Source: Aestuariimicrobium kwangyangense DSM 21549 (GTDB lineage: Bacteria > Actinomycetota > Actinomycetes > Propionibacteriales > Propionibacteriaceae). From it: a DNA stretch of 64,000 nt. Below the pieces are notes generated by a model that did not search any database, was not told the DNA's origin, and saw only the letters and a program-made list of their open reading frames with translations. Position 1 is the first letter of the stretch. Each line of letters begins with the position of its first letter. The stretch lies in NCBI RefSeq assembly GCF_000421525.1, contig NZ_ATXE01000003.1:1-64000 (forward strand), written 5' to 3'. Both the position numbers and the translations under genes were made by a program. Below are positions 1 through 64,000 of the stretch, piece after piece.

Positions 1-3000
1 GAACTGGGGTCGACCACCGAGTACGAGGTGACCGTGATCACCCGGTTGCCGTTGGTGGCGGCCGCCGACTGTGCCTTGACCCCCACCGCACCCGCGACCT
101 GCATGGATGCAGTCGAGTCCGAGGCGGTCAGGTTGAAGGCCGTCGGCTCCGGGGTGCCGTTCACCCACACCTTGCCCTTGATGGTGGTGGGGCTGGTCCC
201 AGTCACTTCCACCGACAGGTTGAGCACGTCGCCCGCCTGGTAGGTGTAGTTGGGGATGACGTAGCTGCCCGTGAGAGAGGTCTCGTCCCGCAGGAGGTAC
301 AGCCGGATGCCACCGGACTCGATCCTGGCGCGGGCCGAGTAGACCGACGAGCCCGCTTGGCGGCCGATCAGCGTGACCGCCTGCACGCCGCCGTCGTAGG
401 CATGGTCGGACGAGAAGGACACCGTGCTCCGGGTGCTGGTTGAGGAGACACCTGGCAGGTTGGCCTGACGCGACCACGAGGGCTGAAGCAGGATGTGTCC
501 CGTTCCGTCGACGGTGAAGGCTGCAGCGCCTCCGCTGGTCACCCAGTCCCCGCCCACGTCCGCGGTACCCCAGCCACCCGTGACGGAACGGCCGAACGAG
601 TCGGACGCGATCACCCTGAACGCGCTCACCACCACCGCTTGGCTCGTGGTGCCTGTTCCTCCTTGGTTGTCAGTGACCGTCAAGGCCACCGTGTAGGTGC
701 CCGCCGCCGCATAGGTGTGAGAGGTCTTGGCGCCGGTGCCGGTGGTGCCGTCCCCGAAGTCCCACGCGTACGAGGCCACGGTCCCATCCGGGTCGTTGCT
801 GGCGGTGCCATCGACCGACATCGTCTTGCCGTCGGTGGTGGCGGTGAACCGCGCGTTGGGTGCCTGGTTCGGCGGCGCCGCGACGGTCACCGTCGTGGTC
901 TTGACCGAACTGCCTCCGCGATCGTCGGTGACGGTGAGGCTGACCTGGTACTGGCCAGCCGCTGCATACGTGTGCTGCGCGGTCGCGCCGGTGCCCACCG
1001 TGCCATCGCCGAACGCCCACGAGTACGACTGGATGGTGCCATCGGAGTCGGTGCTGGACGATCCGTCGAAGGACAGGTTGAGGAAGTCAGCGACGACCGT
1101 GAAGTTCGCCACCGGCAGTTGGTTGGGTGCCCTGACCACGACAGGGGCCGTGGCGGTTGCCGTGGCACCCCGATCATCGGTCACCGTCAATGACACCTGA
1201 TAGGTGCCCGCGGCGGCGTAGGTGTGCGTGGGTGTGACGCCGGTGCCGCTGGTGCCGTCCCCGAAGTTCCAGCTGTAGGAGGCGATCGTCCCGTCCGAGT
1301 CGCTCGACGTCGACCCGTCGAAGGTTGCAGTCAGGTCACTGGTCACCGTGGTGAACTGCGCGACGGGGGCGTTGTTCGGAGTGCCCGACGACCCGAGGAA
1401 GTAGTGCTCCTGCACCTGGGCGTCGGTCAGTGGGGCGGGGTACACGGCCGCCTCGTCGATGGTTCCGTCGAAGTACGTGTCACCAGCCCAGCTCGTGTCA
1501 CCGCCCAGACGCCAGTAGCCCTGGTAGTCCTGCGACGCCGTGTTCGGGTTGGTTCCCTGCAGCACCCCGTCGACGTAGAACTGCATGCCCGAGGCCGAGA
1601 TCTGGCCCACCACGTGGTGCCACACGCCGTCATTCAGGGCTCGCGTGCTTCCGATCGTGGCGGCCGACCCGTTCCAGACACCGAACTGGACGAAGCCGTT
1701 CGCGTCCATGTAGATGTGGCGGTCGTAGTTGGTGCTGGTGGACCCGGAGGGAGCGTTGCCGAAGCCGATGATCTTGCCGCCGGTCGTGCTGGTGCTCTTG
1801 AACCAGGTCTCGAGCGCGAAGGTCGTCGGGCCCGAGACCAAGGTCTTGGCCACGACCGTCCCATTCTTGCCGTTGAACAAGGCCGACTGGTTGCTCACGC
1901 CGACCAGGGCGCCCGGCTGACGCTGAGTGACACCGTTGGAGTAGGTGCCGGTGTAGCCGTTGATACCGGAGTCCGCCGCAGTTGTCCCCCCTTGGTCGTT
2001 CAGCCTCCAGTACAGCGAGGGGTTCAGGTTGTAGACCATGGCACCGTACGAATCGGAAGGAGCGGGCTGGATCGTCGACGTGCGGCCGCTGGCGACCCAG
2101 TGGTTGTCGATCTCTGTGCGGGTCAAGGCGCGGTCGTAGACGGCGACGTCGGCGATGCTTCCCGACAGGTAGTTGCTGCTTCCGGTGTTCGGCCAACCCG
2201 AGATGTTGTCGCCGCCGATCCGCCAGTAACCCGAGTAGGCCTGGGCGGAGGTGACGGACGCGTTGGTGCCGATGAGCCTCCCGTCCAGCCACAACTTCTG
2301 TCCGTCGCCGGCCAAGGATGCGACCACCTGGTGCCATTGACCGTCGTTGTAGCCGGTTGAGCTGCTGATGCTCTGCACGCCTCCTGGGTAGACACCGAAC
2401 GTCACTCGCCCCTGATTGCTCAGGTACACGTGGCGGTCGTAGCTGCCCGACAGGCCAGAGGACGAACTACCGAAACCGATGATCTTTCCGCCGCTCGTGC
2501 TCGTGGTCTTGAACCAGGCCTCAATGGTGAACGTCTGGGGCCCGTTGACCGCCCCGCTCGTGGAAGCGAACGACGAACTGGTGCCACCAAACTGCGTCGC
2601 CTGACTGGTGGCGTTCAACTGCTGGCCGGCGACGTTTCGGGTGGCACCGGTGACGGTCTGGTCGTAGCCCCCAGCCCAGTCGTAGCCCAAGGTCCCTGAG
2701 GATTCACCGAGGGGCCAGTAATCGGTCGGAAGACTGTTCAGCACCGAGTCGGAATAGGGCGTGGCCTGGGTCGTGCTGGTCACGGTCACGGGGGTCCAGT
2801 CGGTCCTCGTGCTGTTGCCCGCCGGGTCGGTCACCTTGATCGTGTAGTTGTAGGTCTGGCCAGCGACCAGGTTCGAGTCGGTGTACTGCATCACGGGCAG
2901 CATCCAGAAGGTCGACTTCTGGGTGAAGGTGGCCAAGGGCGTGGTCAGGCCGAGGTCCTGACGGAACACCTGGTAAGTGAGCTGGGGATCGTCCGGGTCG

Positions 3001-4457
3001 TTGTTGGCGGCCCACGTCAGGCGGGCCTCGCCGGCGCGGAAGGACGAGGTCGTCAGCTTGTAGGCACCACCCTTGGTCTGGGGGCCCATCTTGTTCGGAG
3101 CCTTCGCTCTGGTCGTGAAGCGCACCAGACCCTGCTGGTTCGCCCCAGCGACGCCGAGGAACTCACCGCCCACAACCACGTAGTCGCCGGAAGCCTTGAT
3201 GGTCCAGCCGGCCTGCGACTGCCCGGTGAACGTGCCGACCACCCAATTGGGGTACCACACCAGGGGCCTGGGAGCCTGCATACCGGTGTAGCTCTTGTAG
3301 CCGTAGATGTCGGGGGTGATCAGGTTGCCGGTCGGGTCCTTGCTGAACGCCAGCGAGTGATGGAATCCCCACGGGTTGGTCTGTGGGAAGCCGCCGATGT
3401 TGCCGCAATAGTGAGAATGGCTGACCACGTACACGGTCTTCGTCGTGTCGTTCGAGGCGACGTCGTAGGAGTCGCCGTGGCAGTCCTCGAGCCAGACGAT
3501 CGAACCATCCGTCCACGACATGCGGACGGACCCCTCGAAACCATCCTCCGAACCGCCGCCGTAGTCCCACCCGGTCGCATAGACCGAGTCGCCATCGGAC
3601 GACATGTTGTAGATACCAGCCTTCGTGTCGGCATTCCGCACGACGCTGTTTCCCAGCCAGGGCAACGAGGCGCCGGTGGACGAGTCGAGAGCGGCCAGCC
3701 CGCGGCCGGGATTGGTCGATCCGTTGGCCGACGTGAAGTCTCCGCCGACCACGACCTTGGAGCCGTCTGGGGAGACGACGACACTGCGCGCCCCGTAGCC
3801 ACCGGCCAGGTCTGCCATGAACGGGAGCACTGCGCCTGTCGAGGCGCTGAGGGCAGCCACCCGGGGGCGGCTGATGCCGTTCACCGCGCTGAACTCTCCC
3901 GCGATGAAGACGACGCCGTCCTTCAGGACGATCGAGTTCACTCGGCCGTTGACCTCGGGTGCCCACGAGGTGAGCGCCCCGGTGGTGGAGTTGAGGGCTG
4001 CGACGCGATAGCGGGTCACGCCGTTGATCTGGGTGAACTGGCCGGCCACGTACACGGTCGAGCCGTCGGCCGACACGTTCAGGCCGCGAATGGGCGAGTT
4101 CGAGGTGGGGGCCCAGCCGGTGATGAGCGTGCCCGTGCTCAGGTTGTAGGCGAGCAGGTTGGTGCGCGGGGTGAGATTGGTACCGGCCGCCGCACCAGCC
4201 GGACGGGCGTTGGTGAACTGGCCGCCCACGAAGACCGTGTTGCCCGAGATCACCTGCGTCCAGGCCACGCCGTCCATCTGCACCGTCGGCAGCGGGTCGG
4301 CGGTGACCGGTGCCTGGTCGTAGATGATCGCGGGTGCGCTCGGCTCTGCTGCGCGGGCCGGTGATGCGGTGGGACCGAGCAGCGCCATGCTGGCGCCCAG
4401 ACTCAGTGCGACAGCGCCGACCAGACCAGCCTTGAGCGCGCGAAATGATGACTTCAC
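1..4457 (-). CDS. Giant secreted beta-propeller / LamG / PKD-repeat surface protein (C-terminus cut by window start)
   Basis: Partial: at least 1485 residues, with the frame still open at position 1. The GTG start at 4455-4457 is chosen because it follows a GGGGGA ribosome site and opens a signal peptide (KSSFRALKAG, then a hydrophobic stretch ending near ASPARA). Domains in order: a beta-propeller of repeats with VGGQF/VAGQF/IAGEF-type signatures (about 40-430), a fibronectin-like domain (about 460-540), two LamG-type lectin domains each opening with a YWPLGE or YWRLND motif, three PKD domains with FGDGT signatures, then another beta-sandwich cut off by the window. Such mosaics are typical of actinobacterial secreted adhesins or polysaccharide-binding proteins; no catalytic domain is visible. 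It is last in a minus-strand series with the GT2 and membrane-protein genes but has its own promoter-like sequence. The secreted, glycan-binding type is fairly sure; the ligand is unknown. Confidence 0.85.
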   Translation of the reverse strand, partial: MKSSFRALKAGLVGAVALSLGASMALLGPTASPARAAEPSAPAIIYDQAPVTADPLPTVQMDGVAWTQVISGNTVFVGGQFTNARPAGAAAGTNLTPRTNLLAYNLSTGTLITGWAPTSNSPIRGLNVSADGSTVYVAGQFTQINGVTRYRVAALNSTTGALTSWAPEVNGRVNSIVLKDGVVFIAGEFSAVNGISRPRVAALSASTGAVLPFMADLAGGYGARSVVVSPDGSKVVVGGDFTSANGSTNPGRGLAALDSSTGASLPWLGNSVVRNADTKAGIYNMSSDGDSVYATGWDYGGGSEDGFEGSVRMSWTDGSIVWLEDCHGDSYDVASNDTTKTVYVVSHSHYCGNIGGFPQTNPWGFHHSLAFSKDPTGNLITPDIYGYKSYTGMQAPRPLVWYPNWVVGTFTGQSQAGWTIKASGDYVVVGGEFLGVAGANQQGLVRFTTRAKAPNKMGPQTKGGAYKLTTSSFRAGEARLTWAANNDPDDPQLTYQVFRQDLGLTTPLATFTQKSTFWMLPVMQYTDSNLVAGQTYNYTIKVTDPAGNSTRTDWTPVTVTSTTQATPYSDSVLNSLPTDYWPLGESSGTLGYDWAGGYDQTVTGATRNVAGQQLNATSQATQFGGTSSSFASTSGAVNGPQTFTIEAWFKTTSTSGGKIIGFGSSSSGLSGSYDRHVYLSNQGRVTFGVYPGGVQSISSSTGYNDGQWHQVVASLAGDGQKLWLDGRLIGTNASVTSAQAYSGYWRIGGDNISGWPNTGSSNYLSGSIADVAVYDRALTRTEIDNHWVASGRTSTIQPAPSDSYGAMVYNLNPSLYWRLNDQGGTTAADSGINGYTGTYSNGVTQRQPGALVGVSNQSALFNGKNGTVVAKTLVSGPTTFALETWFKSTSTTGGKIIGFGNAPSGSTSTNYDRHIYMDANGFVQFGVWNGSAATIGSTRALNDGVWHHVVGQISASGMQFYVDGVLQGTNPNTASQDYQGYWRLGGDTSWAGDTYFDGTIDEAAVYPAPLTDAQVQEHYFLGSSGTPNNAPVAQFTTVTSDLTATFDGSTSSDSDGTIASYSWNFGDGTSGTGVTPTHTYAAAGTYQVSLTVTDDRGATATATAPVVVRAPNQLPVANFTVVADFLNLSFDGSSSTDSDGTIQSYSWAFGDGTVGTGATAQHTYAAAGQYQVSLTVTDDRGGSSVKTTTVTVAAPPNQAPNARFTATTDGKTMSVDGTASNDPDGTVASYAWDFGDGTTGTGAKTSHTYAAAGTYTVALTVTDNQGGTGTTSQAVVVSAFRVIASDSFGRSVTGGWGTADVGGDWVTSGGAAAFTVDGTGHILLQPSWSRQANLPGVSSTSTRSTVSFSSDHAYDGGVQAVTLIGRQAGSSVYSARARIESGGIRLYLLRDETSLTGSYVIPNYTYQAGDVLNLSVEVTGTSPTTIKGKVWVNGTPEPTAFNLTASDSTASMQVAGAVGVKAQSAAATNGNRVITVTSYSVVDPS
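619..1375 (-). repeat. Three tandem PKD-domain coding repeats
   Basis: Three consecutive units of about 250 bp inside the large surface-protein gene. Each encodes a PKD fold with the same landmarks: FDG or VDG near the start, SDSDGTI or NDPDGTV, FGDGT, HTYAAAG, and a terminal LTVTD. The units are visibly related at the DNA level. Boundaries are approximate. Confidence 0.7.
1400..2745 (-). repeat. Duplicated LamG-type lectin domain (two units)
   Basis: Two units of about 660 bp, roughly 2745-2088 and 2070-1400, encode related concanavalin-like domains. Both contain TFxxExWFKxTSTxGGKIIGFG, then a YDRH followed by VxFGV, then a DGxWHxVV segment and a YWRxGGD segment. This looks like internal duplication within the adhesin gene. 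Boundaries are approximate. Confidence 0.65.
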
Positions 4458-4561
4458 GAGAATTTCCCCCATTAACCTCTGACGCGAGTGCGACGCACCC
4501 GCCCAGCCCCCCAAGGCTGCATTGAAACTGCTGGTCGAGACCTAACCCAGTTCCAGTCGCG

Positions 4562-4590
4562 ATGCTATCCCACCGCTGGGGGCACGACAA
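4562..4590 (-). promoter_or_regulatory. Sigma70-type promoter for the giant surface protein
   Basis: On the minus strand a -35 TTGTCG (4585-4590) is separated by exactly 17 bp from a -10 TAGCAT (4562-4567). It lies about 105 bp upstream of the GTG start at 4457 and would give a leader of roughly 95 nt. Predicted by eye only. Confidence 0.5.
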
Positions 4591-4625
4591 TGCCCCCGTA
4601 AGGGTGATCTGTGAGGTCCTTTACC

Positions 4626-4644
4626 GGCGTCTGCGGAAGACGCC
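4626..4644 (-). terminator. Hairpin at the end of the membrane-anchored protein gene
   Basis: Perfect 7-bp stem GGCGTCT/AGACGCC with a 5-nt loop, a few bases past the stop codon of the gene at 4650-5447. No U-tract follows on the minus strand, so termination is uncertain. Confidence 0.3.
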
Positions 4645-4649
4645 TGAAG

Positions 4650-5447
4650 TCACTGCCGAACGTCCCCGCGAAAAACCGATGCGGGTGTCCCGGCCTGCAG
4701 GTCGACTGTGATGGTGACATCCGATCGGTCGGAGGGGTCGACGGCGAACAGGTACACGGCCGTGGCCTCGGCGCCCGGCTTCACCGAACCCCCGAACGGT
4801 CGACCTCCTGGCGATGTCAGCGACTCCAAGGGGGCGCGAGACGCTCCCGCATAGGCGTTCACCACCACGGCATCGAGACCCACAGCGGCGTTGCTGTCGT
4901 TCTGCACCCGGATGGTCACCCGAATCGCCGCTCCCGCCACCTCTCCGGGCAATTGCGCCTGACCGGCGACGCTCTCGATCAGCGGGAGCGACACGACGAC
5001 CCCGCCAGCCCGGTCAGAGTCGGCCGTGACGTCGACGGGAGGCATCTCCGGCAGTGCACCTGAGGCCTTCGGAGGCGTGGGAAGCCGTGTGGTGGCGGAC
5101 GGGCCCGACGGCGCCGGTCGACTGCTCGAAGGGGCCGGCGACGTCGTCGGAGTGCCCGACGAAGCAGTGGTGGTCGGACCAGTGGCCCCGACAGAGGCGG
5201 TGGGACTCGTCGATGGCGTCTCGACGGAACTGGGGTCCTGCTGGCTCCTGACGATCAGCGCTGCTGCTGTGAGGGTGAGCACGAGAGCGGCGAGCACGAG
5301 CCAGACCCATCGACGCGGAGCGTGCGAGCGGACGAGTCCGTCGCCGCCTGCTGGACTCGCCTCGGAGCCGGGGTTGGATGCCGGCGGCACGAACTCGGGA
5401 CCCTGGGCCTCGCCCCTGTCGTTCTCGTTCACGTCGTTCTCGTTCAT
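4650..5447 (-). CDS. Single-pass membrane protein with Ser/Thr/Pro-rich stalk and extracytoplasmic domain
   Basis: 265 residues; family not recognised. The ATG start is preceded by a G-rich GGGTGGGG. The N-terminus (about 1-45) is acidic and hydrophilic. One transmembrane helix follows (about 46-66, VWLVLAALVLTLTAAALIV), then a Ser/Thr/Pro-rich linker (about 70-135), then a beta-rich domain (about 140-265) with phrases such as RVTIRVQNDSNAAVGLDAVVV. That last segment resembles DUF4352/DUF916-like extracellular beta-sandwiches, though the match is only by eye. Topology suggests cytoplasmic N-terminus and wall-facing C-terminus. It sits 55 bp downstream of the GT2 gene and is probably cotranscribed with it. 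Possibly an accessory surface protein; function unknown. Confidence 0.75.
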   Translation of the reverse strand: MNENDVNENDRGEAQGPEFVPPASNPGSEASPAGGDGLVRSHAPRRWVWLVLAALVLTLTAAALIVRSQQDPSSVETPSTSPTASVGATGPTTTASSGTPTTSPAPSSSRPAPSGPSATTRLPTPPKASGALPEMPPVDVTADSDRAGGVVVSLPLIESVAGQAQLPGEVAGAAIRVTIRVQNDSNAAVGLDAVVVNAYAGASRAPLESLTSPGGRPFGGSVKPGAEATAVYLFAVDPSDRSDVTITVDLQAGTPASVFRGDVRQ

Positions 5448-5502
5448 GACCCCACCCCAGATCGATCAAAGGCCGAGCGGAGCACGGTCGGCGCGACACA
5501 TG

Positions 5503-6465
5503 CTAGCGGGCCTTCTTGCGCCGGTAGGGGGAGGCGGCCACGCCCAGACCTGCGGCCAGTGCCCCCAACCCGCCCATGACGAAGCGCTCACCGTGGGCCC
5601 GTCTGCGCAGTGAGCCCCCCATTCGTCCTGACACGGCCATGGTCGTACCCATGCCGATCTGTGCGACCCCTCGGGCCAAGCACACCGCACGGGTGCCGAG
5701 CCGGTCCAGACCAGGGTCCGCGAGCATCAATTCGACGCGTGCGCTGGCGTTGGACAGGCTGAAGCGGCGCCGCAGGTTGTAGTCACGGTTGGCTCGCTCG
5801 GCCGGCACCAGGTCGTCGACCACTGCCTCGGCGCACCAGACCATGCGGGCGCCGGCCTTGTGCAGTTGGCCGGTGAAGAAGGAGTCCTCGCCGCCCGTGA
5901 GCCCGAAGCGCTCATCGAAACCCACGCCCAGCTCGCGCACCTTCGCCATGTCGAGAAGCAGGTTGTTGGTCGCGGCCCTGGTGATCTCGTCACCCGTCCG
6001 CAGATGGCTGCGATGCAGCCGCAGGTGCGAGTCGCTCGCCTCGAGCCATGGGTCAAGCGGCCCCTCGAACACGGACTGGACGGGTCCACTGACGACATCC
6101 GCGTCCCGTTCGAGGTAGGTGCGCAGCAGATGGGTGAGCCATTGGGGCTGGGGGAGTTCGTCGTCGTCGATGAAGATCAACACATCGCAGTCCGAGGCGG
6201 CGCGCAGCACCGCGTTGCGGGCGCTCGTGACCCCCGGCCGTGGCTCGATGGAGTAGCGGACACGGGAGTCACCGGTGGGGTTTGCGGCCTCTTCGCCGCT
6301 GCCGCCCGCGTCGTTGTCGACCACGATCACGGCCCACTCGCACTCGAGATCCAACTCGCGCGCGGCCTCGGCGGCCTGCTGCAGGACGGCCGGGACCAGC
6401 ATTCGCAGGTTGCCCTGACGCTTGTAGGTCGCCATTCCAATGGCCACCAGGTTCGGCTGTCTCAC
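5503..6465 (-). CDS. Family 2 glycosyltransferase
   Basis: 320 residues. GT-A fold transferase: the N-terminal strand VAIGMATYKRQGNL, nucleotide-binding VDNDAGGSG, the metal-binding FIDDDELPQPQWL (DxD motif near residue 100) and a GGEDSFF acceptor/base motif near residue 220 are all visible. The C-terminus is basic with a hydrophobic segment (FVMGGLGALAAGLGVAA), suggesting membrane association. GTG at 6463-6465 is preferred because GGAAAGG lies about 9 bp upstream; an in-frame ATG at 6483 lacks such a site. Divergent from the GT4 gene at 6631 and upstream of the membrane protein at 4650-5447. It would add a sugar during surface-glycan synthesis; donor and acceptor are unknown. Confidence 0.88.
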   Translation of the reverse strand: MRQPNLVAIGMATYKRQGNLRMLVPAVLQQAAEAARELDLECEWAVIVVDNDAGGSGEEAANPTGDSRVRYSIEPRPGVTSARNAVLRAASDCDVLIFIDDDELPQPQWLTHLLRTYLERDADVVSGPVQSVFEGPLDPWLEASDSHLRLHRSHLRTGDEITRAATNNLLLDMAKVRELGVGFDERFGLTGGEDSFFTGQLHKAGARMVWCAEAVVDDLVPAERANRDYNLRRRFSLSNASARVELMLADPGLDRLGTRAVCLARGVAQIGMGTTMAVSGRMGGSLRRRAHGERFVMGGLGALAAGLGVAASPYRRKKAR

Positions 6466-6630
6466 AGTCGCACGCCTTTCCATGGGCGAACAATGTCGCC
6501 ACGATTGAAGCAACCCTAGGATATTGACCGGGCCCGTCCGCTGCGGTCGAGGCGACCAACCGGTGGGTTTCCCCTTCGCACTGGTGTCGATCCGAAGCCA
6601 CCGCCGGTGGCAGGGAAGTGGAGGAACCAC

Positions 6631-7836
6631 GTGACCAGTCCACGCCGGCGTCGAGTCGTCATCGGTGCCTACGCGTGCGGCCCTCTGGAGGAGCCCGAGG
6701 CTGGCGCCGGCTGGGCCCACGCGGTGGCGGCGGCGGCCACCAGCGACGTCTGGGTCGTGACGCGCCGTCGCTTCGCCGAGTCCGTCGAGGCCGCGCGGCG
6801 CGCGGACCCCGAACTGGCCCGACACCTCACGGTCACCTACATCGACCTGTCGGATCGGGTGATGGCACTGCGCCGGCACGACTGGGACATGTACTGGTAC
6901 TACCTCCTGTGGCAGCGACAGTTGGCCAGGACCGTCCGTGGGTTGCACGCCCAACACCACTTCGACGTGGCGCACCACGTCACCTTCGCCAACGACTGGT
7001 TGCTGTGCGGTCTGGCCGGTCTGGAGGACGTGCCGCTGGTGTGGGGTCCGGTGGGCGGCGCCAGCGACATTCCCTACTGGCGGCTCAGGCAGTGGCTGGG
7101 CCTGAAGGGGCTGCGCACCGAGATCGTCCGCGACCTGGTGACCACCCTGCCCAGGGCAGTCTGGGGTGAGTCGGCCGCCAAGCGGGCCTCGTTGGTGGTG
7201 GCCCAGAACGCGGACGTCGCGCGACGTTTTGCCCGGTTCGCCGACACCGTCGTAGAACCGAATGCCGCCCTCGAGCCAGTGGACCTGGCGAATGCGCCGC
7301 GGCGCGTCCGGGCAGAAGGTCCCAGGACGGCGGTCTTCGCGGGCAGGCTGATCGGGCTGAAGGGCGTCCGTCTTGCCATCGACGCCGTTGCCAGAACCCC
7401 GGCGCAGGCCTGGCGGCTGGTCGTCTACGGTGACGGACCCGATCGCGAGCTGTTGATCGAGCGCGCGCGGCGGCTCGGGATCGCCGATCGCGTGGAGTTC
7501 CGCGGCCATCGGCCCCGCACCGAGGTGCTGTCGGCCTTCGCCAGCGCCGACGCCATGCTCTTTCCCTCCATGCATGACCAGGCGGGTTGGGTGGCCGGGG
7601 AGGCCAGTTCCCTGGGATGCCCGGTCGTCTGCCTTCCGCTCGGTGGTCCGCCCCTGCTGGCGGGGCCGAACGCTTTCGTGGCCAGCCTGGATGGCGACAT
7701 CGTGGCCAATGTGGCCGAACAGCTGGAACGGGCAGGCGAGGCCGGGGGCACGCGGCACAACCGCTGGTCCCACGACCGGCTCCCCGATCTCGTGGACGGG
7801 TGGTATCGACGGGCGACCGGGGCTGGGTCCTCGTGA
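6631..7836 (+). CDS. Family 4 glycosyltransferase
   Basis: 401 residues, GT-B fold. The N-terminal half has the acceptor-side GAYACGPLEEPEAGAGWA and a GPVGGA loop; the C-terminal donor domain has VFAGRLIGLKGVRLAIDAV, then VEFRGHRPRTEV, then an SMHDQAGWVAGEASSLGCPVV segment carrying the Glu characteristic of retaining GT4 enzymes. The GTG at 6631 is chosen over the longer in-frame GTG at 6607 because GGAGG sits 6 bp upstream. First gene of a plus-strand glycan operon, divergent from the GT2 gene; the next gene begins 3 bp after its stop. Likely cytoplasmic-face transfer from a nucleotide sugar; specificity unknown. Confidence 0.9.
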   Translation: MTSPRRRRVVIGAYACGPLEEPEAGAGWAHAVAAAATSDVWVVTRRRFAESVEAARRADPELARHLTVTYIDLSDRVMALRRHDWDMYWYYLLWQRQLARTVRGLHAQHHFDVAHHVTFANDWLLCGLAGLEDVPLVWGPVGGASDIPYWRLRQWLGLKGLRTEIVRDLVTTLPRAVWGESAAKRASLVVAQNADVARRFARFADTVVEPNAALEPVDLANAPRRVRAEGPRTAVFAGRLIGLKGVRLAIDAVARTPAQAWRLVVYGDGPDRELLIERARRLGIADRVEFRGHRPRTEVLSAFASADAMLFPSMHDQAGWVAGEASSLGCPVVCLPLGGPPLLAGPNAFVASLDGDIVANVAEQLERAGEAGGTRHNRWSHDRLPDLVDGWYRRATGAGSS

Positions 7837-7839
7837 ACC

Positions 7840-9387
7840 ATGGCTGAGCCTCCGTACGGTGCTCGAACCAATGCTTCGGGCGCTGCCGCGGACTGGGGGT
7901 GGGCCACAGCTCTTGGTGCACTCGCTGCGCTCTGGGCCTCGGTGCGCATGTCTGTGCCTTCACTGTGGGCGGACGAAGGAGCCACCCTCAGCGCCGTCCA
8001 GAGAAGTTGGCCTCAGCTGTGGGCACTGCTCGGGCACATCGATGCGGTGCACGGCGTCTACTACGCACTCATGAAGGTCTGGCTCGGTGTCGCGCCGATC
8101 AACGCCTTCACGTTGCGCCTACCCAGTCTGCTGGCGGTCGGTGCCCTCGTGGCCCTGAGCCACATGGTGGCGCGGGTCTGGTTCAGTCGGGGCTGGGCGA
8201 CCGTGGTCGCCGTCCTTCTGGCTCTCCTGCCCCGGACAACCTGGATGGCGATCGAGGGGCGGTCATGGGCGATCGGCTCGCTCGTGGTGCTGGCTGCGAC
8301 GTTTGCCCTGGTGAAGTGGGTGCAGAACCGACGCACCAGCGCGCTGGTGCTTCACGCGCTGCTGCTGGCGGTGGGGATCAGCATGAACATCTACGTCGTG
8401 TTCCTGGTGGTGGCGCACGGGGTCAGCCTGCTGATCCAGCGACTGCCCCGGCCCTCGCTGGTGCGCTGGGGGGTGGCGGTCATCCTGGCGATCGGCGCGG
8501 CCGCTCCCGTCGTGGTCGCGGCCGGGCAGCAGCGGGGCCAACTCGGCGATCGTCAGCCCCTGGGAGTGATCGGCTGGGCCAGGGACGTGGTGGTCAACCA
8601 GTTCGCTCTGGGCGACACCCCGGGTGGGGCGGCAACCTGGGTCCCGCAGACGCTGTGGGCGGTCGCTGCCGTCGGGTTCGCCCTCGTGGGTTGGTGCTTG
8701 GTGCTGGTGGCCACGGTCCGTGCCGTGATGGAGAGCCGATCGGGGGCCGAGCGCTCGCCATCGCGACAGGTACTCGTCTGGGCGCTGCCCTGGGTCGCCA
8801 TCCCACCCTTCCTCGTCCTGGTGGCTTCCTTGGTCACCCAGGGCAACCTGTACCACCCCCGCTACTTCGCCTTCACCGCACCCGCCTTCGCACTCGCGGT
8901 GGCCTCGGGTCTGCAGTCCCTCGGGGGGCATCGGCTCTCCCTGCGGAGGGCCCGAGCAGTGGTGGCGGCTCTGCTGGTCGTCCTGAGCGTGCCGGTGCAG
9001 CTGTCCCAGCGCGACACGAACTCCAAGGGCGGCTACGACTGGTCCCAGGTCGCCGCCGTGGTCAGCTCACGCTCGCGCGCCGGCGACGGCGTGTACTTCG
9101 GCTCGAACCCGCCCACGCGTGTGGTGTCCCTGGCCTACCCGTCCGCCTTCGGTTCGCTGACCGACGTCACCGTGGTGCAGACGCCAGCCGCAGAGGGATC
9201 GCTGGATGGTGAGGCGGTTCGGCTGACCCCGGAGGTGCTGCAGAAGACGCCTCATCGCCTCTGGGCGATCTGGTCAGATCGCGACCGCGGCGAAGCCGCT
9301 GATCTCTCCATTCTGGTGGCGGCGGGATACAGCGAGGCATACCGCTGGTCGGGCACCGAATCGACAGTGGTTCTGATGGAACGCTGA
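7840..9387 (+). CDS. GT39/PMT-like polytopic membrane glycosyltransferase
   Basis: 515 residues with about ten hydrophobic segments. The first extracytoplasmic loop has LWADEGATLS, the acidic pair typical of GT-C enzymes that use polyprenyl-phosphate sugars, and HGVYYALMKVWLG follows it, as in the PMT_2 (PF13231) family. The C-terminal part (about 370-515) is a soluble domain facing outside. Known relatives transfer mannose or other sugars from lipid carriers outside the membrane. Starts 3 bp after the upstream GT4 stop, without an obvious Shine-Dalgarno, so translational coupling is likely. Donor sugar unknown. Confidence 0.85.
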   Translation: MAEPPYGARTNASGAAADWGWATALGALAALWASVRMSVPSLWADEGATLSAVQRSWPQLWALLGHIDAVHGVYYALMKVWLGVAPINAFTLRLPSLLAVGALVALSHMVARVWFSRGWATVVAVLLALLPRTTWMAIEGRSWAIGSLVVLAATFALVKWVQNRRTSALVLHALLLAVGISMNIYVVFLVVAHGVSLLIQRLPRPSLVRWGVAVILAIGAAAPVVVAAGQQRGQLGDRQPLGVIGWARDVVVNQFALGDTPGGAATWVPQTLWAVAAVGFALVGWCLVLVATVRAVMESRSGAERSPSRQVLVWALPWVAIPPFLVLVASLVTQGNLYHPRYFAFTAPAFALAVASGLQSLGGHRLSLRRARAVVAALLVVLSVPVQLSQRDTNSKGGYDWSQVAAVVSSRSRAGDGVYFGSNPPTRVVSLAYPSAFGSLTDVTVVQTPAAEGSLDGEAVRLTPEVLQKTPHRLWAIWSDRDRGEAADLSILVAAGYSEAYRWSGTESTVVLMER

Positions 9388-9512
9388 GGGCACTCGACGT
9401 GGGGTGGGGAACTCCACGCGCAAAAGCGTGACCGAGGCCTTTTGTTTCTGGTCGACAGCTGTCAGGCTGAGCACGGGGAATTGTCTTTCGGGGGGAAGTC
9501 GAGGGCCGCGCC

Positions 9513-9887
9513 ATGGACGCGCCGTCTGGAGTTGGTTACGTCATCGGCACGTTTGACATGCTCAACGTGGCCCACTTGAGCGTGGTCAACCAGGTCAGGG
9601 ACCGTTGCGAGGTCTTGGTGATCGGGGTGCTCAGCGACGAAGCGGTGCTCCAGGAGACGGGGCATCGTCCGATCACCTCGGCAGCCGAGCGGGTGGAGGT
9701 GTTGCGGCATGTCCGCGGGGTGGATCAAGTGGTTGAGCACGATCCGCGCTGGCCGCAGGAGCATCCCGGGACCCGGGTCTATGCCCTCGGTGAACGGGGC
9801 GACGTCCACATCGACGACATCGTTCGGCCCGCCGAGTATCCCGCCAACGTCCTCCTCTGGTCCGATGGCCTCGGACGAGTCAGCTGA
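9513..9887 (+). CDS. Short TagD-like nucleotidyltransferase with degenerate HxGH motif
   Basis: 124 residues, the usual size for a glycerol-3-phosphate cytidylyltransferase-like fold. It opens with YVIGTFDMLNVAHLSVV. Family members read GTFDxxHxGH, so here the first His is Asn and the Gly is Ala; only the last His remains. The later RTxGISTT-type motif is also not recognisable. It is followed, with a 23-bp overlap, by an intact paralogue. It may be a non-catalytic partner or an enzyme with altered chemistry. It begins a transcription segment after a 125-bp gap; GGGGGAAG lies about 17 bp upstream of the ATG, and the start is plausible. Confidence 0.75.
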   Translation: MDAPSGVGYVIGTFDMLNVAHLSVVNQVRDRCEVLVIGVLSDEAVLQETGHRPITSAAERVEVLRHVRGVDQVVEHDPRWPQEHPGTRVYALGERGDVHIDDIVRPAEYPANVLLWSDGLGRVS

Positions 9888-10371
9888 GCCGGTGGTAGCG
9901 GACACCATCACGGGGTACGTCCCGGGCGCCTGGGACATGTTCCACATCGGGCACCTGAACATCCTGCTGCGCGCCAGGGCGCTCTGCGACCGACTGATCG
10001 TGGGTGTGGTGACCGACCAGGCGCTGTTCGACGCCAAGGGCAAGCACCCCATGGTGCCCCTGGCGGAGCGGATGCAGATCCTGGCCGCACTGGGCATCGT
10101 CGATGAGGTGGTGATCGACCAGGGCAGCAAGCTCGATGTCTGGCACCGCCACAACTTCGATGTGTTGTTCAAGGGCGATGACTGGTTGGGGACCCCCAAG
10201 GGTGACAAGCTCGTGGCGGACATGGCGACCGTCGGCGTGAGGGTGCACTTCTTCCCCTACACACAGTCCACCTCGTCGACGAGACTTCGTGGCATCGTCA
10301 CCTCGCGCGAGCCGGACCTCGGTGCAGCCACTGCACAGAAATCGGTCGATCATCCAGCGGGGAAAGAGTGA
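9865..10371 (+). CDS. TagD-like cytidylyl/nucleotidyltransferase
   Basis: 168 residues from the ATG at 9865, which overlaps the upstream paralogue by 23 bp; a slightly later GTG is possible. Motifs are intact: GYVPGAWDMFHIGHLNIL (HxGH), KGKHPMVPLAERMQIL (triphosphate contacts), FKGDDW, and a terminal STSSTRLR resembling the RTxGISTT-type signature. The family activates an alcohol phosphate such as glycerol-3-phosphate with CTP, giving a CDP-alcohol. A CDP-alcohol phosphotransferase is encoded at 13701, which supports a CDP-linked branch within this operon. The actual substrate cannot be read from sequence. Confidence 0.85.
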   Translation: MASDESAEPVVADTITGYVPGAWDMFHIGHLNILLRARALCDRLIVGVVTDQALFDAKGKHPMVPLAERMQILAALGIVDEVVIDQGSKLDVWHRHNFDVLFKGDDWLGTPKGDKLVADMATVGVRVHFFPYTQSTSSTRLRGIVTSREPDLGAATAQKSVDHPAGKE

Positions 10372-10375
10372 CGTC

Positions 10376-11635
10376 ATGAGAGTGGCACTCATCGGGACCA
10401 GGGGCGTGCCGGCCCACTACGGGGGCTTCGAGACTGCCGTCGAAGAAGTCGGACGACGGCTTGTCGACAGGGGCCACGAGGTCGTCGTGTTCTGTCGGCC
10501 CGTCGGCGGCGAGACATCTGCCGAGCAGTACCTCGGCATGCGCCTCGTGCACCTGCCGGCGCTCAGGCACCCTGCCGTCGAGACCTTGAGTCACACCGCA
10601 CTGTCAGTGGTCAGCCCTCACCTGAAGGACGTCGACGCCGCGATCGTCTTCAATGCGGCCAACTCGCCGCTGCTGCCGGTCCTGCGGGCTCGAGGCATCC
10701 CCGTCGCCACCCACGTCGACGGACTCGAATGGAAGCGGGGGAAGTGGGGGCCGGTCGGGCGCGACTACTACCGACTGGCCGAGGCGCTCTCGGTGCGTTG
10801 GTCGGATGCGCTGATCGCGGACGCTCGCGGCATCGCCGACTACTACACCGAGGAGTTCGCCGCGCCGACCCGTGAGATCGCCTACGGGGCTCCGCTCATC
10901 ACCGGGGCGGCCTCCGACAAGCTGGCCGGTCTCGGCCTGCAGCCCCGTGGATACCACCTGGTCGTCGCCAGGTTCGAGGTCGAGAACCACGTGCTCGAGG
11001 CCGTCGAGGGATACGCCCGCAGCAGTGCCACTGCGCCGCTCGTGGTCGTGGGGAGCGCTCCCTACTCGCATGGCTACGTGGCGAGCGTCCGGGAGGCAGC
11101 GCAGCGGGACAGCCGCATCAGGCTGGTCGGTGGCATCTGGGACAACGACCTGCTGGACCAGCTGTACGCCCACTGCCTGAGCTATGTGCACGGCCACTCG
11201 GTCGGCGGCACCAACCCCTCACTGCTGCGGGCTGCGGGTGCGGGCGCGCACGTCATCGCCTGGGACGTGGCGTTCAATCGTGAGGTGATCGGCCCGCACG
11301 GTCAGCTCTTCTCCAGCCCCGCCACCCTGGCTGAGGGCGTGGAGTGGGCGGAGGCGCATCCGCAGGAGGCGCGCGCCGACGGGGAGGGCCTGCAGCGCGA
11401 CATCGCTCGTTACTCCTGGGACGACGTGGCCGACCAGTACGCACGGTTGCTGACCGATCTCGCCCGCGGGGGGCCCACACCTCGCACGGCTCGTCCGAGT
11501 GGCGCCCGGCGGGAGGGCACCTTGGCGGCGAGCGCGGCCACTGTCGGGCTGCGCATGCTCGAACGTGTGCCGCACGCTGCGGTTCGCGTCATGCGGACAC
11601 TCATCGATCGATCCACCTCGGGAGCGCTCCCATGA
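10376..11635 (+). CDS. DUF1972-type family 4 glycosyltransferase
   Basis: 419 residues. The N-terminus MRVALIGTRGVPAHYGGFET is the hallmark of DUF1972 glycosyltransferases (PF09314), several of which are rhamnosyltransferases. HVDGLEWKRGKWG and a C-terminal GHSVGGTNPSLLRAAGAGAHV donor-site segment are present. ATG at 10376 has GGGAAAGAG about 7 bp upstream and lies 4 bp after the previous stop; the end overlaps the next start (ATGA). dTDP-sugar genes lie downstream, so rhamnose or another 6-deoxyhexose is a reasonable guess for the donor, but this is inference. Confidence 0.88.
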   Translation: MRVALIGTRGVPAHYGGFETAVEEVGRRLVDRGHEVVVFCRPVGGETSAEQYLGMRLVHLPALRHPAVETLSHTALSVVSPHLKDVDAAIVFNAANSPLLPVLRARGIPVATHVDGLEWKRGKWGPVGRDYYRLAEALSVRWSDALIADARGIADYYTEEFAAPTREIAYGAPLITGAASDKLAGLGLQPRGYHLVVARFEVENHVLEAVEGYARSSATAPLVVVGSAPYSHGYVASVREAAQRDSRIRLVGGIWDNDLLDQLYAHCLSYVHGHSVGGTNPSLLRAAGAGAHVIAWDVAFNREVIGPHGQLFSSPATLAEGVEWAEAHPQEARADGEGLQRDIARYSWDDVADQYARLLTDLARGGPTPRTARPSGARREGTLAASAATVGLRMLERVPHAAVRVMRTLIDRSTSGALP

Positions 11636-13689
11636 GCACGGGCGTCGTCGTCGTCTCGTACGGTTCCTCGTCCATGGTCGACGAGAACCTGTCCGCACTC
11701 GATTCCAGCCTGACGGTCGTGCTGGTCGACAACTTCTCCGGCGACCAGGAGCGGCGGGCGGCGAGCGCATTGGCTGAGCGCCGCGGGTGGCAGTTCATCG
11801 GACAGGCGAACGTGGGCTTCGGTGGCGGGGTGAACGCCGGCTGTCGCCGTGCGGTCGAGTTGGGCTGCACCAGCCTGGTGCTGCTCAACCCCGACGCCAG
11901 CGCCACCAGTGAGGCGCTCGAGCGGCTGGCCGCCCGGGTCGAGGCCGAGCCAGATCTACTGGTCTCACCGCGGATCGTCGACGCAGATGGGGAGATCTTC
12001 TACCGCGGCTCGACCCTCGACCTGAGCACGGGACACCTACGCGGTGGTTGGGTCGAGGACGACGACCCCACCCGCACCAACTGGTTGAGCGGGGCATGTC
12101 TGGCCTTCAGCTCCCAGGCCTTCGAGCGCCTCCACGGCATGCGGGAGAGCCTGTTCCTCTACTGGGAGGATGTCGACTTCAGTTGGCGGGCCACCCGGGC
12201 AGGGCTTCGCCTGGCCGTGCTGCAGGACGTCGTGGTGACCCACGACGAAGGGAGCACCCATGGCTCCGCCGCCCCCAGGAATGCCAAGTCAGACCTCTAC
12301 TACTACTGGAACACGCGGAACCGCCTCGCCTTCGCGGCCGACAACCTCGCCCCGTCGGTGGTACGAGCGTGGCTGCGGAAGACACCAGCCGAGTCCGCCC
12401 AGATCTGGCTCCGGGGCGGTCGACGACAACTGCTGCACCACCCTGCCGGTGCCTGGGCCGCCGTGCGAGGAACCTTGGCGGGGATCAGACTCGCGCTGCC
12501 GGCTGCCCTGCCTCGTCAGCAACCGCGTCGTGGCGCCACCGCCTCCCGGATGCGACGCAGGGTCCTGGTCGCCCATCCGAGCCCCGACCTGTACGGATCG
12601 GACCGCGTACTGCTCGACACGGTGCAGGCCTTCGTCCGGTCGGGTGACGAGGTCACCGTGGCCCTGCCGTCGGAGGGCCCCCTGGTCGCGCACCTGGAGT
12701 CCCGGGGTGCCTCGGTCGTGGGATGCCCCAGTCCCGTCATCCGCAAGTCGGCCCTGAGTCCTGGCGGATTCCTTCACCTGGTGGCCGAGGTGCTGGGCAC
12801 GCTGGGCCCCACGGTTCGCCTGCTCCGCCGCACGCGACCCGACCTGGTGTTCGTCAACACCGTCACGATCCCGATGTGGCAGGTGATCCCCAAGTTCTTG
12901 GGCAAGCGCGTCGTCTGTCACGTCCACGAGGCCGAGGGTGGGCAGCGGGCCGTGGTCAAGAAGCTCCTGTACGCGCCCTTGCTCGTCACCGATCACCTGG
13001 TCGTCAACTCCCGCTATGCCCTGGAGGTGCTGGCGGGCGCGTGGCCGAGCCTGCGTCGGCGGTCAACCGTGGTCGACAACCCCGTTCCCGGTCCGCCTGA
13101 GCCCGCCCCGCTGAGGGAGACCTGCGAAGCACCCAGGCTGTTGTTCATCGGACGCCTTTCGCCGCGCAAGGGCCCGCAGGTGGCGCTTGCCGCCCTCAGG
13201 CGCCTGCACGATGCCGGGGTGCCTGCCCACCTCGACCTGCTCGGCGCCGTGTTCGAGGGCTACGAGTGGTTCGAGCGAGAACTCCACGAGCAGGTCTCCG
13301 AATTGCACCTCGACGACCATGTGCGCTTCCTCGGGTTCAGGCCCGACGTGTGGTCCGTGGTGGCGTCCGCCGACATCGTGGTGGTCCCCTCCGTGGCGGA
13401 CGAGCCGTTCGGCAACACGGCGGTCGAGGCGATCCTCGCCGGGCGTCCTGTGGTCGTCAGCGACACGTCGGGACTGAGGGAGGCCGCAGGCGGTTATCGA
13501 TGGGCGCGCAGGGTGACGCCCAACGACCCTCAGGCGATCGCCGACGCCGTCGTCGACATCGTCGGCCATTGGGACGAGGTCCGGGAGTCGATCGACGACG
13601 ACACGAATCGGGCGCGGACGCGTCACGCCCCGGACCTCTATCAGGGCAGACTGGTCGAGGTGGTGGGTTCGTCCATCACGCGCCAGTAG
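11632..13689 (+). CDS. Bifunctional GT2-GT4 glycosyltransferase fusion
   Basis: 685 residues starting at an ATGA overlap with the upstream gene. Residues 1-290 are a GT2 domain of rhamnosyltransferase type: GVVVVSYGSSSMVDENL, QANVGFGGGVNAGC, LLNPDAS (DxD position), WLSGACLAF and LYWEDVDFSWR. After a basic linker, residues about 305-680 form a GT4 domain: VLVAHPSPDLYGSDRVLLDT, HVHEAEGG, FIGRLSPRKGPQVALAAL and DEPFGNTAVEAILAGRPVV with the donor-site Glu. Both catalytic motif sets look complete, so two successive sugars may be added by one polypeptide. It is followed 11 bp later by the CDP-alcohol phosphotransferase gene. Confidence 0.9.
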   Translation: MSTGVVVVSYGSSSMVDENLSALDSSLTVVLVDNFSGDQERRAASALAERRGWQFIGQANVGFGGGVNAGCRRAVELGCTSLVLLNPDASATSEALERLAARVEAEPDLLVSPRIVDADGEIFYRGSTLDLSTGHLRGGWVEDDDPTRTNWLSGACLAFSSQAFERLHGMRESLFLYWEDVDFSWRATRAGLRLAVLQDVVVTHDEGSTHGSAAPRNAKSDLYYYWNTRNRLAFAADNLAPSVVRAWLRKTPAESAQIWLRGGRRQLLHHPAGAWAAVRGTLAGIRLALPAALPRQQPRRGATASRMRRRVLVAHPSPDLYGSDRVLLDTVQAFVRSGDEVTVALPSEGPLVAHLESRGASVVGCPSPVIRKSALSPGGFLHLVAEVLGTLGPTVRLLRRTRPDLVFVNTVTIPMWQVIPKFLGKRVVCHVHEAEGGQRAVVKKLLYAPLLVTDHLVVNSRYALEVLAGAWPSLRRRSTVVDNPVPGPPEPAPLRETCEAPRLLFIGRLSPRKGPQVALAALRRLHDAGVPAHLDLLGAVFEGYEWFERELHEQVSELHLDDHVRFLGFRPDVWSVVASADIVVVPSVADEPFGNTAVEAILAGRPVVVSDTSGLREAAGGYRWARRVTPNDPQAIADAVVDIVGHWDEVRESIDDDTNRARTRHAPDLYQGRLVEVVGSSITRQ

Positions 13690-13700
13690 AGAGGCCCCCT

Positions 13701-14426
13701 GTGCCGGGTTCCTTCGCCGACAACCACCGTCAACTCGCACTCGCCCAGAAGTCGAACGCGGGCGCGCCCATCTACTCCGTGTTGGTGAATCGGCGATTGG
13801 GGCGGTTCTTCGCCGCCCTCGCCCACGTGGTCGGCCTCACCCCGAACGCAGTCACCGTGATCTCGGCGGTCTTCACCTACGCGGGCATTCTGGTTCTCGG
13901 AACCGCCCGACCCAGCTGGCCGATGGCCGGCATCGTGACGGCCTGTCTCGTGCTGGGCTATGGGCTGGACGCGGCCGACGGACAGCTGGCAAGGCTGCGC
14001 GGTGGGGGATCCTTGCTGGGGGAGTGGCTCGACCACGTCATCGACTCCGGGAAGATCGTGCTGCTGCAGGTCGCGGTGACCGCTATGTTCTACCGCCACT
14101 ATGGGGATCGCTCCTGGTGGCTGCTGGTGCCGGCCCTCTTCCTGGTGGCGACGGTCGTCCACTTCTTCGGGATGCTGCTCACCGAGTTGTTGACGCGGCT
14201 CGACCTCGCCCGGCGCGGTGAACCCACGCCCCCCAAGCGGGCGGGTTCGATGCTCATGTCGTGGGCGAAGCTCCCCACCGACTACGGGTTGCTCTGCTGG
14301 GTGTTCCTGCTGGTGCCGCTGGCGACCGTCTTCCACTGGGTGTACCTGATCCTGGCGGTGCTCACCTCCGCCTACACGCTGCTGGTGCTGGTCAAGTGGG
14401 CCAGGGGACTGCCGCGCACCCGCTGA
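13701..14426 (+). CDS. CDP-alcohol phosphatidyl/phosphotransferase family membrane protein
   Basis: 241 residues with several membrane helices. The full family signature D-x2-DG-x2-AR-x8-G-x3-D-x3-D is present in DAADGQLARLRGGG and the following GEWLDHVIDS, so the metal site is intact. The family moves a phospho-alcohol from a CDP-alcohol to an acceptor hydroxyl. GTG at 13701 is chosen because GAGAGG lies about 6 bp upstream and the longer reading frame overlaps the preceding gene. Next to the nucleotidyltransferases at 9513-10371 it may use their product to make a phosphoglycolipid or phosphodiester-decorated glycan; a conventional phospholipid synthase is the alternative. Confidence 0.87.
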   Translation: MPGSFADNHRQLALAQKSNAGAPIYSVLVNRRLGRFFAALAHVVGLTPNAVTVISAVFTYAGILVLGTARPSWPMAGIVTACLVLGYGLDAADGQLARLRGGGSLLGEWLDHVIDSGKIVLLQVAVTAMFYRHYGDRSWWLLVPALFLVATVVHFFGMLLTELLTRLDLARRGEPTPPKRAGSMLMSWAKLPTDYGLLCWVFLLVPLATVFHWVYLILAVLTSAYTLLVLVKWARGLPRTR

Positions 14427-15539
<1,113 letters not shown>

Positions 15540-15600
15540 TCGTCGGGGCACACGGCCGTGGGTCAGAGGACGCCTGGGTGGCGACCGAGGAGGAGATCTG

Positions 15601-16470
15601 ATGAAGGGCATCATCCTGGCCGGGGGCACCGGCTCGCGGCTGCACCCGATCACGCTGGCGACCAGCAAGCAACTGGTCGTCGTCTATGACAAGCCGATGA
15701 TCTACTACCCGCTGTCGACGCTGATCTTCGCCGGGATCCGCGAGGTGCTGGTGATCACGACCCCGCACGAGGCCGAGGGATTCCACCGGCTGCTGGGGGA
15801 CGGGTCGCAGTTCGGACTCGAGATCAGCTACGCCACCCAGCCCGAACCCCAGGGTCTGGCGCAGGCGTTCACGATCGGTGCCGAGTTCATCGACGGCGAC
15901 TCGGCGTGTCTGGTGCTCGGCGACAACATCTTCTACGGCACCGGACTGGGCAGCCAACTGAGCCGTCACCACGACGTCGAAGGGGCCAAGATCTTCGGCT
16001 ACTGGGTCAGCGACCCGACGGCCTACGGCGTGGTCGAGGTCGACCCCCAGGGTCTGGCCGTCTCCATCGAGGAGAAGCCGGCCCACCCGAAGTCGAACTA
16101 TGCGGTGCCGGGCCTCTACTTCTACGACCCGCAGGTGGTCGAGATCGCGAGGGGGCTGCAGCCCTCCGCGAGAGGTGAGTACGAGATCACCGACCTGAAC
16201 CGGGTCTACATGCAGCGTGGCCAACTCGCGGTGGAGATCCTGCCGCGGGGAACGGCGTGGCTCGACACCGGTACGTTCGACTCACTCAACGACGCCAGCA
16301 ACTACGTGCGGACGATCCAGGCCCGCCAGGGCCTCCAGGTGGGATGTCCCGAGGAGGCGGCCTGGCGGGCCGGACTGCTGACCGATGAAGAGCTGCGGCA
16401 GCGTGCCGAACCGCTGGTCAAGTCGGGCTACGGCAGCTACCTGCTCAACCTGCTGCAGTTCGGTCGCTGA
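15601..16470 (+). CDS. rfbA: Glucose-1-phosphate thymidylyltransferase
   Basis: 289 residues, the normal length. Makes dTDP-glucose from dTTP and glucose-1-phosphate, feeding RfbB. Motifs: [18 protein letters not shown] (nucleotide loop), [43 protein letters not shown] and the C-terminal [19 protein letters not shown] lies about 8 bp before the ATG. Last gene of the plus-strand operon; it converges with the NlpC/P60 gene with only 12 bp between stop codons. Confidence 0.97.
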
Positions 16471-16482
16471 CCCGGGCAGGGG

Positions 16483-17214
16483 TCAGCCGACCGGACGAAC
16501 GGCCTTGTAGAACGGCATCGAGCTGACGGCAACCTTGCTCACGGGCTTGCCCGGACGAGAGCTGTGGATGACGTAGCCGCTACCGACGTAGATGCTGACG
16601 TGGGATCCGGAGTAGAAGCCCACGATGTCTCCGGGCTGCAAGGACGACCGCGACACCGAGCGGTAGTTGCTCAGCTGCGCCTGGCTGGTGCGCGAGATGG
16701 TGAGACCCGCCGACTTCCACGAGGCGCCGGTCAGTCCCGAGCAGTCGTAGGACGAGGGACCCGTGGCGCCATAGGCGTAGGGCTTGCCGATCTGGGCGTA
16801 GGCGAACTTGACGGCGACCTGTCCCTTGGTCAGTGCCGGACGAACGGGGCCTGCGCCGACGCGCATCCACCGCAGCGTCTTGTAGTTCAGGGCGCCGGTC
16901 ACCGTGAGCCCGCGGGATGACTGGTACCGCTTCACGGCGGTGACGGTGTAGGTGTTGTAGTGCCCCGTGTCACCCACGGCGAAGCCAGCCTGGGTGAGAG
17001 CGCGCTGCAGGGCGTGCACGTAGTAGTTGCGGGCGTTGTACCTGGCTGCGTACGTGGTGCGATTGGCCCAGTACATCGAGCAGTGGATGTTGGCCGGGCT
17101 GGGCGTGCAGGTGACAGCGGCCGAGGCGTTCGGGACTGGACCGGCGACGAGCATGCCCGCACCGAGAGCCAGGGAAGCCGCAGCAGCGGCCATGGTGTTG
17201 CGGAGCTTGGACAT
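16483..17214 (-). CDS. Secreted NlpC/P60 peptidase with peptidoglycan-binding domain
   Basis: 243 residues. ATG at 17212-17214 follows AGAGGGG and opens a signal peptide (about 1-32, cleavage near NASAA). Residues about 60-120 are a PG_binding_1-like domain (ALQRALTQAGF, VTGALNYKTLRWMRV). Residues about 130-243 are the NlpC/P60 cysteine-peptidase domain: YGATGPSSYDCSGLTGASW has the catalytic Cys, LQPGDIVGFYSGSHVSIYVG the His, and YVIHS the third polar position. Such enzymes cut peptide stems in the cell wall. A separate promoter lies upstream. Its presence among glycan genes suggests envelope remodelling, though it need not belong to that pathway. Confidence 0.9.
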   Translation of the reverse strand: MSKLRNTMAAAAASLALGAGMLVAGPVPNASAAVTCTPSPANIHCSMYWANRTTYAARYNARNYYVHALQRALTQAGFAVGDTGHYNTYTVTAVKRYQSSRGLTVTGALNYKTLRWMRVGAGPVRPALTKGQVAVKFAYAQIGKPYAYGATGPSSYDCSGLTGASWKSAGLTISRTSQAQLSNYRSVSRSSLQPGDIVGFYSGSHVSIYVGSGYVIHSSRPGKPVSKVAVSSMPFYKAVRPVG

Positions 17215-17297
17215 GACGTCCCCTCTGGTCGTTCGCCGGGGGTCGACAGGACCGGCGATTGGTTGCTGGTGCCGTCGTTCCGTCCAACGGCTCACGC

Positions 17298-17326
17298 AGC
17301 ATAAGCTTCATCTTCCTCTCAGGCAA
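17298..17326 (-). promoter_or_regulatory. Promoter for the NlpC/P60 gene
   Basis: Minus-strand TTGCCT (17321-17326), 17 bp, TATGCT (17298-17303), about 85 bp upstream of the ATG. The 17-bp spacing and near-consensus hexamers support a sigma70-type promoter. Predicted by eye. Confidence 0.55.
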
Positions 17327-17463
17327 AACTCAGCTTCAACCACAGTGACCGATTCGCCCCGCCGTTACTGCCAGATGGCTACGGAGAAGGTGACGTGAGC
17401 GAGCTCACCGTCCCGCATCAGGGCCGATCTTCTCTCAGGAACGGCTCGGGTGCGCCGGGGAGC

Positions 17464-20427
17464 TCAGCGGACGATCCTGCGCAATTCGGGGCCGCTGGGG
17501 TAGTAGACGTCGTTGCCCACGACGGCAAGGTGTCGATGGGTGACGCCGCTCGGAACAGGGGTCTCCACCCGCAGGCTGATCGGGTCGATGGTGTACACCC
17601 GGTCGATCGCCGCCAGGTACAGCAGGCCGTTCACGTATTCGAGGTCGACGTTCTTCCAGGTCGTCTCCACCGGCTGCGGCAACGTGTTCACCATGATCCG
17701 ACGCAGCACCCGCCCGGAGTATCGGTCGAGTTGGTAGAGCACCGGCCCAGCCGCCGCCCACAGCTTTCCGTCCGGGGCGACCAACACCGCACCGTAGCTC
17801 TGCACACCGGCCGCCGGGGCCACCGACCACAGCAGTCGATTGGTGGAGGCGTCGTAGGCGAACAGACGAGCAGTGTCGGTCGTCGGGGTGGAACCCATGC
17901 CGCCCCAGCGGGAGGTACCCCCGTAGACCACATTCCCGGACGCCGCCAGCGAGACGACTGACTGGTCCTTCACCGGTGCCGGGACGATTCGTGGTGTCGA
18001 GGTCGGGGTGTCGATGATGCCCAACACCCCACCGAGCCGGCCATAGGCGGGAACGGTCCCGAAGAACGTTCGTTGGCCGCTCACGGCCCATCCCTGCGGC
18101 CGGTCCTGACCCTGCGACGACAGATCGACGAGCAGCGTGGGATTGCTGCCGTCCACCCACGGCTGGGTGGTGTCCTGCCGGAAGATCTTGGCCCGCGTGT
18201 AGGTGCCGAGGAACTGGTACTGGCCTTGGTTGATCGAACCCTCGACCTCACCGATCACGTTCTTCGCGCCGGGATCATTGGGGTACGTCTCGTGGGCCCC
18301 GGTTGCGGTGTTCACGACGGCAAGGCTGGCTCCGCCGTAGCCACCGGCATAGACCGAGCCGTTGGCCCCGGGGGCCAGCGACTTCATGCGCAGGCTCACC
18401 GGGGTGAAGACCAGGGGGTATGTGACCTTCTGGTACGTGGCAACGTTCACCGCCTCGACCCCGCGAGCAGGGTCATGGCTCACCAGCCACTCTCCCTTCA
18501 CCCCGCCCAGCGTGCCGGCGTAGATCTGCCGGTTCCGCCCGGGATTCAGGTCGGTTCGGGCCAACGGGGTGTAGGTGCCGTACTGGTCGACCGCGTTGAG
18601 GTAGTTGGCCGCGAGGTAGAAGAAGCGCTTCTTCGAGTCCATCCCGGCGGGCGACTGGCCCGGCACGTTCGCGGGCACGTCCCACGTCTGCTTCGTCAGG
18701 TCGTAGAGGTAGCGCTGTGAGCTGTAGCTCTGGCCGGACTCGGTGGTCCCGGCCGGCAGGGCGGTGGCCAGGAATCGTCCGTACACCTCGAGTTCGGTGA
18801 TGTTGCCCGAGGTCAGCTGCACCGGGGGAGCGATCTGCACCTTGGTGCTGGGGGAACTCTGGTTCAGCCGCCAGATGGTGGGGCGAACTGATCCGACGGC
18901 CACGTACACGTACTGGCCGTCCACCGCAAGGCTGCGGGCATACGAGTCGCCCTGCGCCACCTGTCCGTGGTTGACGGTTCCGCTGGCTCCGGGGGTGTAG
19001 CTGAAGACCTCCCCGCCGGGGTAGGTGCCACCCCAGATGCGTCCGTCAGGTGCCGTCTCGAGGTCGTAGACGTTGGACGAGGTGGGCGTGGCCCGTCCGA
19101 GGGGGTCGAGGCTGGTGGACCCCGGGCGCCATCGGAACAGGTAGCCGCCCTGGGTACCGAGGTAGACGTTCCCGTCGAGCCCGGTGGTCATCGCGCCACT
19201 CTGGCTGTTGTTCTCGTTGTCGAAGGGGATGTCGACCTCGACCCTGCCCGTCTGCACGTCGGCCACCTCGAAGTGGGCCGGATAGCCCGACACGACGGTG
19301 TACAGCTTGGGGCGACCGCCGACCGTGGTCATCACCGAGGTCTGGCTGTTGCTGAACGTGTCGAGCGGCTCACCGAGACTCTCGGTCCTCGTCGTGGTGA
19401 CGGAGGTACCGCTGGCGGGCTTGAGGGTGAAGGCGTCGAGGGCCCCGACTCCCGTCTGTGTGGACGAGGTCCAGAACTGCGCCGAGACGTAATGGGCGTT
19501 CTCGGGGGCGATCGCCGTGCGCGCGACGAGCTGCCACGAACCCGGCGTGAGGTTCAGGGAGAATCCCTCCGACCCCACCAACGCGCGGTTGGCGTCGTAC
19601 CACCGCATCGTCAGGGTCACGCGGCCCTGACTCAGCTTCATCCAGAAGCGCGCCTGGGTGCCTGCGGCGGGGAAGGCTGGCACCAGGGGCGACTGCAGCA
19701 GCGCCTTGCCGGTGGTGCTCGTGTCGTTGATGAGCGCGGACTGTTGACCCGACCTGCTCCCCGTCGTTGCCGTGGTGACGCTCGCGCCCGAGCTGGCGCT
19801 GCTGGTCCACTGCGCCACCGGCTGGTCGGCGGTGGGTTGCTCCTCGAAACCCGAGTTGGGGGTGGTCGGTTCGAGGTGAGCGATGGCGTCCCACCATCCC
19901 TCCGAGAGCATCGTGCTGCTGCTCGAGACCTGGATGCGTGCGGTCGCAGCGGTGCTGGGCGTCACCCCGCGGAGTGAGATGCGTGACCAGGCCATCCCGG
20001 CGGTCGAGGCGTTCGACGTCACCCGGTGCACGACGGCACCACTGGCGTCGTAGTAGAGGATGGCCAGGGTCTGGGACCCCGTCGTGATGTAGGCGTAGCC
20101 CTGGACGAAGACGTCGACGGACCGGGTCACGGGAAAGGATGGGCCGGTCGCGACGGCGCCGAGGCTGGTGGAGGTGTCCTGGACCCGCATCGACCTGAGT
20201 CCTGAGATGGCCCGACTGCCCGACGCCACGATCGAGTTGGGCGAAGGGGCGCTCACGGACCAGCCGCGCACTGTCGTGCCGGTGGTCTCGAAGTCACCGA
20301 CGGCGTCGGTGGAGGTGACCTGCTCCAGCGCGGACGCTCCCGGAGCGCTTGGGGCGACCGTCGAGAAGATGACGATGAAAATGGTGGCAACGATGGCCAG
20401 GGCGGATCGGGCCGAGCGGACAGACAC
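17464..20427 (-). CDS. Secreted beta-propeller protein with two N-terminal carbohydrate-binding-like domains
   Basis: 987 residues. GTG start at 20425-20427; a signal peptide covers about 1-33 (ALAIVATIFIVIFSTVAPSA). Two jelly-roll-like domains follow (about 40-185 and 190-335), both with GFEE/GDFE openings as in CBM4/9-type modules. Then a large beta-propeller (about 350-987) with repeats such as DGNVYLGTQGGYLFRW, DGRIWGGTYPGGEVF, GSVYAGGYGGASLAVV and GNVVYGGTSRWGG. It is paralogous along its length to the product of 33102-36125. No catalytic signature was recognised; it could bind, sense or cleave the exported polysaccharide. Its stop lies about 250 bp upstream of the NlpC/P60 gene, which has its own promoter. 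Confidence 0.82.
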   Translation of the reverse strand: MSVRSARSALAIVATIFIVIFSTVAPSAPGASALEQVTSTDAVGDFETTGTTVRGWSVSAPSPNSIVASGSRAISGLRSMRVQDTSTSLGAVATGPSFPVTRSVDVFVQGYAYITTGSQTLAILYYDASGAVVHRVTSNASTAGMAWSRISLRGVTPSTAATARIQVSSSSTMLSEGWWDAIAHLEPTTPNSGFEEQPTADQPVAQWTSSASSGASVTTATTGSRSGQQSALINDTSTTGKALLQSPLVPAFPAAGTQARFWMKLSQGRVTLTMRWYDANRALVGSEGFSLNLTPGSWQLVARTAIAPENAHYVSAQFWTSSTQTGVGALDAFTLKPASGTSVTTTRTESLGEPLDTFSNSQTSVMTTVGGRPKLYTVVSGYPAHFEVADVQTGRVEVDIPFDNENNSQSGAMTTGLDGNVYLGTQGGYLFRWRPGSTSLDPLGRATPTSSNVYDLETAPDGRIWGGTYPGGEVFSYTPGASGTVNHGQVAQGDSYARSLAVDGQYVYVAVGSVRPTIWRLNQSSPSTKVQIAPPVQLTSGNITELEVYGRFLATALPAGTTESGQSYSSQRYLYDLTKQTWDVPANVPGQSPAGMDSKKRFFYLAANYLNAVDQYGTYTPLARTDLNPGRNRQIYAGTLGGVKGEWLVSHDPARGVEAVNVATYQKVTYPLVFTPVSLRMKSLAPGANGSVYAGGYGGASLAVVNTATGAHETYPNDPGAKNVIGEVEGSINQGQYQFLGTYTRAKIFRQDTTQPWVDGSNPTLLVDLSSQGQDRPQGWAVSGQRTFFGTVPAYGRLGGVLGIIDTPTSTPRIVPAPVKDQSVVSLAASGNVVYGGTSRWGGMGSTPTTDTARLFAYDASTNRLLWSVAPAAGVQSYGAVLVAPDGKLWAAAGPVLYQLDRYSGRVLRRIMVNTLPQPVETTWKNVDLEYVNGLLYLAAIDRVYTIDPISLRVETPVPSGVTHRHLAVVGNDVYYPSGPELRRIVR

Positions 20428-20525
20428 TGTCGGACTCTCTTCTTGAGCCCCCTGACGCAGCCCCCACGCGGGAGTCTAGGTCGATCGGGGTCCGAGGAGC
20501 AGATCGCCCATGATGTTGGCAGGAT

Positions 20526-20554
20526 TTGGTCGCCCTCACGGGTTGCCGTACTGT
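20526..20554 (+). promoter_or_regulatory. rplJ-rplL promoter
   Basis: TTGGTC (20526-20531), 17 bp, TACTGT (20549-20554), placing transcription start near 20561, just upstream of the leader RNA. Predicted by eye. Confidence 0.5.
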
Positions 20555-20559
20555 TCAGT

Positions 20560-20657
20560 TCGTACCGAAGACCGCCGGTGGAGGAATCCCCAAGGTTGGT
20601 GGCAACACCAACGCCTGCGCAGGACTGCTGAGATGGGATCGTGCCCCGCACGTCCTC
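20560..20657 (+). ncRNA. L10-type ribosomal protein leader RNA
   Basis: The 5' leader of rplJ carries an ACCGAAGACCGCCGG segment of a kind expected upstream of actinobacterial rplJ, a stem-loop GTTGGTG-GCAA-CACCAAC (20595-20612) with a GNRA loop, and the CCTGCGCAGG element (20614-20623) resembling the L10-binding site of the L10 leader family. The known mechanism is autogenous repression by the L10-(L12) complex. Here a terminator follows immediately, suggesting transcription attenuation. A covariance-model search for the L10 leader would settle it. Confidence 0.6.
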
Positions 20658-20687
20658 GCCCCGAAGCCCTGTGCTCGGGGCTTTTTT
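20658..20687 (+). terminator. Rho-independent attenuator before rplJ
   Basis: Perfect 7-bp stem GCCCCGA/TCGGGGC (20658-20664 with 20675-20681) followed at once by six T residues. It lies between the leader RNA and the rplJ start at 20759, so it fits an attenuator that must be read through for rplJL expression. Confidence 0.75.
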
Positions 20688-20758
20688 GTTGGGTCCAGAT
20701 GTCTGGCCCGACTTCCGGCTGACGACGGTGTCAATCCAGGAAGTGGGAAGGAGACCCA

Positions 20759-21391
20759 ATGGCGAGGCCTGACAAGGCAGCCGCGGTCGCCGAGCTGACG
20801 GAGAAGTTCTCCTCAGCCGACGCGGTCGTGCTGACCGACTATCGCGGACTCACTGTGGCGAACCTCAAGGACCTTCGCCGGTCCCTTGGGCAGGACGCCA
20901 CCTACGCCGTTGCGAAGAACACCCTGACCACGATTGCTGCCCGTGAGGCGGGCATCGAGGGACTCGACGACCAGCTCGTCGGCCCCACGGCAATCGCGTT
21001 CGTGAACGGAGACGTTGCCTCCGTCGCGAAGGGTCTGCGTGACTTCGCAAAGGCCAACCCGCTTCTGATCATCAAGGGTGGTGTGATGGACGGTCGCGTC
21101 CTGAACGCCGACGAGGTCAAGAAGTTGGCCGATCTCGAGTCGCGCGAGGTTCTGCTCGCGAAGCTCGCCGGTGCCATGCAGGCCAACCTGCAGCGCGCCG
21201 TGTTCTTGCTTGCCGCCCCGCTCTCGCAGGCCGCCCGTGCACTGGGTGCCCTCGAGACCGCCGCACAGGCAAACCCTGATCTCATCGCCGGGGCCGGAGA
21301 GGCCGCCGCCGTCGAGATCGATCAGAAGCAGGACGAACCCGCCGCTGATGCGGCAGACGACAACACCGCCGTCGCGGCGGAGACTGAGTAA
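20759..21391 (+). CDS. rplJ: 50S ribosomal protein L10
   Basis: 210 residues. Forms the base of the ribosomal stalk and binds L7/L12 dimers and 23S rRNA. Sequence landmarks: [54 protein letters not shown] and [15 protein letters not shown]. An acidic actinobacterial C-terminal extension ([14 protein letters not shown]) follows the usual stalk helix. A GAAGGAG site precedes the ATG. rplL follows after 15 bp. The usual upstream rplK-rplA are not within the 20 kb before it; polysaccharide genes lie there instead. Confidence 0.98.
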
Positions 21392-21406
21392 GGAAGGACG
21401 CCCAAC

Positions 21407-21796
21407 ATGGCAAAGCTCAACAACGAAGAGCTCCTTGAGGCTTTCAAGGAGATGACCCTGATCGAGCTCTCTGAGTTCGTGAAGCAGTTCGAGGACACCT
21501 TCGGCGTCACCGCCGCTGCCCCCGTGGCCGTCGCTGCGGCCGCTGCCCCCGCCGCCGCTGGTGGCGAGGAAGCTGTCGAGGAGTCGGACGAGGTCGACGT
21601 GATCCTCGAGGCCGCTGGTGACAAGAAGATCGGTGTCATCAAGGAGGTGCGCGCGCTGACCAGCCTCGGCCTGAAGGAGGCCAAGGACCTGGTGGAGGCC
21701 GCCCCCAAGGCGATCCTCGAGAAGGTCAAGAAGGACGTCGCCGCCAAGGCCAAGGAGCAGCTCGAGGCTGCCGGCGCCACCGTTTCGGTCAAGTGA
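21407..21796 (+). CDS. rplL: 50S ribosomal protein L7/L12
   Basis: 129 residues, normal length. The N-terminal dimerisation domain ([21 protein letters not shown]), Ala-rich hinge ([18 protein letters not shown]) and conserved C-terminal factor-binding domain ([31 protein letters not shown]) are all visible. AAGGA lies upstream of the ATG. Cotranscribed with rplJ. In most bacteria rpoB follows directly; here a hairpin and then polysaccharide genes follow. Confidence 0.99.
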
Positions 21797-21854
21797 TCTG
21801 GGCGGGTTCGCCCGCTTGCGTCACCCCCGCCCGGTGAGGGCGGACGAGACACAG

Positions 21855-21890
21855 CTCAAGGCTGGTTCCCTGCGGGGAGCCAGCCTTGAG
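21855..21890 (+). terminator. Hairpin after rplL
   Basis: Perfect 11-bp stem CTCAAGGCTGG/CCAGCCTTGAG with further pairing inside the loop (TTCCC with GGGGA). Only a weak T-containing tail (TGCTTGTG) follows, so it is either a GC-rich actinobacterial terminator or a processing/attenuation hairpin. Its place 58 bp after the rplL stop supports the end of the rplJL unit. Confidence 0.6.
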
Positions 21891-22070
21891 TGCTTGTGGG
21901 GAGGAATTTCGAGGGCGGACCGGCGGTGAAGGGCTGGTTGCCGAGGTGAACGCAGTGAGGCGCATCGAGCCGTCTGCTCTTCCCTGAACAGGGGACGACC
22001 CTGACACGGGTTTCGCTATGGTTCGGGAGGAACCGGCCAGACCGTGGTCGACTGGGTTCGAGGAGCCAAC

Positions 22071-24182
22071 GTGACAGACACGGAGTCAAAGCATGGGTCC
22101 GACGTCTTCCAAGTGCGCCTTGACGAGCTCGACTACTGCCTCAGTCTCCCCTCGTCCGACGAGGACTCGATCCAGCAGATCATCAGGAAGAGCGGTGCTC
22201 CCTACGAGCCCGAACTCGTGCGAGACGTCATTCGGCGGTGTCCTGCCGGCGGGCTGGTCTTCGATGTCGGCGCCAACATCGGCAATCACACCGTCTCGTG
22301 GGCTGTCGCCGGCTTGGACGTCTGGGCATTCGAGCCACTTCCCGAGCTCCGATCCACCATGGAGCGATCCGTCCAGTTGAACCATGTCGAAGAGCGCGTG
22401 CGCCTGTTCGACGTGGCCCTGTCGGATCGTGACGGACACGGCCTGCTCGTGCCTCCCGACTCCACGAACCTCGGCACGGCCCATCTGGTCGACGACGGCT
22501 CGGCCGAGTCGACCCGGGCGACCTCCGTCACCTTGGTGCCCATGCCTGACCCAGGACGTGACCTGGTGGCCGTCAAGATCGACGTGGAGGGCAGCGAGGG
22601 GGCTGTCATCTCCGGTGGCGTCGCCGTCCTGAGCAAGTACCGCCCCCTCCTCTACGTCGAATGTCTCGACCGTGCGTCCTTCATGGAGGTGTGGCGCCTC
22701 ATCCAGCCGCTGGGCTACAGGTACCGAGCGACGTTCAACGCGTCTCCCACGCACCTGTTCGTCTGGGAGGGCGCTCCAGCTGAAGGGGACGACCCTGTGC
22801 TGGGGCTGATGGACCGCTTCTACCAGGACCACGCCGCCTATGTGACCACGCGCGACCGGCTGCTGGCGGCCAACCAGAAGTATCGGGAGGTGACGGCCAC
22901 GATAGGCACCCTTCAGGGGCAGGTGGCTTCGATGCGCGAGAAGGCGGCGTCAGACCCCTTGAGCGCGCTCAGTGCGCATGACGCGCTCATCTCTTCCATG
23001 GAGCTCACGCAACGGCTGGAGCGCCAACTCCTCCAACAGCAACAGGACGGACGGGAGGCGCGCAGGCAGGCGGAGGCGGCAGCAGCCGAATCGGCCGACC
23101 TGAGGCTCCGACTGGAGGAGGCGCGGGCCGCGCTCGCATCCATGGCGGCGGACCGGGAGTCACTCCAGTCGGTCTTGGGCCAGGTCGAGGCCGATGCGTT
23201 GGCCAAGGGTCAGGTCGCCGACACGGCCGTGGCCGATGCCGACCGTCTGCAGACCGAACTGGACGAAGCACGGGTGGAGCTGGCAGCGGTCACCGACGAG
23301 GTGAGCCGGATGAGCGCGCACCGACAACTCGAGCGCCAACAGTACGAGGACGAACTGAGCAGGCTGCGCCAGCGGTCCGACCAGACGCTGAGGTTGGAGG
23401 GCGAGGTCGCGAGGCTGGGGCTCGTCGTGTCCGAATGGGTCGAACGGGCTGACATCGAAAGGGTGAAGGCAAGGCAACTACCCGAGCAGGTGAGCGCTGA
23501 CTCAGCGACGAGCGTCGGGCGGGTGCGCGTCAGTCGCGAGGATCTCACCTATCTGCGCGAGTGGATTCAGGGGCGCCAGGAGGCGGAGGCTGCGGCTGAT
23601 CAGGAGACGGCGAGGCTGCAAGAGCGGTGGGAGTCGACCACGGCTGAACTGAAGAAGGTACGGGCCGAGGCCGAGGAGAGCACGAAACGTTCGATCCGGA
23701 CGGCCGAGCAGCGCGACGAGCAGCTCGCCCTCCATGTGCAGGAGATCGATCGCCTCCAGCAGCACCTGAGTGAGGCGCACCGACGGCTGGAGGCTGAACA
23801 GGAACAAGCGCTCTCGCTGCGCGAGTCGTTGTCGGAGAGCAGTGCTCAGGCGGGCCGGTTGACCAGCGAGATCGAGGAAATGAGGGCGGAGTGGGACGCG
23901 CACCGGAGTGATCTGGAGTCGCGATCCTTGAAGGCCGAGGCGACATCGCAGGAACTCCAGGGCCTCGCGGCGCGACTGGAGCGTGAACTGGCGACGGTGA
24001 GCGCAGAACGGGCCTCCCTCCGGGCCACTCTCCACGAGGTTCGAGGCAGCCGGACATTCCTCTCTGGGAAGGCACTTCGGGAGACGCGAGGTCCTCGGGG
24101 GGCGATCACCCTGCCGTGGCGACTCTGGAAGGCCGTGCAAGCGGCGCCCCGAAGCGATGAACCGAAGGAGATCGACAAGTGA
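22071..24182 (+). CDS. FkbM-family methyltransferase with long C-terminal coiled coil
   Basis: 703 residues. GTG at 22071 is chosen because CGAGGAG lies 6 bp upstream. Residues about 15-235 are a FkbM-type SAM-dependent methyltransferase: LVFDVGANIGNHTVSWA (SAM loop), VWAFEPLPELRSTMERSV, VAVKIDVEGSEGAVISGG and LYVECLDRASF. Residues about 255-650 are a long heptad-rich coiled coil dominated by E, R, A, L and Q. The C-terminus has RGSRTFLSGKALRETRG then LPWRLWKAVQ, resembling the RGSRTWLVGRW segment after the coiled coil in the 1521-residue glycosyltransferase. A role in methyl-capping or chain-length control of a glycan is possible, by analogy with terminator methyltransferases carrying coiled coils; this is inference. 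The stop overlaps the next start (GTGA). Confidence 0.85.
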   Translation: MTDTESKHGSDVFQVRLDELDYCLSLPSSDEDSIQQIIRKSGAPYEPELVRDVIRRCPAGGLVFDVGANIGNHTVSWAVAGLDVWAFEPLPELRSTMERSVQLNHVEERVRLFDVALSDRDGHGLLVPPDSTNLGTAHLVDDGSAESTRATSVTLVPMPDPGRDLVAVKIDVEGSEGAVISGGVAVLSKYRPLLYVECLDRASFMEVWRLIQPLGYRYRATFNASPTHLFVWEGAPAEGDDPVLGLMDRFYQDHAAYVTTRDRLLAANQKYREVTATIGTLQGQVASMREKAASDPLSALSAHDALISSMELTQRLERQLLQQQQDGREARRQAEAAAAESADLRLRLEEARAALASMAADRESLQSVLGQVEADALAKGQVADTAVADADRLQTELDEARVELAAVTDEVSRMSAHRQLERQQYEDELSRLRQRSDQTLRLEGEVARLGLVVSEWVERADIERVKARQLPEQVSADSATSVGRVRVSREDLTYLREWIQGRQEAEAAADQETARLQERWESTTAELKKVRAEAEESTKRSIRTAEQRDEQLALHVQEIDRLQQHLSEAHRRLEAEQEQALSLRESLSESSAQAGRLTSEIEEMRAEWDAHRSDLESRSLKAEATSQELQGLAARLERELATVSAERASLRATLHEVRGSRTFLSGKALRETRGPRGAITLPWRLWKAVQAAPRSDEPKEIDK

Positions 24183-27100
24183 GCAATGTCCCGGCCTTCA
24201 TGGCAGAAAGGCAGCTCAACCGATCCGAGGTCCCGATCCGCAGGCGCAGCGGGCCGGCTGGGCACCTCACGGTGGCGTGCATCCTGGACGACTTCTCCGC
24301 AGCCTGTTTCTCGCCGGAGGTGGACCTCTCTCCCCTGACCATGCGCGACTGGAGGGCGGAGTTGATCGCCACCCAGCCCGACATGCTCCTCATCGAGTCA
24401 GCATGGCGAGGGCATCGACAGACTTGGTGGAACCAGGTGTTCCGCATGGGCCCCGAGATCCGAGGGGTGCTGGAGTGGTGCAGGGAGCGCAACATTCCGA
24501 CCGCCTTCTGGAACAAGGAGGACCCGGTCCACTACCGCACGTTCCTGACCCTCGCCAAGGAGTTCGACGCAGTCTTCACCACCGACCTCGACATGGTCGG
24601 CCACTACCGTGCGGCCCTGGGACACCACAACGTCCATTTCCTGCCGTTTGCCGCTCAGCCGAGCATCCACAACCCGATCGAGGAGTTCCGGCGGATCGAG
24701 GGCTGTGCATTCGCGGGGGCCTACTACAAGAAGTATCCGGAGCGGACCGAGGATCTGGGAAACCTCTCGGAGTCTCTCGCGAGTGTGGCGCCGTTCCACA
24801 TCTACGACCGCAACTTCGGTGGCAGTGATCCGGACTACGCCTTTCCTGAGTCGTACCAGACCTTCATCGTCGGGGGATTGGCGCCCGACCAGATCAACGT
24901 TGCCTACAAGGGGTACACGACAAATCTGAATCTCAACTCCGTGAAGCAGAGCCAGTCCATGTTCGCCCGAAGGGTGTACGAACTGATGGCCTCCGGCACC
25001 TTGGTCGTGAGCAACTTCTCCCGTGGCCTGCGGACCATGTTCGGCGAGTTGGCCATCGTGTCCGATTCTCCCGGCGAGATCCAGACGACCCTGCAGCGTG
25101 TGGATTCGGTACCGAATGGGCGTGAGCGACTGCGAGCCATGGCCCTGCGCAAGGTGATGGCCCAGCACACGTATGGGGAGCGCATCGCCTTCATCGCTCA
25201 CTGCCTGGGTCTGATCGAGGCGCCGCGGGCGACGGCACCCCGGGTGTTGATGGTTGCTCCATGCGGTGATGAGGAAGACGTCGAGGCCAGCGTGCGCACC
25301 GCCCTGTCGCAGAGCCACCCCGAGTGGCTGCTGGCCACCGTCGGACCGGCTGGCGGTTCGCCGCGTGACGACCGGGTCCGCCATTTCGTCGATGACGAAC
25401 AAGCCATGCAGTGGGGCAGGTCCCAAGGGGCTGAACATGCAGCCCTGCTCGATCCCAAGGACTGGTACTCACCCAGCTACTTGTCGGACTTGGTGGCGAC
25501 CTTGGAGTGGGCTGACGTGAAGTGCGTCGGCCTCGACGAGCACTTCCGACTGATTGACGGGATCCCGACCCGCACCCGGGCCGGGCACGGTTGGCAGATG
25601 GCGCGCGAACTGGCTCCGACCCGCTGCATGGTCACCGGGGAAGCGTGGCACAGGATCTCCAGCCTCTCGGAGTGGGCGAACGCCACGTTCGACGGATTGG
25701 CTGTCGGCGCGCTCGGCTACTGTGCAGGCGGGCGCCAGGCCGGAGCCGAACACCTTGCGAGTCTGGACGACCTGCAGGTTGACCTCGGGAGTGACCTGGC
25801 CGTGCTCCGAGACCATTCCCGCGCACTTGATCCACCGGACATGCCCACCAGCCCATGGGACTTCGATCTGCCGAGACTTCAGGAGTTGTTCCCGGCCACC
25901 GCAGAGGTGGCGGTCGAACTCGACGACTTGGGGCGGGTGCACGTGCGGTCCGAACTCGAGCCCGGAATGCACAGATACGTCTACCTCCCGCCGATGGACA
26001 TCGATGGCAACATCAACCCACTGGATCGGACCGTGATGTTCTCGGTGGGTCCCGGCTTGGACGTGACGCTCGCGGTGATCTTCCTCGACGGCGCTGGCAA
26101 CAGGCTGGGGCATGCCATGGCCAACAACGGCCACAACACCCCCATCGTGGCTCCCCCTGGGGCAGAGCTGATGCAGCTCGGACTCCGCGTGAAGGGACGC
26201 GGAGACGCGATCTTCGAGAGACTGACGGGGGAGACGGTACTGACCGCCCCCAGCCCCGTCATTGTTCCCTCGTCGACGCTGCTGGTGAGCAACATCTACC
26301 CCGACTACCACCAGCTCTATCGCAACGCGTTCGTTCACTCCCGGGTCAAGGCCTATCGTCGCCACGGAGCGGACGTCGACGTCATGGTGGTCGACCCCCG
26401 GATCGCGGGTCGACGTTTCCGAGAATTCGAGAACGTCGATGTGACCGTCTGCGACGCCGCCACGTTGGATGCCACTCTGCAGCTTGGACAGGTCAGCAGT
26501 GTTCTGGTGCACGGCCCCACGCCTGAGGTCTGGAACGTGCTCGCCAGCCACCCCGAGTTGGATCGGGTCGCGGTCTGGGTGCACGGGTTCGAGATCCAGC
26601 CGTGGTGGAGACGGGCCTTCAACCTGTCCACTGAGGCAGAGCGAAACGCCGCGAAGGAGGTCTCCGACGCCCGCATGGCCTTCTGGCGGGCTGCCTTCGA
26701 GAACTTCCCGGCCAACTTCGAAATGGTCTTCGTGTCGCGGCAGTTCGCTGCCACGGCGTTCGAGGATGTCGGGAGGACCCTGGAACCCCATCAGTACCGC
26801 GTCATCCACAACCCCATCGACACTGATCTGTTCCAGTACGTGGCCAAGGATGCCGCCCAGGCGACACGCGTGCTGTCGATCAGGCCCTACGTGAATGCGA
26901 CCTATGCGAACGACTTGGCCGTCGCTGCCGTCCTGCATCTCTCCGAGCGGGAAGGTTTCGAAGACCTGAGCTTCTCGTTCCATGGTGATGGCCCGCTGTT
27001 CGACGCGACCCTCGCCCCGTTGCAGAAGTTCCCCAACGTGACCATCCACAAGGGGTTTCTGCGACATGACGAGATTGCCGCGCTGCACCGCTCCCACGGC

Positions 27101-27394
27101 ATCTTCCTCGTGCCCACCCGGATGGACACCCAAGGTGTCTCCCGCGACGAGGCGATGTCCTCGGGGATGGTGCCGGTGACGACCGCGGTCGCCGCAGTGC
27201 CGGAGTTCGTGGACGAGACCTGCGGAGCCTTGGTCCCCGGCGAGGACTCGTGGGCCCTCGCCGAGGCGGTCTGGTCGCTGGCGCACGCTCCGGACGTCTT
27301 CCTGGAGAAGTCGGAGAAGGCCGCGAAGCGAGTGAGAAGGCAGACCTCCGTCGACGTCGTCATCCCACAGGAGTTGTCGATCCTGCCGACGTGA
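24179..27394 (+). CDS. Multi-domain glycosyltransferase: CgeB/DUF3880-like + degenerate GT2 + beta domain + GT4
   Basis: 1071 residues. GTG at 24179 overlaps the previous stop and has GAAGGAG 8 bp upstream. Residues about 25-345 form a CgeB/DUF3880-like GT-B module marked by LLIESAWRG, TAFWNKEDPVHYRTFL, FTTDLDMVGHY, LPFAAQPSIHNP and NLNLNSVKQSQSMFARRVYE. Residues about 350-500 resemble a GT2 domain, but the metal motif seen as MDDDDLY in the paralogue at 30019 is LDPKDWY here, so it is probably inactive. A beta-rich region follows (about 560-690), then a GT4 domain (about 699-1071) with VSNIYPDYHQLYRN, IRPYVNATY, FHGDGPLF, and DTQGVSRDEAMSSGMVPV. Likely builds a repeating unit on the cytoplasmic face. 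Sugar specificity unknown. Confidence 0.85.
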   Translation: MSNVPAFMAERQLNRSEVPIRRRSGPAGHLTVACILDDFSAACFSPEVDLSPLTMRDWRAELIATQPDMLLIESAWRGHRQTWWNQVFRMGPEIRGVLEWCRERNIPTAFWNKEDPVHYRTFLTLAKEFDAVFTTDLDMVGHYRAALGHHNVHFLPFAAQPSIHNPIEEFRRIEGCAFAGAYYKKYPERTEDLGNLSESLASVAPFHIYDRNFGGSDPDYAFPESYQTFIVGGLAPDQINVAYKGYTTNLNLNSVKQSQSMFARRVYELMASGTLVVSNFSRGLRTMFGELAIVSDSPGEIQTTLQRVDSVPNGRERLRAMALRKVMAQHTYGERIAFIAHCLGLIEAPRATAPRVLMVAPCGDEEDVEASVRTALSQSHPEWLLATVGPAGGSPRDDRVRHFVDDEQAMQWGRSQGAEHAALLDPKDWYSPSYLSDLVATLEWADVKCVGLDEHFRLIDGIPTRTRAGHGWQMARELAPTRCMVTGEAWHRISSLSEWANATFDGLAVGALGYCAGGRQAGAEHLASLDDLQVDLGSDLAVLRDHSRALDPPDMPTSPWDFDLPRLQELFPATAEVAVELDDLGRVHVRSELEPGMHRYVYLPPMDIDGNINPLDRTVMFSVGPGLDVTLAVIFLDGAGNRLGHAMANNGHNTPIVAPPGAELMQLGLRVKGRGDAIFERLTGETVLTAPSPVIVPSSTLLVSNIYPDYHQLYRNAFVHSRVKAYRRHGADVDVMVVDPRIAGRRFREFENVDVTVCDAATLDATLQLGQVSSVLVHGPTPEVWNVLASHPELDRVAVWVHGFEIQPWWRRAFNLSTEAERNAAKEVSDARMAFWRAAFENFPANFEMVFVSRQFAATAFEDVGRTLEPHQYRVIHNPIDTDLFQYVAKDAAQATRVLSIRPYVNATYANDLAVAAVLHLSEREGFEDLSFSFHGDGPLFDATLAPLQKFPNVTIHKGFLRHDEIAALHRSHGIFLVPTRMDTQGVSRDEAMSSGMVPVTTAVAAVPEFVDETCGALVPGEDSWALAEAVWSLAHAPDVFLEKSEKAAKRVRRQTSVDVVIPQELSILPT

Positions 27395-27422
27395 CGAGAA
27401 GGTGTCACCCGCGACGCAGGCT

Positions 27423-29075
27423 TCACCAATCCAGGTAGAGCGCCAGGGCCGTGGGGGAGCAGTCATGCAAGGAGTGGGCGGGACCCAACTTGAGTAGCGT
27501 CGCGAACCTGCCTGCGACGGCGTCGGTCGCGAAGTCGAGCCCTGTGGTCGGGGTCTTCACGCCGTTGGTGACGGAGCGCCATCCTCTGGGCTGGTCGCCT
27601 GCAACTCCTCGGTACTCCTCCACTGGTCTGGATGGATCACTGAAGAGCGTCGCGCTGATGACACCATCCGCGAGGCCGATCCTGCCTGGGCTGGTGTTCG
27701 TCACCTGCATTTCGGGCCCCAGGAGGAAGCGGCTGACCCACCCGGGGGAACTCGTGGAGGAGTCATGGAGGTAACTGTCGACCACCACGATCTCGTCGGG
27801 CCAGACAACGGACACCTCCCGCTTGGCGCGAAACGCCCCGTCCTGTGTCGAGGCGGTTCCCACGACCTGCGAGAGGAGTTCGGACTCGACGAACTGATCA
27901 GTGACGTCGTGCCTGCCCCCGTGCTCACGGACGATCTCTCGGCGCGTGCGCCAGTCGTAGGCCTTGGGAAAGATGCCGGAGTGGCCCCGAGTTGACTCCA
28001 GACACCTACGGTAGGGATCGGTGTGATCGTAGTTGTACGAGCCTGCGTCAATGAGTACGTCGTGGTTCCGGAAACGAACAGTCAGGGCTGTGTCATCCAT
28101 GTGCTTGTGGGCCTCTGAAGCGGAGCCGCACACAAAGCTGACGTAGAGCTCATCGTCCTTGATAACAGTGAGTCCACTCGCGGAGAAGCTGCGCGAGGTG
28201 TTCTTTGGCGCGAGTCCTGGCCGGTAGACGGGGGAGTCACCGATGGGCGGAACGGAGCCGTCCTGCCACAAACAGTGCGCCAACGCCTCTCTCGCGCTCT
28301 CGACCACCTTTTGCAGGTGTTCGACGAGCCCCGGGCTGATGTCGACCGCGGTGATGAATCTGAGGATCTCGTTGTAGAGGATGATGTTGAAGTTCAAGTA
28401 TCCCGGCGTGTTCTCATTCGCCATGCCATCAGCGTCGAAGCACTCGTCAGCCAACCGGGTGATGCGCTCACGCGCCACCTCAGTGTAGAGCCTGCCACGT
28501 TCACCATCGAACAATGCGCCAGCGTGAAGAAGAGCCATCGCAGCCATCACTCCGTGATTGTTGATCGCAAAGGGCGCCTCGTTCGCAAGCCAGTCGGCGT
28601 TGTCGCCGATGGCGTCAACGACCGCCGCCACGAGTGATTCCTCTACAGCCTCGTCCGGTGTCTGCTGAATGCAGCGCAGATAACTGATGAGACAGGTCAC
28701 CCGGACTGCGGCAGAGTGGTCTGCACTCGGCATGCGCTTGCTGAGTGTCCGCAACTCGGAGTCGACCTCCGCGCGAAGGTACGAGCGGACGATCGCGGTC
28801 GCGTGGCTTGCACCGTGCCCGCTCACGAGCTGTGTCTTCGCCAACGCGCCGACGGCCCACAGTGACCACAGCCACATCCTGTTGCTTCGCTCTTGTCGCT
28901 CGAAGTCCTGCAGGAAGTCCACCCCATGTGACAGCGAGACTTCTACGGGGTCGCCACTCGGCAGTGTGATCCAGAATGACGAACTCAAGGGGTCGATGGT
29001 CAAGGCCTTGGGCTGGAGTGGCTCCATGAGGAACGGGATCCCAGACGCCCGGTCGAGCAATTCCTGGTAGTGCAT
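27423..29075 (-). CDS. Heparinase II/III-family protein, no signal peptide
   Basis: 550 residues. ATG at 29073-29075 has AGGAGA upstream; the longer frame start is unsupported. An alpha/alpha-toroid (about 60-290) is followed by a beta-sandwich (about 300-545). Residues matching the lyase catalytic set are visible: INNHGVMAAM near 172, Tyr residues in NFNIILYNE near 230 and HKHMDDTALTVRF near 325. Known members are polysaccharide lyases acting on uronic-acid glycans. No export signal is visible, so it may act in the cytoplasm. It is the only minus-strand gene between plus-strand operons. GC looks lower than its neighbours: 30/60 at 28381-28440 and 34/60 at 28141-28200, against 40/60 at 41221-41280, hinting at separate acquisition. 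Confidence 0.85.
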   Translation of the reverse strand: MHYQELLDRASGIPFLMEPLQPKALTIDPLSSSFWITLPSGDPVEVSLSHGVDFLQDFERQERSNRMWLWSLWAVGALAKTQLVSGHGASHATAIVRSYLRAEVDSELRTLSKRMPSADHSAAVRVTCLISYLRCIQQTPDEAVEESLVAAVVDAIGDNADWLANEAPFAINNHGVMAAMALLHAGALFDGERGRLYTEVARERITRLADECFDADGMANENTPGYLNFNIILYNEILRFITAVDISPGLVEHLQKVVESAREALAHCLWQDGSVPPIGDSPVYRPGLAPKNTSRSFSASGLTVIKDDELYVSFVCGSASEAHKHMDDTALTVRFRNHDVLIDAGSYNYDHTDPYRRCLESTRGHSGIFPKAYDWRTRREIVREHGGRHDVTDQFVESELLSQVVGTASTQDGAFRAKREVSVVWPDEIVVVDSYLHDSSTSSPGWVSRFLLGPEMQVTNTSPGRIGLADGVISATLFSDPSRPVEEYRGVAGDQPRGWRSVTNGVKTPTTGLDFATDAVAGRFATLLKLGPAHSLHDCSPTALALYLDW

Positions 29076-29227
29076 GATTCTCCTGTGTTCTCCCCGGGCA
29101 GGTGTATGGCGAGTCGCCATGGTCGTCGCACATGGGCCATCCACCCTTGATCGACGCTGCCCTGACGAGTCTAGGCGAGCGGTCGCGCCCCCATGTTCCC
29201 ATCCAGGCCTGCGCACAGCGCCCGTGG

Positions 29228-29233
29228 TAACCT
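29228..29233 (+). promoter_or_regulatory. -10 element for a possible leaderless transcript
   Basis: TAACCT ends 6 bp before the GTG at 29240, which would put transcription start at or next to the start codon. No good -35 is seen at the expected place (29205-29210 reads AGGCCT), and no Shine-Dalgarno precedes the gene. Leaderless GTG/ATG transcripts with this spacing are common in actinobacteria. Confidence 0.35.
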
Positions 29234-29239
29234 TGGACG

Positions 29240-29998
29240 GTGAAGTCCCCTACCGCCGTGGCCATCTTGGGTAGCTGCGTCACGCGCGACGCTTTCGAGT
29301 ACGCCGAACAGGGGCGCTTCGAGGTCGCTGAATACATGGCGAGGTCGGGACTCGGCAGTTTCTTCGGCCGGCGTAGCGAAGCCTTCTCGCCCAACTTCGA
29401 CGTGATTGATTCGGCCTTTCAGCGTCGAATGGTGCAATGGGACGTGCTGAAGTCCGGGCGTGGCATCCTGCGGCGAACAGCATGGGACGTGCTGGTGTAT
29501 GACCCCATCGACGAGCGGTTCGCGCTGGCAGTCTTCCCAGACCTCGGCATTGCCACGATCTCGAGCGAATTCAGCAAATTGGGCGTGGCCGAGTCGGAGT
29601 TCAGCACCATCCGCCCGTGGTCCGCGGAGCACTTCGACAAATGGCGCGCGGGTTGGTCGACCTTCATGGTGCTGCTCGACCAGATCGGAGCCAGGGAGAG
29701 GCTGGTCGTCCATGACGCCTCGTGGGCCACCAAGGTGCGTGGTAGCGATGAACCGCCCATGGCGATCGGCGCGATCGATCGGGCCAACGACTGGCTCAGA
29801 AACGCCAAGCAGGTCATGGCGAGGGACATCCCCGCCGACCAGTTCATCACCGTGTCGGAAGACCTCAGGGCGGCCGAGCCCGACCACAAGTGGGGTCTTT
29901 CCCCCTTCCACTACGTCGAACCCTACTATCTCGAATTCCTAGAACGCCTGACCGAGATCTCCGGCCGCATTGCCGGCGAGCGCGTCGCTTCCTCCTGA
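29240..29998 (+). CDS. DUF6270-like protein (GSCVTRD type)
   Basis: 252 residues. It begins VAILGSCVTRDAFEYAE and contains FQRRMVQWD, DVLVYDPIDERF and a C-terminal HKWGLSPFHYVEPYY. The same pattern (GSCVSRDTFAYF, FQRRMLEWD, LLWDLTDERLGVW, HRWGVAPFHYDE) occurs in the C-terminal half of the product of 36122-38455, so the two are paralogous. I recognise this as DUF6270, found in surface-polysaccharide loci. The GSC near the N-terminus and the late His are reminiscent of SGNH-hydrolase blocks, but an acyl-esterase or transferase role is only a hypothesis. Start uncertain: the GTG may be leaderless. First gene of the plus-strand unit leading to 38455. Confidence 0.75.
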   Translation: MKSPTAVAILGSCVTRDAFEYAEQGRFEVAEYMARSGLGSFFGRRSEAFSPNFDVIDSAFQRRMVQWDVLKSGRGILRRTAWDVLVYDPIDERFALAVFPDLGIATISSEFSKLGVAESEFSTIRPWSAEHFDKWRAGWSTFMVLLDQIGARERLVVHDASWATKVRGSDEPPMAIGAIDRANDWLRNAKQVMARDIPADQFITVSEDLRAAEPDHKWGLSPFHYVEPYYLEFLERLTEISGRIAGERVASS

Positions 29999-30018
29999 TT
30001 CCTGTCCCAGTGTTTGTC

Positions 30019-31878
30019 GTGAGCAGTGTGAGTCGTAGCCTCGACCATCTCCGACGGATGCTGTGGCATGCCCGCCACGGGGGCTGGCGGCAGGTGCGGC
30101 GATACCTTGAGAACGTCCGGTTCGGCTCCCTTCGTTCGCGCAAGGTGCTACGCACTTCTGACGGTGTCTCAGTGGCCCCTTGGAGTTGGCCTGAGCGCGC
30201 CCCGGCCAGGCAACACGCTGCCTTGGTGATTGCTGACGACTTCACGCTCGCCGCCTTGCGCTACGAATGGCGGCAGATCGAGGCCGACCCCACGACATGG
30301 CCCGAGCAGATCGACGGCATTGACGTGCTCTTCGTCGAGTCAGCCTGGTCTGCGAACGGCGGTAGGTGGGCCCATCATCTGACGGGGCCCAAGGCACCGT
30401 CCTCCGAACTCCGCGCCCTCGTGGATGCCTGCAGGAGCCGTGGTGTCGCCACCGTCTTCTGGAACAAGGAGGACCCTGCTCACTTCGAGGACTTCATCGA
30501 AACTGCCGCCCTGTTCGACCACGTGTGGACGACCGACCTCGATGTGGTGGATCTCTACCGAGAGCGGCTGGGTCATGATCGAGTCGGGGTGCTCCCATTC
30601 GCGGTGCAGCCTGCGGTGCATCACCCGCTGCGCACCCTCACGGACAAGCCAGCGGGAATCGCGTTTGCCGGCACCTGGTTCCAACACAAGTTCCCCGAGC
30701 GGCGTGAACAGATGGAACTCCTCTTCCCCGCTGCGGAGGCCGTCGCCACCGAGACCGATCCGTTCGAGATCTGGTCACGCTTCGCGGGCAAGGGTGAGCA
30801 GTACGAGTTCCCCGAGCCGTGGGCCAGCCACGTGGTCGGGTCTCTCGGCTACGACCAGATGCTCAGTGCCTATCGCGCCTACAAGGTCTTCCTCAACGTC
30901 AACACCATCACGCGTTCGCCGACCATGTGCGCGCGGAGGGTCCTCGAGATCACCGCTTGCGGCACACCGGTGGTCTCGCCTCCCGCATCCGCCCTCCGAT
31001 CCTTCCTGGGCGACGGAGTGGCCGTCGTCCGCTCGACCGCCGAGGCCACGGACGTACTCGGCCGGTTGACCAAGGACGACCACGAGCGCGCCCGCCTCGT
31101 TCATCTCGGACAACGGGAACTGTGGCGCCACCACACCTATTCGCACCGCGTCGATGACGTTCTCGCGCCGTTGGGCCATGAAAGACGTGCCGGTGTGCGC
31201 CCCACGGTGAGTGTCGTCAGCGCGACCAGGCGCCCGGGGCAGATCGTCCACCTATTGCGCCAGGTCGGGCAGCAGTGCGAGGTCGAGTACGAGCTTCTGT
31301 TGGGCACCCACGGCTTCGAGCCGACGGCAGCCGAACTCGGTCTCGCGGCCGAGCTTGGGCTGGCGGTCAAGGTTCTCCCGCAGCCGCCCGAACGGCTGCT
31401 GGGAGCGATCCTCAATGACCTGGTGGCGCACGCGGATGGCGACGTGGTCTCGAAGATGGACGACGACGACCTGTACGGCCCCCAGTACCTGGCCGACCTA
31501 CTGGACTGGAGATTCGTCAGTCAGGCCGACATCGTCGGGAAGCAGGCACGCTTCGTGCACCTCGCTGGTTCGGGTGAGACGCGCTTCATGTCCGGGCACA
31601 TGGAGCACTGCCCTACGACGTTCGTGGCCGGTCCCACGATCACCCTCGCCAAGGACGCGGCACTGGAGCTCCGGTTCCCGGACGTCTCGACGGGTGAGGA
31701 CTCCGGACTCCTGAAGCGGGCACGCGAGTCCGGGCTGACCCTGGCCGCTGCCGACCGTTTCAACTTCGTGCAGATGCGCAGTGCCGACCTCAGTGGCCAC
31801 ACCTGGATGGCCACCGACGAGAACTTCTCACACGGCGAGTTGGTCCAGAGTTCACCCACCGACCTGATGTTGCTCTGA
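30019..31878 (+). CDS. CgeB/DUF3880-like + GT2 bifunctional glycosyltransferase
   Basis: 619 residues from GTG 30019; GTGs at 30010 and 30028 are alternatives and none has a good ribosome site. Residues about 65-390 are a CgeB/DUF3880-like module with LFVESAWSANG, TVFWNKEDPAHFEDF, WTTDLDVVDLY, LPFAVQPAVHHP and LNVNTITRSPTMCARRVLE. Residues about 394-610 are a GT2 domain with PTVSVVSATRRPGQIVHLL, the acidic metal motif KMDDDDLYGPQYL near 479, TTFVAGPTI and FPDVSTGEDSGLL. Unlike its relatives at 24179 and 41187, its GT2 metal site is intact, so two transfer activities are likely. Between a DUF6270-like gene and wecB. Confidence 0.85.
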   Translation: MSSVSRSLDHLRRMLWHARHGGWRQVRRYLENVRFGSLRSRKVLRTSDGVSVAPWSWPERAPARQHAALVIADDFTLAALRYEWRQIEADPTTWPEQIDGIDVLFVESAWSANGGRWAHHLTGPKAPSSELRALVDACRSRGVATVFWNKEDPAHFEDFIETAALFDHVWTTDLDVVDLYRERLGHDRVGVLPFAVQPAVHHPLRTLTDKPAGIAFAGTWFQHKFPERREQMELLFPAAEAVATETDPFEIWSRFAGKGEQYEFPEPWASHVVGSLGYDQMLSAYRAYKVFLNVNTITRSPTMCARRVLEITACGTPVVSPPASALRSFLGDGVAVVRSTAEATDVLGRLTKDDHERARLVHLGQRELWRHHTYSHRVDDVLAPLGHERRAGVRPTVSVVSATRRPGQIVHLLRQVGQQCEVEYELLLGTHGFEPTAAELGLAAELGLAVKVLPQPPERLLGAILNDLVAHADGDVVSKMDDDDLYGPQYLADLLDWRFVSQADIVGKQARFVHLAGSGETRFMSGHMEHCPTTFVAGPTITLAKDAALELRFPDVSTGEDSGLLKRARESGLTLAAADRFNFVQMRSADLSGHTWMATDENFSHGELVQSSPTDLMLL

Positions 31879-31930
31879 CGGATCGGTACCGTCGCCCATG
31901 GCGGCATCACACGAGGAGAAGAGGCATCCC

Positions 31931-33088
31931 ATGGCGGGCAAGGTACTGGTCGTGTACGGCACGCGCCCCGAGGCGATCAAGGTGGCGCCCCTGATCGCGG
32001 AACTGGGCCGCTCAGAGGTGCTCGAGGTCAAGACCGCCGTCACAGGCCAACACCGAGAGATGCTCGACCAGGTGAACGAGTTGTTCGGCATCGTGCCCGA
32101 CGTCGACATGGACCTGTTCGCTCCCGGACAGTCCCTCAACACACTGGCTGCCAAAGTGATCCGCGGTACGGACGAACTGCTCGACCACATGTCCCCAGAT
32201 GCGGTCGTGGTGCAGGGCGACACCACCACGGTGGCCATGGTCGCCATTGCTTCGTTCATGCGCGGGGTCAAGGTCGTACACCTCGAGGCCGGGCTCCGGT
32301 CCCACGACATCCTGTCGCCCTTCCCGGAGGAGGCCAATCGCCGCCTCGCGGGGCAGGTGACGGCCCTGCACCTCGCTCCCACCACCCAGGCGCGTGACAA
32401 CCTCGTCCGCGAGAACTTCAACGTCGACGACATCGCCGTCACGGGGAACACGGTGATTGATGCGCTCCTCGAAGCCGCAAAGAAGCCGGTGGTCTTCGAC
32501 GATCCGCGCGTGGCCCAGGTGGTCGAGTCGGGGGAGAAGATCCTGCTGCTCACGGTTCACCGGCGCGAGAACCTCGGGGAACCGATGGCGCAGATCGCTC
32601 GCGCCATCGCCGACCTCGCCCGCTCCTACCCGAGCCTGCAGGTGGTCTTCCCGGCGCATCGCAATCCCAAGATGCGCGATGTCGTCTTCCCCATTCTCGA
32701 GTCATTGCCCAATGTCACGATCACCGAACCGCTCGACTACCTCCAGTTCGTGCACCTGCAGAAGGCGGCCCACATCGTGCTCACCGACTCCGGCGGCGTC
32801 CAGGAGGAGTCACCGGGGCTCGGCAAGCCCGTGCTGGTGCTCCGCGAGAACACCGAGCGTCCAGAAGCCGTGCAAGCCGGCACCGCGCGCCTGATCGGCA
32901 CCGACACCGATCGCATCGTCTTCGAAGCGCGCCGCCTGCTCGATGACCCCGCCGCCTACCTCGAGATGGCTCAGGCGACGAACCCCTACGGTGACGGCAA
33001 AGCCTCGCAGCGGGCCGTGGCGGCCATCGCCCACCTGCTCGGGCTCGGAGTGAGGCTTCCCGACTTCGGAGCCCCCGTCGCCCCATGA
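31931..33088 (+). CDS. wecB: UDP-N-acetylglucosamine 2-epimerase (non-hydrolysing)
   Basis: 385 residues. Interconverts UDP-GlcNAc and UDP-ManNAc. Landmarks: LVVYGTRPEAIKVAPLI, TGQHREMLDQV, VQGDTTTVAMVA, HLEAGLRSHDILSPFPEEANR, LLTVHRRENLG and TDSGGVQEESPGLGKPVLVLRENTERPE. ATG 31931 is preferred over ATG 31898 because AGAAGAGG lies 6 bp upstream and the resulting MAGKVLVVYGT is the normal family start. wecC, for the next step, is at 50653 in the same gene region. Confidence 0.96.
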   Translation: MAGKVLVVYGTRPEAIKVAPLIAELGRSEVLEVKTAVTGQHREMLDQVNELFGIVPDVDMDLFAPGQSLNTLAAKVIRGTDELLDHMSPDAVVVQGDTTTVAMVAIASFMRGVKVVHLEAGLRSHDILSPFPEEANRRLAGQVTALHLAPTTQARDNLVRENFNVDDIAVTGNTVIDALLEAAKKPVVFDDPRVAQVVESGEKILLLTVHRRENLGEPMAQIARAIADLARSYPSLQVVFPAHRNPKMRDVVFPILESLPNVTITEPLDYLQFVHLQKAAHIVLTDSGGVQEESPGLGKPVLVLRENTERPEAVQAGTARLIGTDTDRIVFEARRLLDDPAAYLEMAQATNPYGDGKASQRAVAAIAHLLGLGVRLPDFGAPVAP

Positions 33089-33101
33089 CCAGCGGTTCGA
33101 C

Positions 33102-36100
33102 GTGACACCGCGCAACCGCTGGACGATCCTCGCCGTGGTCGGCGTGGTGGTCATCGTGCTGGTGAGTGCAGCGATCCTGCGGGTGACCGGATCGTCGCGA
33201 GCACCCGGCCCGACCCCGACCAGTCCATCGGGCAGAGGGGCCACGCCGCGGCCGCAGTCGAGTTCCACGACCGACTTGGGTCAACTCGGGGACTTCGAGG
33301 CAGGCAACCCCATCCCTCTCGGATGGCAGGTCAATGCTCCTCGCGGCGTGACCGTCGAGACGTCGTCCACGAGAGCCGTGACGGGGAAGCGCTCCCTGTA
33401 TGTTGCCGACGAAACGCCCAGTGCTGGCGCGACGGTGATGGGGCCGGCCCTCACCATGGTCGGCGGAGCCGTCACCTACCTGCGGGGCCGGGCCTTCATC
33501 ACCCAGGGCCAGCAGGACATGTCGCTGGTCTTCTACGACCGACTCGGCAAGGAACTGGGACGAGTCAGCGGATCCGCCGTGCCCTCGGCGGGTCGCTGGT
33601 CGACCGTGACCCTGCGGGGGGTCGCACCCGAGGGCGTCGCTGTCGCACAGGTCGTCATCTCGACAGCGGACAAGGGCTTGTCCCAAGGGTGGTGGGACGC
33701 GTTGGCGTCACTCGAGCCTGCCCTGCGAAACGGCGGGTTCGAGGATGCGCCATCGAGGACGGAGCCGGTACCCGGATGGACCGATGCCTCCAACGCTGCT
33801 GGATCGGCTCGGGTGGTGACCGACGATCCCCGAACAGGGAGGAGGGCTCTGGAACTGCTTGCGGCCGAACCTGCCGACACCGCCCGGGTCACCAGTTCCC
33901 TCACTCCTGTCTTCGGGGGCGGGGCAACCCGCCTGAGGATGTGGGTGAGGCAGGGGACCAGAGCCCTGGAGGTCACCGTCGACTGGTTTGCCTCCGATGG
34001 CACGCCAGCGGGAACCGAACATGTCGACCTGACCTCGCCCGGTACCCAGTGGCGTTTGGCCTCGCGCGATCTGAACGCCCCCACCCTCGCCTCCACCGCT
34101 CGCGTGACCTTCACGGCGTGGGGTCCGTCGAGCGTGACCCTCGATGGCGTGACACTGCTGCCGATCGTGGACGGTCTGTCGCTCCCGGGCGAGGGTGGCA
34201 TCGTCGGTGACCCTCTGGACGACTTCAGCAACGTCGTGCAGACAACCCTGACCACGGTCGATGGACGACTGAAGGCCTGCGCCATCGTCTCGGGATATCC
34301 CGCCCACTTCCAGGTCGTCGACGTGGTCACCGGCGATCTGGAGGCCGACCTACCGTTCGACAACCCCAACTTCAGTCAGAGCGGCGCGATCGCGGTGGCT
34401 GACGACGGCAGCGTCTACACCGGTAGTCAGGGCGGGCACGTGTACCACTGGGACCCTGTGACCAACACTTTGCAGGACCTGGGCCGGGCCACGGCGACGG
34501 CCACCGCCGTGTTCGACCTCACCCCGGGGCCGGACGGCCGTATCTGGGGCGGAACCTATCCAGGGGGTGAACTGATCAGCATTGATCCGACCAGCCACCT
34601 GGTGAGCAACCATGGACAGGTCGCCCCGGGTCGTGACTACGCCCGCGCCATCGCGGTGGATGAGAGCTACGTGTACGTCGGTGTGGGCAGCAGCACCCCA
34701 GCCATCGTCCGCATCCAGGCCGATGACACGACGAAGAGGACCACCATTCCGCTCCCGGTACCGGTCACGACCGGAACGGTGTCGGAACTGTCCGTCTACG
34801 GGAACTTCCTGGCGACCAACGTGCCGACCGGCAAGACACCCGACGGGACCTCGCACCCCGGTCAGCGCTATCTGTACGACCTCACCAGGAAGACATGGGA
34901 CGTTGCGGCCAACGTGCCGGGTCAGGCGCCGGTGGGGGAGGACTCCAAGGGCCGCTTCTTCTACCTGCGGGGCGGCTCGCTGGTCGGAGTCGACTCGAGC
35001 AGTGGGCGCGCCTCGACGATCGCCCGCCACATCAAGGTCGATCCCTGGCAGGGGCGCACCATCCATCAGGGCGTCATGGCCGGTCTGGACGGCGAGTGGA
35101 TGGTCCTGTTCCAACCGGCATCGGGACTGCAGGCGGTGAATCTCGCGAACGGCAAAGTGGTGACGGTGAACTTCAGCTTCAGGCCCGTGAGCCTGAGGAT
35201 GAAGTCCTTGGCCGTCGGTCCGGAAGGCTCCCTGTACGTCGGTGGCTACGGCGGAGCCAGCCTCGCGGTCGTCGACCCCGCCACCGGGGAGGCCTCGCAG
35301 TACCCCCTCGATCGCACCGCCAGGGGAGTCATCGGTGAGGTCGAAGGCATGATCAGCCAAGGCAGGTACCAGTTCCTCGGCACCTACACGAGGGGCAAGA
35401 TCTTCCGGTACGACACGACCCAACCATGGGTCGACGGTTCGAACCCCACGCTCGTCGCCGACCTCTCCGGCGACCTCCAGGACCGTCCGCAGGCCTGGGC
35501 GACGAGCGGAGGGAGAACCTACTTCGGAACCGTGCCGGCCTACGGCCATCGGGGCGGGGTGCTCGGAGTCATCGAGACCCCGACGTCAGCCCCCCGGGTC
35601 ATCGAGCAGCCAGTGCCGGGACAGAGCGTGGTCTCCTTGGCGGCCTCCGGCGACATCGCCTACGGCGGGACGTCGCGCTGGGGGGGTCTGGGTGCAACCC
35701 CGATCAAGGGCGATGCTCGCGTCTTCGCGTATGACACCCGCTCTGGGCGGCTCCTGTGGTCAGTGGCACCCGTGTCTGGCGCCCAGAGCTTCGGTGGCAT
35801 GGTGCTGACCCACGACGGACAACTGTGGGCCGCGACCGGAGGGACCCTGGTTCGCCTCGATCCCACCACCGGTCGGGTGATGAAGACCGTTGTTGCGGCG
35901 AAGTTGAGTCAGCCCGAACGGGTGGCGTGGCGCAACGTCGACCTGAAGGAGGCCGAGGGCAGGCTCTACCTGGCTGCTGGTGGGTCCATCCACCGAGTCG
36001 ATCTCGCGAGCGGGGCTGTCACCACCCCCGTACCCTCAGGGGTGACCCACCAACTGTTGGCGGTGGTCGATGGTGAGGTCTATTTCCCGACCGGCGCATC

Positions 36101-36125
36101 GTTGCGTAGGGTGCCTGTGTCGTGA
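33102..36125 (+). CDS. Membrane-anchored beta-propeller protein with carbohydrate-binding-like domains
   Basis: 1007 residues from GTG 33102, 13 bp after the wecB stop. An N-terminal helix (about 7-27, TILAVVGVVVIVLVSAAIL) serves as signal anchor or signal peptide, followed by a Pro/Ser/Thr linker, two GDFE/GGFE jelly-roll-like domains (about 60-210 and 210-355) and a large beta-propeller (about 365-1007). Repeats include GSVYTGSQGGHVYHW, DGRIWGGTYPGGELI, GSLYVGGYGGASLAVV, FLGTYTRGKIFRYDT and DIAYGGTSRWGG. It matches the product of 17464-20427 domain by domain, often word for word. No catalytic motif was recognised. Probably faces the wall and contacts the exported glycan. The stop overlaps the next start by 4 bp. 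Confidence 0.82.
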   Translation: MTPRNRWTILAVVGVVVIVLVSAAILRVTGSSRAPGPTPTSPSGRGATPRPQSSSTTDLGQLGDFEAGNPIPLGWQVNAPRGVTVETSSTRAVTGKRSLYVADETPSAGATVMGPALTMVGGAVTYLRGRAFITQGQQDMSLVFYDRLGKELGRVSGSAVPSAGRWSTVTLRGVAPEGVAVAQVVISTADKGLSQGWWDALASLEPALRNGGFEDAPSRTEPVPGWTDASNAAGSARVVTDDPRTGRRALELLAAEPADTARVTSSLTPVFGGGATRLRMWVRQGTRALEVTVDWFASDGTPAGTEHVDLTSPGTQWRLASRDLNAPTLASTARVTFTAWGPSSVTLDGVTLLPIVDGLSLPGEGGIVGDPLDDFSNVVQTTLTTVDGRLKACAIVSGYPAHFQVVDVVTGDLEADLPFDNPNFSQSGAIAVADDGSVYTGSQGGHVYHWDPVTNTLQDLGRATATATAVFDLTPGPDGRIWGGTYPGGELISIDPTSHLVSNHGQVAPGRDYARAIAVDESYVYVGVGSSTPAIVRIQADDTTKRTTIPLPVPVTTGTVSELSVYGNFLATNVPTGKTPDGTSHPGQRYLYDLTRKTWDVAANVPGQAPVGEDSKGRFFYLRGGSLVGVDSSSGRASTIARHIKVDPWQGRTIHQGVMAGLDGEWMVLFQPASGLQAVNLANGKVVTVNFSFRPVSLRMKSLAVGPEGSLYVGGYGGASLAVVDPATGEASQYPLDRTARGVIGEVEGMISQGRYQFLGTYTRGKIFRYDTTQPWVDGSNPTLVADLSGDLQDRPQAWATSGGRTYFGTVPAYGHRGGVLGVIETPTSAPRVIEQPVPGQSVVSLAASGDIAYGGTSRWGGLGATPIKGDARVFAYDTRSGRLLWSVAPVSGAQSFGGMVLTHDGQLWAATGGTLVRLDPTTGRVMKTVVAAKLSQPERVAWRNVDLKEAEGRLYLAAGGSIHRVDLASGAVTTPVPSGVTHQLLAVVDGEVYFPTGASLRRVPVS

Positions 36126-38455
36126 GCACACCGCTGAAGGGAACCGGTACTGGTATGGCCAACTCGGGGCTTCCGGCTGCTTCGGACTACGGACGATGGG
36201 GGGAAGCCCCTGCCGCCTGGGACTCTCTGAAGTCGTTCGGCGAGGCGGCTCAGTGGCGGCCCGGGGTTCACGTGATCTGGCTGTCGCCGGCCACTCACCT
36301 CGACGTGCTCGTCGTCGGGGACCTGCATGAGGCGGCGGCCGATCGCGCGGTCCCGGTGTTCCTGAGTGGTGCGGTGACGGGGCGCAACGGCGCGTCCGGG
36401 CCGTTCTTCTCAGGCTTGGGCGTGATGTCCGAGGTGGGTGGCCCGTACCTGTGCTTGTCGGACCCGACCCTGGACCACGACTCCGAACTCGCTCTGGGCT
36501 GGTACACGGGACTTCCCGGCGAGGGCGTGCGTGAAGCCATGGCCCACTTCCTTGCGGCCGTCCACACCCGATTGGGTCGGGAGTTGTTGTTGGTCGGGGG
36601 CAGCGGTGGTGGCTTCGCGGCACTCTCTCTGGCCGAGGTCACTTCGGTACCCACCTCGGTCTTCGTCTGGAACCCCCAGACCGACATCCTGCGGTACTCG
36701 CCCGGTCCCGTACTCGACTACCTCTCTGCCATCACCGGCTTCACCACAGCGGACCTGCGTGCGCTGAATGACGACGACCGCGCCGCGTTGTTGTCTGAGC
36801 GCGGGATCACCCATGCGGTGAAGGCTCGTGCAGTGGCCGCGAACCCACACGTACGACGGCTGATGTACGGCCAGAACGCCACTGACTGGCATGTCGGCAG
36901 CCACTTCTTCCCCTGGCTCGACGACTCACCCCTCGAGGCGAGCGGACGTGACTCGTATGTCCGTGGTGACACCCACGTGGCGCTCCTGTCCGAGATCAGC
37001 GTCGGGCACGACCCGTGGCCGAAGCCCGTCATCGTTCGGGTGCTGCAGGTATTGGTGAGGTGCGAGAACAACCCCGTCCCGCTGGTCGACCGCCTGAAGC
37101 AGGAGGGTCTGCTTCCGGCCGACGGGCTCGACAACCTGCCCCGCCGCTGGGATGCGCGAGAGGGTCTCGAGCAAGACCTGCGGGCGATTGTCTGGCGAGC
37201 AACGGATGGAATCCGAGTGCGAGCCACGTGCGTTTCCGGGGCCACCCAACCAGCTGGGCTCTCGGCTCTCGCTGACCCGGCGCCCGAGGGCGAACTGGTG
37301 ACCGTGTCGCTGCGAGACGGGCTGGGCGTCGAGATCGGTCAGCGTCAGGTGCCAGCGGTGACCCCTCCTGCTCGGCTCAAGATCTTCGTGTACGGCAGTT
37401 GCGTCTCCCGCGACACGTTCGCCTACTTCGACAGCACCGTCTTCACCCTCAGCAACTACGTGGCGCGACAGAGCCTGGTGTCGGCCTTCGCTCCCGCCGG
37501 CGATCCCCTCATCGACCCGGCCAAGCTGTCGAGCTCCTTCCAGCGCAGGATGCTCGAGTGGGACGCTGAGTCTGCGCTGCCACGCCTTCTGTCCCAGCGG
37601 GCGCCAGAAGTTGACCTGCTCCTCTGGGACCTCACCGACGAACGACTCGGCGTCTGGCTGTACGACGACGGCCACGTCACCACGTCGTCGGTCGACATCG
37701 CCCCGCACCTGCCCGACGGGCTCGTCAACCGGCGGAGGATCCCGTTCGGTACCGACGAGCATTTCTCACTGTTCCGGGCGGCCCTTCACCAGTGGCGGTC
37801 TCTGTTGGAGCAATGCGGAGTGCTCCACAAGGCGGTGCTCCTCGCGCCACCGTGGGCCACGCAGACTCTTCCAGTTGGCGTTGCCGTGGAGGGGCGCGGA
37901 CCCACGGCCGAGGAGGCGAACCGTGTCATGCCCCGCTACCTCGACCTGATCGAAGAGGTCACGGGAGTGCCTGTCGTGGGACGGGGCCTGAGCGACGTCC
38001 GGTCACCCACGGCGCATCGTTGGGGAGTGGCACCCTTCCACTATGACGAAGCCACCCACGTGGAGCTCGCCCGTGCGGTGCTCGGCCTCCACGGTGGCCT
38101 GATCCGTGAACGAGTGTCTTCCGCGATCGACCCGCTCGCCCTCGTCACCCGCGTACCTCCACGCCCACCCATCGTGGAGGCGGAACGACGGTCGGCCGTC
38201 AACCGAGGCGGTGCAAACATCCGCCAGGTGCGCCGACAGATCGAGGTCACCCTGTCAGGCGTCCCATTCGCTTCGGTGAGGATCGACCTCTATCGGGGCA
38301 GCGAGCGGGTTTCGGCCGGCCCGTGGTCGAAGGAGGCGAGCGCCACCATCCCGATCGACGAGGCAGGTCTGTATCGGGCCCGGGTGCACGTGCTTGATCG
38401 CCAGGGATCCCGGATCGCCATTGCCTCGAACACCTTGCGGGTCAGCCGGCTCTGA
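36122..38455 (+). CDS. Alpha/beta-hydrolase-like + DUF6270-like fusion with C-terminal Ig-like domain
   Basis: 777 residues; GTG at 36122 overlaps the previous stop. Residues about 45-340 look like an alpha/beta hydrolase: VHVIWLS, PVFLSGAVTGRNG and a nucleophile elbow LLVGGSGGGFAAL (Ser near 160). Residues about 418-650 are a DUF6270-like domain with IFVYGSCVSRDTFAYF, SSFQRRMLEWD and HRWGVAPFHYDE, paralogous to the whole product of 29240-29998. Residues about 690-777 are a beta-rich, Ig-like tail (VTLSGVPFASVRIDLYRGSERV) comparable to the tail of the heparinase fusion at 38503-41190. Two possible hydrolase/esterase units in one chain suggest glycan acylation or deacylation, but this is unproven. 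Converges with the minus-strand operon. Confidence 0.78.
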   Translation: MSTPLKGTGTGMANSGLPAASDYGRWGEAPAAWDSLKSFGEAAQWRPGVHVIWLSPATHLDVLVVGDLHEAAADRAVPVFLSGAVTGRNGASGPFFSGLGVMSEVGGPYLCLSDPTLDHDSELALGWYTGLPGEGVREAMAHFLAAVHTRLGRELLLVGGSGGGFAALSLAEVTSVPTSVFVWNPQTDILRYSPGPVLDYLSAITGFTTADLRALNDDDRAALLSERGITHAVKARAVAANPHVRRLMYGQNATDWHVGSHFFPWLDDSPLEASGRDSYVRGDTHVALLSEISVGHDPWPKPVIVRVLQVLVRCENNPVPLVDRLKQEGLLPADGLDNLPRRWDAREGLEQDLRAIVWRATDGIRVRATCVSGATQPAGLSALADPAPEGELVTVSLRDGLGVEIGQRQVPAVTPPARLKIFVYGSCVSRDTFAYFDSTVFTLSNYVARQSLVSAFAPAGDPLIDPAKLSSSFQRRMLEWDAESALPRLLSQRAPEVDLLLWDLTDERLGVWLYDDGHVTTSSVDIAPHLPDGLVNRRRIPFGTDEHFSLFRAALHQWRSLLEQCGVLHKAVLLAPPWATQTLPVGVAVEGRGPTAEEANRVMPRYLDLIEEVTGVPVVGRGLSDVRSPTAHRWGVAPFHYDEATHVELARAVLGLHGGLIRERVSSAIDPLALVTRVPPRPPIVEAERRSAVNRGGANIRQVRRQIEVTLSGVPFASVRIDLYRGSERVSAGPWSKEASATIPIDEAGLYRARVHVLDRQGSRIAIASNTLRVSRL

Positions 38456-38502
38456 CGAGAACGGTGCCTGGGCGGCGACATCGCCCCGCGGCCGGGCGCG
38501 CG

Positions 38503-41190
38503 TCATCCGCCGGCAGGGACGACGACCCAATTGCTCGTGAGCGCAACCGGCTGGTCGTCGGCCCCACCCCGCCCGAACACGCGAACGCGGTAGCGGCCGG
38601 GCGACAGGCCCTCGAAGACGAATTCGCGTCGCGGACCATACGCAACGGTGGCCACATGGTCGCCGCCGCGAAACAGCCGGGCCGAGTACTCCCGCCAGCT
38701 GCCCTGGACGACCCTCGCCGTCACCCCACCCGACTCAGCCGCTGCCTGGATGACCAACAGGTCTGCATCGGTGGGCGTCGAGTCGCCGTGCAGCACCTGG
38801 GCCAGGTGGCTGGCCAGAGCGTCACGGTAGGCCGGCCCGAAGTCCCCGTGGGTGAGTCCGGGCAGGGTCACCAGGGAGGGCGTACCACCCAGCGCCTGCA
38901 CGTGCTCGATGAACGGAAGCACGTGACCCTTGTAGTGGTGATCCTTGTCGCCGACCAACACGGTGATGCGGGAGTTCCGCCAGAGCCCGAGGTTGTCGGA
39001 TGCGAGGTCGTAGAGGGCACGGTTCAGCTCCTCGATGTTCTCCTCAGAGGTGCCGCCCGTCATGAACTCGAGCACATTGGGGTGGGGTGTCGCGACGAAG
39101 TTGCCGATCAGCGTCTGGGGCCCTCCGACGAAGATGTCTCCCGCCCCGAGGGCCATGCCGTGCATCAGCGCCGCCGTCGCACCCTTCGAGGACCCGACAC
39201 ACACCAAGTCGTCCGGGGTGAGGCCCAATTGCTCCAGGGTGCGGCGGATCAGCGCCTGCACTGAGCGGAAGATGGCGCGGTCCCCGTGGTCCTGCAGGTA
39301 GTACGCGCCCTGGTCGCCGAAGTCGTCGAGGATGTACAGGGCCTCGGCCTCGGCGGCATCGATCACGGGCTTGTAGTTGTAGGTGAAATCCCCGCGCTGG
39401 TGCATGCTCGTGAAGGCCACGACCAGCCGACGCTGCGTCCTGCCCTTGGTGCGCAGGTGGTTCACTCCCACCTCTGACTCGAACCGTCGCCAGCCTGAGC
39501 GGGGGCCGACGCCGCGGTCTCGGTAGGTGAAGTCGTGCAGACGGATGCTGGTCCCGATCTGCACATCAGTTCCTGCGAATGACACCACCGCCACGTCGTT
39601 GGGCTCGTGCTGACCCATCGCCGGGAATCGCCAGCCCAGAGGCTTGCGACCGGCGACCCCCTTCTTGACGCTCGTGCGAGTCGGGACGTCGGCTTGCCAC
39701 CACGCGTCCATCACCTTGGTGCCGTGATGGTGAACCTCGTAGCCCTGTCCATGGGGAATGACCTCGAGGTCCTCACCCGCGTGCCAGAGCAGTTCATAGG
39801 CGTGAGGCGAAGGGGCCGTGATCCGGTCGGTGACCTCGATGACAGGTCCGCCGTCGGCGTCGACCACGTCGACCGTGCGCTCATGCACGACACCGTCACG
39901 GAGTCGCGCGTTGCGGCCGGTTGCGGTGAACCCGTCGTCATCTGCGCTGCTCACGCTCATGGTCACGGTCGCCAGGTCACCACCGGTGCGGGGGATGCTC
40001 GTGCCGTCGACCACCAGGGTGCTGTGGGCGTACTGGGAGTAGGCGTACTTCGTGAGCGGATCGCCGTAGTTGTAGCCGTTGGGCCCGGCCTCACTGATGA
40101 GGTCGAGGCGCTCGTGGCGCAGGAACAGGGAGTTCTCGTCTGCGTGCTTGTGGTAGTCACCGTTGTAGGCGGAGCTGAAGAAGACGTAGGTGGCGTCGGG
40201 ATCTCCCCAGGCGCTGCGGTGGATGGCGTACCCCGATTGCGGCAGGACCAAGGTGCGCGTGTCTGGCTCGACGCCCCGCTTGCCGACGGTGGCGGCGTAC
40301 GAGAAGTGGTCGTCGCCGAAGCTGCTTGCTCCGCCGGCGAGCGGAGCGACGGTCGTGTCGCTGACCGGTGGGTAGACGCCGGTGGGTGTGACGGCGTGGG
40401 TGGCGTAGGCGAGTGTGCCCGCGAGCAGGTCTTCGAAGCTGGTGAGCTCGACATGGTCGACGGCTCGCAAGACCTCCAGGTGGGCCATCAGCTGTCGCGA
40501 CACCATCAGGTGGTAATTGGGGGCGTGCTCGATGTGGACGCCCTCGGCGGTGAAGGCGTGCCGGAAGTAGGCGTTGAGTCGACCCAGCGCGGTCGCCAGG
40601 AGGGACTGCCTGAGTTCCTCGGATTCCCACGTCGCCACTCCGGCCCAGTTGACCACGGCGATGTCCTGGAACATCCCGTGGTTGTTGAGGCCCGCGTGGA
40701 AGGCGTCTGAGGCCAACAAGTCGGCTGTCTGGTCGACGAACTCGTGCAGTTCACGCAGTCGACCCTCGTCCAGGTGCTTCGACCAAGCGTCCATCATGGC
40801 GAGATGCATCGTGAGCCGCTGGGCTGTCGTCTCGTCGTGGAACGCCATGCTCGAGGGGTCGCTGCGCCATTCGTCGGCGTGGGCTCGCCACTGACGGGTC
40901 AGCTCCAGGGCCGTTTGGGCCAGTTCCGCGTCGTCGCCCGCTGCAGCGACCCAGTCGGTGAACCAGAGGAAGCCGTGCGCGTAGCGGGCCCGCGAGCGAT
41001 CGGTCTGCTCGGTCCACATCCCACCTTCGTGGAAGGCGATGTCACCGAACTGGGCAGACTCGAACACGCGCTCCGCCATGAACCGGCGAGCTCGCGCAGC
41101 GGCAGGCCCGTTGGTCGCGTGGGGGAGGCGGCGACGTACCACCGGCTCCAGTGCGCCCAGCGACGACGTGGCCATGACCGGCCCCGTCAT
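38503..41190 (-). CDS. Heparinase II/III-like + alpha/beta hydrolase (Asp2-like) fusion
   Basis: 895 residues. The ATG at 41188-41190 overlaps the upstream stop (ATGA); MATSSLG at 41175 is an alternative. Residues about 60-560 are a heparinase II/III unit with NNHGMFQDIAVVNW near 169, Tyr in EHAPNYHLMV near 225 and YHKHADENSLFLRHE near 348, matching the lyase catalytic positions. Residues about 575-800 are an alpha/beta hydrolase with VVAFTSMHQRGDF, VCVGSSKGATAALMHG (nucleophile Ser 668), GDKDHHYKGHV and LPGLTHGDFG, resembling Asp2-type hydrolases. The tail (about 805-895) is Ig-like. No signal peptide is visible. It may cleave or edit the glycan and remove or add an acyl group. Last gene of the export operon. 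Confidence 0.82.
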   Translation of the reverse strand: MTGPVMATSSLGALEPVVRRRLPHATNGPAAARARRFMAERVFESAQFGDIAFHEGGMWTEQTDRSRARYAHGFLWFTDWVAAAGDDAELAQTALELTRQWRAHADEWRSDPSSMAFHDETTAQRLTMHLAMMDAWSKHLDEGRLRELHEFVDQTADLLASDAFHAGLNNHGMFQDIAVVNWAGVATWESEELRQSLLATALGRLNAYFRHAFTAEGVHIEHAPNYHLMVSRQLMAHLEVLRAVDHVELTSFEDLLAGTLAYATHAVTPTGVYPPVSDTTVAPLAGGASSFGDDHFSYAATVGKRGVEPDTRTLVLPQSGYAIHRSAWGDPDATYVFFSSAYNGDYHKHADENSLFLRHERLDLISEAGPNGYNYGDPLTKYAYSQYAHSTLVVDGTSIPRTGGDLATVTMSVSSADDDGFTATGRNARLRDGVVHERTVDVVDADGGPVIEVTDRITAPSPHAYELLWHAGEDLEVIPHGQGYEVHHHGTKVMDAWWQADVPTRTSVKKGVAGRKPLGWRFPAMGQHEPNDVAVVSFAGTDVQIGTSIRLHDFTYRDRGVGPRSGWRRFESEVGVNHLRTKGRTQRRLVVAFTSMHQRGDFTYNYKPVIDAAEAEALYILDDFGDQGAYYLQDHGDRAIFRSVQALIRRTLEQLGLTPDDLVCVGSSKGATAALMHGMALGAGDIFVGGPQTLIGNFVATPHPNVLEFMTGGTSEENIEELNRALYDLASDNLGLWRNSRITVLVGDKDHHYKGHVLPFIEHVQALGGTPSLVTLPGLTHGDFGPAYRDALASHLAQVLHGDSTPTDADLLVIQAAAESGGVTARVVQGSWREYSARLFRGGDHVATVAYGPRREFVFEGLSPGRYRVRVFGRGGADDQPVALTSNWVVVPAGG

Positions 41191-44100
41191 CCGGCCAGCA
41201 CGCCGCGCAAGGCGGCGAGGACGTTCGACTGGGCGAAGTGGGCGCGGACGAATGCCTTGCCCGCCTCGACGTCATGGTCGCCGGCGATGATGTGGTCCAC
41301 CAGCTCGTCGACCGTGGGCTCGATCCACGCAGCGGGATAGATCAGGTCGGCGCCCGACCAGGCCACCGTCACCGGCAGGGCGCCCGAGGCGGCCCCGTCG
41401 GCGATCGTGAGGTGGAAGGACTCGAAATCGCTGGTCGAGAGGACCACACCTATGGAGCGGTACCACTGCGGCATGTCGTCGCCGTGGCCGTCGAAGACGA
41501 CGGTTCCCGGGGCGGCCTCGTTCAGGCGGTCGATCCGTTCCTGCTGGGCGGCGTACCACTTCATCTCGTCGGGCCGCTGTGCCATCCAGGGGTAGTCCTC
41601 CAGTCGCTTCCCCTTGATCCGCAGCCGGTGGTCGTGGCCGCGGTCACGCAGTCGCTCGACCACCTCGATGGCTCGGTCGAGTCGCTTCGTCTGGGGCACG
41701 ATACCGACGAAGCCGATGGTGTGTTCCGCTCCGGGCAGCTTGGGCAGGTCGAGTGCATCGACATCGACAGGGTTGGGGATCACCACCGCCTTGTGGGCGG
41801 GCACCCCGTGACTGCGAATGGCCGCCTGCCGGATGAGTTCGCCGACGAACACGTAGCGATCGACGGCAGCATGTCTGATCTGCGACAGGTACGGGCGTCG
41901 AAGTTCCTGGGAGTGCACCCGCACGACCAGGCGCTGCTGCGCTGAGACGTGCTTGGAGTACCACACCGCGTTGCCCAGCCCCCACTCGCAGAGCACCACA
42001 TCGGCCTGCGCCAGCAACTGCAGTGAGGTGGCTTCGTCGTGTTTGGTGTGGGACTGCCAGACGTCGGTGAGCACGGTGGCTCCCGCCTTTTCCAGCGACG
42101 TGATCAGGGCCGTCGCGAACTTCAGGTCATGGCCGGCGACCAGCACCGTGCGGCCTTCGAGGGACTGACCTGCGGTCTTGTCAGTCATGTCGACGATCCC
42201 GTGGTTCGAGTCGTGCGGGGGTGCACTCATCGTGGTCAGCCTCACCCCGGTCACCCCGTTGCGATGCAGGGCCTCGTCCAGGCCCATCTCGTCCACCAGG
42301 ACGCGGGCGACCAGGCCTGCCGAACTGCTCGGTGCGTCTGTCGGCGTCGCCAACGGGGACGAGAGCGACAGGCCCTCGTCCGCTGCGGGCTCGATCCGTT
42401 CCCATGGCCCGTAGGCATTGCTCAGCAGCAGGTCCTCGAACCACGTACGCGTGAGTGCGGCGAGGGTCGATTCGTCCAGGATTCCGACGTAGTCGGCCGT
42501 GGCCTCACCGCGCGGCACCACCTCGATGCCCAGCTCGGCCAGCAGGGCGTGGGTTTCCTGATCGACCTCGCCCATGACCTGACGAGGCAGAACCGACTGC
42601 TGCGCCACTGCTCGGAGCGCGAGGGCGGGATCCGAATGGCGAATGTCCAAGGCGTAGGTCGCCAAGGTCACTCCCTCCACCGACAGCCCGGCTGTACGGG
42701 TCAGGATGGTGAGTGCGCTGGCGACGGTGTGCGCCCGCAGCACCGACCGAACTTGCAGCCATGCCTCCGCGAGCCTGGCCTGGGGGTTGCGGGACCAACG
42801 GCCGAGCCAGGCGCGCCACATCAGCGGATCGGCACTGACGGGGATGGCTGAGCCGAAGGTCTCCTCGATACCGCGACCGGGACCGGAGAGAACCACCCCA
42901 CCGCACGCGGCGATCTCGACCACGCGTCGGGAGAACATGGAGGGCGAGTCAGAGACGCTGTTGACGTTCAGGTTCGCGAGGTGGGTGGAGTAGGCATCGA
43001 TCACCTCGTCGTAGGGCAGGCTGCCGCGGACGAAGGGCTGCAGCGAGGCGGGGAATCGGTAGGGAGAATCGGGATCGTCTGCCTGCCGGTCGTAGATCGT
43101 CAGGCCGAACGGCTCGGCTGTCGTGAGCAGCGAGGCGAGTTCCGCCGAGCGCTTCTTGTAGCGGTCACCGTAGAACGTTCCGGCGTAGGCAACCGTCGGC
43201 TCGAAGGTGCGCGACCTCGCCAGGGGATTGTGAATCCTCGGCTGGGCGTAGAAGGGAAGTGCCGAGGCTGTTCTCACCGTCCCGAGCCCAGCCCGCAGGT
43301 ACGGGCCGATCATGTCGGCGTCGGTGGTGAACACGTGATCGCAGAGGGCAGCGGTGTCGACGAAACGCGCGAAGTGGACTGGGTCCTCCTTGTTCCAGAA
43401 GACTGTCGGGATTCCGCGTTCGCGCGCGGATGAGAGCAGCGCGGCGATGTCTGCGTGTTCGTCGTCCTCGTACCGTCCGACGCCCCTGAACCACTGACCG
43501 TGGTTGCCCTTCCAGGCCGACTCGATGAAGACGAGGTCGAGTCCTGCCAGTTGGTCGGCCCAGCGGTGCCTGTCCAAGGGTTGGGTCTGCATGGAGGCCG
43601 CCAACGTCTGGCTCGTGAACTCGTCGGCGATGAGTCCGACCCGCAGGTCGGACAGACTGCGCGCCGGGGTGGCATCGGCGAGGCGCTGCTGCTCCAGCCC
43701 GGCGTCGGTGTGGGCCTGTCGCACCTGGGCGGCGACGACGTCCCACGTGCGCTCTCGCAGGCACCACTGCCTCCCGGCCCGGCCGAGATCGGCCCGGCGG
43801 TCAGGATCGTCGATCAGGTCTGCCAGCGCGTCGGCCAGGCCCACGGGGTCGCCAGCGGGGACGAGCAACCCGCGGGGCGGCGCCGTGGGATCGTCCGCCC
43901 CGGCGTAGATGCGGTGCGGTTTCACGTCGGAGAGCACCACTGCCTTGGCGCTGCTCAGGGCCTCCAGCGGCTTCAGTGGTGACACCATCTCGGTGACGGG
44001 AAGACTGAGGCGGGGGAGCGGCATGATGTCGAACAGACTGAGCAGCCGGGGCATTTCCGCGTTGGGCAGCCGTCCGAGCAGTCGCACCCGGTCGCTCAGT

Positions 44101-45752
44101 CCCAACCTGGTGACCTGCTTGGCGAGGTCGGCTTCGGCCTTCCCGCTGCCAGCGATCGCGATGGTGAACTCGCGGCCCCGGTCCCGCAGCAGGGCAGCCG
44201 CGTCGAGCAGGGTTGCCAGTCCTTCGTAGGTGACCAGGCTGCCTGCGAACCCGATGACAGGGTGCTCCAGTGGGATTCCGTGGCGGGCTGCGTAGGCCTC
44301 GTCCTTGGGCAGGGGGAGGAACTCGTGGGGATGCACCGCGTTGGGTGCGAGACGGATGCGCGCGGGGTCGACACCCCGAACGACAAGTTCGTCCCTCAAT
44401 TCCTCGGTGATGGCCAGCACTGCATCTGCTTCGGTGAGCACCAGGTTCTCGAGCGAGACCTGCATCTCGTAGCGTTCTGTGCCCTCGAAGCCGGGGCGGT
44501 CGGAGGCCTCGGTGATCTCCCAGAGACCGCGAACCTCGTAGACGAACGGCAGCCCGAGGCGTCGCGCGGCGATCAAAGCGGGCAGGGCAGTGCGATGGTT
44601 CGAGGCGGCGTGGATCAGGCTCGGGCGCTGCAGTCGCGCCTCCCTCACGTAGGCGTCTGCCGCCTGCAACAGGTAGTGGTCGAGAGGGGTGCGCGTGAGG
44701 TCGGGGCCGGGCAGGTGCACGTACTCCACGTCGTTGATGGTGCGCGACCACCGCTTGCGCCTGGGGTGCTTGGCCTCGGTCTTGGTGTCCCAGGGGTAAC
44801 CGGCGCGTGCGACCACCGTGACATCGTTGCCGCCGGACCGTAGGGCCGAGACGATCCCGCCCGTGCGCGTGGAGTATCCGTTCGTGTGGAAGGCCGGGGT
44901 GGAGTGTGCGCAGTACATGATGCGCCCCCGCTCCGGGTGGTACGCAGCACCGGGGCTGCGCGGCGGCACCACCACGGCTCCCGTGATGATGCGTTCGTCC
45001 CCCAACGCTCGGGCGGCGAGGGCCTGGCCCCAGTCGCCCATCGCACCCACGAGCTCGGAGTGCCGCCGCAGGGCGGCGCAGACTTCGGAGACATGTCCGC
45101 CGACGTTCCACCCGTACTGGAGCACGTCCAGCAGGTTCGCAGGGGCCGGATCCGCATCGAGGGCTGTCACCAGCAGCTGCAGTTCCCGCGCATTCGACGT
45201 GCCCGTGGACGTCGCCGTTGGGCGGGGCGAGGAACTGCCCGGAGCGGCCGCGGTCGCCGACCGGTGCGCGGGTGGCCCGTTCGAAATGGCGGGGGCGCTC
45301 TGGGAAGGAGCGGCGGGCGGGGGAGTGGACGCAGTGCTCGCGAGCTGCGCAGCGGTGGCCACGGTGGAAGGGCGGCCGACGGCACGACGGGTTGCCGATG
45401 CCCGCTGCTTGACCATGGCCAACGGATGCAGCGCCCACCTGCCCACGAGCCAGGTGCGAGACCCGCGGAGTCGCTTCAGGTCGTCCTTGAGGCGCTTGTT
45501 CTCCACCCGGTAGGCGGCCAGGGCCGCGTTGGCCTGGGCCAACTGGGACTTCTGCGCAGCAAGGGCAGCGCGGGCACGCTCCGCCTCCCGCTTGTTCGTC
45601 TCGGCGTCCTTGCCCTTCGCGGAGCCCTTGGGTGAGGTGGAGCGTGCCGCCATGCCGAGGTACTTCGTCCAGAATTCGTCGAAGTGGGTCAAGGCGTCCT
45701 CACGGCGCAGGTCGTCGATCTGTCGTGGGTCGCGCGTCTCGTCAGCGTGCAC
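41187..45752 (-). CDS. 1521-residue modular glycosyltransferase (coiled coil + GT4 + CgeB-like + degenerate GT2 + GT4)
   Basis: GTG at 45750-45752 with GAGGA upstream, 19 bp after the ABC ATPase stop. Layout by residue: a charged N-terminus and coiled coil (about 45-97), RGSRTWLVGRWALHP (95-110), a low-complexity Ala/Pro/Ser linker (130-190), GT4 (275-690) with YEVRGLWEITE, FAGSLVTYEGL and TEMVSPLKPLEAL, a CgeB/DUF3880-like module (703-1020) with FIESAWKGNHG, TVFWNKEDPVHFARF and LNVNSVSDSPSMFSRRVVE, a GT2-like remnant (about 1022-1175) lacking the acidic cluster (ILDESTLAAL), and a second GT4 (1200-1520) with FVGIVPQTKRLDRAIEVVE and TSDFESFHLTIADGAASGALP. Probably several linkages are made by one chain, with the coiled coil organising a complex at the membrane near the exporter. 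Sugars unknown. Confidence 0.87.
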   Translation of the reverse strand: MHADETRDPRQIDDLRREDALTHFDEFWTKYLGMAARSTSPKGSAKGKDAETNKREAERARAALAAQKSQLAQANAALAAYRVENKRLKDDLKRLRGSRTWLVGRWALHPLAMVKQRASATRRAVGRPSTVATAAQLASTASTPPPAAPSQSAPAISNGPPAHRSATAAAPGSSSPRPTATSTGTSNARELQLLVTALDADPAPANLLDVLQYGWNVGGHVSEVCAALRRHSELVGAMGDWGQALAARALGDERIITGAVVVPPRSPGAAYHPERGRIMYCAHSTPAFHTNGYSTRTGGIVSALRSGGNDVTVVARAGYPWDTKTEAKHPRRKRWSRTINDVEYVHLPGPDLTRTPLDHYLLQAADAYVREARLQRPSLIHAASNHRTALPALIAARRLGLPFVYEVRGLWEITEASDRPGFEGTERYEMQVSLENLVLTEADAVLAITEELRDELVVRGVDPARIRLAPNAVHPHEFLPLPKDEAYAARHGIPLEHPVIGFAGSLVTYEGLATLLDAAALLRDRGREFTIAIAGSGKAEADLAKQVTRLGLSDRVRLLGRLPNAEMPRLLSLFDIMPLPRLSLPVTEMVSPLKPLEALSSAKAVVLSDVKPHRIYAGADDPTAPPRGLLVPAGDPVGLADALADLIDDPDRRADLGRAGRQWCLRERTWDVVAAQVRQAHTDAGLEQQRLADATPARSLSDLRVGLIADEFTSQTLAASMQTQPLDRHRWADQLAGLDLVFIESAWKGNHGQWFRGVGRYEDDEHADIAALLSSARERGIPTVFWNKEDPVHFARFVDTAALCDHVFTTDADMIGPYLRAGLGTVRTASALPFYAQPRIHNPLARSRTFEPTVAYAGTFYGDRYKKRSAELASLLTTAEPFGLTIYDRQADDPDSPYRFPASLQPFVRGSLPYDEVIDAYSTHLANLNVNSVSDSPSMFSRRVVEIAACGGVVLSGPGRGIEETFGSAIPVSADPLMWRAWLGRWSRNPQARLAEAWLQVRSVLRAHTVASALTILTRTAGLSVEGVTLATYALDIRHSDPALALRAVAQQSVLPRQVMGEVDQETHALLAELGIEVVPRGEATADYVGILDESTLAALTRTWFEDLLLSNAYGPWERIEPAADEGLSLSSPLATPTDAPSSSAGLVARVLVDEMGLDEALHRNGVTGVRLTTMSAPPHDSNHGIVDMTDKTAGQSLEGRTVLVAGHDLKFATALITSLEKAGATVLTDVWQSHTKHDEATSLQLLAQADVVLCEWGLGNAVWYSKHVSAQQRLVVRVHSQELRRPYLSQIRHAAVDRYVFVGELIRQAAIRSHGVPAHKAVVIPNPVDVDALDLPKLPGAEHTIGFVGIVPQTKRLDRAIEVVERLRDRGHDHRLRIKGKRLEDYPWMAQRPDEMKWYAAQQERIDRLNEAAPGTVVFDGHGDDMPQWYRSIGVVLSTSDFESFHLTIADGAASGALPVTVAWSGADLIYPAAWIEPTVDELVDHIIAGDHDVEAGKAFVRAHFAQSNVLAALRGVLAG

Positions 45753-45771
45753 GTCTCGTCCTCATCGGGGG

Positions 45772-46674
45772 TCAGATCTCTTCATCAACGACCCAACCCT
45801 CGGGTTCCTCCCGAGGTTTGGCCGCCAGTTGCTCGCGTTCCCTCTCGGCCCACAGGTCGCCCGCAAGGGTGTCGCGCATCACCTTGTCGGCCTCGGCGAA
45901 ATTCTCCTGCGCCACCTGCCAGGCCCACTGCCGGTACGTGCGGGCCACGATGACGGCGTCACCGTCGGTCACCAGTTCACCCTCATGCAACCACACTGCG
46001 CGGGTGCACAGCCTTTCGATCGTCTGAGCGGCGTGCGAGACGAGGAAGATCGTGCCCGCCTGTTCACGCAAGCGCTTGATGGTGCGGGCCGAGCGCTCCG
46101 CGAAGGAAGCGTCTCCCGTGCCGAGGGCCTCGTCGATCAGCAGGATCTCCGGATTCGAAGCTGCGGCGATGGCGAAGCGCAGCCGGGCACCCATTCCCGA
46201 GGAGTAGGTCGACATGGGACGATTGATGGCGTCCCCGATACCGGCCAGTTCCAGGACGCGCGGGGTGATCTGGGCAACTTCCACCGGGGAGAAGCCCAGC
46301 GCCAACAAGCCGAGTCGCACGTTCTTGCGGCCGCTCATGTGGGGGAGCAGCGCGGCGTTCACGCCCAGCAGCATGGGAGTCGCCGTGGCGAGCACCTGGC
46401 CGTGATCGGGTGGCTGCACGCCGGCAATGACCCGCAGCAGGGTGCTCTTTCCCGATCCGTTGGATCCCACGATCCCGACGTGCTCGCCCTCCCGCACCGT
46501 CAGCGACACGTCACGCAGGGCGTGCACCTTGGTGCGCGAGACCCGGCTGACGACGCTGTGCGCCAGTCGGTGAAGGGCGTTGCCGTCGGGCGGTGGCTCG
46601 ATCTCGCTGTCGTAGGTGACCGAGACATCCGTGATGACCACGGAGACCTGGGCTTCCTCAGCGGACTCGACCAT
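45772..46674 (-). CDS. Polysaccharide ABC exporter, ATP-binding subunit (Wzt/TagH type)
   Basis: 300 residues. ATG at 46672-46674 is chosen for the GGGAGG 6 bp upstream and overlaps the permease gene by 17 bp; the longer frame is unsupported. Walker A is GIVGSNGSGKSTLL, the signature is STYSSGMGARLRFAIA, Walker B is EILLIDEALGTGD, and the switch His is in IFLVSHAAQTI. The N-terminal ALRDVSLTVREGEHVGIVG is typical of O-antigen/teichoic-acid exporters. The C-terminus (about 240-300) is a short charged extension rather than a full Wzt carbohydrate-binding domain. Powers export with the permease encoded just upstream. Confidence 0.93.
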   Translation of the reverse strand: MVESAEEAQVSVVITDVSVTYDSEIEPPPDGNALHRLAHSVVSRVSRTKVHALRDVSLTVREGEHVGIVGSNGSGKSTLLRVIAGVQPPDHGQVLATATPMLLGVNAALLPHMSGRKNVRLGLLALGFSPVEVAQITPRVLELAGIGDAINRPMSTYSSGMGARLRFAIAAASNPEILLIDEALGTGDASFAERSARTIKRLREQAGTIFLVSHAAQTIERLCTRAVWLHEGELVTDGDAVIVARTYRQWAWQVAQENFAEADKVMRDTLAGDLWAEREREQLAAKPREEPEGWVVDEEI

Positions 46675-47551
46675 AGGAGACCTCCCCACGCCAGAACCAG
46701 ACGAGCCCGAACGTGCTGACACCCACCGCCCACATGGTGAGTTGGATCCATTCCCCGGGTCGTGGCATGTAGCCGCGCATGAGCAGTTCGCGGTACATGT
46801 TGATCAACAGGAACAAAGGCTGGTGTTGCACCACTGCCTGGGCGTGGGGAATGGCTGCGAACCGGTCGACGGACCACATGACTGCTGATCCGTACATCAG
46901 AATTCGAATGAGATATCCCAACAAGTGCCGCGCATCGGGAAAGGCAGCCCCGATGCGCGCCGTGATGAGGGCGGCGCCCACGTTGAACAATGACTGCAGG
47001 GCGAACAGGAACGGCACCATGATTGCCGTGGAATGGGGCCAGTGCTGCGAAAGCACGTGAACGACGATGAACATCACCACCACGACCGGCAGCGTCTGCA
47101 GGGCCTCACGCAGGGTGGAGGCAAGCGGGAGCGATGCCCGAGGGAACGAGAAGGCCCGGATCAGGCCGGTGCTGTTGTGGACGCTGTTGACTCCGCTGGT
47201 CAGGGCGCGCGTGGTGAAGCTGAACATCAGCACGCCGATCACCACGTACGACGGGAAGTTGGCGATGCGTGACTGGAACAGCACCCCGAAGATGAGGATG
47301 TAGATGCCCGCGTCGAACAGCGGGTTCAGCACGAGCCAGAGATTGCCCAGCACCATGCCCCGGTTGCCCGAGAGGGCTTGGGCCCTGGACTGCGCCCAGA
47401 TGAAATGGCGGCGATCCCACAACTGCCGCATGTAGTCGCGCAGGGGTGGCCGGCCACCCACCCTTCTCAGTTCGGCGTAGTCGAGGCCACGCCGGGGAGT
47501 CTCGCGGCTCAGCCTGGGCAGCGCGAATGCGGCCCTCCGAGACGGTTCCAT
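46658..47551 (-). CDS. Polysaccharide ABC exporter, permease subunit (Wzm/TagG type)
   Basis: 297 residues of the ABC-2 membrane family. An amphipathic N-terminus (RDYMRQLWDRRHFIWAQSRA) precedes six membrane helices, including GMVLGNLWLVLNPLFDAGIYILIFGVLF (split here in meaning: the coupling motif NLWLVLNPLFDA then the helix) and VVVVMFIVVHVL. ATG at 47549-47551 overlaps the upstream GT4 stop (ATGA). Pairs with the ATPase at 45772-46674. This exporter class moves complete lipid-linked polysaccharides such as teichoic acids, O-antigens or teichuronic-acid-like chains. Confidence 0.93.
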   Translation of the reverse strand: MEPSRRAAFALPRLSRETPRRGLDYAELRRVGGRPPLRDYMRQLWDRRHFIWAQSRAQALSGNRGMVLGNLWLVLNPLFDAGIYILIFGVLFQSRIANFPSYVVIGVLMFSFTTRALTSGVNSVHNSTGLIRAFSFPRASLPLASTLREALQTLPVVVVMFIVVHVLSQHWPHSTAIMVPFLFALQSLFNVGAALITARIGAAFPDARHLLGYLIRILMYGSAVMWSVDRFAAIPHAQAVVQHQPLFLLINMYRELLMRGYMPRPGEWIQLTMWAVGVSTFGLVWFWRGEVSYGRVR

Positions 47552-49278
47552 CAGTCAGCTCCCAACGTGGCGTACACCCGATCGTAATGGGAGGCGGCCC
47601 GCCGCCACGTCCGCTCGGCTGCCCATGAACGTCCCAGCAGTCCTGCTCGTTGGAGCGCGTCGGGGTCGTCCAGCACCGCTGAGAGGTGCTCCGCCAGACT
47701 CAGCGGGTCGCCCGCACGAGCCAGGGATCCGCCCGCCGGTGACACCACCTCCGCCAACGCCGGAAGGTCGCTCGCGACCACGGGGCGAGCCAGGGCCCAC
47801 GCCTCCACAGGCTTCAGCGGGGTCACCATGCGACACACCGGGGTGTCGAGTCTGGGCACGGCCACGACGTCAAGAGCCTCGACCCAGGTCAGGGCACGAG
47901 CGCGGTCCTGACGCCCAGGGAACTGGCAGACCCTGTCCAAACCCAGGTTGTGGGCCAGGGATTGCAGCGAGGGCAGCGCCACTCCGTGACCGACGATGGC
48001 ACACCTCACGTCCCTGCCGCCGGCGCGCAGCAGGTGCACGGCTCGTAGCAGTACGTCGAACCCCTCGTAGCCGACCACCGAGCTGACCGATCCCACCCAC
48101 TCACCCTCCCGCGGCAGTCCGAGCTGGGCACGCGCCTGGCTGGGTGTCGCGTCGCGGTTGAAGAGGGATTCGTCCACTGCATTCGGCACCACCGTGATGT
48201 GGTCCTCGGGGACGCCTCGCTTGAGCAGGTCGGCACGCTGCACCTCGGACAGCACCACCACTGCGTCGGCCGACATCGCCAGTTCGGTCTCACGGTCCCG
48301 CTGCAGGCGCAGGCGTTCGCTGGTTTCGGCTTCGTGCCGGGCCCAGTCGGGGCGGCTCGCCAGCCAGGTGTACTCAAGTTGCCCGCGCATCTCGTAGACC
48401 CACGGCAGTCCGGTGCGTTCGGCGACCTCGCGAACGGCCACACCGTTGGTGTGGTCGGTGGTCGTGTGCAGCACCCGGGGGCGGAACTCCCCGACGAGGT
48501 CGGTGAGCAGGTCGGCCTGCAGGGTCAGTCGCTGCATCAGGCTGGCTGGCTGATGCCAGGGCAATAGCCGGTGCACAGGAACCGTGCCGACCTGTTCGAG
48601 GTGTGGGCCCCCCAGGCGACCGATGGTGGTGGGGTAGCCCAGCCGGGTCGCCGCCTGCACCTCCCACCCCGCTTGTTGCACTGCCTGCATCACGGCTTGG
48701 CTCCTGCGGGTGTAGCCCGACTGGGTGTGCGGCAATGAGTTGGTGAGCACGAACAGCACACGTCGGCCGGCGGCGCGCACGTGGAGCGGGGGGCGCTCGG
48801 GGAGTCGCACGCCGGGGGTCATGGCATCCCGCTCGCTGCGGATGCGCTGAGCCAGGGGGCTGGCGGGGTCGAGCTCGGCGAGGGCGCCGCGGAAGTCACC
48901 TGCCTGCAGGCGCAATCGGGCCCGGTCACGGTTGGTCAGCAGGTCGGCGGGGACGAGTTCGGCCAACCCGCGGTTCACCGCGACCGACACCGCCAAGGCA
49001 TCCCACGCCCGCCTCGCCCGCGTGCCCGGCATCGGGGATGGACCCCACCAGGCCTCGAGTTGGGTCCTGACGGCATCCGGACGGTCAGAGATGTGGGCCA
49101 TCAGTGCCTGCCAGGCGGCATTTCCGTGGTGGGGGAGGTGGGTGACGCCCACCCGGCGGGCAACTTGGACGACCGCATGGGCGGCGTCGTCGTGGAGCAG
49201 TGCGGCCCCGGTCGAACCCGCCAGCCATAGGTCACGGACCATCGAGCCGAGTCGCCCCGGCCTGCGGGAGGCGGTCAT
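47551..49278 (-). CDS. Family 4 glycosyltransferase with long N-terminal extension
   Basis: 575 residues; the ATG at 49276-49278 overlaps the stop of the upstream GT4. Residues about 1-165 are an alpha-helical extension without a recognised domain. Residues about 170-575 are GT4: VLFVLTNSLPHTQSGYTRRS, YEMRGQLEYTWLASR, VPNAVDESLFNRD, VSSVVGYEGFDVLLRAV, and PVCRMVTPLKPVEAWALARPVV with the donor-site Glu. The core resembles the first GT4 of the 1521-residue enzyme (SGYTRRS versus NGYSTRT; TPLKPVEA versus SPLKPLEA), indicating related donors. Directly upstream of the permease gene. Confidence 0.88.
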   Translation of the reverse strand: MTASRRPGRLGSMVRDLWLAGSTGAALLHDDAAHAVVQVARRVGVTHLPHHGNAAWQALMAHISDRPDAVRTQLEAWWGPSPMPGTRARRAWDALAVSVAVNRGLAELVPADLLTNRDRARLRLQAGDFRGALAELDPASPLAQRIRSERDAMTPGVRLPERPPLHVRAAGRRVLFVLTNSLPHTQSGYTRRSQAVMQAVQQAGWEVQAATRLGYPTTIGRLGGPHLEQVGTVPVHRLLPWHQPASLMQRLTLQADLLTDLVGEFRPRVLHTTTDHTNGVAVREVAERTGLPWVYEMRGQLEYTWLASRPDWARHEAETSERLRLQRDRETELAMSADAVVVLSEVQRADLLKRGVPEDHITVVPNAVDESLFNRDATPSQARAQLGLPREGEWVGSVSSVVGYEGFDVLLRAVHLLRAGGRDVRCAIVGHGVALPSLQSLAHNLGLDRVCQFPGRQDRARALTWVEALDVVAVPRLDTPVCRMVTPLKPVEAWALARPVVASDLPALAEVVSPAGGSLARAGDPLSLAEHLSAVLDDPDALQRAGLLGRSWAAERTWRRAASHYDRVYATLGAD

Positions 49279-50498
49279 GCACGACCCAGCGCTTCACCGC
49301 GCGCGACGCCCGGGCGTGCCGACGCCACTTCGCAGGCGGCCTCCACCTCGGCGGCGTGCAGCAGCGCCGACCCATGGGTCAGCACCCAGTCGCGGGCAGC
49401 GGATCCGACCCGCAGGCGAGATCGGTCACCGGCGAGGTCCCGCCAGAGTCGGGCCAGTGCCTCCGGATCCTCCGGCGGGACGACGTCCCCTGCGCCGGAC
49501 TGTCGGACGATCTCGGCCGTCTCACCCTCGAGGCTCGCGCTCACGTGCCGCTGCACGACCATGATGTCGTACAGCTTGCTGGGAACGGTGAGTTCCATGC
49601 CGTGCCACCGGCGCAGGCAGACCAGCACCGTGTCGGCCCATTCCAGGTGTGCCCGCGTCTCGGGCTTGGGCACCTGGTCGATCCATTCGACGTCGACTCC
49701 CTTGCGCGCGGCATAGGTGTGCAGCGAGTGACTGTGCGCGCCACGGCCGACGATCCGCAGCCGCACGGGTGTGTCGGACTCCTTCAGCAACGCCGCAGCG
49801 TCGATGGCGACAGCCAGGCGCTGCGCACGGCCCATCACGCCCATGTAGAGCACGTTGAGCCCGTCGTGGTCGTCCACGGGTGGCAGGGGATCGTCGGGCG
49901 TGGCGATGTTGCGGGCCACCCTCACCTGACGCATGCCGTGGCCGCGCAAGTCCTGCGCCAGCGATTCGGTGGTCGTGACGATCGCCGACGCGTCGCGCAA
50001 CATGCCCCAGTACCAGCCCGTCAGGGTGGGCGTGAGCGCGTTGCTGAACGGTGGCGGAGGCAGTTCGTGGGTGCCGTCGTCGTTCCAGTGCTCGACGTCG
50101 GCGAACAGGTGGGGCCAGGCGTCGCGGAGTTCGACCACCAAGGGCAGCCGACGCAGCTTCGCGACGAGCCAGCCCACGGGCAGGCTCGTCAGCGCCGGCA
50201 CCGTGGTCAGCACGACGTCGGGACGGGACGAGCGCAGCGCGGCCAGCAGGGTCTGGGCTCCGGTCACCGCCTCGTTCATCAGCCTCCGGTGCAGCCCGAG
50301 CCCGGGCACCAGGGCCCGCACCTCGCGGATGCGCAGACCTGACGTGTCGGACTGGCGCTCGGGGTGGTGGCCCCAGCGCGGCACCACCACGTCGAGGGAG
50401 TGCCCCTTGGCGAGGAGTTCTCGTGACAGCCACGACCATCGCCCCGCGTGGGCCCCGCCCTCGGGGGGAAAGTGCTGCGTCAACAGCAGAATGCGAAT
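49275..50498 (-). CDS. Family 4 glycosyltransferase, apparent ATT start
   Basis: 407 residues if started at ATT 50496-50498. The reading IRILLLTQHFPPEGGAHAGRW is exactly the usual GT4 N-terminus; the nearest canonical codon is TTG at 50481-50483, which would delete the first beta strand. CGGGAG sits 6 bp before the ATT and no ATG, GTG or TTG lies in frame upstream nearby. The rest is a WbuB-like GT4: VELRDAWPHLFADVEHW, YMGVMGRAQRLAVAIDAA, and ELTVPSKLYDIMVVQRHV with the donor-site segment. First gene of the minus-strand export operon; its stop overlaps the next start. Confidence 0.85.
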   Translation of the reverse strand: MRILLLTQHFPPEGGAHAGRWSWLSRELLAKGHSLDVVVPRWGHHPERQSDTSGLRIREVRALVPGLGLHRRLMNEAVTGAQTLLAALRSSRPDVVLTTVPALTSLPVGWLVAKLRRLPLVVELRDAWPHLFADVEHWNDDGTHELPPPPFSNALTPTLTGWYWGMLRDASAIVTTTESLAQDLRGHGMRQVRVARNIATPDDPLPPVDDHDGLNVLYMGVMGRAQRLAVAIDAAALLKESDTPVRLRIVGRGAHSHSLHTYAARKGVDVEWIDQVPKPETRAHLEWADTVLVCLRRWHGMELTVPSKLYDIMVVQRHVSASLEGETAEIVRQSGAGDVVPPEDPEALARLWRDLAGDRSRLRVGSAARDWVLTHGSALLHAAEVEAACEVASARPGVARGEALGRA

Positions 50499-50652
50499 GG
50501 TCGGCTCCCGGTGACAATCAGGGGATGGGTGGCAATCGGATCACGAGGCGCAAATGGGCGCAATGATGGGGTGATACCCTCTCGGAGAACTTAACAGACC
50601 TCGTCCCCGGCGTGTGAGACGAGCACTCCCTATGGTGAGGAAACCAGAATCC

Positions 50653-51906
50653 ATGGATGACACCATCGTCGTGATCGGGCTCGGCTACATCGGCCTGCCC
50701 ACCGCCGCCGTGCTGGCGCGAGCCGGCAAGAACGTGATCGGCGTCGACGTCTCCGATCGGCACGTGAATGCCGTCAATGCCGGGGAGCTGCCGTTCATCG
50801 AGGACGGGCTGGGCGAGGTCGTGGCCCAGGTCGTCCGGGAGGGCCACCTGACCGCCCGCAAGGACACCCCGCAGGGTGACGTCTTCATCATCGCCGTGCC
50901 CACCCCGTTCGCGGAGGGCCACAAGGCCGACCTCAGCTACATCGACGCCGCCACCAAGGGCATCGCGCCGCAGTTGCAGGGCCATGAGCTGGTGATCCTC
51001 GAGTCGACCTCCCCGCCCGGAACCACCGAGCACGTCCGTGACCTGCTGGCCCAGTTGCGTCCGGAGCTCACCGACCTGCAGTTCGCCCACGCCCCCGAGC
51101 GGGTACTCCCGGGGCGGATCATGGTCGAGATGGTCACCAACGACCGCATCATCGGCGGCATCACCCCCGAGGCCGCCGAGCGCGCTGCCAGGCTGTACGC
51201 GTCGTTCTGCCAAGCCGAACTGCACCTGACGGACGCCACCACGGCCGAGATGGCCAAGCTCACCGAGAACGCCTTCCGCGATGTCAACATCGCGTTCGCC
51301 AACGAACTGTCGCTGATCTCCGACCAACTCGGGGTCGACGTCTGGGAGCTCATCGAGCTCGCCAACAAGCACCCGAGGGTCAACATCCTCCAGCCCGGCC
51401 CCGGGGTGGGTGGGCACTGCATCGCCGTCGACCCGTGGTTCATCGTGTCGAGTTCGCCGGACCACGCGAAGCTGATCAACCAGGCCAGGCACGTCAATGA
51501 CGGCAAACCCGACTGGGTGATCGACCAGGTTCGCGCTGCCCTCGACGACCCGTCCCTGGCAGACAAGGCAATGAAGACGGTCGCCTGCCTCGGGCTGGCC
51601 TTCAAGCCCGACATCGACGACCTCCGCGAATCTCCCTCGCTGCACATCGTCGAGCGACTTGCGGCCGAGCTCGACAACGCCGATGTGGTGGCGGTCGAGC
51701 CCAACGTGAGTGAACTGCCCGAGAGTCTCGCCGGTCGAGGCGTCACCCTGGTCGACCTCGAGGATGCCAGCGACGCCGACGTGATCGTGTTGCTGGTCGA
51801 CCACAAGGAGTTCAAGGCGATCCCAGCTGAGCGACTCGACGGGCGACTGCTGGTCGACACCAAGGGGCTGTGGCGTCGCCGCCGACCCCAGACGCTCGCC
51901 CGCTGA
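50653..51906 (+). CDS. wecC: UDP-N-acetyl-D-mannosamine dehydrogenase
   Basis: 417 residues. Oxidises UDP-ManNAc to UDP-ManNAcA in two NAD-dependent steps. Visible: VVIGLGYIGLPTAAVLARAG (NAD fold), VPTPFAEGHKADLSYID, ESTSPPGTTEH, APERVLPGRI, KLTENAFRDVNIAFANE, GPGVGGHCIAVDPWF with the catalytic Cys, and GLAFKPDIDDLRESPS. ATG 50653 gives the family-typical start, with GAGGA 11 bp upstream; in-frame starts at 50614 and 50632 are alternatives. Divergent from the export operon (154-bp gap) and convergent with the small membrane-protein gene. Supplies an acidic sugar together with WecB. Confidence 0.95.
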   Translation: MDDTIVVIGLGYIGLPTAAVLARAGKNVIGVDVSDRHVNAVNAGELPFIEDGLGEVVAQVVREGHLTARKDTPQGDVFIIAVPTPFAEGHKADLSYIDAATKGIAPQLQGHELVILESTSPPGTTEHVRDLLAQLRPELTDLQFAHAPERVLPGRIMVEMVTNDRIIGGITPEAAERAARLYASFCQAELHLTDATTAEMAKLTENAFRDVNIAFANELSLISDQLGVDVWELIELANKHPRVNILQPGPGVGGHCIAVDPWFIVSSSPDHAKLINQARHVNDGKPDWVIDQVRAALDDPSLADKAMKTVACLGLAFKPDIDDLRESPSLHIVERLAAELDNADVVAVEPNVSELPESLAGRGVTLVDLEDASDADVIVLLVDHKEFKAIPAERLDGRLLVDTKGLWRRRRPQTLAR

Positions 51907-51949
51907 GACGCTCGCTCGCTGGGGCGCTCGCCCGCTGATGCGGCCTGCG

Positions 51950-52684
51950 TCAGCCTTGGGCTGCTCCAGTGGTGGTGGGCTGGTCCGAAGCACTGGGCAA
52001 CACGGCGCTGGGCACGATCACGTCCGTGGGGATCACCGTGGGCAACCCACCGATGGACGGACGGGTGCTGGTCGGGCTCGTCGAAGCCGTGGTGGGCTGC
52101 ACCGGCGGGGCGATGGTGCTCGAACGGGTGGCCGTGGGAGCGGTTGTCGTCCTGGTCGTCGTCGGAGCCTGCGGCCGGGAGGTCGTCGGCGGCACGTACT
52201 GAGTCGTCCGGGTCGCGCTGGTGGCTGGCGGCTGCGCGGTGGTGGTCACCTGGGAGGCGCTCGACGGGGCTGCTGAGGTCGCCGCCGGGGTCAGGGAACC
52301 CGCGGGGGTCGAGGACCGGGTCGTCACGGTGGCTGAGGAGGGGACAAGCGAGCTGGTGCTGGGGGACGAGACCGGGGTCGAGTCCTGCGGTGCGGACGAC
52401 TGGTTCTCGGCCGGCACGGCATCGAGCGCGACACTGGGCCGCAGCCAGGCAGGCTGGGCGCCGACGACGTAGCCCGAGGCGCACAACGCCACTCCCAGCA
52501 CCGCCACGCCCGCTCCGGCCTGCTGCCTCAGCCGCTTCGGCGACAGCCACAGGGCCAGTGCCGCCACGAGTGCGAGCAGGCCACCGGTGAACAGCGCGAA
52601 CCATGGCCCGGCGATGATGACGGCCACCAGCAGGTAGGCGACGACGAGTGGAATCACGAACTGGGGCTTCAGCAGCTTCTTCAC
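51950..52684 (-). CDS. Two-helix membrane protein with long Ser/Thr/Pro-rich tail
   Basis: 244 residues; not a recognised family. GTG at 52682-52684 is preferred because GGGAGGT lies about 4 bp upstream; the longer frame has no such site. Three closely spaced hydrophobic stretches lie in the first 85 residues (FVIPLVVAYLLVAVIIAG, ALFTGGLLALVAALALWL, AGVAVLGVALCASGYVV), followed by about 150 residues of Ser, Thr, Pro and Ala with little predicted structure. Such tails are often glycosylated or span the wall. Convergent with wecC and divergent from rpoB. Function unknown. Confidence 0.7.
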   Translation of the reverse strand: MKKLLKPQFVIPLVVAYLLVAVIIAGPWFALFTGGLLALVAALALWLSPKRLRQQAGAGVAVLGVALCASGYVVGAQPAWLRPSVALDAVPAENQSSAPQDSTPVSSPSTSSLVPSSATVTTRSSTPAGSLTPAATSAAPSSASQVTTTAQPPATSATRTTQYVPPTTSRPQAPTTTRTTTAPTATRSSTIAPPVQPTTASTSPTSTRPSIGGLPTVIPTDVIVPSAVLPSASDQPTTTGAAQG

Positions 52685-53153
52685 GGCACCTCCCGGGGCA
52701 GCGTCGGGGTGGGGGAGTGGACGACCACCGGGAGTGCCCACACCCGGCCGCATGATGGTAACCCGCCCGCCCGGCCTGCCCGGAATGGGGAGCGGCCACG
52801 CTCTGGTCGAGGTTGAGGGTTGCGGGCTGGACCGGCGGTGACGACAAGCCGGGTAGGGTGCTTGCCACCGCGCCCCCGAGGACTACCATGGACTGCGACG
52901 CGATGGTCGTCCGGTACGAACCCATGAGCCGCCTGTGACGGGCTCAGATCGAGGGCATCCGCACCGACTCCGATGTCGCGGTTCCCGACCGGGTTGCGTT
53001 TGACAGCCCGAGCCCCGCTGTGCGCTTTGCAAAGTTGCCGCGCACGGCGTATCGTGGTTGTTTGCCCCATCGCTGCCGACGACCCGTGATGCTTGACGCG
53101 GGACAGTTCTGCATGCACAGCACTACGTGTTGAGTTCTTGGAAGGACCGCATC
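52685..53153 (+). other. 469-bp intergenic region upstream of rpoB
   Basis: Separates the small membrane-protein gene from rpoB. It holds the rpoB promoter (53027-53055) and a leader of about 90 nt. No convincing gene, terminator or structured RNA was seen in 52685-53000. Confidence 0.6.
53027..53055 (+). promoter_or_regulatory. rpoB-rpoC promoter
   Basis: TTGCAA (53027-53032), 17 bp, TATCGT (53050-53055); predicted start near 53062, about 92 bp before the rpoB start codon. Gives rpoBC its own promoter, consistent with separation from rplJL. Predicted by eye. Confidence 0.6.
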
Positions 53154-56630
<3,477 letters not shown>

Positions 56631-56647
56631 GTTCTCAGCCGACCCGA

Positions 56648-56678
56648 CGCGGTCGTCCCCCTGGTGAGGACGACCGCG
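56648..56678 (+). terminator. Hairpin between rpoB and rpoC
   Basis: Perfect 11-bp stem CGCGGTCGTCC/GGACGACCGCG with a 9-nt loop, 17 bp after the rpoB stop. No T-run follows. It may be a partial terminator, an RNA-processing site or an mRNA stabiliser in the rpoB-rpoC transcript. Confidence 0.45.
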
Positions 56679-56763
56679 GCGGGCCCGGCAGGACCAGTCC
56701 AACCCCCAGAACTCAGACACATATTCAGCACCTGCGAAGAGCAGGGAAATGGAGACAACCACC

Positions 56764-60654
<3,891 letters not shown>

Positions 60655-60700
60655 TCGTCAGCCGGTGACCCGGTGAGGTCGCGATCCGGTGAGGTTGTGA

Positions 60701-60728
60701 GGGCCGCTCCACTTCGGTGGGGCGGCCC
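60701..60728 (+). terminator. GC-rich hairpin with UUCG tetraloop after rpoC
   Basis: 12-bp stem GGGCCGCTCCAC/GTGGGGCGGCCC with one G-T pair closed by TTCG. It is 47 bp after the rpoC stop and 91 bp before the next promoter; only TCGTCC follows, with no proper T-run, but the position supports termination of the rpoBC transcript. The rest of the 398-bp gap 60655-61052 holds the rpsL promoter and its leader. Confidence 0.65.
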
Positions 60729-60818
60729 TCGTCCGTTGGTGGGGGAGTGGCGGGCCGTGCACCACGGGCTGCCGTGCCGTCCAGCACGGGCTGCCGGAGC
60801 CCCCCGGGACCCCTGCTT

Positions 60819-60847
60819 TTGACCCTCGGGTGAGCGTGAACTAATCT
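60819..60847 (+). promoter_or_regulatory. rpsL-rpsG-fusA promoter
   Basis: TTGACC (60819-60824), 17 bp, TAATCT (60842-60847): close to consensus, giving a leader of about 200 nt before rpsL. Leader function was not identified. Predicted by eye. Confidence 0.7.
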
Positions 60848-61052
60848 TGGAGACTGTGCTCGGAGTTGCACGAGCATCTGTGCGTGCCCTGGCGTGGTAC
60901 CACCTTCTTGGTTGCACAAGGAGTGCTGGAACCTTTGCGGAGTTCGCACGGCATCCTGCTTGACGCCTGCCGCGGTGACGGTGGCCAGCGGTGGTTCGAA
61001 ACGGATGCAAGCCAGGGAACAACCTCAGGATCAACGAAAGAGATACCAGCCG

Positions 61053-61424
61053 GTGCCTACCATTCAGCAGCTGGTCCGCAAGGGCCGCAGTGACAAGGTC
61101 AGCAAGAACAAGACCGCTGCGCTCAAGGGCTCGCCCCAGCGTCGCGGCGTGTGCACGCGTGTGTACACCACCACCCCCAAGAAGCCGAACTCCGCTCTGC
61201 GCAAGGTCGCCCGTGTGCGCCTGTCGTCAGGTGTCGAGGTGACCGCCTACATCCCAGGCGTCGGGCACAACCTGCAGGAGCACTCGATGGTGCTCGTCCG
61301 CGGAGGCCGTGTGCGCGACCTGCCCGGTGTCCGCTACAAGATCATTCGCGGCTCGCTCGACACCCAGGGTGTCAAGAACCGCAAGCAGGCTCGCAGCCGC
61401 TACGGCGCGAAGAAGGAGAAGTAA
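61053..61424 (+). CDS. rpsL: 30S ribosomal protein S12
   Basis: 123 residues. GTG at 61053 gives the standard [11 protein letters not shown] start; the longer frame runs into the leader. Decoding-centre protein. [20 protein letters not shown] includes the wild-type Lys at the streptomycin position (K43 type) and [28 protein letters not shown] the second streptomycin-related loop. GAAAGAGA lies about 8 bp upstream. Its stop (TAA) shares one base with the rpsG start (TAATG). Confidence 0.98.
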
Positions 61425-61894
61425 TGCCTCGCAAGGGTCCGGCGCCGAAGCGCCCGGTCATGGTCGACCCCGTCTACGGGTCGCCCGTTGTCTCCCAGCT
61501 GGTGAGCAAGGTGCTCCTCGATGGCAAGAAGACCATCGCCCAGGACATCGTGTACACCGCCCTCGAGGGCTGCCGCACCAAGAACGGTGTCGATCCCGTG
61601 CAGACCTTGAAGAAGGCGCTCGACAACATCAAGCCCTCCGTCGAGGTCAAGAGCCGCCGCGTCGGTGGTGCCACCTACCAGGTGCCGATCGACGTGAAGC
61701 CGGCCCGTGCCACCACGCTGTCGATGCGTTGGCTGGTCAGCTTCAGCCGCGCCCGTCGCGAGAAGACGATGGCCGAGCGCCTCATGAACGAGATCCTCGA
61801 CGCCAGCAATGGCCTGGGCGCCGCCGTCAAGCGCCGCGAGGACACGCACAAGATGGCAGACGCCAACCGCGCCTTCGCGCACTACCGCTGGTGA
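61424..61894 (+). CDS. rpsG: 30S ribosomal protein S7
   Basis: 156 residues, normal length. ATG at 61424 overlaps the rpsL stop by one base, with GAAGGAG upstream inside rpsL. Landmarks: [78 protein letters not shown] and [21 protein letters not shown]. Nucleates the 30S head and binds the E-site region. Coupled to rpsL; fusA follows after 113 bp. Confidence 0.98.
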
Positions 61895-61900
61895 TCCGCC

Positions 61901-61930
61901 GCCCCCTCGTCCTTCGCGGGACGAGGGGGC
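61901..61930 (+). terminator. Hairpin between rpsG and fusA
   Basis: Perfect 12-bp stem GCCCCCTCGTCC/GGACGAGGGGGC with a 6-nt loop, 6 bp after the rpsG stop and without a T-run. Probably an attenuating or processing hairpin that sets fusA expression relative to rpsLG. The small spacer after it holds the fusA ribosome site. Confidence 0.5.
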
Positions 61931-62007
61931 GCACCCCCGCTCGGGCACAGAAGCGCCGGGCACTCATGACATTCCGAGTCCCACAATTGAGATTGAGGTA
62001 GAGGCCA

Positions 62008-64000
62008 ATGGCCACCACTGACCTGGGCAAAGTTCGCAACATCGGCATCATGGCGCACATCGATGCCGGCAAGACCACCACCACCGAGCGCATCCTGTTC
62101 TACACCGGCATCACCTACAAGATCGGTGAGGTGCACGACGGCGCCGCCACCATGGACTGGATGGAGCAGGAGCAGGAGCGTGGCATCACGATCACCTCCG
62201 CTGCCACCACCTGTTTCTGGCACGACCACCAGATCAACATCATCGACACCCCCGGTCACGTCGACTTCACCGTCGAGGTGGAGCGTTCGCTCCGCGTTCT
62301 CGACGGTGCCGTCGCGGTGTTCGACGGTGTCGCAGGTGTCGAGCCCCAGTCGATGACCGTGTGGCGTCAGGCGTCGAAGTACAAGGTGCCCCGCATCTGC
62401 TACGTCAACAAGCTCGACCGCACCGGTGCCTCGTTCGACCACTGCCTCAAGACCATCCGCGAGCGCCTGCAGGCGACCCCGCTGGTGCTGCAGCTGCCGA
62501 TCGGTGCCGAGTCGCACTTCATCGGTGTCGTCGACCTGCTGGGCATGCGCGCGCTGACCTGGCGCGGTGAGACCAAGATCGGTGAGGACTACGCCGTCGA
62601 GGAGATCCCCGCCGACATGCTCGAGGCCGCCGAGGCCGCTCGCGAGGAGCTCATCCACACCCTCGCCGACCACGACGACGAGTTCGCCGAGCTGTGGCTC
62701 GAGCGTGAGGACAGCGGTGAGGAGTTCACCGTCCTCGAGCTCAAGCACGCCATCCGCCGCTGTGTGCTGGCCAACAAGGCCAACGCCGTGGTCTGTGGCT
62801 CGTCGTTCAAGAACAAGGGCGTCCAGCCCCTGCTCGACGCCGTCATCGACTACCTGCCGGCCCCCACCGACGTCCCCGCCATCGACGGCTTCAAGCCCGG
62901 TGACGAGTCCGTCGAGCTGCACCGCAAGCCGCAGGACAGCGAGCCCCTGTCGGTGCTGGCGTTCAAGATTGCCGCCGATCCCCACCTGGGCCGGTTGACC
63001 TTCGTCCGCGTCTACTCGGGACGACTCGAGGCCGGCGCCCAGGTGCTGAACTCGACCAAGGGCAAGAAGGAGCGCATCGGGAAGATCTACCAGATGCACG
63101 CCAACAAGCGTGAGGAGATCGACTCGATCGGCGCCGGCATGATCTGCGCCGTGATGGGCCTGAAGGACACCACCACCGGTGAGACCCTGTGCGACCCCGC
63201 CAACCCGATCGTGCTGGAGTCGATGGAGTTCCCGGCCCCGGTGATCGAGCAGGCCATCGAGCCGAAGACCAAGTCCGACCAGGAGAAGCTGGGCATGGCG
63301 ATCCAGCGCCTGGCCGAGGAGGACCCGACCTTCCGCGTCCACACCGACGAGGAGACCGGGCAGACCATCATCGCCGGCATGGGCGAGTTGCACCTCGAGA
63401 TCCTGATCGACCGCATGAAGCGCGAGTTCAAGGTCGAGGCCAACATCGGCAAGCCGCAGGTGGCCTACCGCGAGACCCTGCGTCGGGCGGTGCAGAAGGT
63501 GGAGTACACCCACAAGAAGCAGTCCGGTGGTTCGGGCCAGTACGGCCGCGTCATCATCGACCTCGAGCCCCAGCCCGCGGGCACCGGCTACGAGTTCGTC
63601 AACGCCGTCACTGGTGGACGCATCCCTCGTGAGTACATCCCCGCCGTCGACGCCGGCATCAAGGACGCCATGCAGTTCGGTGTGCTGGCCGGCTACCCCG
63701 TGGAAGACATCAAGGTCACCCTGACCGACGGTGCCTACCACGACGTCGACTCCTCGGAACTCGCCTTCAAGATCGCCGGTTCGATGGCGTTCAAGGAGGC
63801 CGCGCGCAAGGCCGATCCGGCCCTGCTCGAGCCCATGATGGCCGTCGAGGTCACCACTCCCGAGGACTACCTGGGCACCGTCATCGGTGACCTGAACGGT
63901 CGTCGCGGACACATCCAGTCCATGGACGAGCTGCACGGCAACCGCGTCGTGCACGCGCTCGTGCCGCTGTCGGAGATGTTCGGCTACGTGGGTGACCTGA
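62008..64000 (+). CDS. fusA: Elongation factor G (C-terminus beyond window)
   Basis: 664 residues visible of about 700; the frame is open at the window end. ATG 62008 follows GTAGAGG. GTPase motifs: [20 protein letters not shown] (G1), [14 protein letters not shown] (G2), [19 protein letters not shown] (G3) and [13 protein letters not shown] (G4). Later domains show [32 protein letters not shown] and [20 protein letters not shown]. Catalyses translocation and ribosome recycling. Last visible gene of the str operon; tuf would be expected next. Confidence 0.99.

Follow-up and report, generated by a model that had tools for sequence, protein, structure and literature searches.

In Aestuariimicrobium kwangyangense DSM 21549, a heparinase II/III-type unit and an alpha/beta-hydrolase-fold unit resembling the capsule acetyltransferase CsaC are joined in one protein. 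We propose, with a probability of about one half, that this protein is a two-headed enzyme of the cytoplasm that tailors a uronate wall glycopolymer, probably one containing ManNAcA, by linking O-acetylation with C5 chemistry. The component families are already known, and the combination of heads is new. The domains, folds, conservation of catalytic positions and gene neighbourhood were computed here for the window (the whole analysed stretch of 64,000 nucleotides) and for related loci. Our searches of open-access papers found no experiment on, or characterisation of, a heparinase and acetyltransferase fusion, in agreement with the preliminary description of this DNA, to which no characterised example was known.

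The fusion gene

The fusion gene occupies positions 38503..41190 on the minus strand. It is open through 895 aa from an ATG, and its GC content by codon position (0.69/0.47/0.85) follows a coding pattern. The start codon is credible because it overlaps by 4 bp (ATGA) the stop of the upstream gene (41187..45752, minus strand), whose 1521-aa product contains several glycosyltransferase domains according to domain models. AlphaFold2 with 23 sequences gave a mean pLDDT of 88.4 and a pTM of 0.81 for the fusion. Domain search and structure prediction, which the preliminary description had proposed as checks, place a hydrolase fold at residues 562–798, and Pfam, AlphaFold2 and structure matches agree with its reading of one 895-residue chain joining a heparinase II/III unit to a hydrolase unit. 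The ORF with both halves is genuine. Hydropathy analysis revealed no signal-peptide- or membrane-type hydrophobic segment (maximum KD19 1.2). As the preliminary description had supposed, the protein is predicted on this basis to stay, apparently, in the cytoplasm, and the lack of a hydrophobic segment fits acetyl-CoA as a substrate.

The heparinase-type head

The first head (residues 15–556) consists of a helical (alpha/alpha) domain (residues 15–300; 40291..41148, minus strand) and a beta domain (residues 313–556; 39523..40254, minus strand). Pfam Hepar_II_III_N (PF16889) matched residues 77–280 (E 8e-6, 25.9 bits against a cut-off of 22), and Hepar_II_III_C (PF07940) matched residues 313–531 (E 1e-24, 87.8 bits against 24). 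The model of residues 15–556 matched heparinase III (HepIII) with a VIA Z of 33.6. The helical domain carries HDETTAQR (118–125), NNHG, Tyr 226 and H227; the beta domain carries H347, H349, D351, E367, Y373 and H389. Two motifs noticed earlier were found where they had been placed: NNHG is N169-N170-H171-G172, and HKHADENS, expected near 348, begins as H347-K-H349-A-D351, within one residue. The tyrosine motif is also present, although its residue is Tyr 226 and not 225. N170, H171, Y226, H347 and H389 are invariant in all 23 aligned rows and align to HepIII in the profile comparison. In the alignment, E367, replaced by Asp in two rows, and Y373 also fall at heparinase catalytic or metal positions, where the metal positions are those of the HepIII residues that we take to bind metal.

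The first head thus shares with heparinase III/HepC (4MMH, 4MMI, 5JMD, 5JMF, 4FNV; PL12) the fold and, in the alignment, the Asn, Tyr, His and metal-site positions. Unlike these enzymes, to which it is 15% identical, it has no visible signal peptide, bears an HDETxxxR signature and is encoded in a biosynthetic locus. The model of the heparin-sulfate lyase HepC (NF045573) gave 19 bits, below its equivalog cut-off of 700. Heparinase-family proteins are mostly annotated as degradative. Dermatan sulfate epimerase 1 (DS-epi1, 6HZN) has the same two-domain fold and a Tyr and His-x-His active site, but it is a metazoan Golgi enzyme and matched with a Z of only 19.5 (rmsd 5.4, 486 aligned residues; Foldseek E 1.5e-10). 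Of the coupled cleavage proposed in the preliminary description, the heparinase fold stands; lyase action is only possible, since the C5-epimerase DS-epi1 works with a very similar active site, as described in PMC8006597. We consider a lyase the leading candidate for this head, at slightly less than even odds, with a C5-epimerase behind it as a serious possibility and some other activity as rather unlikely.

The CsaC-like head

Residues 562–798 (38797..39507, minus strand) form an alpha/beta-hydrolase-fold domain that we predict to be an O-acetyltransferase. Its closest solved structure is CsaC (Z 27.9, rmsd 2.0, 224 residues), the acetyl-CoA-dependent O-acetyltransferase of the Neisseria meningitidis serogroup A capsule (PMC7501274), and the PDB sequence profile matched CsaC over residues 587–796 with E 9.5e-18. 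CsaC Y79, S114, K115, Q138 and D198 align to Y630, S668, K669, Q692 and D750, and in the HMMER row CsaC H228 is one column off the conserved H781. The model and the CsaC match confirm the hydrolase-fold unit with Ser 668 as nucleophile in a GSSKG elbow (G666-S-S668-K-G670), as had been read from the letters. The Ser-Asp-His triad (S668, D750, H781) is present, and all three residues are found in 14 of 18 fusions; 15 of 18 retain the additional CsaC-type glutamine (Q692), and as many retain the tyrosine corresponding to CsaC Tyr79. According to the CsaC authors, Gln138 is unique to CsaC, its replacement (Q138A) abolishes 96.8% of transfer activity, and their Discussion leaves open whether an extra glutamine converts esterases to transferases (PMC7501274).

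Judging by sequence and model, acetyl addition is the probable activity of the second head, and it is likelier than deacylation because the CsaC match beats plain serine hydrolases (FphF, the best among the matches listed, has a Z of 21.9) and Q692, the counterpart of Q138, is kept. This speaks against the esterase and the deacylation of the preliminary description. CsaC/SacC (6YUO, 6YUQ, 6YUS, 6YUV) has the same fold, triad, GSSKG elbow and extra Gln and Tyr, and its substrate contains ManNAc, while the window locus has genes for UDP-ManNAc and UDP-ManNAcA. In contrast to the fused unit, CsaC is a 255-aa single domain. The counterpart of CsaC His201 in the alignment is Tyr753 (positions 751, 752 and 756 close by are His), and the acceptor residue Arg 148 aligns to the Pro of PHPN; being out of register, these two positions suggest that the acceptor differs from that of CsaC. 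The acetyltransferase His is lost in 4 of 18 fusions (L050, L052, L062, L076). L052 has lost the whole triad, and its second head is too decayed for BLAST and was located by alignment only. These losses suggest that an acetyl head in cis is not always required.

Other families were less close. From the accessory Sec system, Asp2/Gap2 (6LNW, 6OYC) contains a similar unit (Gap2 6OYC, Z 26.8, 1.1 below CsaC; 6LNW profile E 6.4e-7). The label Asp2-like was a fair second best; membership in Asp2 was rejected, since both models are under their cut-offs (PF16929, residues 620–724, E 6e-5, 22.7 bits against 28; TIGR03712, 18.7 against 210.75). XcbB/CpsF was matched by profile NF033892 (E 2.9e-12) and through the PDB 9HVZ group (E 2.3e-11), but 46.5 bits is far under the subfamily cut-off of 125. 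One molecule name among those listed for the 9HVZ group mentions ACoA; our literature search found no paper on 9HVZ and its sister entries. TAL-effector matches at residues 627–677, in which no stretch passes alone, were taken as repeat noise, and MavL, PALP and Esterase Pfam matches under the cut-off were disregarded.

The probable wall-polymer locus

Upstream of the glycosyltransferase gene lie a TagH/Wzt-like ABC exporter ATPase (45772..46722, minus strand; PF00005 over the cut-off, TagH model 169.5 against 320 bits) and an ABC-2 membrane protein that probably belongs to this exporter (46658..47551, minus strand). The window also encodes a UDP-GlcNAc 2-epimerase, WecB equivalog (31898..33088, plus strand; 448.8 bits, cut-off 210.15), and a UDP-ManNAc dehydrogenase, WecC equivalog (50614..51906, plus strand; 559.7 bits, cut-off 459). 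WecB and WecC thus stand beside glycosyltransferases and an exporter, the combination taken to mark a locus for a ManNAcA (teichuronic-acid-like) polymer. The presence of both genes suggests that the polymer probably contains ManNAcA, which is also found in the teichuronic acid of Micrococcus luteus. That system is also actinobacterial, and a glycosyltransferase complex makes its polymer at the membrane; the description in PMC3005890, as far as it covers the system, names no heparinase or acetyltransferase. A second heparinase-type gene is also present in the window.

Recurrence in other genomes

Both heads occur in one ORF at 17 of 40 related loci from the genome scan, in a range of bacteria (one, L052, with the decayed second head), which argues against a chance fusion. 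Alignment A1 comprised 22 of the 40 loci: the 17 fusions and 5 heparinase-only loci. The other 18 were left out because the reading frame is broken (L047, L058, L063), because only the acetyltransferase part is present (L057), because the heparinases are in tandem (L055) or because only the heparinase is present (L060, L064–L075). A P0001 search across 57 close genomes, its own among them, returned no second full-length copy; one other genome matched residues 610–682 only. In 394 genomes of the class, a first-look scan with few candidates scored per genome gave matches in 37 (own included), and among the matches listed none but that of the window spans both domains. In 149 genomes from the family to which G440 belongs, the A1 search gave any match in 53 and a full-length one in 10.

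A homologue of the window glycosyltransferase (250 or more aligned residues) lies in the examined flank of 15 of the 17 fusions, at a distance of <=30 bp in 7 of 17; WecC and WecB are each in the flank of 8 of 17. It turned out that all 22 searched genomes with a fusion or heparinase relative have a WecC-like match, 18 of them over the cut-off. Within the family sample, 9 of 10 genomes with the fusion have WecC over the cut-off, compared with 71 of the 139 other genomes (Fisher p 0.016), a weak result because WecC is common there anyway (80 of 149) and relatedness is ignored. Counting against the proposed reading, in two Zhihengliuella loci (L043 in G499, L045 in G560) no WecB, WecC or window-glycosyltransferase homologue was found within ~8 kb on either side of the fusion; L045 has a family-25 glycosyltransferase gene in its flank. 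WecC is on another contig than the fusion in these two genomes and ~360 kb from it in G471. In favour of the proposed reading, two Kocuria loci encode the heads as separate ORFs in reverse order, with a 4-bp overlap when the first start codon is taken. A 29-row tree of the heparinase part, whose deep branches are long and unsure, requires 4 switches between the fusion and the heparinase-only state. The heparinase-only L049 branches amid the fusions and still has the tail, which makes a loss of its acetyltransferase probable.

Text patterns found HDE with NNHGMFQD in the Bacillota loci L064, L065, L066, L070 and L074, and NNHGMFQD alone in L067–L069, L071–L073 and L075. Several of these relatives of the first head have apparent signal peptides (by eye), so the subfamily is not always cytoplasmic. 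L064 adjoins WecB- and WecC-like genes.

Proposed mechanism and alternatives

For the substrate, both activities, the interplay of the heads and the role of the tail, we infer the following scheme. Multi-domain glycosyltransferases would assemble the polymer inside the cell, and a TagGH/Wzm-Wzt-like ABC transporter would export it. The second head would transfer acetyl from acetyl-CoA to Ser 668 (Ser668-His781-Asp750, with Gln692 assisting) and then, as CsaC does, to a hydroxyl group on one of the sugars in the polymer. In the first head, Tyr 226 would abstract the uronate C5 proton, helped by Asn170/His171, His347 and Tyr373; most likely beta-elimination would follow, trimming or editing the chains. 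Acetylated residues may resist the first head, so that chain length or pattern would depend on both heads jointly; the tail may retain the polymer or partner proteins.

The first head could instead be a C5-epimerase converting D-ManNAcA to L-GulNAcA (or acting on another uronate) while the second acetylates, one protein writing both block types. We regard this as unlikely, though worth weighing; its stricter form, a bacterial C5-epimerase of a ManNAcA polymer (yielding L-GulNAcA) fused to an acetyltransferase that blocks it, is somewhat more doubtful. DS-epi1 has the same fold, most catalytic residues are common to such lyases and DS-epi1 (PMC8006597, PMC11848413), and minute changes may convert a lyase to an epimerase (PMC8006597). 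H347-x-H349 resembles H450-x-H452 of DS-epi1, yet lyases are closest in structure (Z 33.6 for HepIII, 19.5 for DS-epi1), and we found no sequence feature that separates a lyase from an epimerase. A lyase encoded by a biosynthetic gene, apparently cytoplasmic and overlapping a glycosyltransferase gene, would destroy the product, and the second heparinase-type gene also suits an epimerase; however, lyases or hydrolases do occur in exopolysaccharide biosynthesis loci (AlgL, PelA, PslG).

A lyase with a carbohydrate esterase that strips acyl groups ahead of cleavage, the version of the preliminary description, appears improbable. The alpha/beta-hydrolase fold and GxSxG elbow suit esterases, whose best plain representative listed reaches Z 21.9, and CsaC itself hydrolyses acetyl-CoA in the absence of polymer (PMC7501274). 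However, CsaC is the better match in sequence and structure, with Q692 in 15 of 18, and the biosynthetic locus and apparent cytoplasmic site favour acetyl-CoA-dependent addition. Slightly less probable still is a catalytically idle heparinase head that serves the acetyltransferase as a polymer-binding platform: heparinase folds bind uronate chains and CsaC on its own is a complete enzyme, but all 23 rows, five of them without acetyltransferase, have the same residues at the catalytic positions checked, and decay affects the acetyltransferase (4 of 18), not the heparinase.

Under the proposed tailoring of the polymer by both heads, a heparinase-type protein in a polymer-building locus, predicted to be cytoplasmic and fused to a CsaC-like unit, offers a testable case of trimming or patterning an ABC-exported wall polymer before export. 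It also offers a conserved family outside Neisseria for asking whether the extra glutamine of CsaC makes transferases of esterases. If the protein were a C5-epimerase with an acetyltransferase, it alone would set where a wall glycopolymer is epimerised and where it is acetylated, and the fold known from the animal enzyme DS-epi1 would have a counterpart in prokaryotic biosynthesis.

The tail domain

Residues 806–895 (38506..38775, minus strand) form an FN3/Ig-like tail common to other proteins of such loci. Modelled alone, it folds as a beta sandwich with a pLDDT of 94.6 and resembles FN3/Ig-like domains in structure (best Z 10.3; Foldseek best E 9.1e-4), in line with the Ig-like tail noticed earlier. 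The neighbouring 777-aa protein (36122..38455, plus strand) gave no match in the PDB sequence search. Domain search and tail comparison identified in it DUF6270 and the same tail domain as in the fusion, and by eye its N-terminal stretch is hydrolase-like with GGSGGG.

Domain Architecture of the Fusion Protein

The fusion gene lies at 38503–41190 on the minus strand and is an ORF of 895 residues, whose ATG overlaps (ATGA) the stop codon of the preceding gene for a 1521-aa glycosyltransferase. The ORF and the motifs named in the preliminary description were borne out (NNHG 169–172, Tyr 226, HKHAD 347–351, GSSKG 666–670). So was the heparinase II/III unit, both its C- and N-terminal domains being over the Pfam cut-off, and Asp2 scored under it. 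The AlphaFold2 model, based on 23 sequences, has a mean pLDDT of 88.4. The fold families of both halves are already known, each separately; we found no paper on the heparinase/CsaC-like combination in the open-access literature, which omits most subscription journals.

Using structure comparison, we found that the heparinase-type unit of the model (head 1, residues 15–556) matches heparinase III 4MMH (Z 33.6, rmsd 4.6, 518 aligned) and next other polysaccharide lyases; human dermatan sulfate epimerase 1 (DS-epi1) ranks lower (Z 19.5). The profile alignment pairs N170-H171, Y226, H347, E367, Y373 and H389 with HepIII Asn-His, Tyr, His, Asp, Tyr and His. H118, D119, E120, R125, N169, N170, H171, Y226, H227, H347, H349, D351 and H389 are invariant in all 23 rows. 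By our count (chain index + 24), Y226 corresponds to HepIII Tyr 294, described in PMC11848413 as the PL12 acid/base. According to PMC8006597, heparinase II conserves the DS-epi1 catalytic residues, with a tyrosine pair, and therefore sequence does not separate lyase from epimerase for head 1.

In both structure (Z 27.9, rmsd 2.0, 224 residues aligned) and sequence (profile E 9.5e-18 over 587–796), the second unit (head 2, 562–798) is closest to CsaC, which O-acetylates the capsule in N. meningitidis A. Gap2/Asp2 is a close second (Z 26.8), and the best plain serine hydrolase among the matches listed has Z 21.9. CsaC S114-K115, Q138, Y79 and D198 align with S668-K669, Q692, Y630 and D750. CsaC H228 is one column off the conserved H781. 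The two proteins differ in that His201 is in register with Tyr753, and the acceptor Arg148 with a Pro of PHPN, a motif particular to the fusion family. As reported in PMC7501274, CsaC forms acetyl-Ser114 from acetyl-CoA and acetylates ManNAc at O3, Q138A lowers transfer activity by 96.8%, and Q138 is highly conserved across several uncharacterised bacterial proteins. PMC7387560 divides capsule O-acetyltransferases into two families, one being alpha/beta-hydrolase. Among 18 fusions, the window's included, Ser and Asp of the triad are each kept in 17 and His in 14; at least the His is missing from L050, L052, L062 and L076. For the last two (Staphylococcaceae), a separate head-2 relative with GSSKG is encoded nearby. 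An Asp2-annotated protein on ~100 kb plasmids (Enterobacter, Klebsiella, others) has ~28% identity to residues 606–762.

The tail (806–895) is an FN3/Ig-like sandwich by predicted fold and structure comparison. A profile built from 18 tails matches the C-terminus of DUF6270 proteins in the window (E 2.2e-6) and in related loci L037, L038 and L046. The window protein (777 aa, 36122–38455, plus strand) has a GGSGGG hydrolase-like N-terminal stretch (by eye) followed by DUF6270 and the common tail; separate ORFs in L041, L050 and L058 match its N-terminal part. By eye, its WNPQTD motif resembles CsaC APQ. The profile also matches the N-terminus of five proteins; four carry hexapeptide acyltransferase repeats (L037:10603–11805, L046:10697–11728, L057:5928–6920, L061:13223–14224), and that in L059 is without a Pfam match. 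The sharing of this module among a number of enzymes that probably modify the polymer in such loci suggests a role in docking or polymer binding.

Polysaccharide Cluster and Proposed Role

WecB and WecC, starting at 31898 and 50614, exceed their equivalog cut-offs, and their pathway yields UDP-ManNAcA. Also encoded in the window are several glycosyltransferases, an ABC-2 membrane protein and a TagH-like ATPase that scores under the TagH cut-off. Genes at 14511 and 15601 are of the sugar-nucleotide epimerase/dehydratase and nucleotidyltransferase kinds. A second heparinase II/III protein (27423–29216, minus strand; PF07940 E 1.6e-11) has NNHGVMA where the fusion has NNHGMFQD; its gene is convergent with a 1071-aa multi-glycosyltransferase gene (24179–27394, plus strand). 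A third is at G000:C2:385962 (G000, genome handle). Directly past the cluster end lie rpoB and rpoC (53127–60654, plus strand).

We read the fusion as a cytoplasmic tailoring enzyme for a uronate polymer. Head 2 would O-acetylate this polymer from acetyl-CoA and, coupled to that, head 1 would perform C5-proton chemistry on it; the acetyl groups may protect residues against head 1, by analogy with alginate. A cytoplasmic polymer-modifying enzyme is plausible because Wzm-Wzt-type ABC exporters take chains completed in the cytoplasm. For head 1 we slightly prefer a lyase (trimming) over an epimerase, since the nearest structures are lyases and biosynthesis loci repeatedly include lyases or hydrolases. 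For M. luteus teichuronic acid, PMC3005890 gives the structure [4-ManNAcA-(1-6)-Glc]n and reports synthesis by a complex of glycosyltransferases.

Distribution of the Fusion and Its Relatives

One genome scan gave 40 loci, 17 with both heads in a single ORF, including L052, whose decayed head 2 is visible by alignment only. Flanks covered at most ~8 kb, so the counts are lower bounds: a homologue of the 1521-aa glycosyltransferase accompanies at least 15 of 17 fusions and in 7 of them lies no more than 30 bp away; the other neighbours are WecC and WecB at least 8 each, TagH at least 6 and DUF6270 at least 7. Within these flanks, L043 and L045 lack WecB, WecC, TagH and the glycosyltransferase homologue; L045 has a family-25 glycosyltransferase gene. 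The full-length fusion occurs in 10 of 149 genomes of one family, and 9 of those 10 carry a WecC over cut-off, versus 71 of the other 139 (Fisher p 0.016, without correction for relatedness). In G563, the tenth, there are two partial WecC matches, adjacent and in separate frames. A search of 22 genomes that carry the fusion or its heparinase relative, that of L041 not among them, gave a WecC-like match in every one and a score over the cut-off in 18.

In L054 and L056 (Kocuria), the heads are adjacent ORFs in reverse order, overlapping by 4 bp if the first start codon is used. L049, L051 and the broken L058 have heparinase and tail without the acetyltransferase. L055:7452–11162 (Paucisalibacillus) encodes a 1236-aa tandem pair of heparinase II/III units, flanked by glycosyltransferase and WecC-like/TagGH-like genes. 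The same heparinase signature occurs in L064, L065, L066, L070 and L074 (Bacillota); L064 adjoins WecB- and WecC-like genes. By eye, several of these Bacillota proteins have apparent signal peptides or membrane anchors, so the enzyme may act outside the cell in systems of this kind. A Caballeronia insecticola plasmid encodes a homologue that covers 87% of the query, whose annotation says no more than 'heparinase II/III family protein'; glycosyltransferase genes lie nearby.
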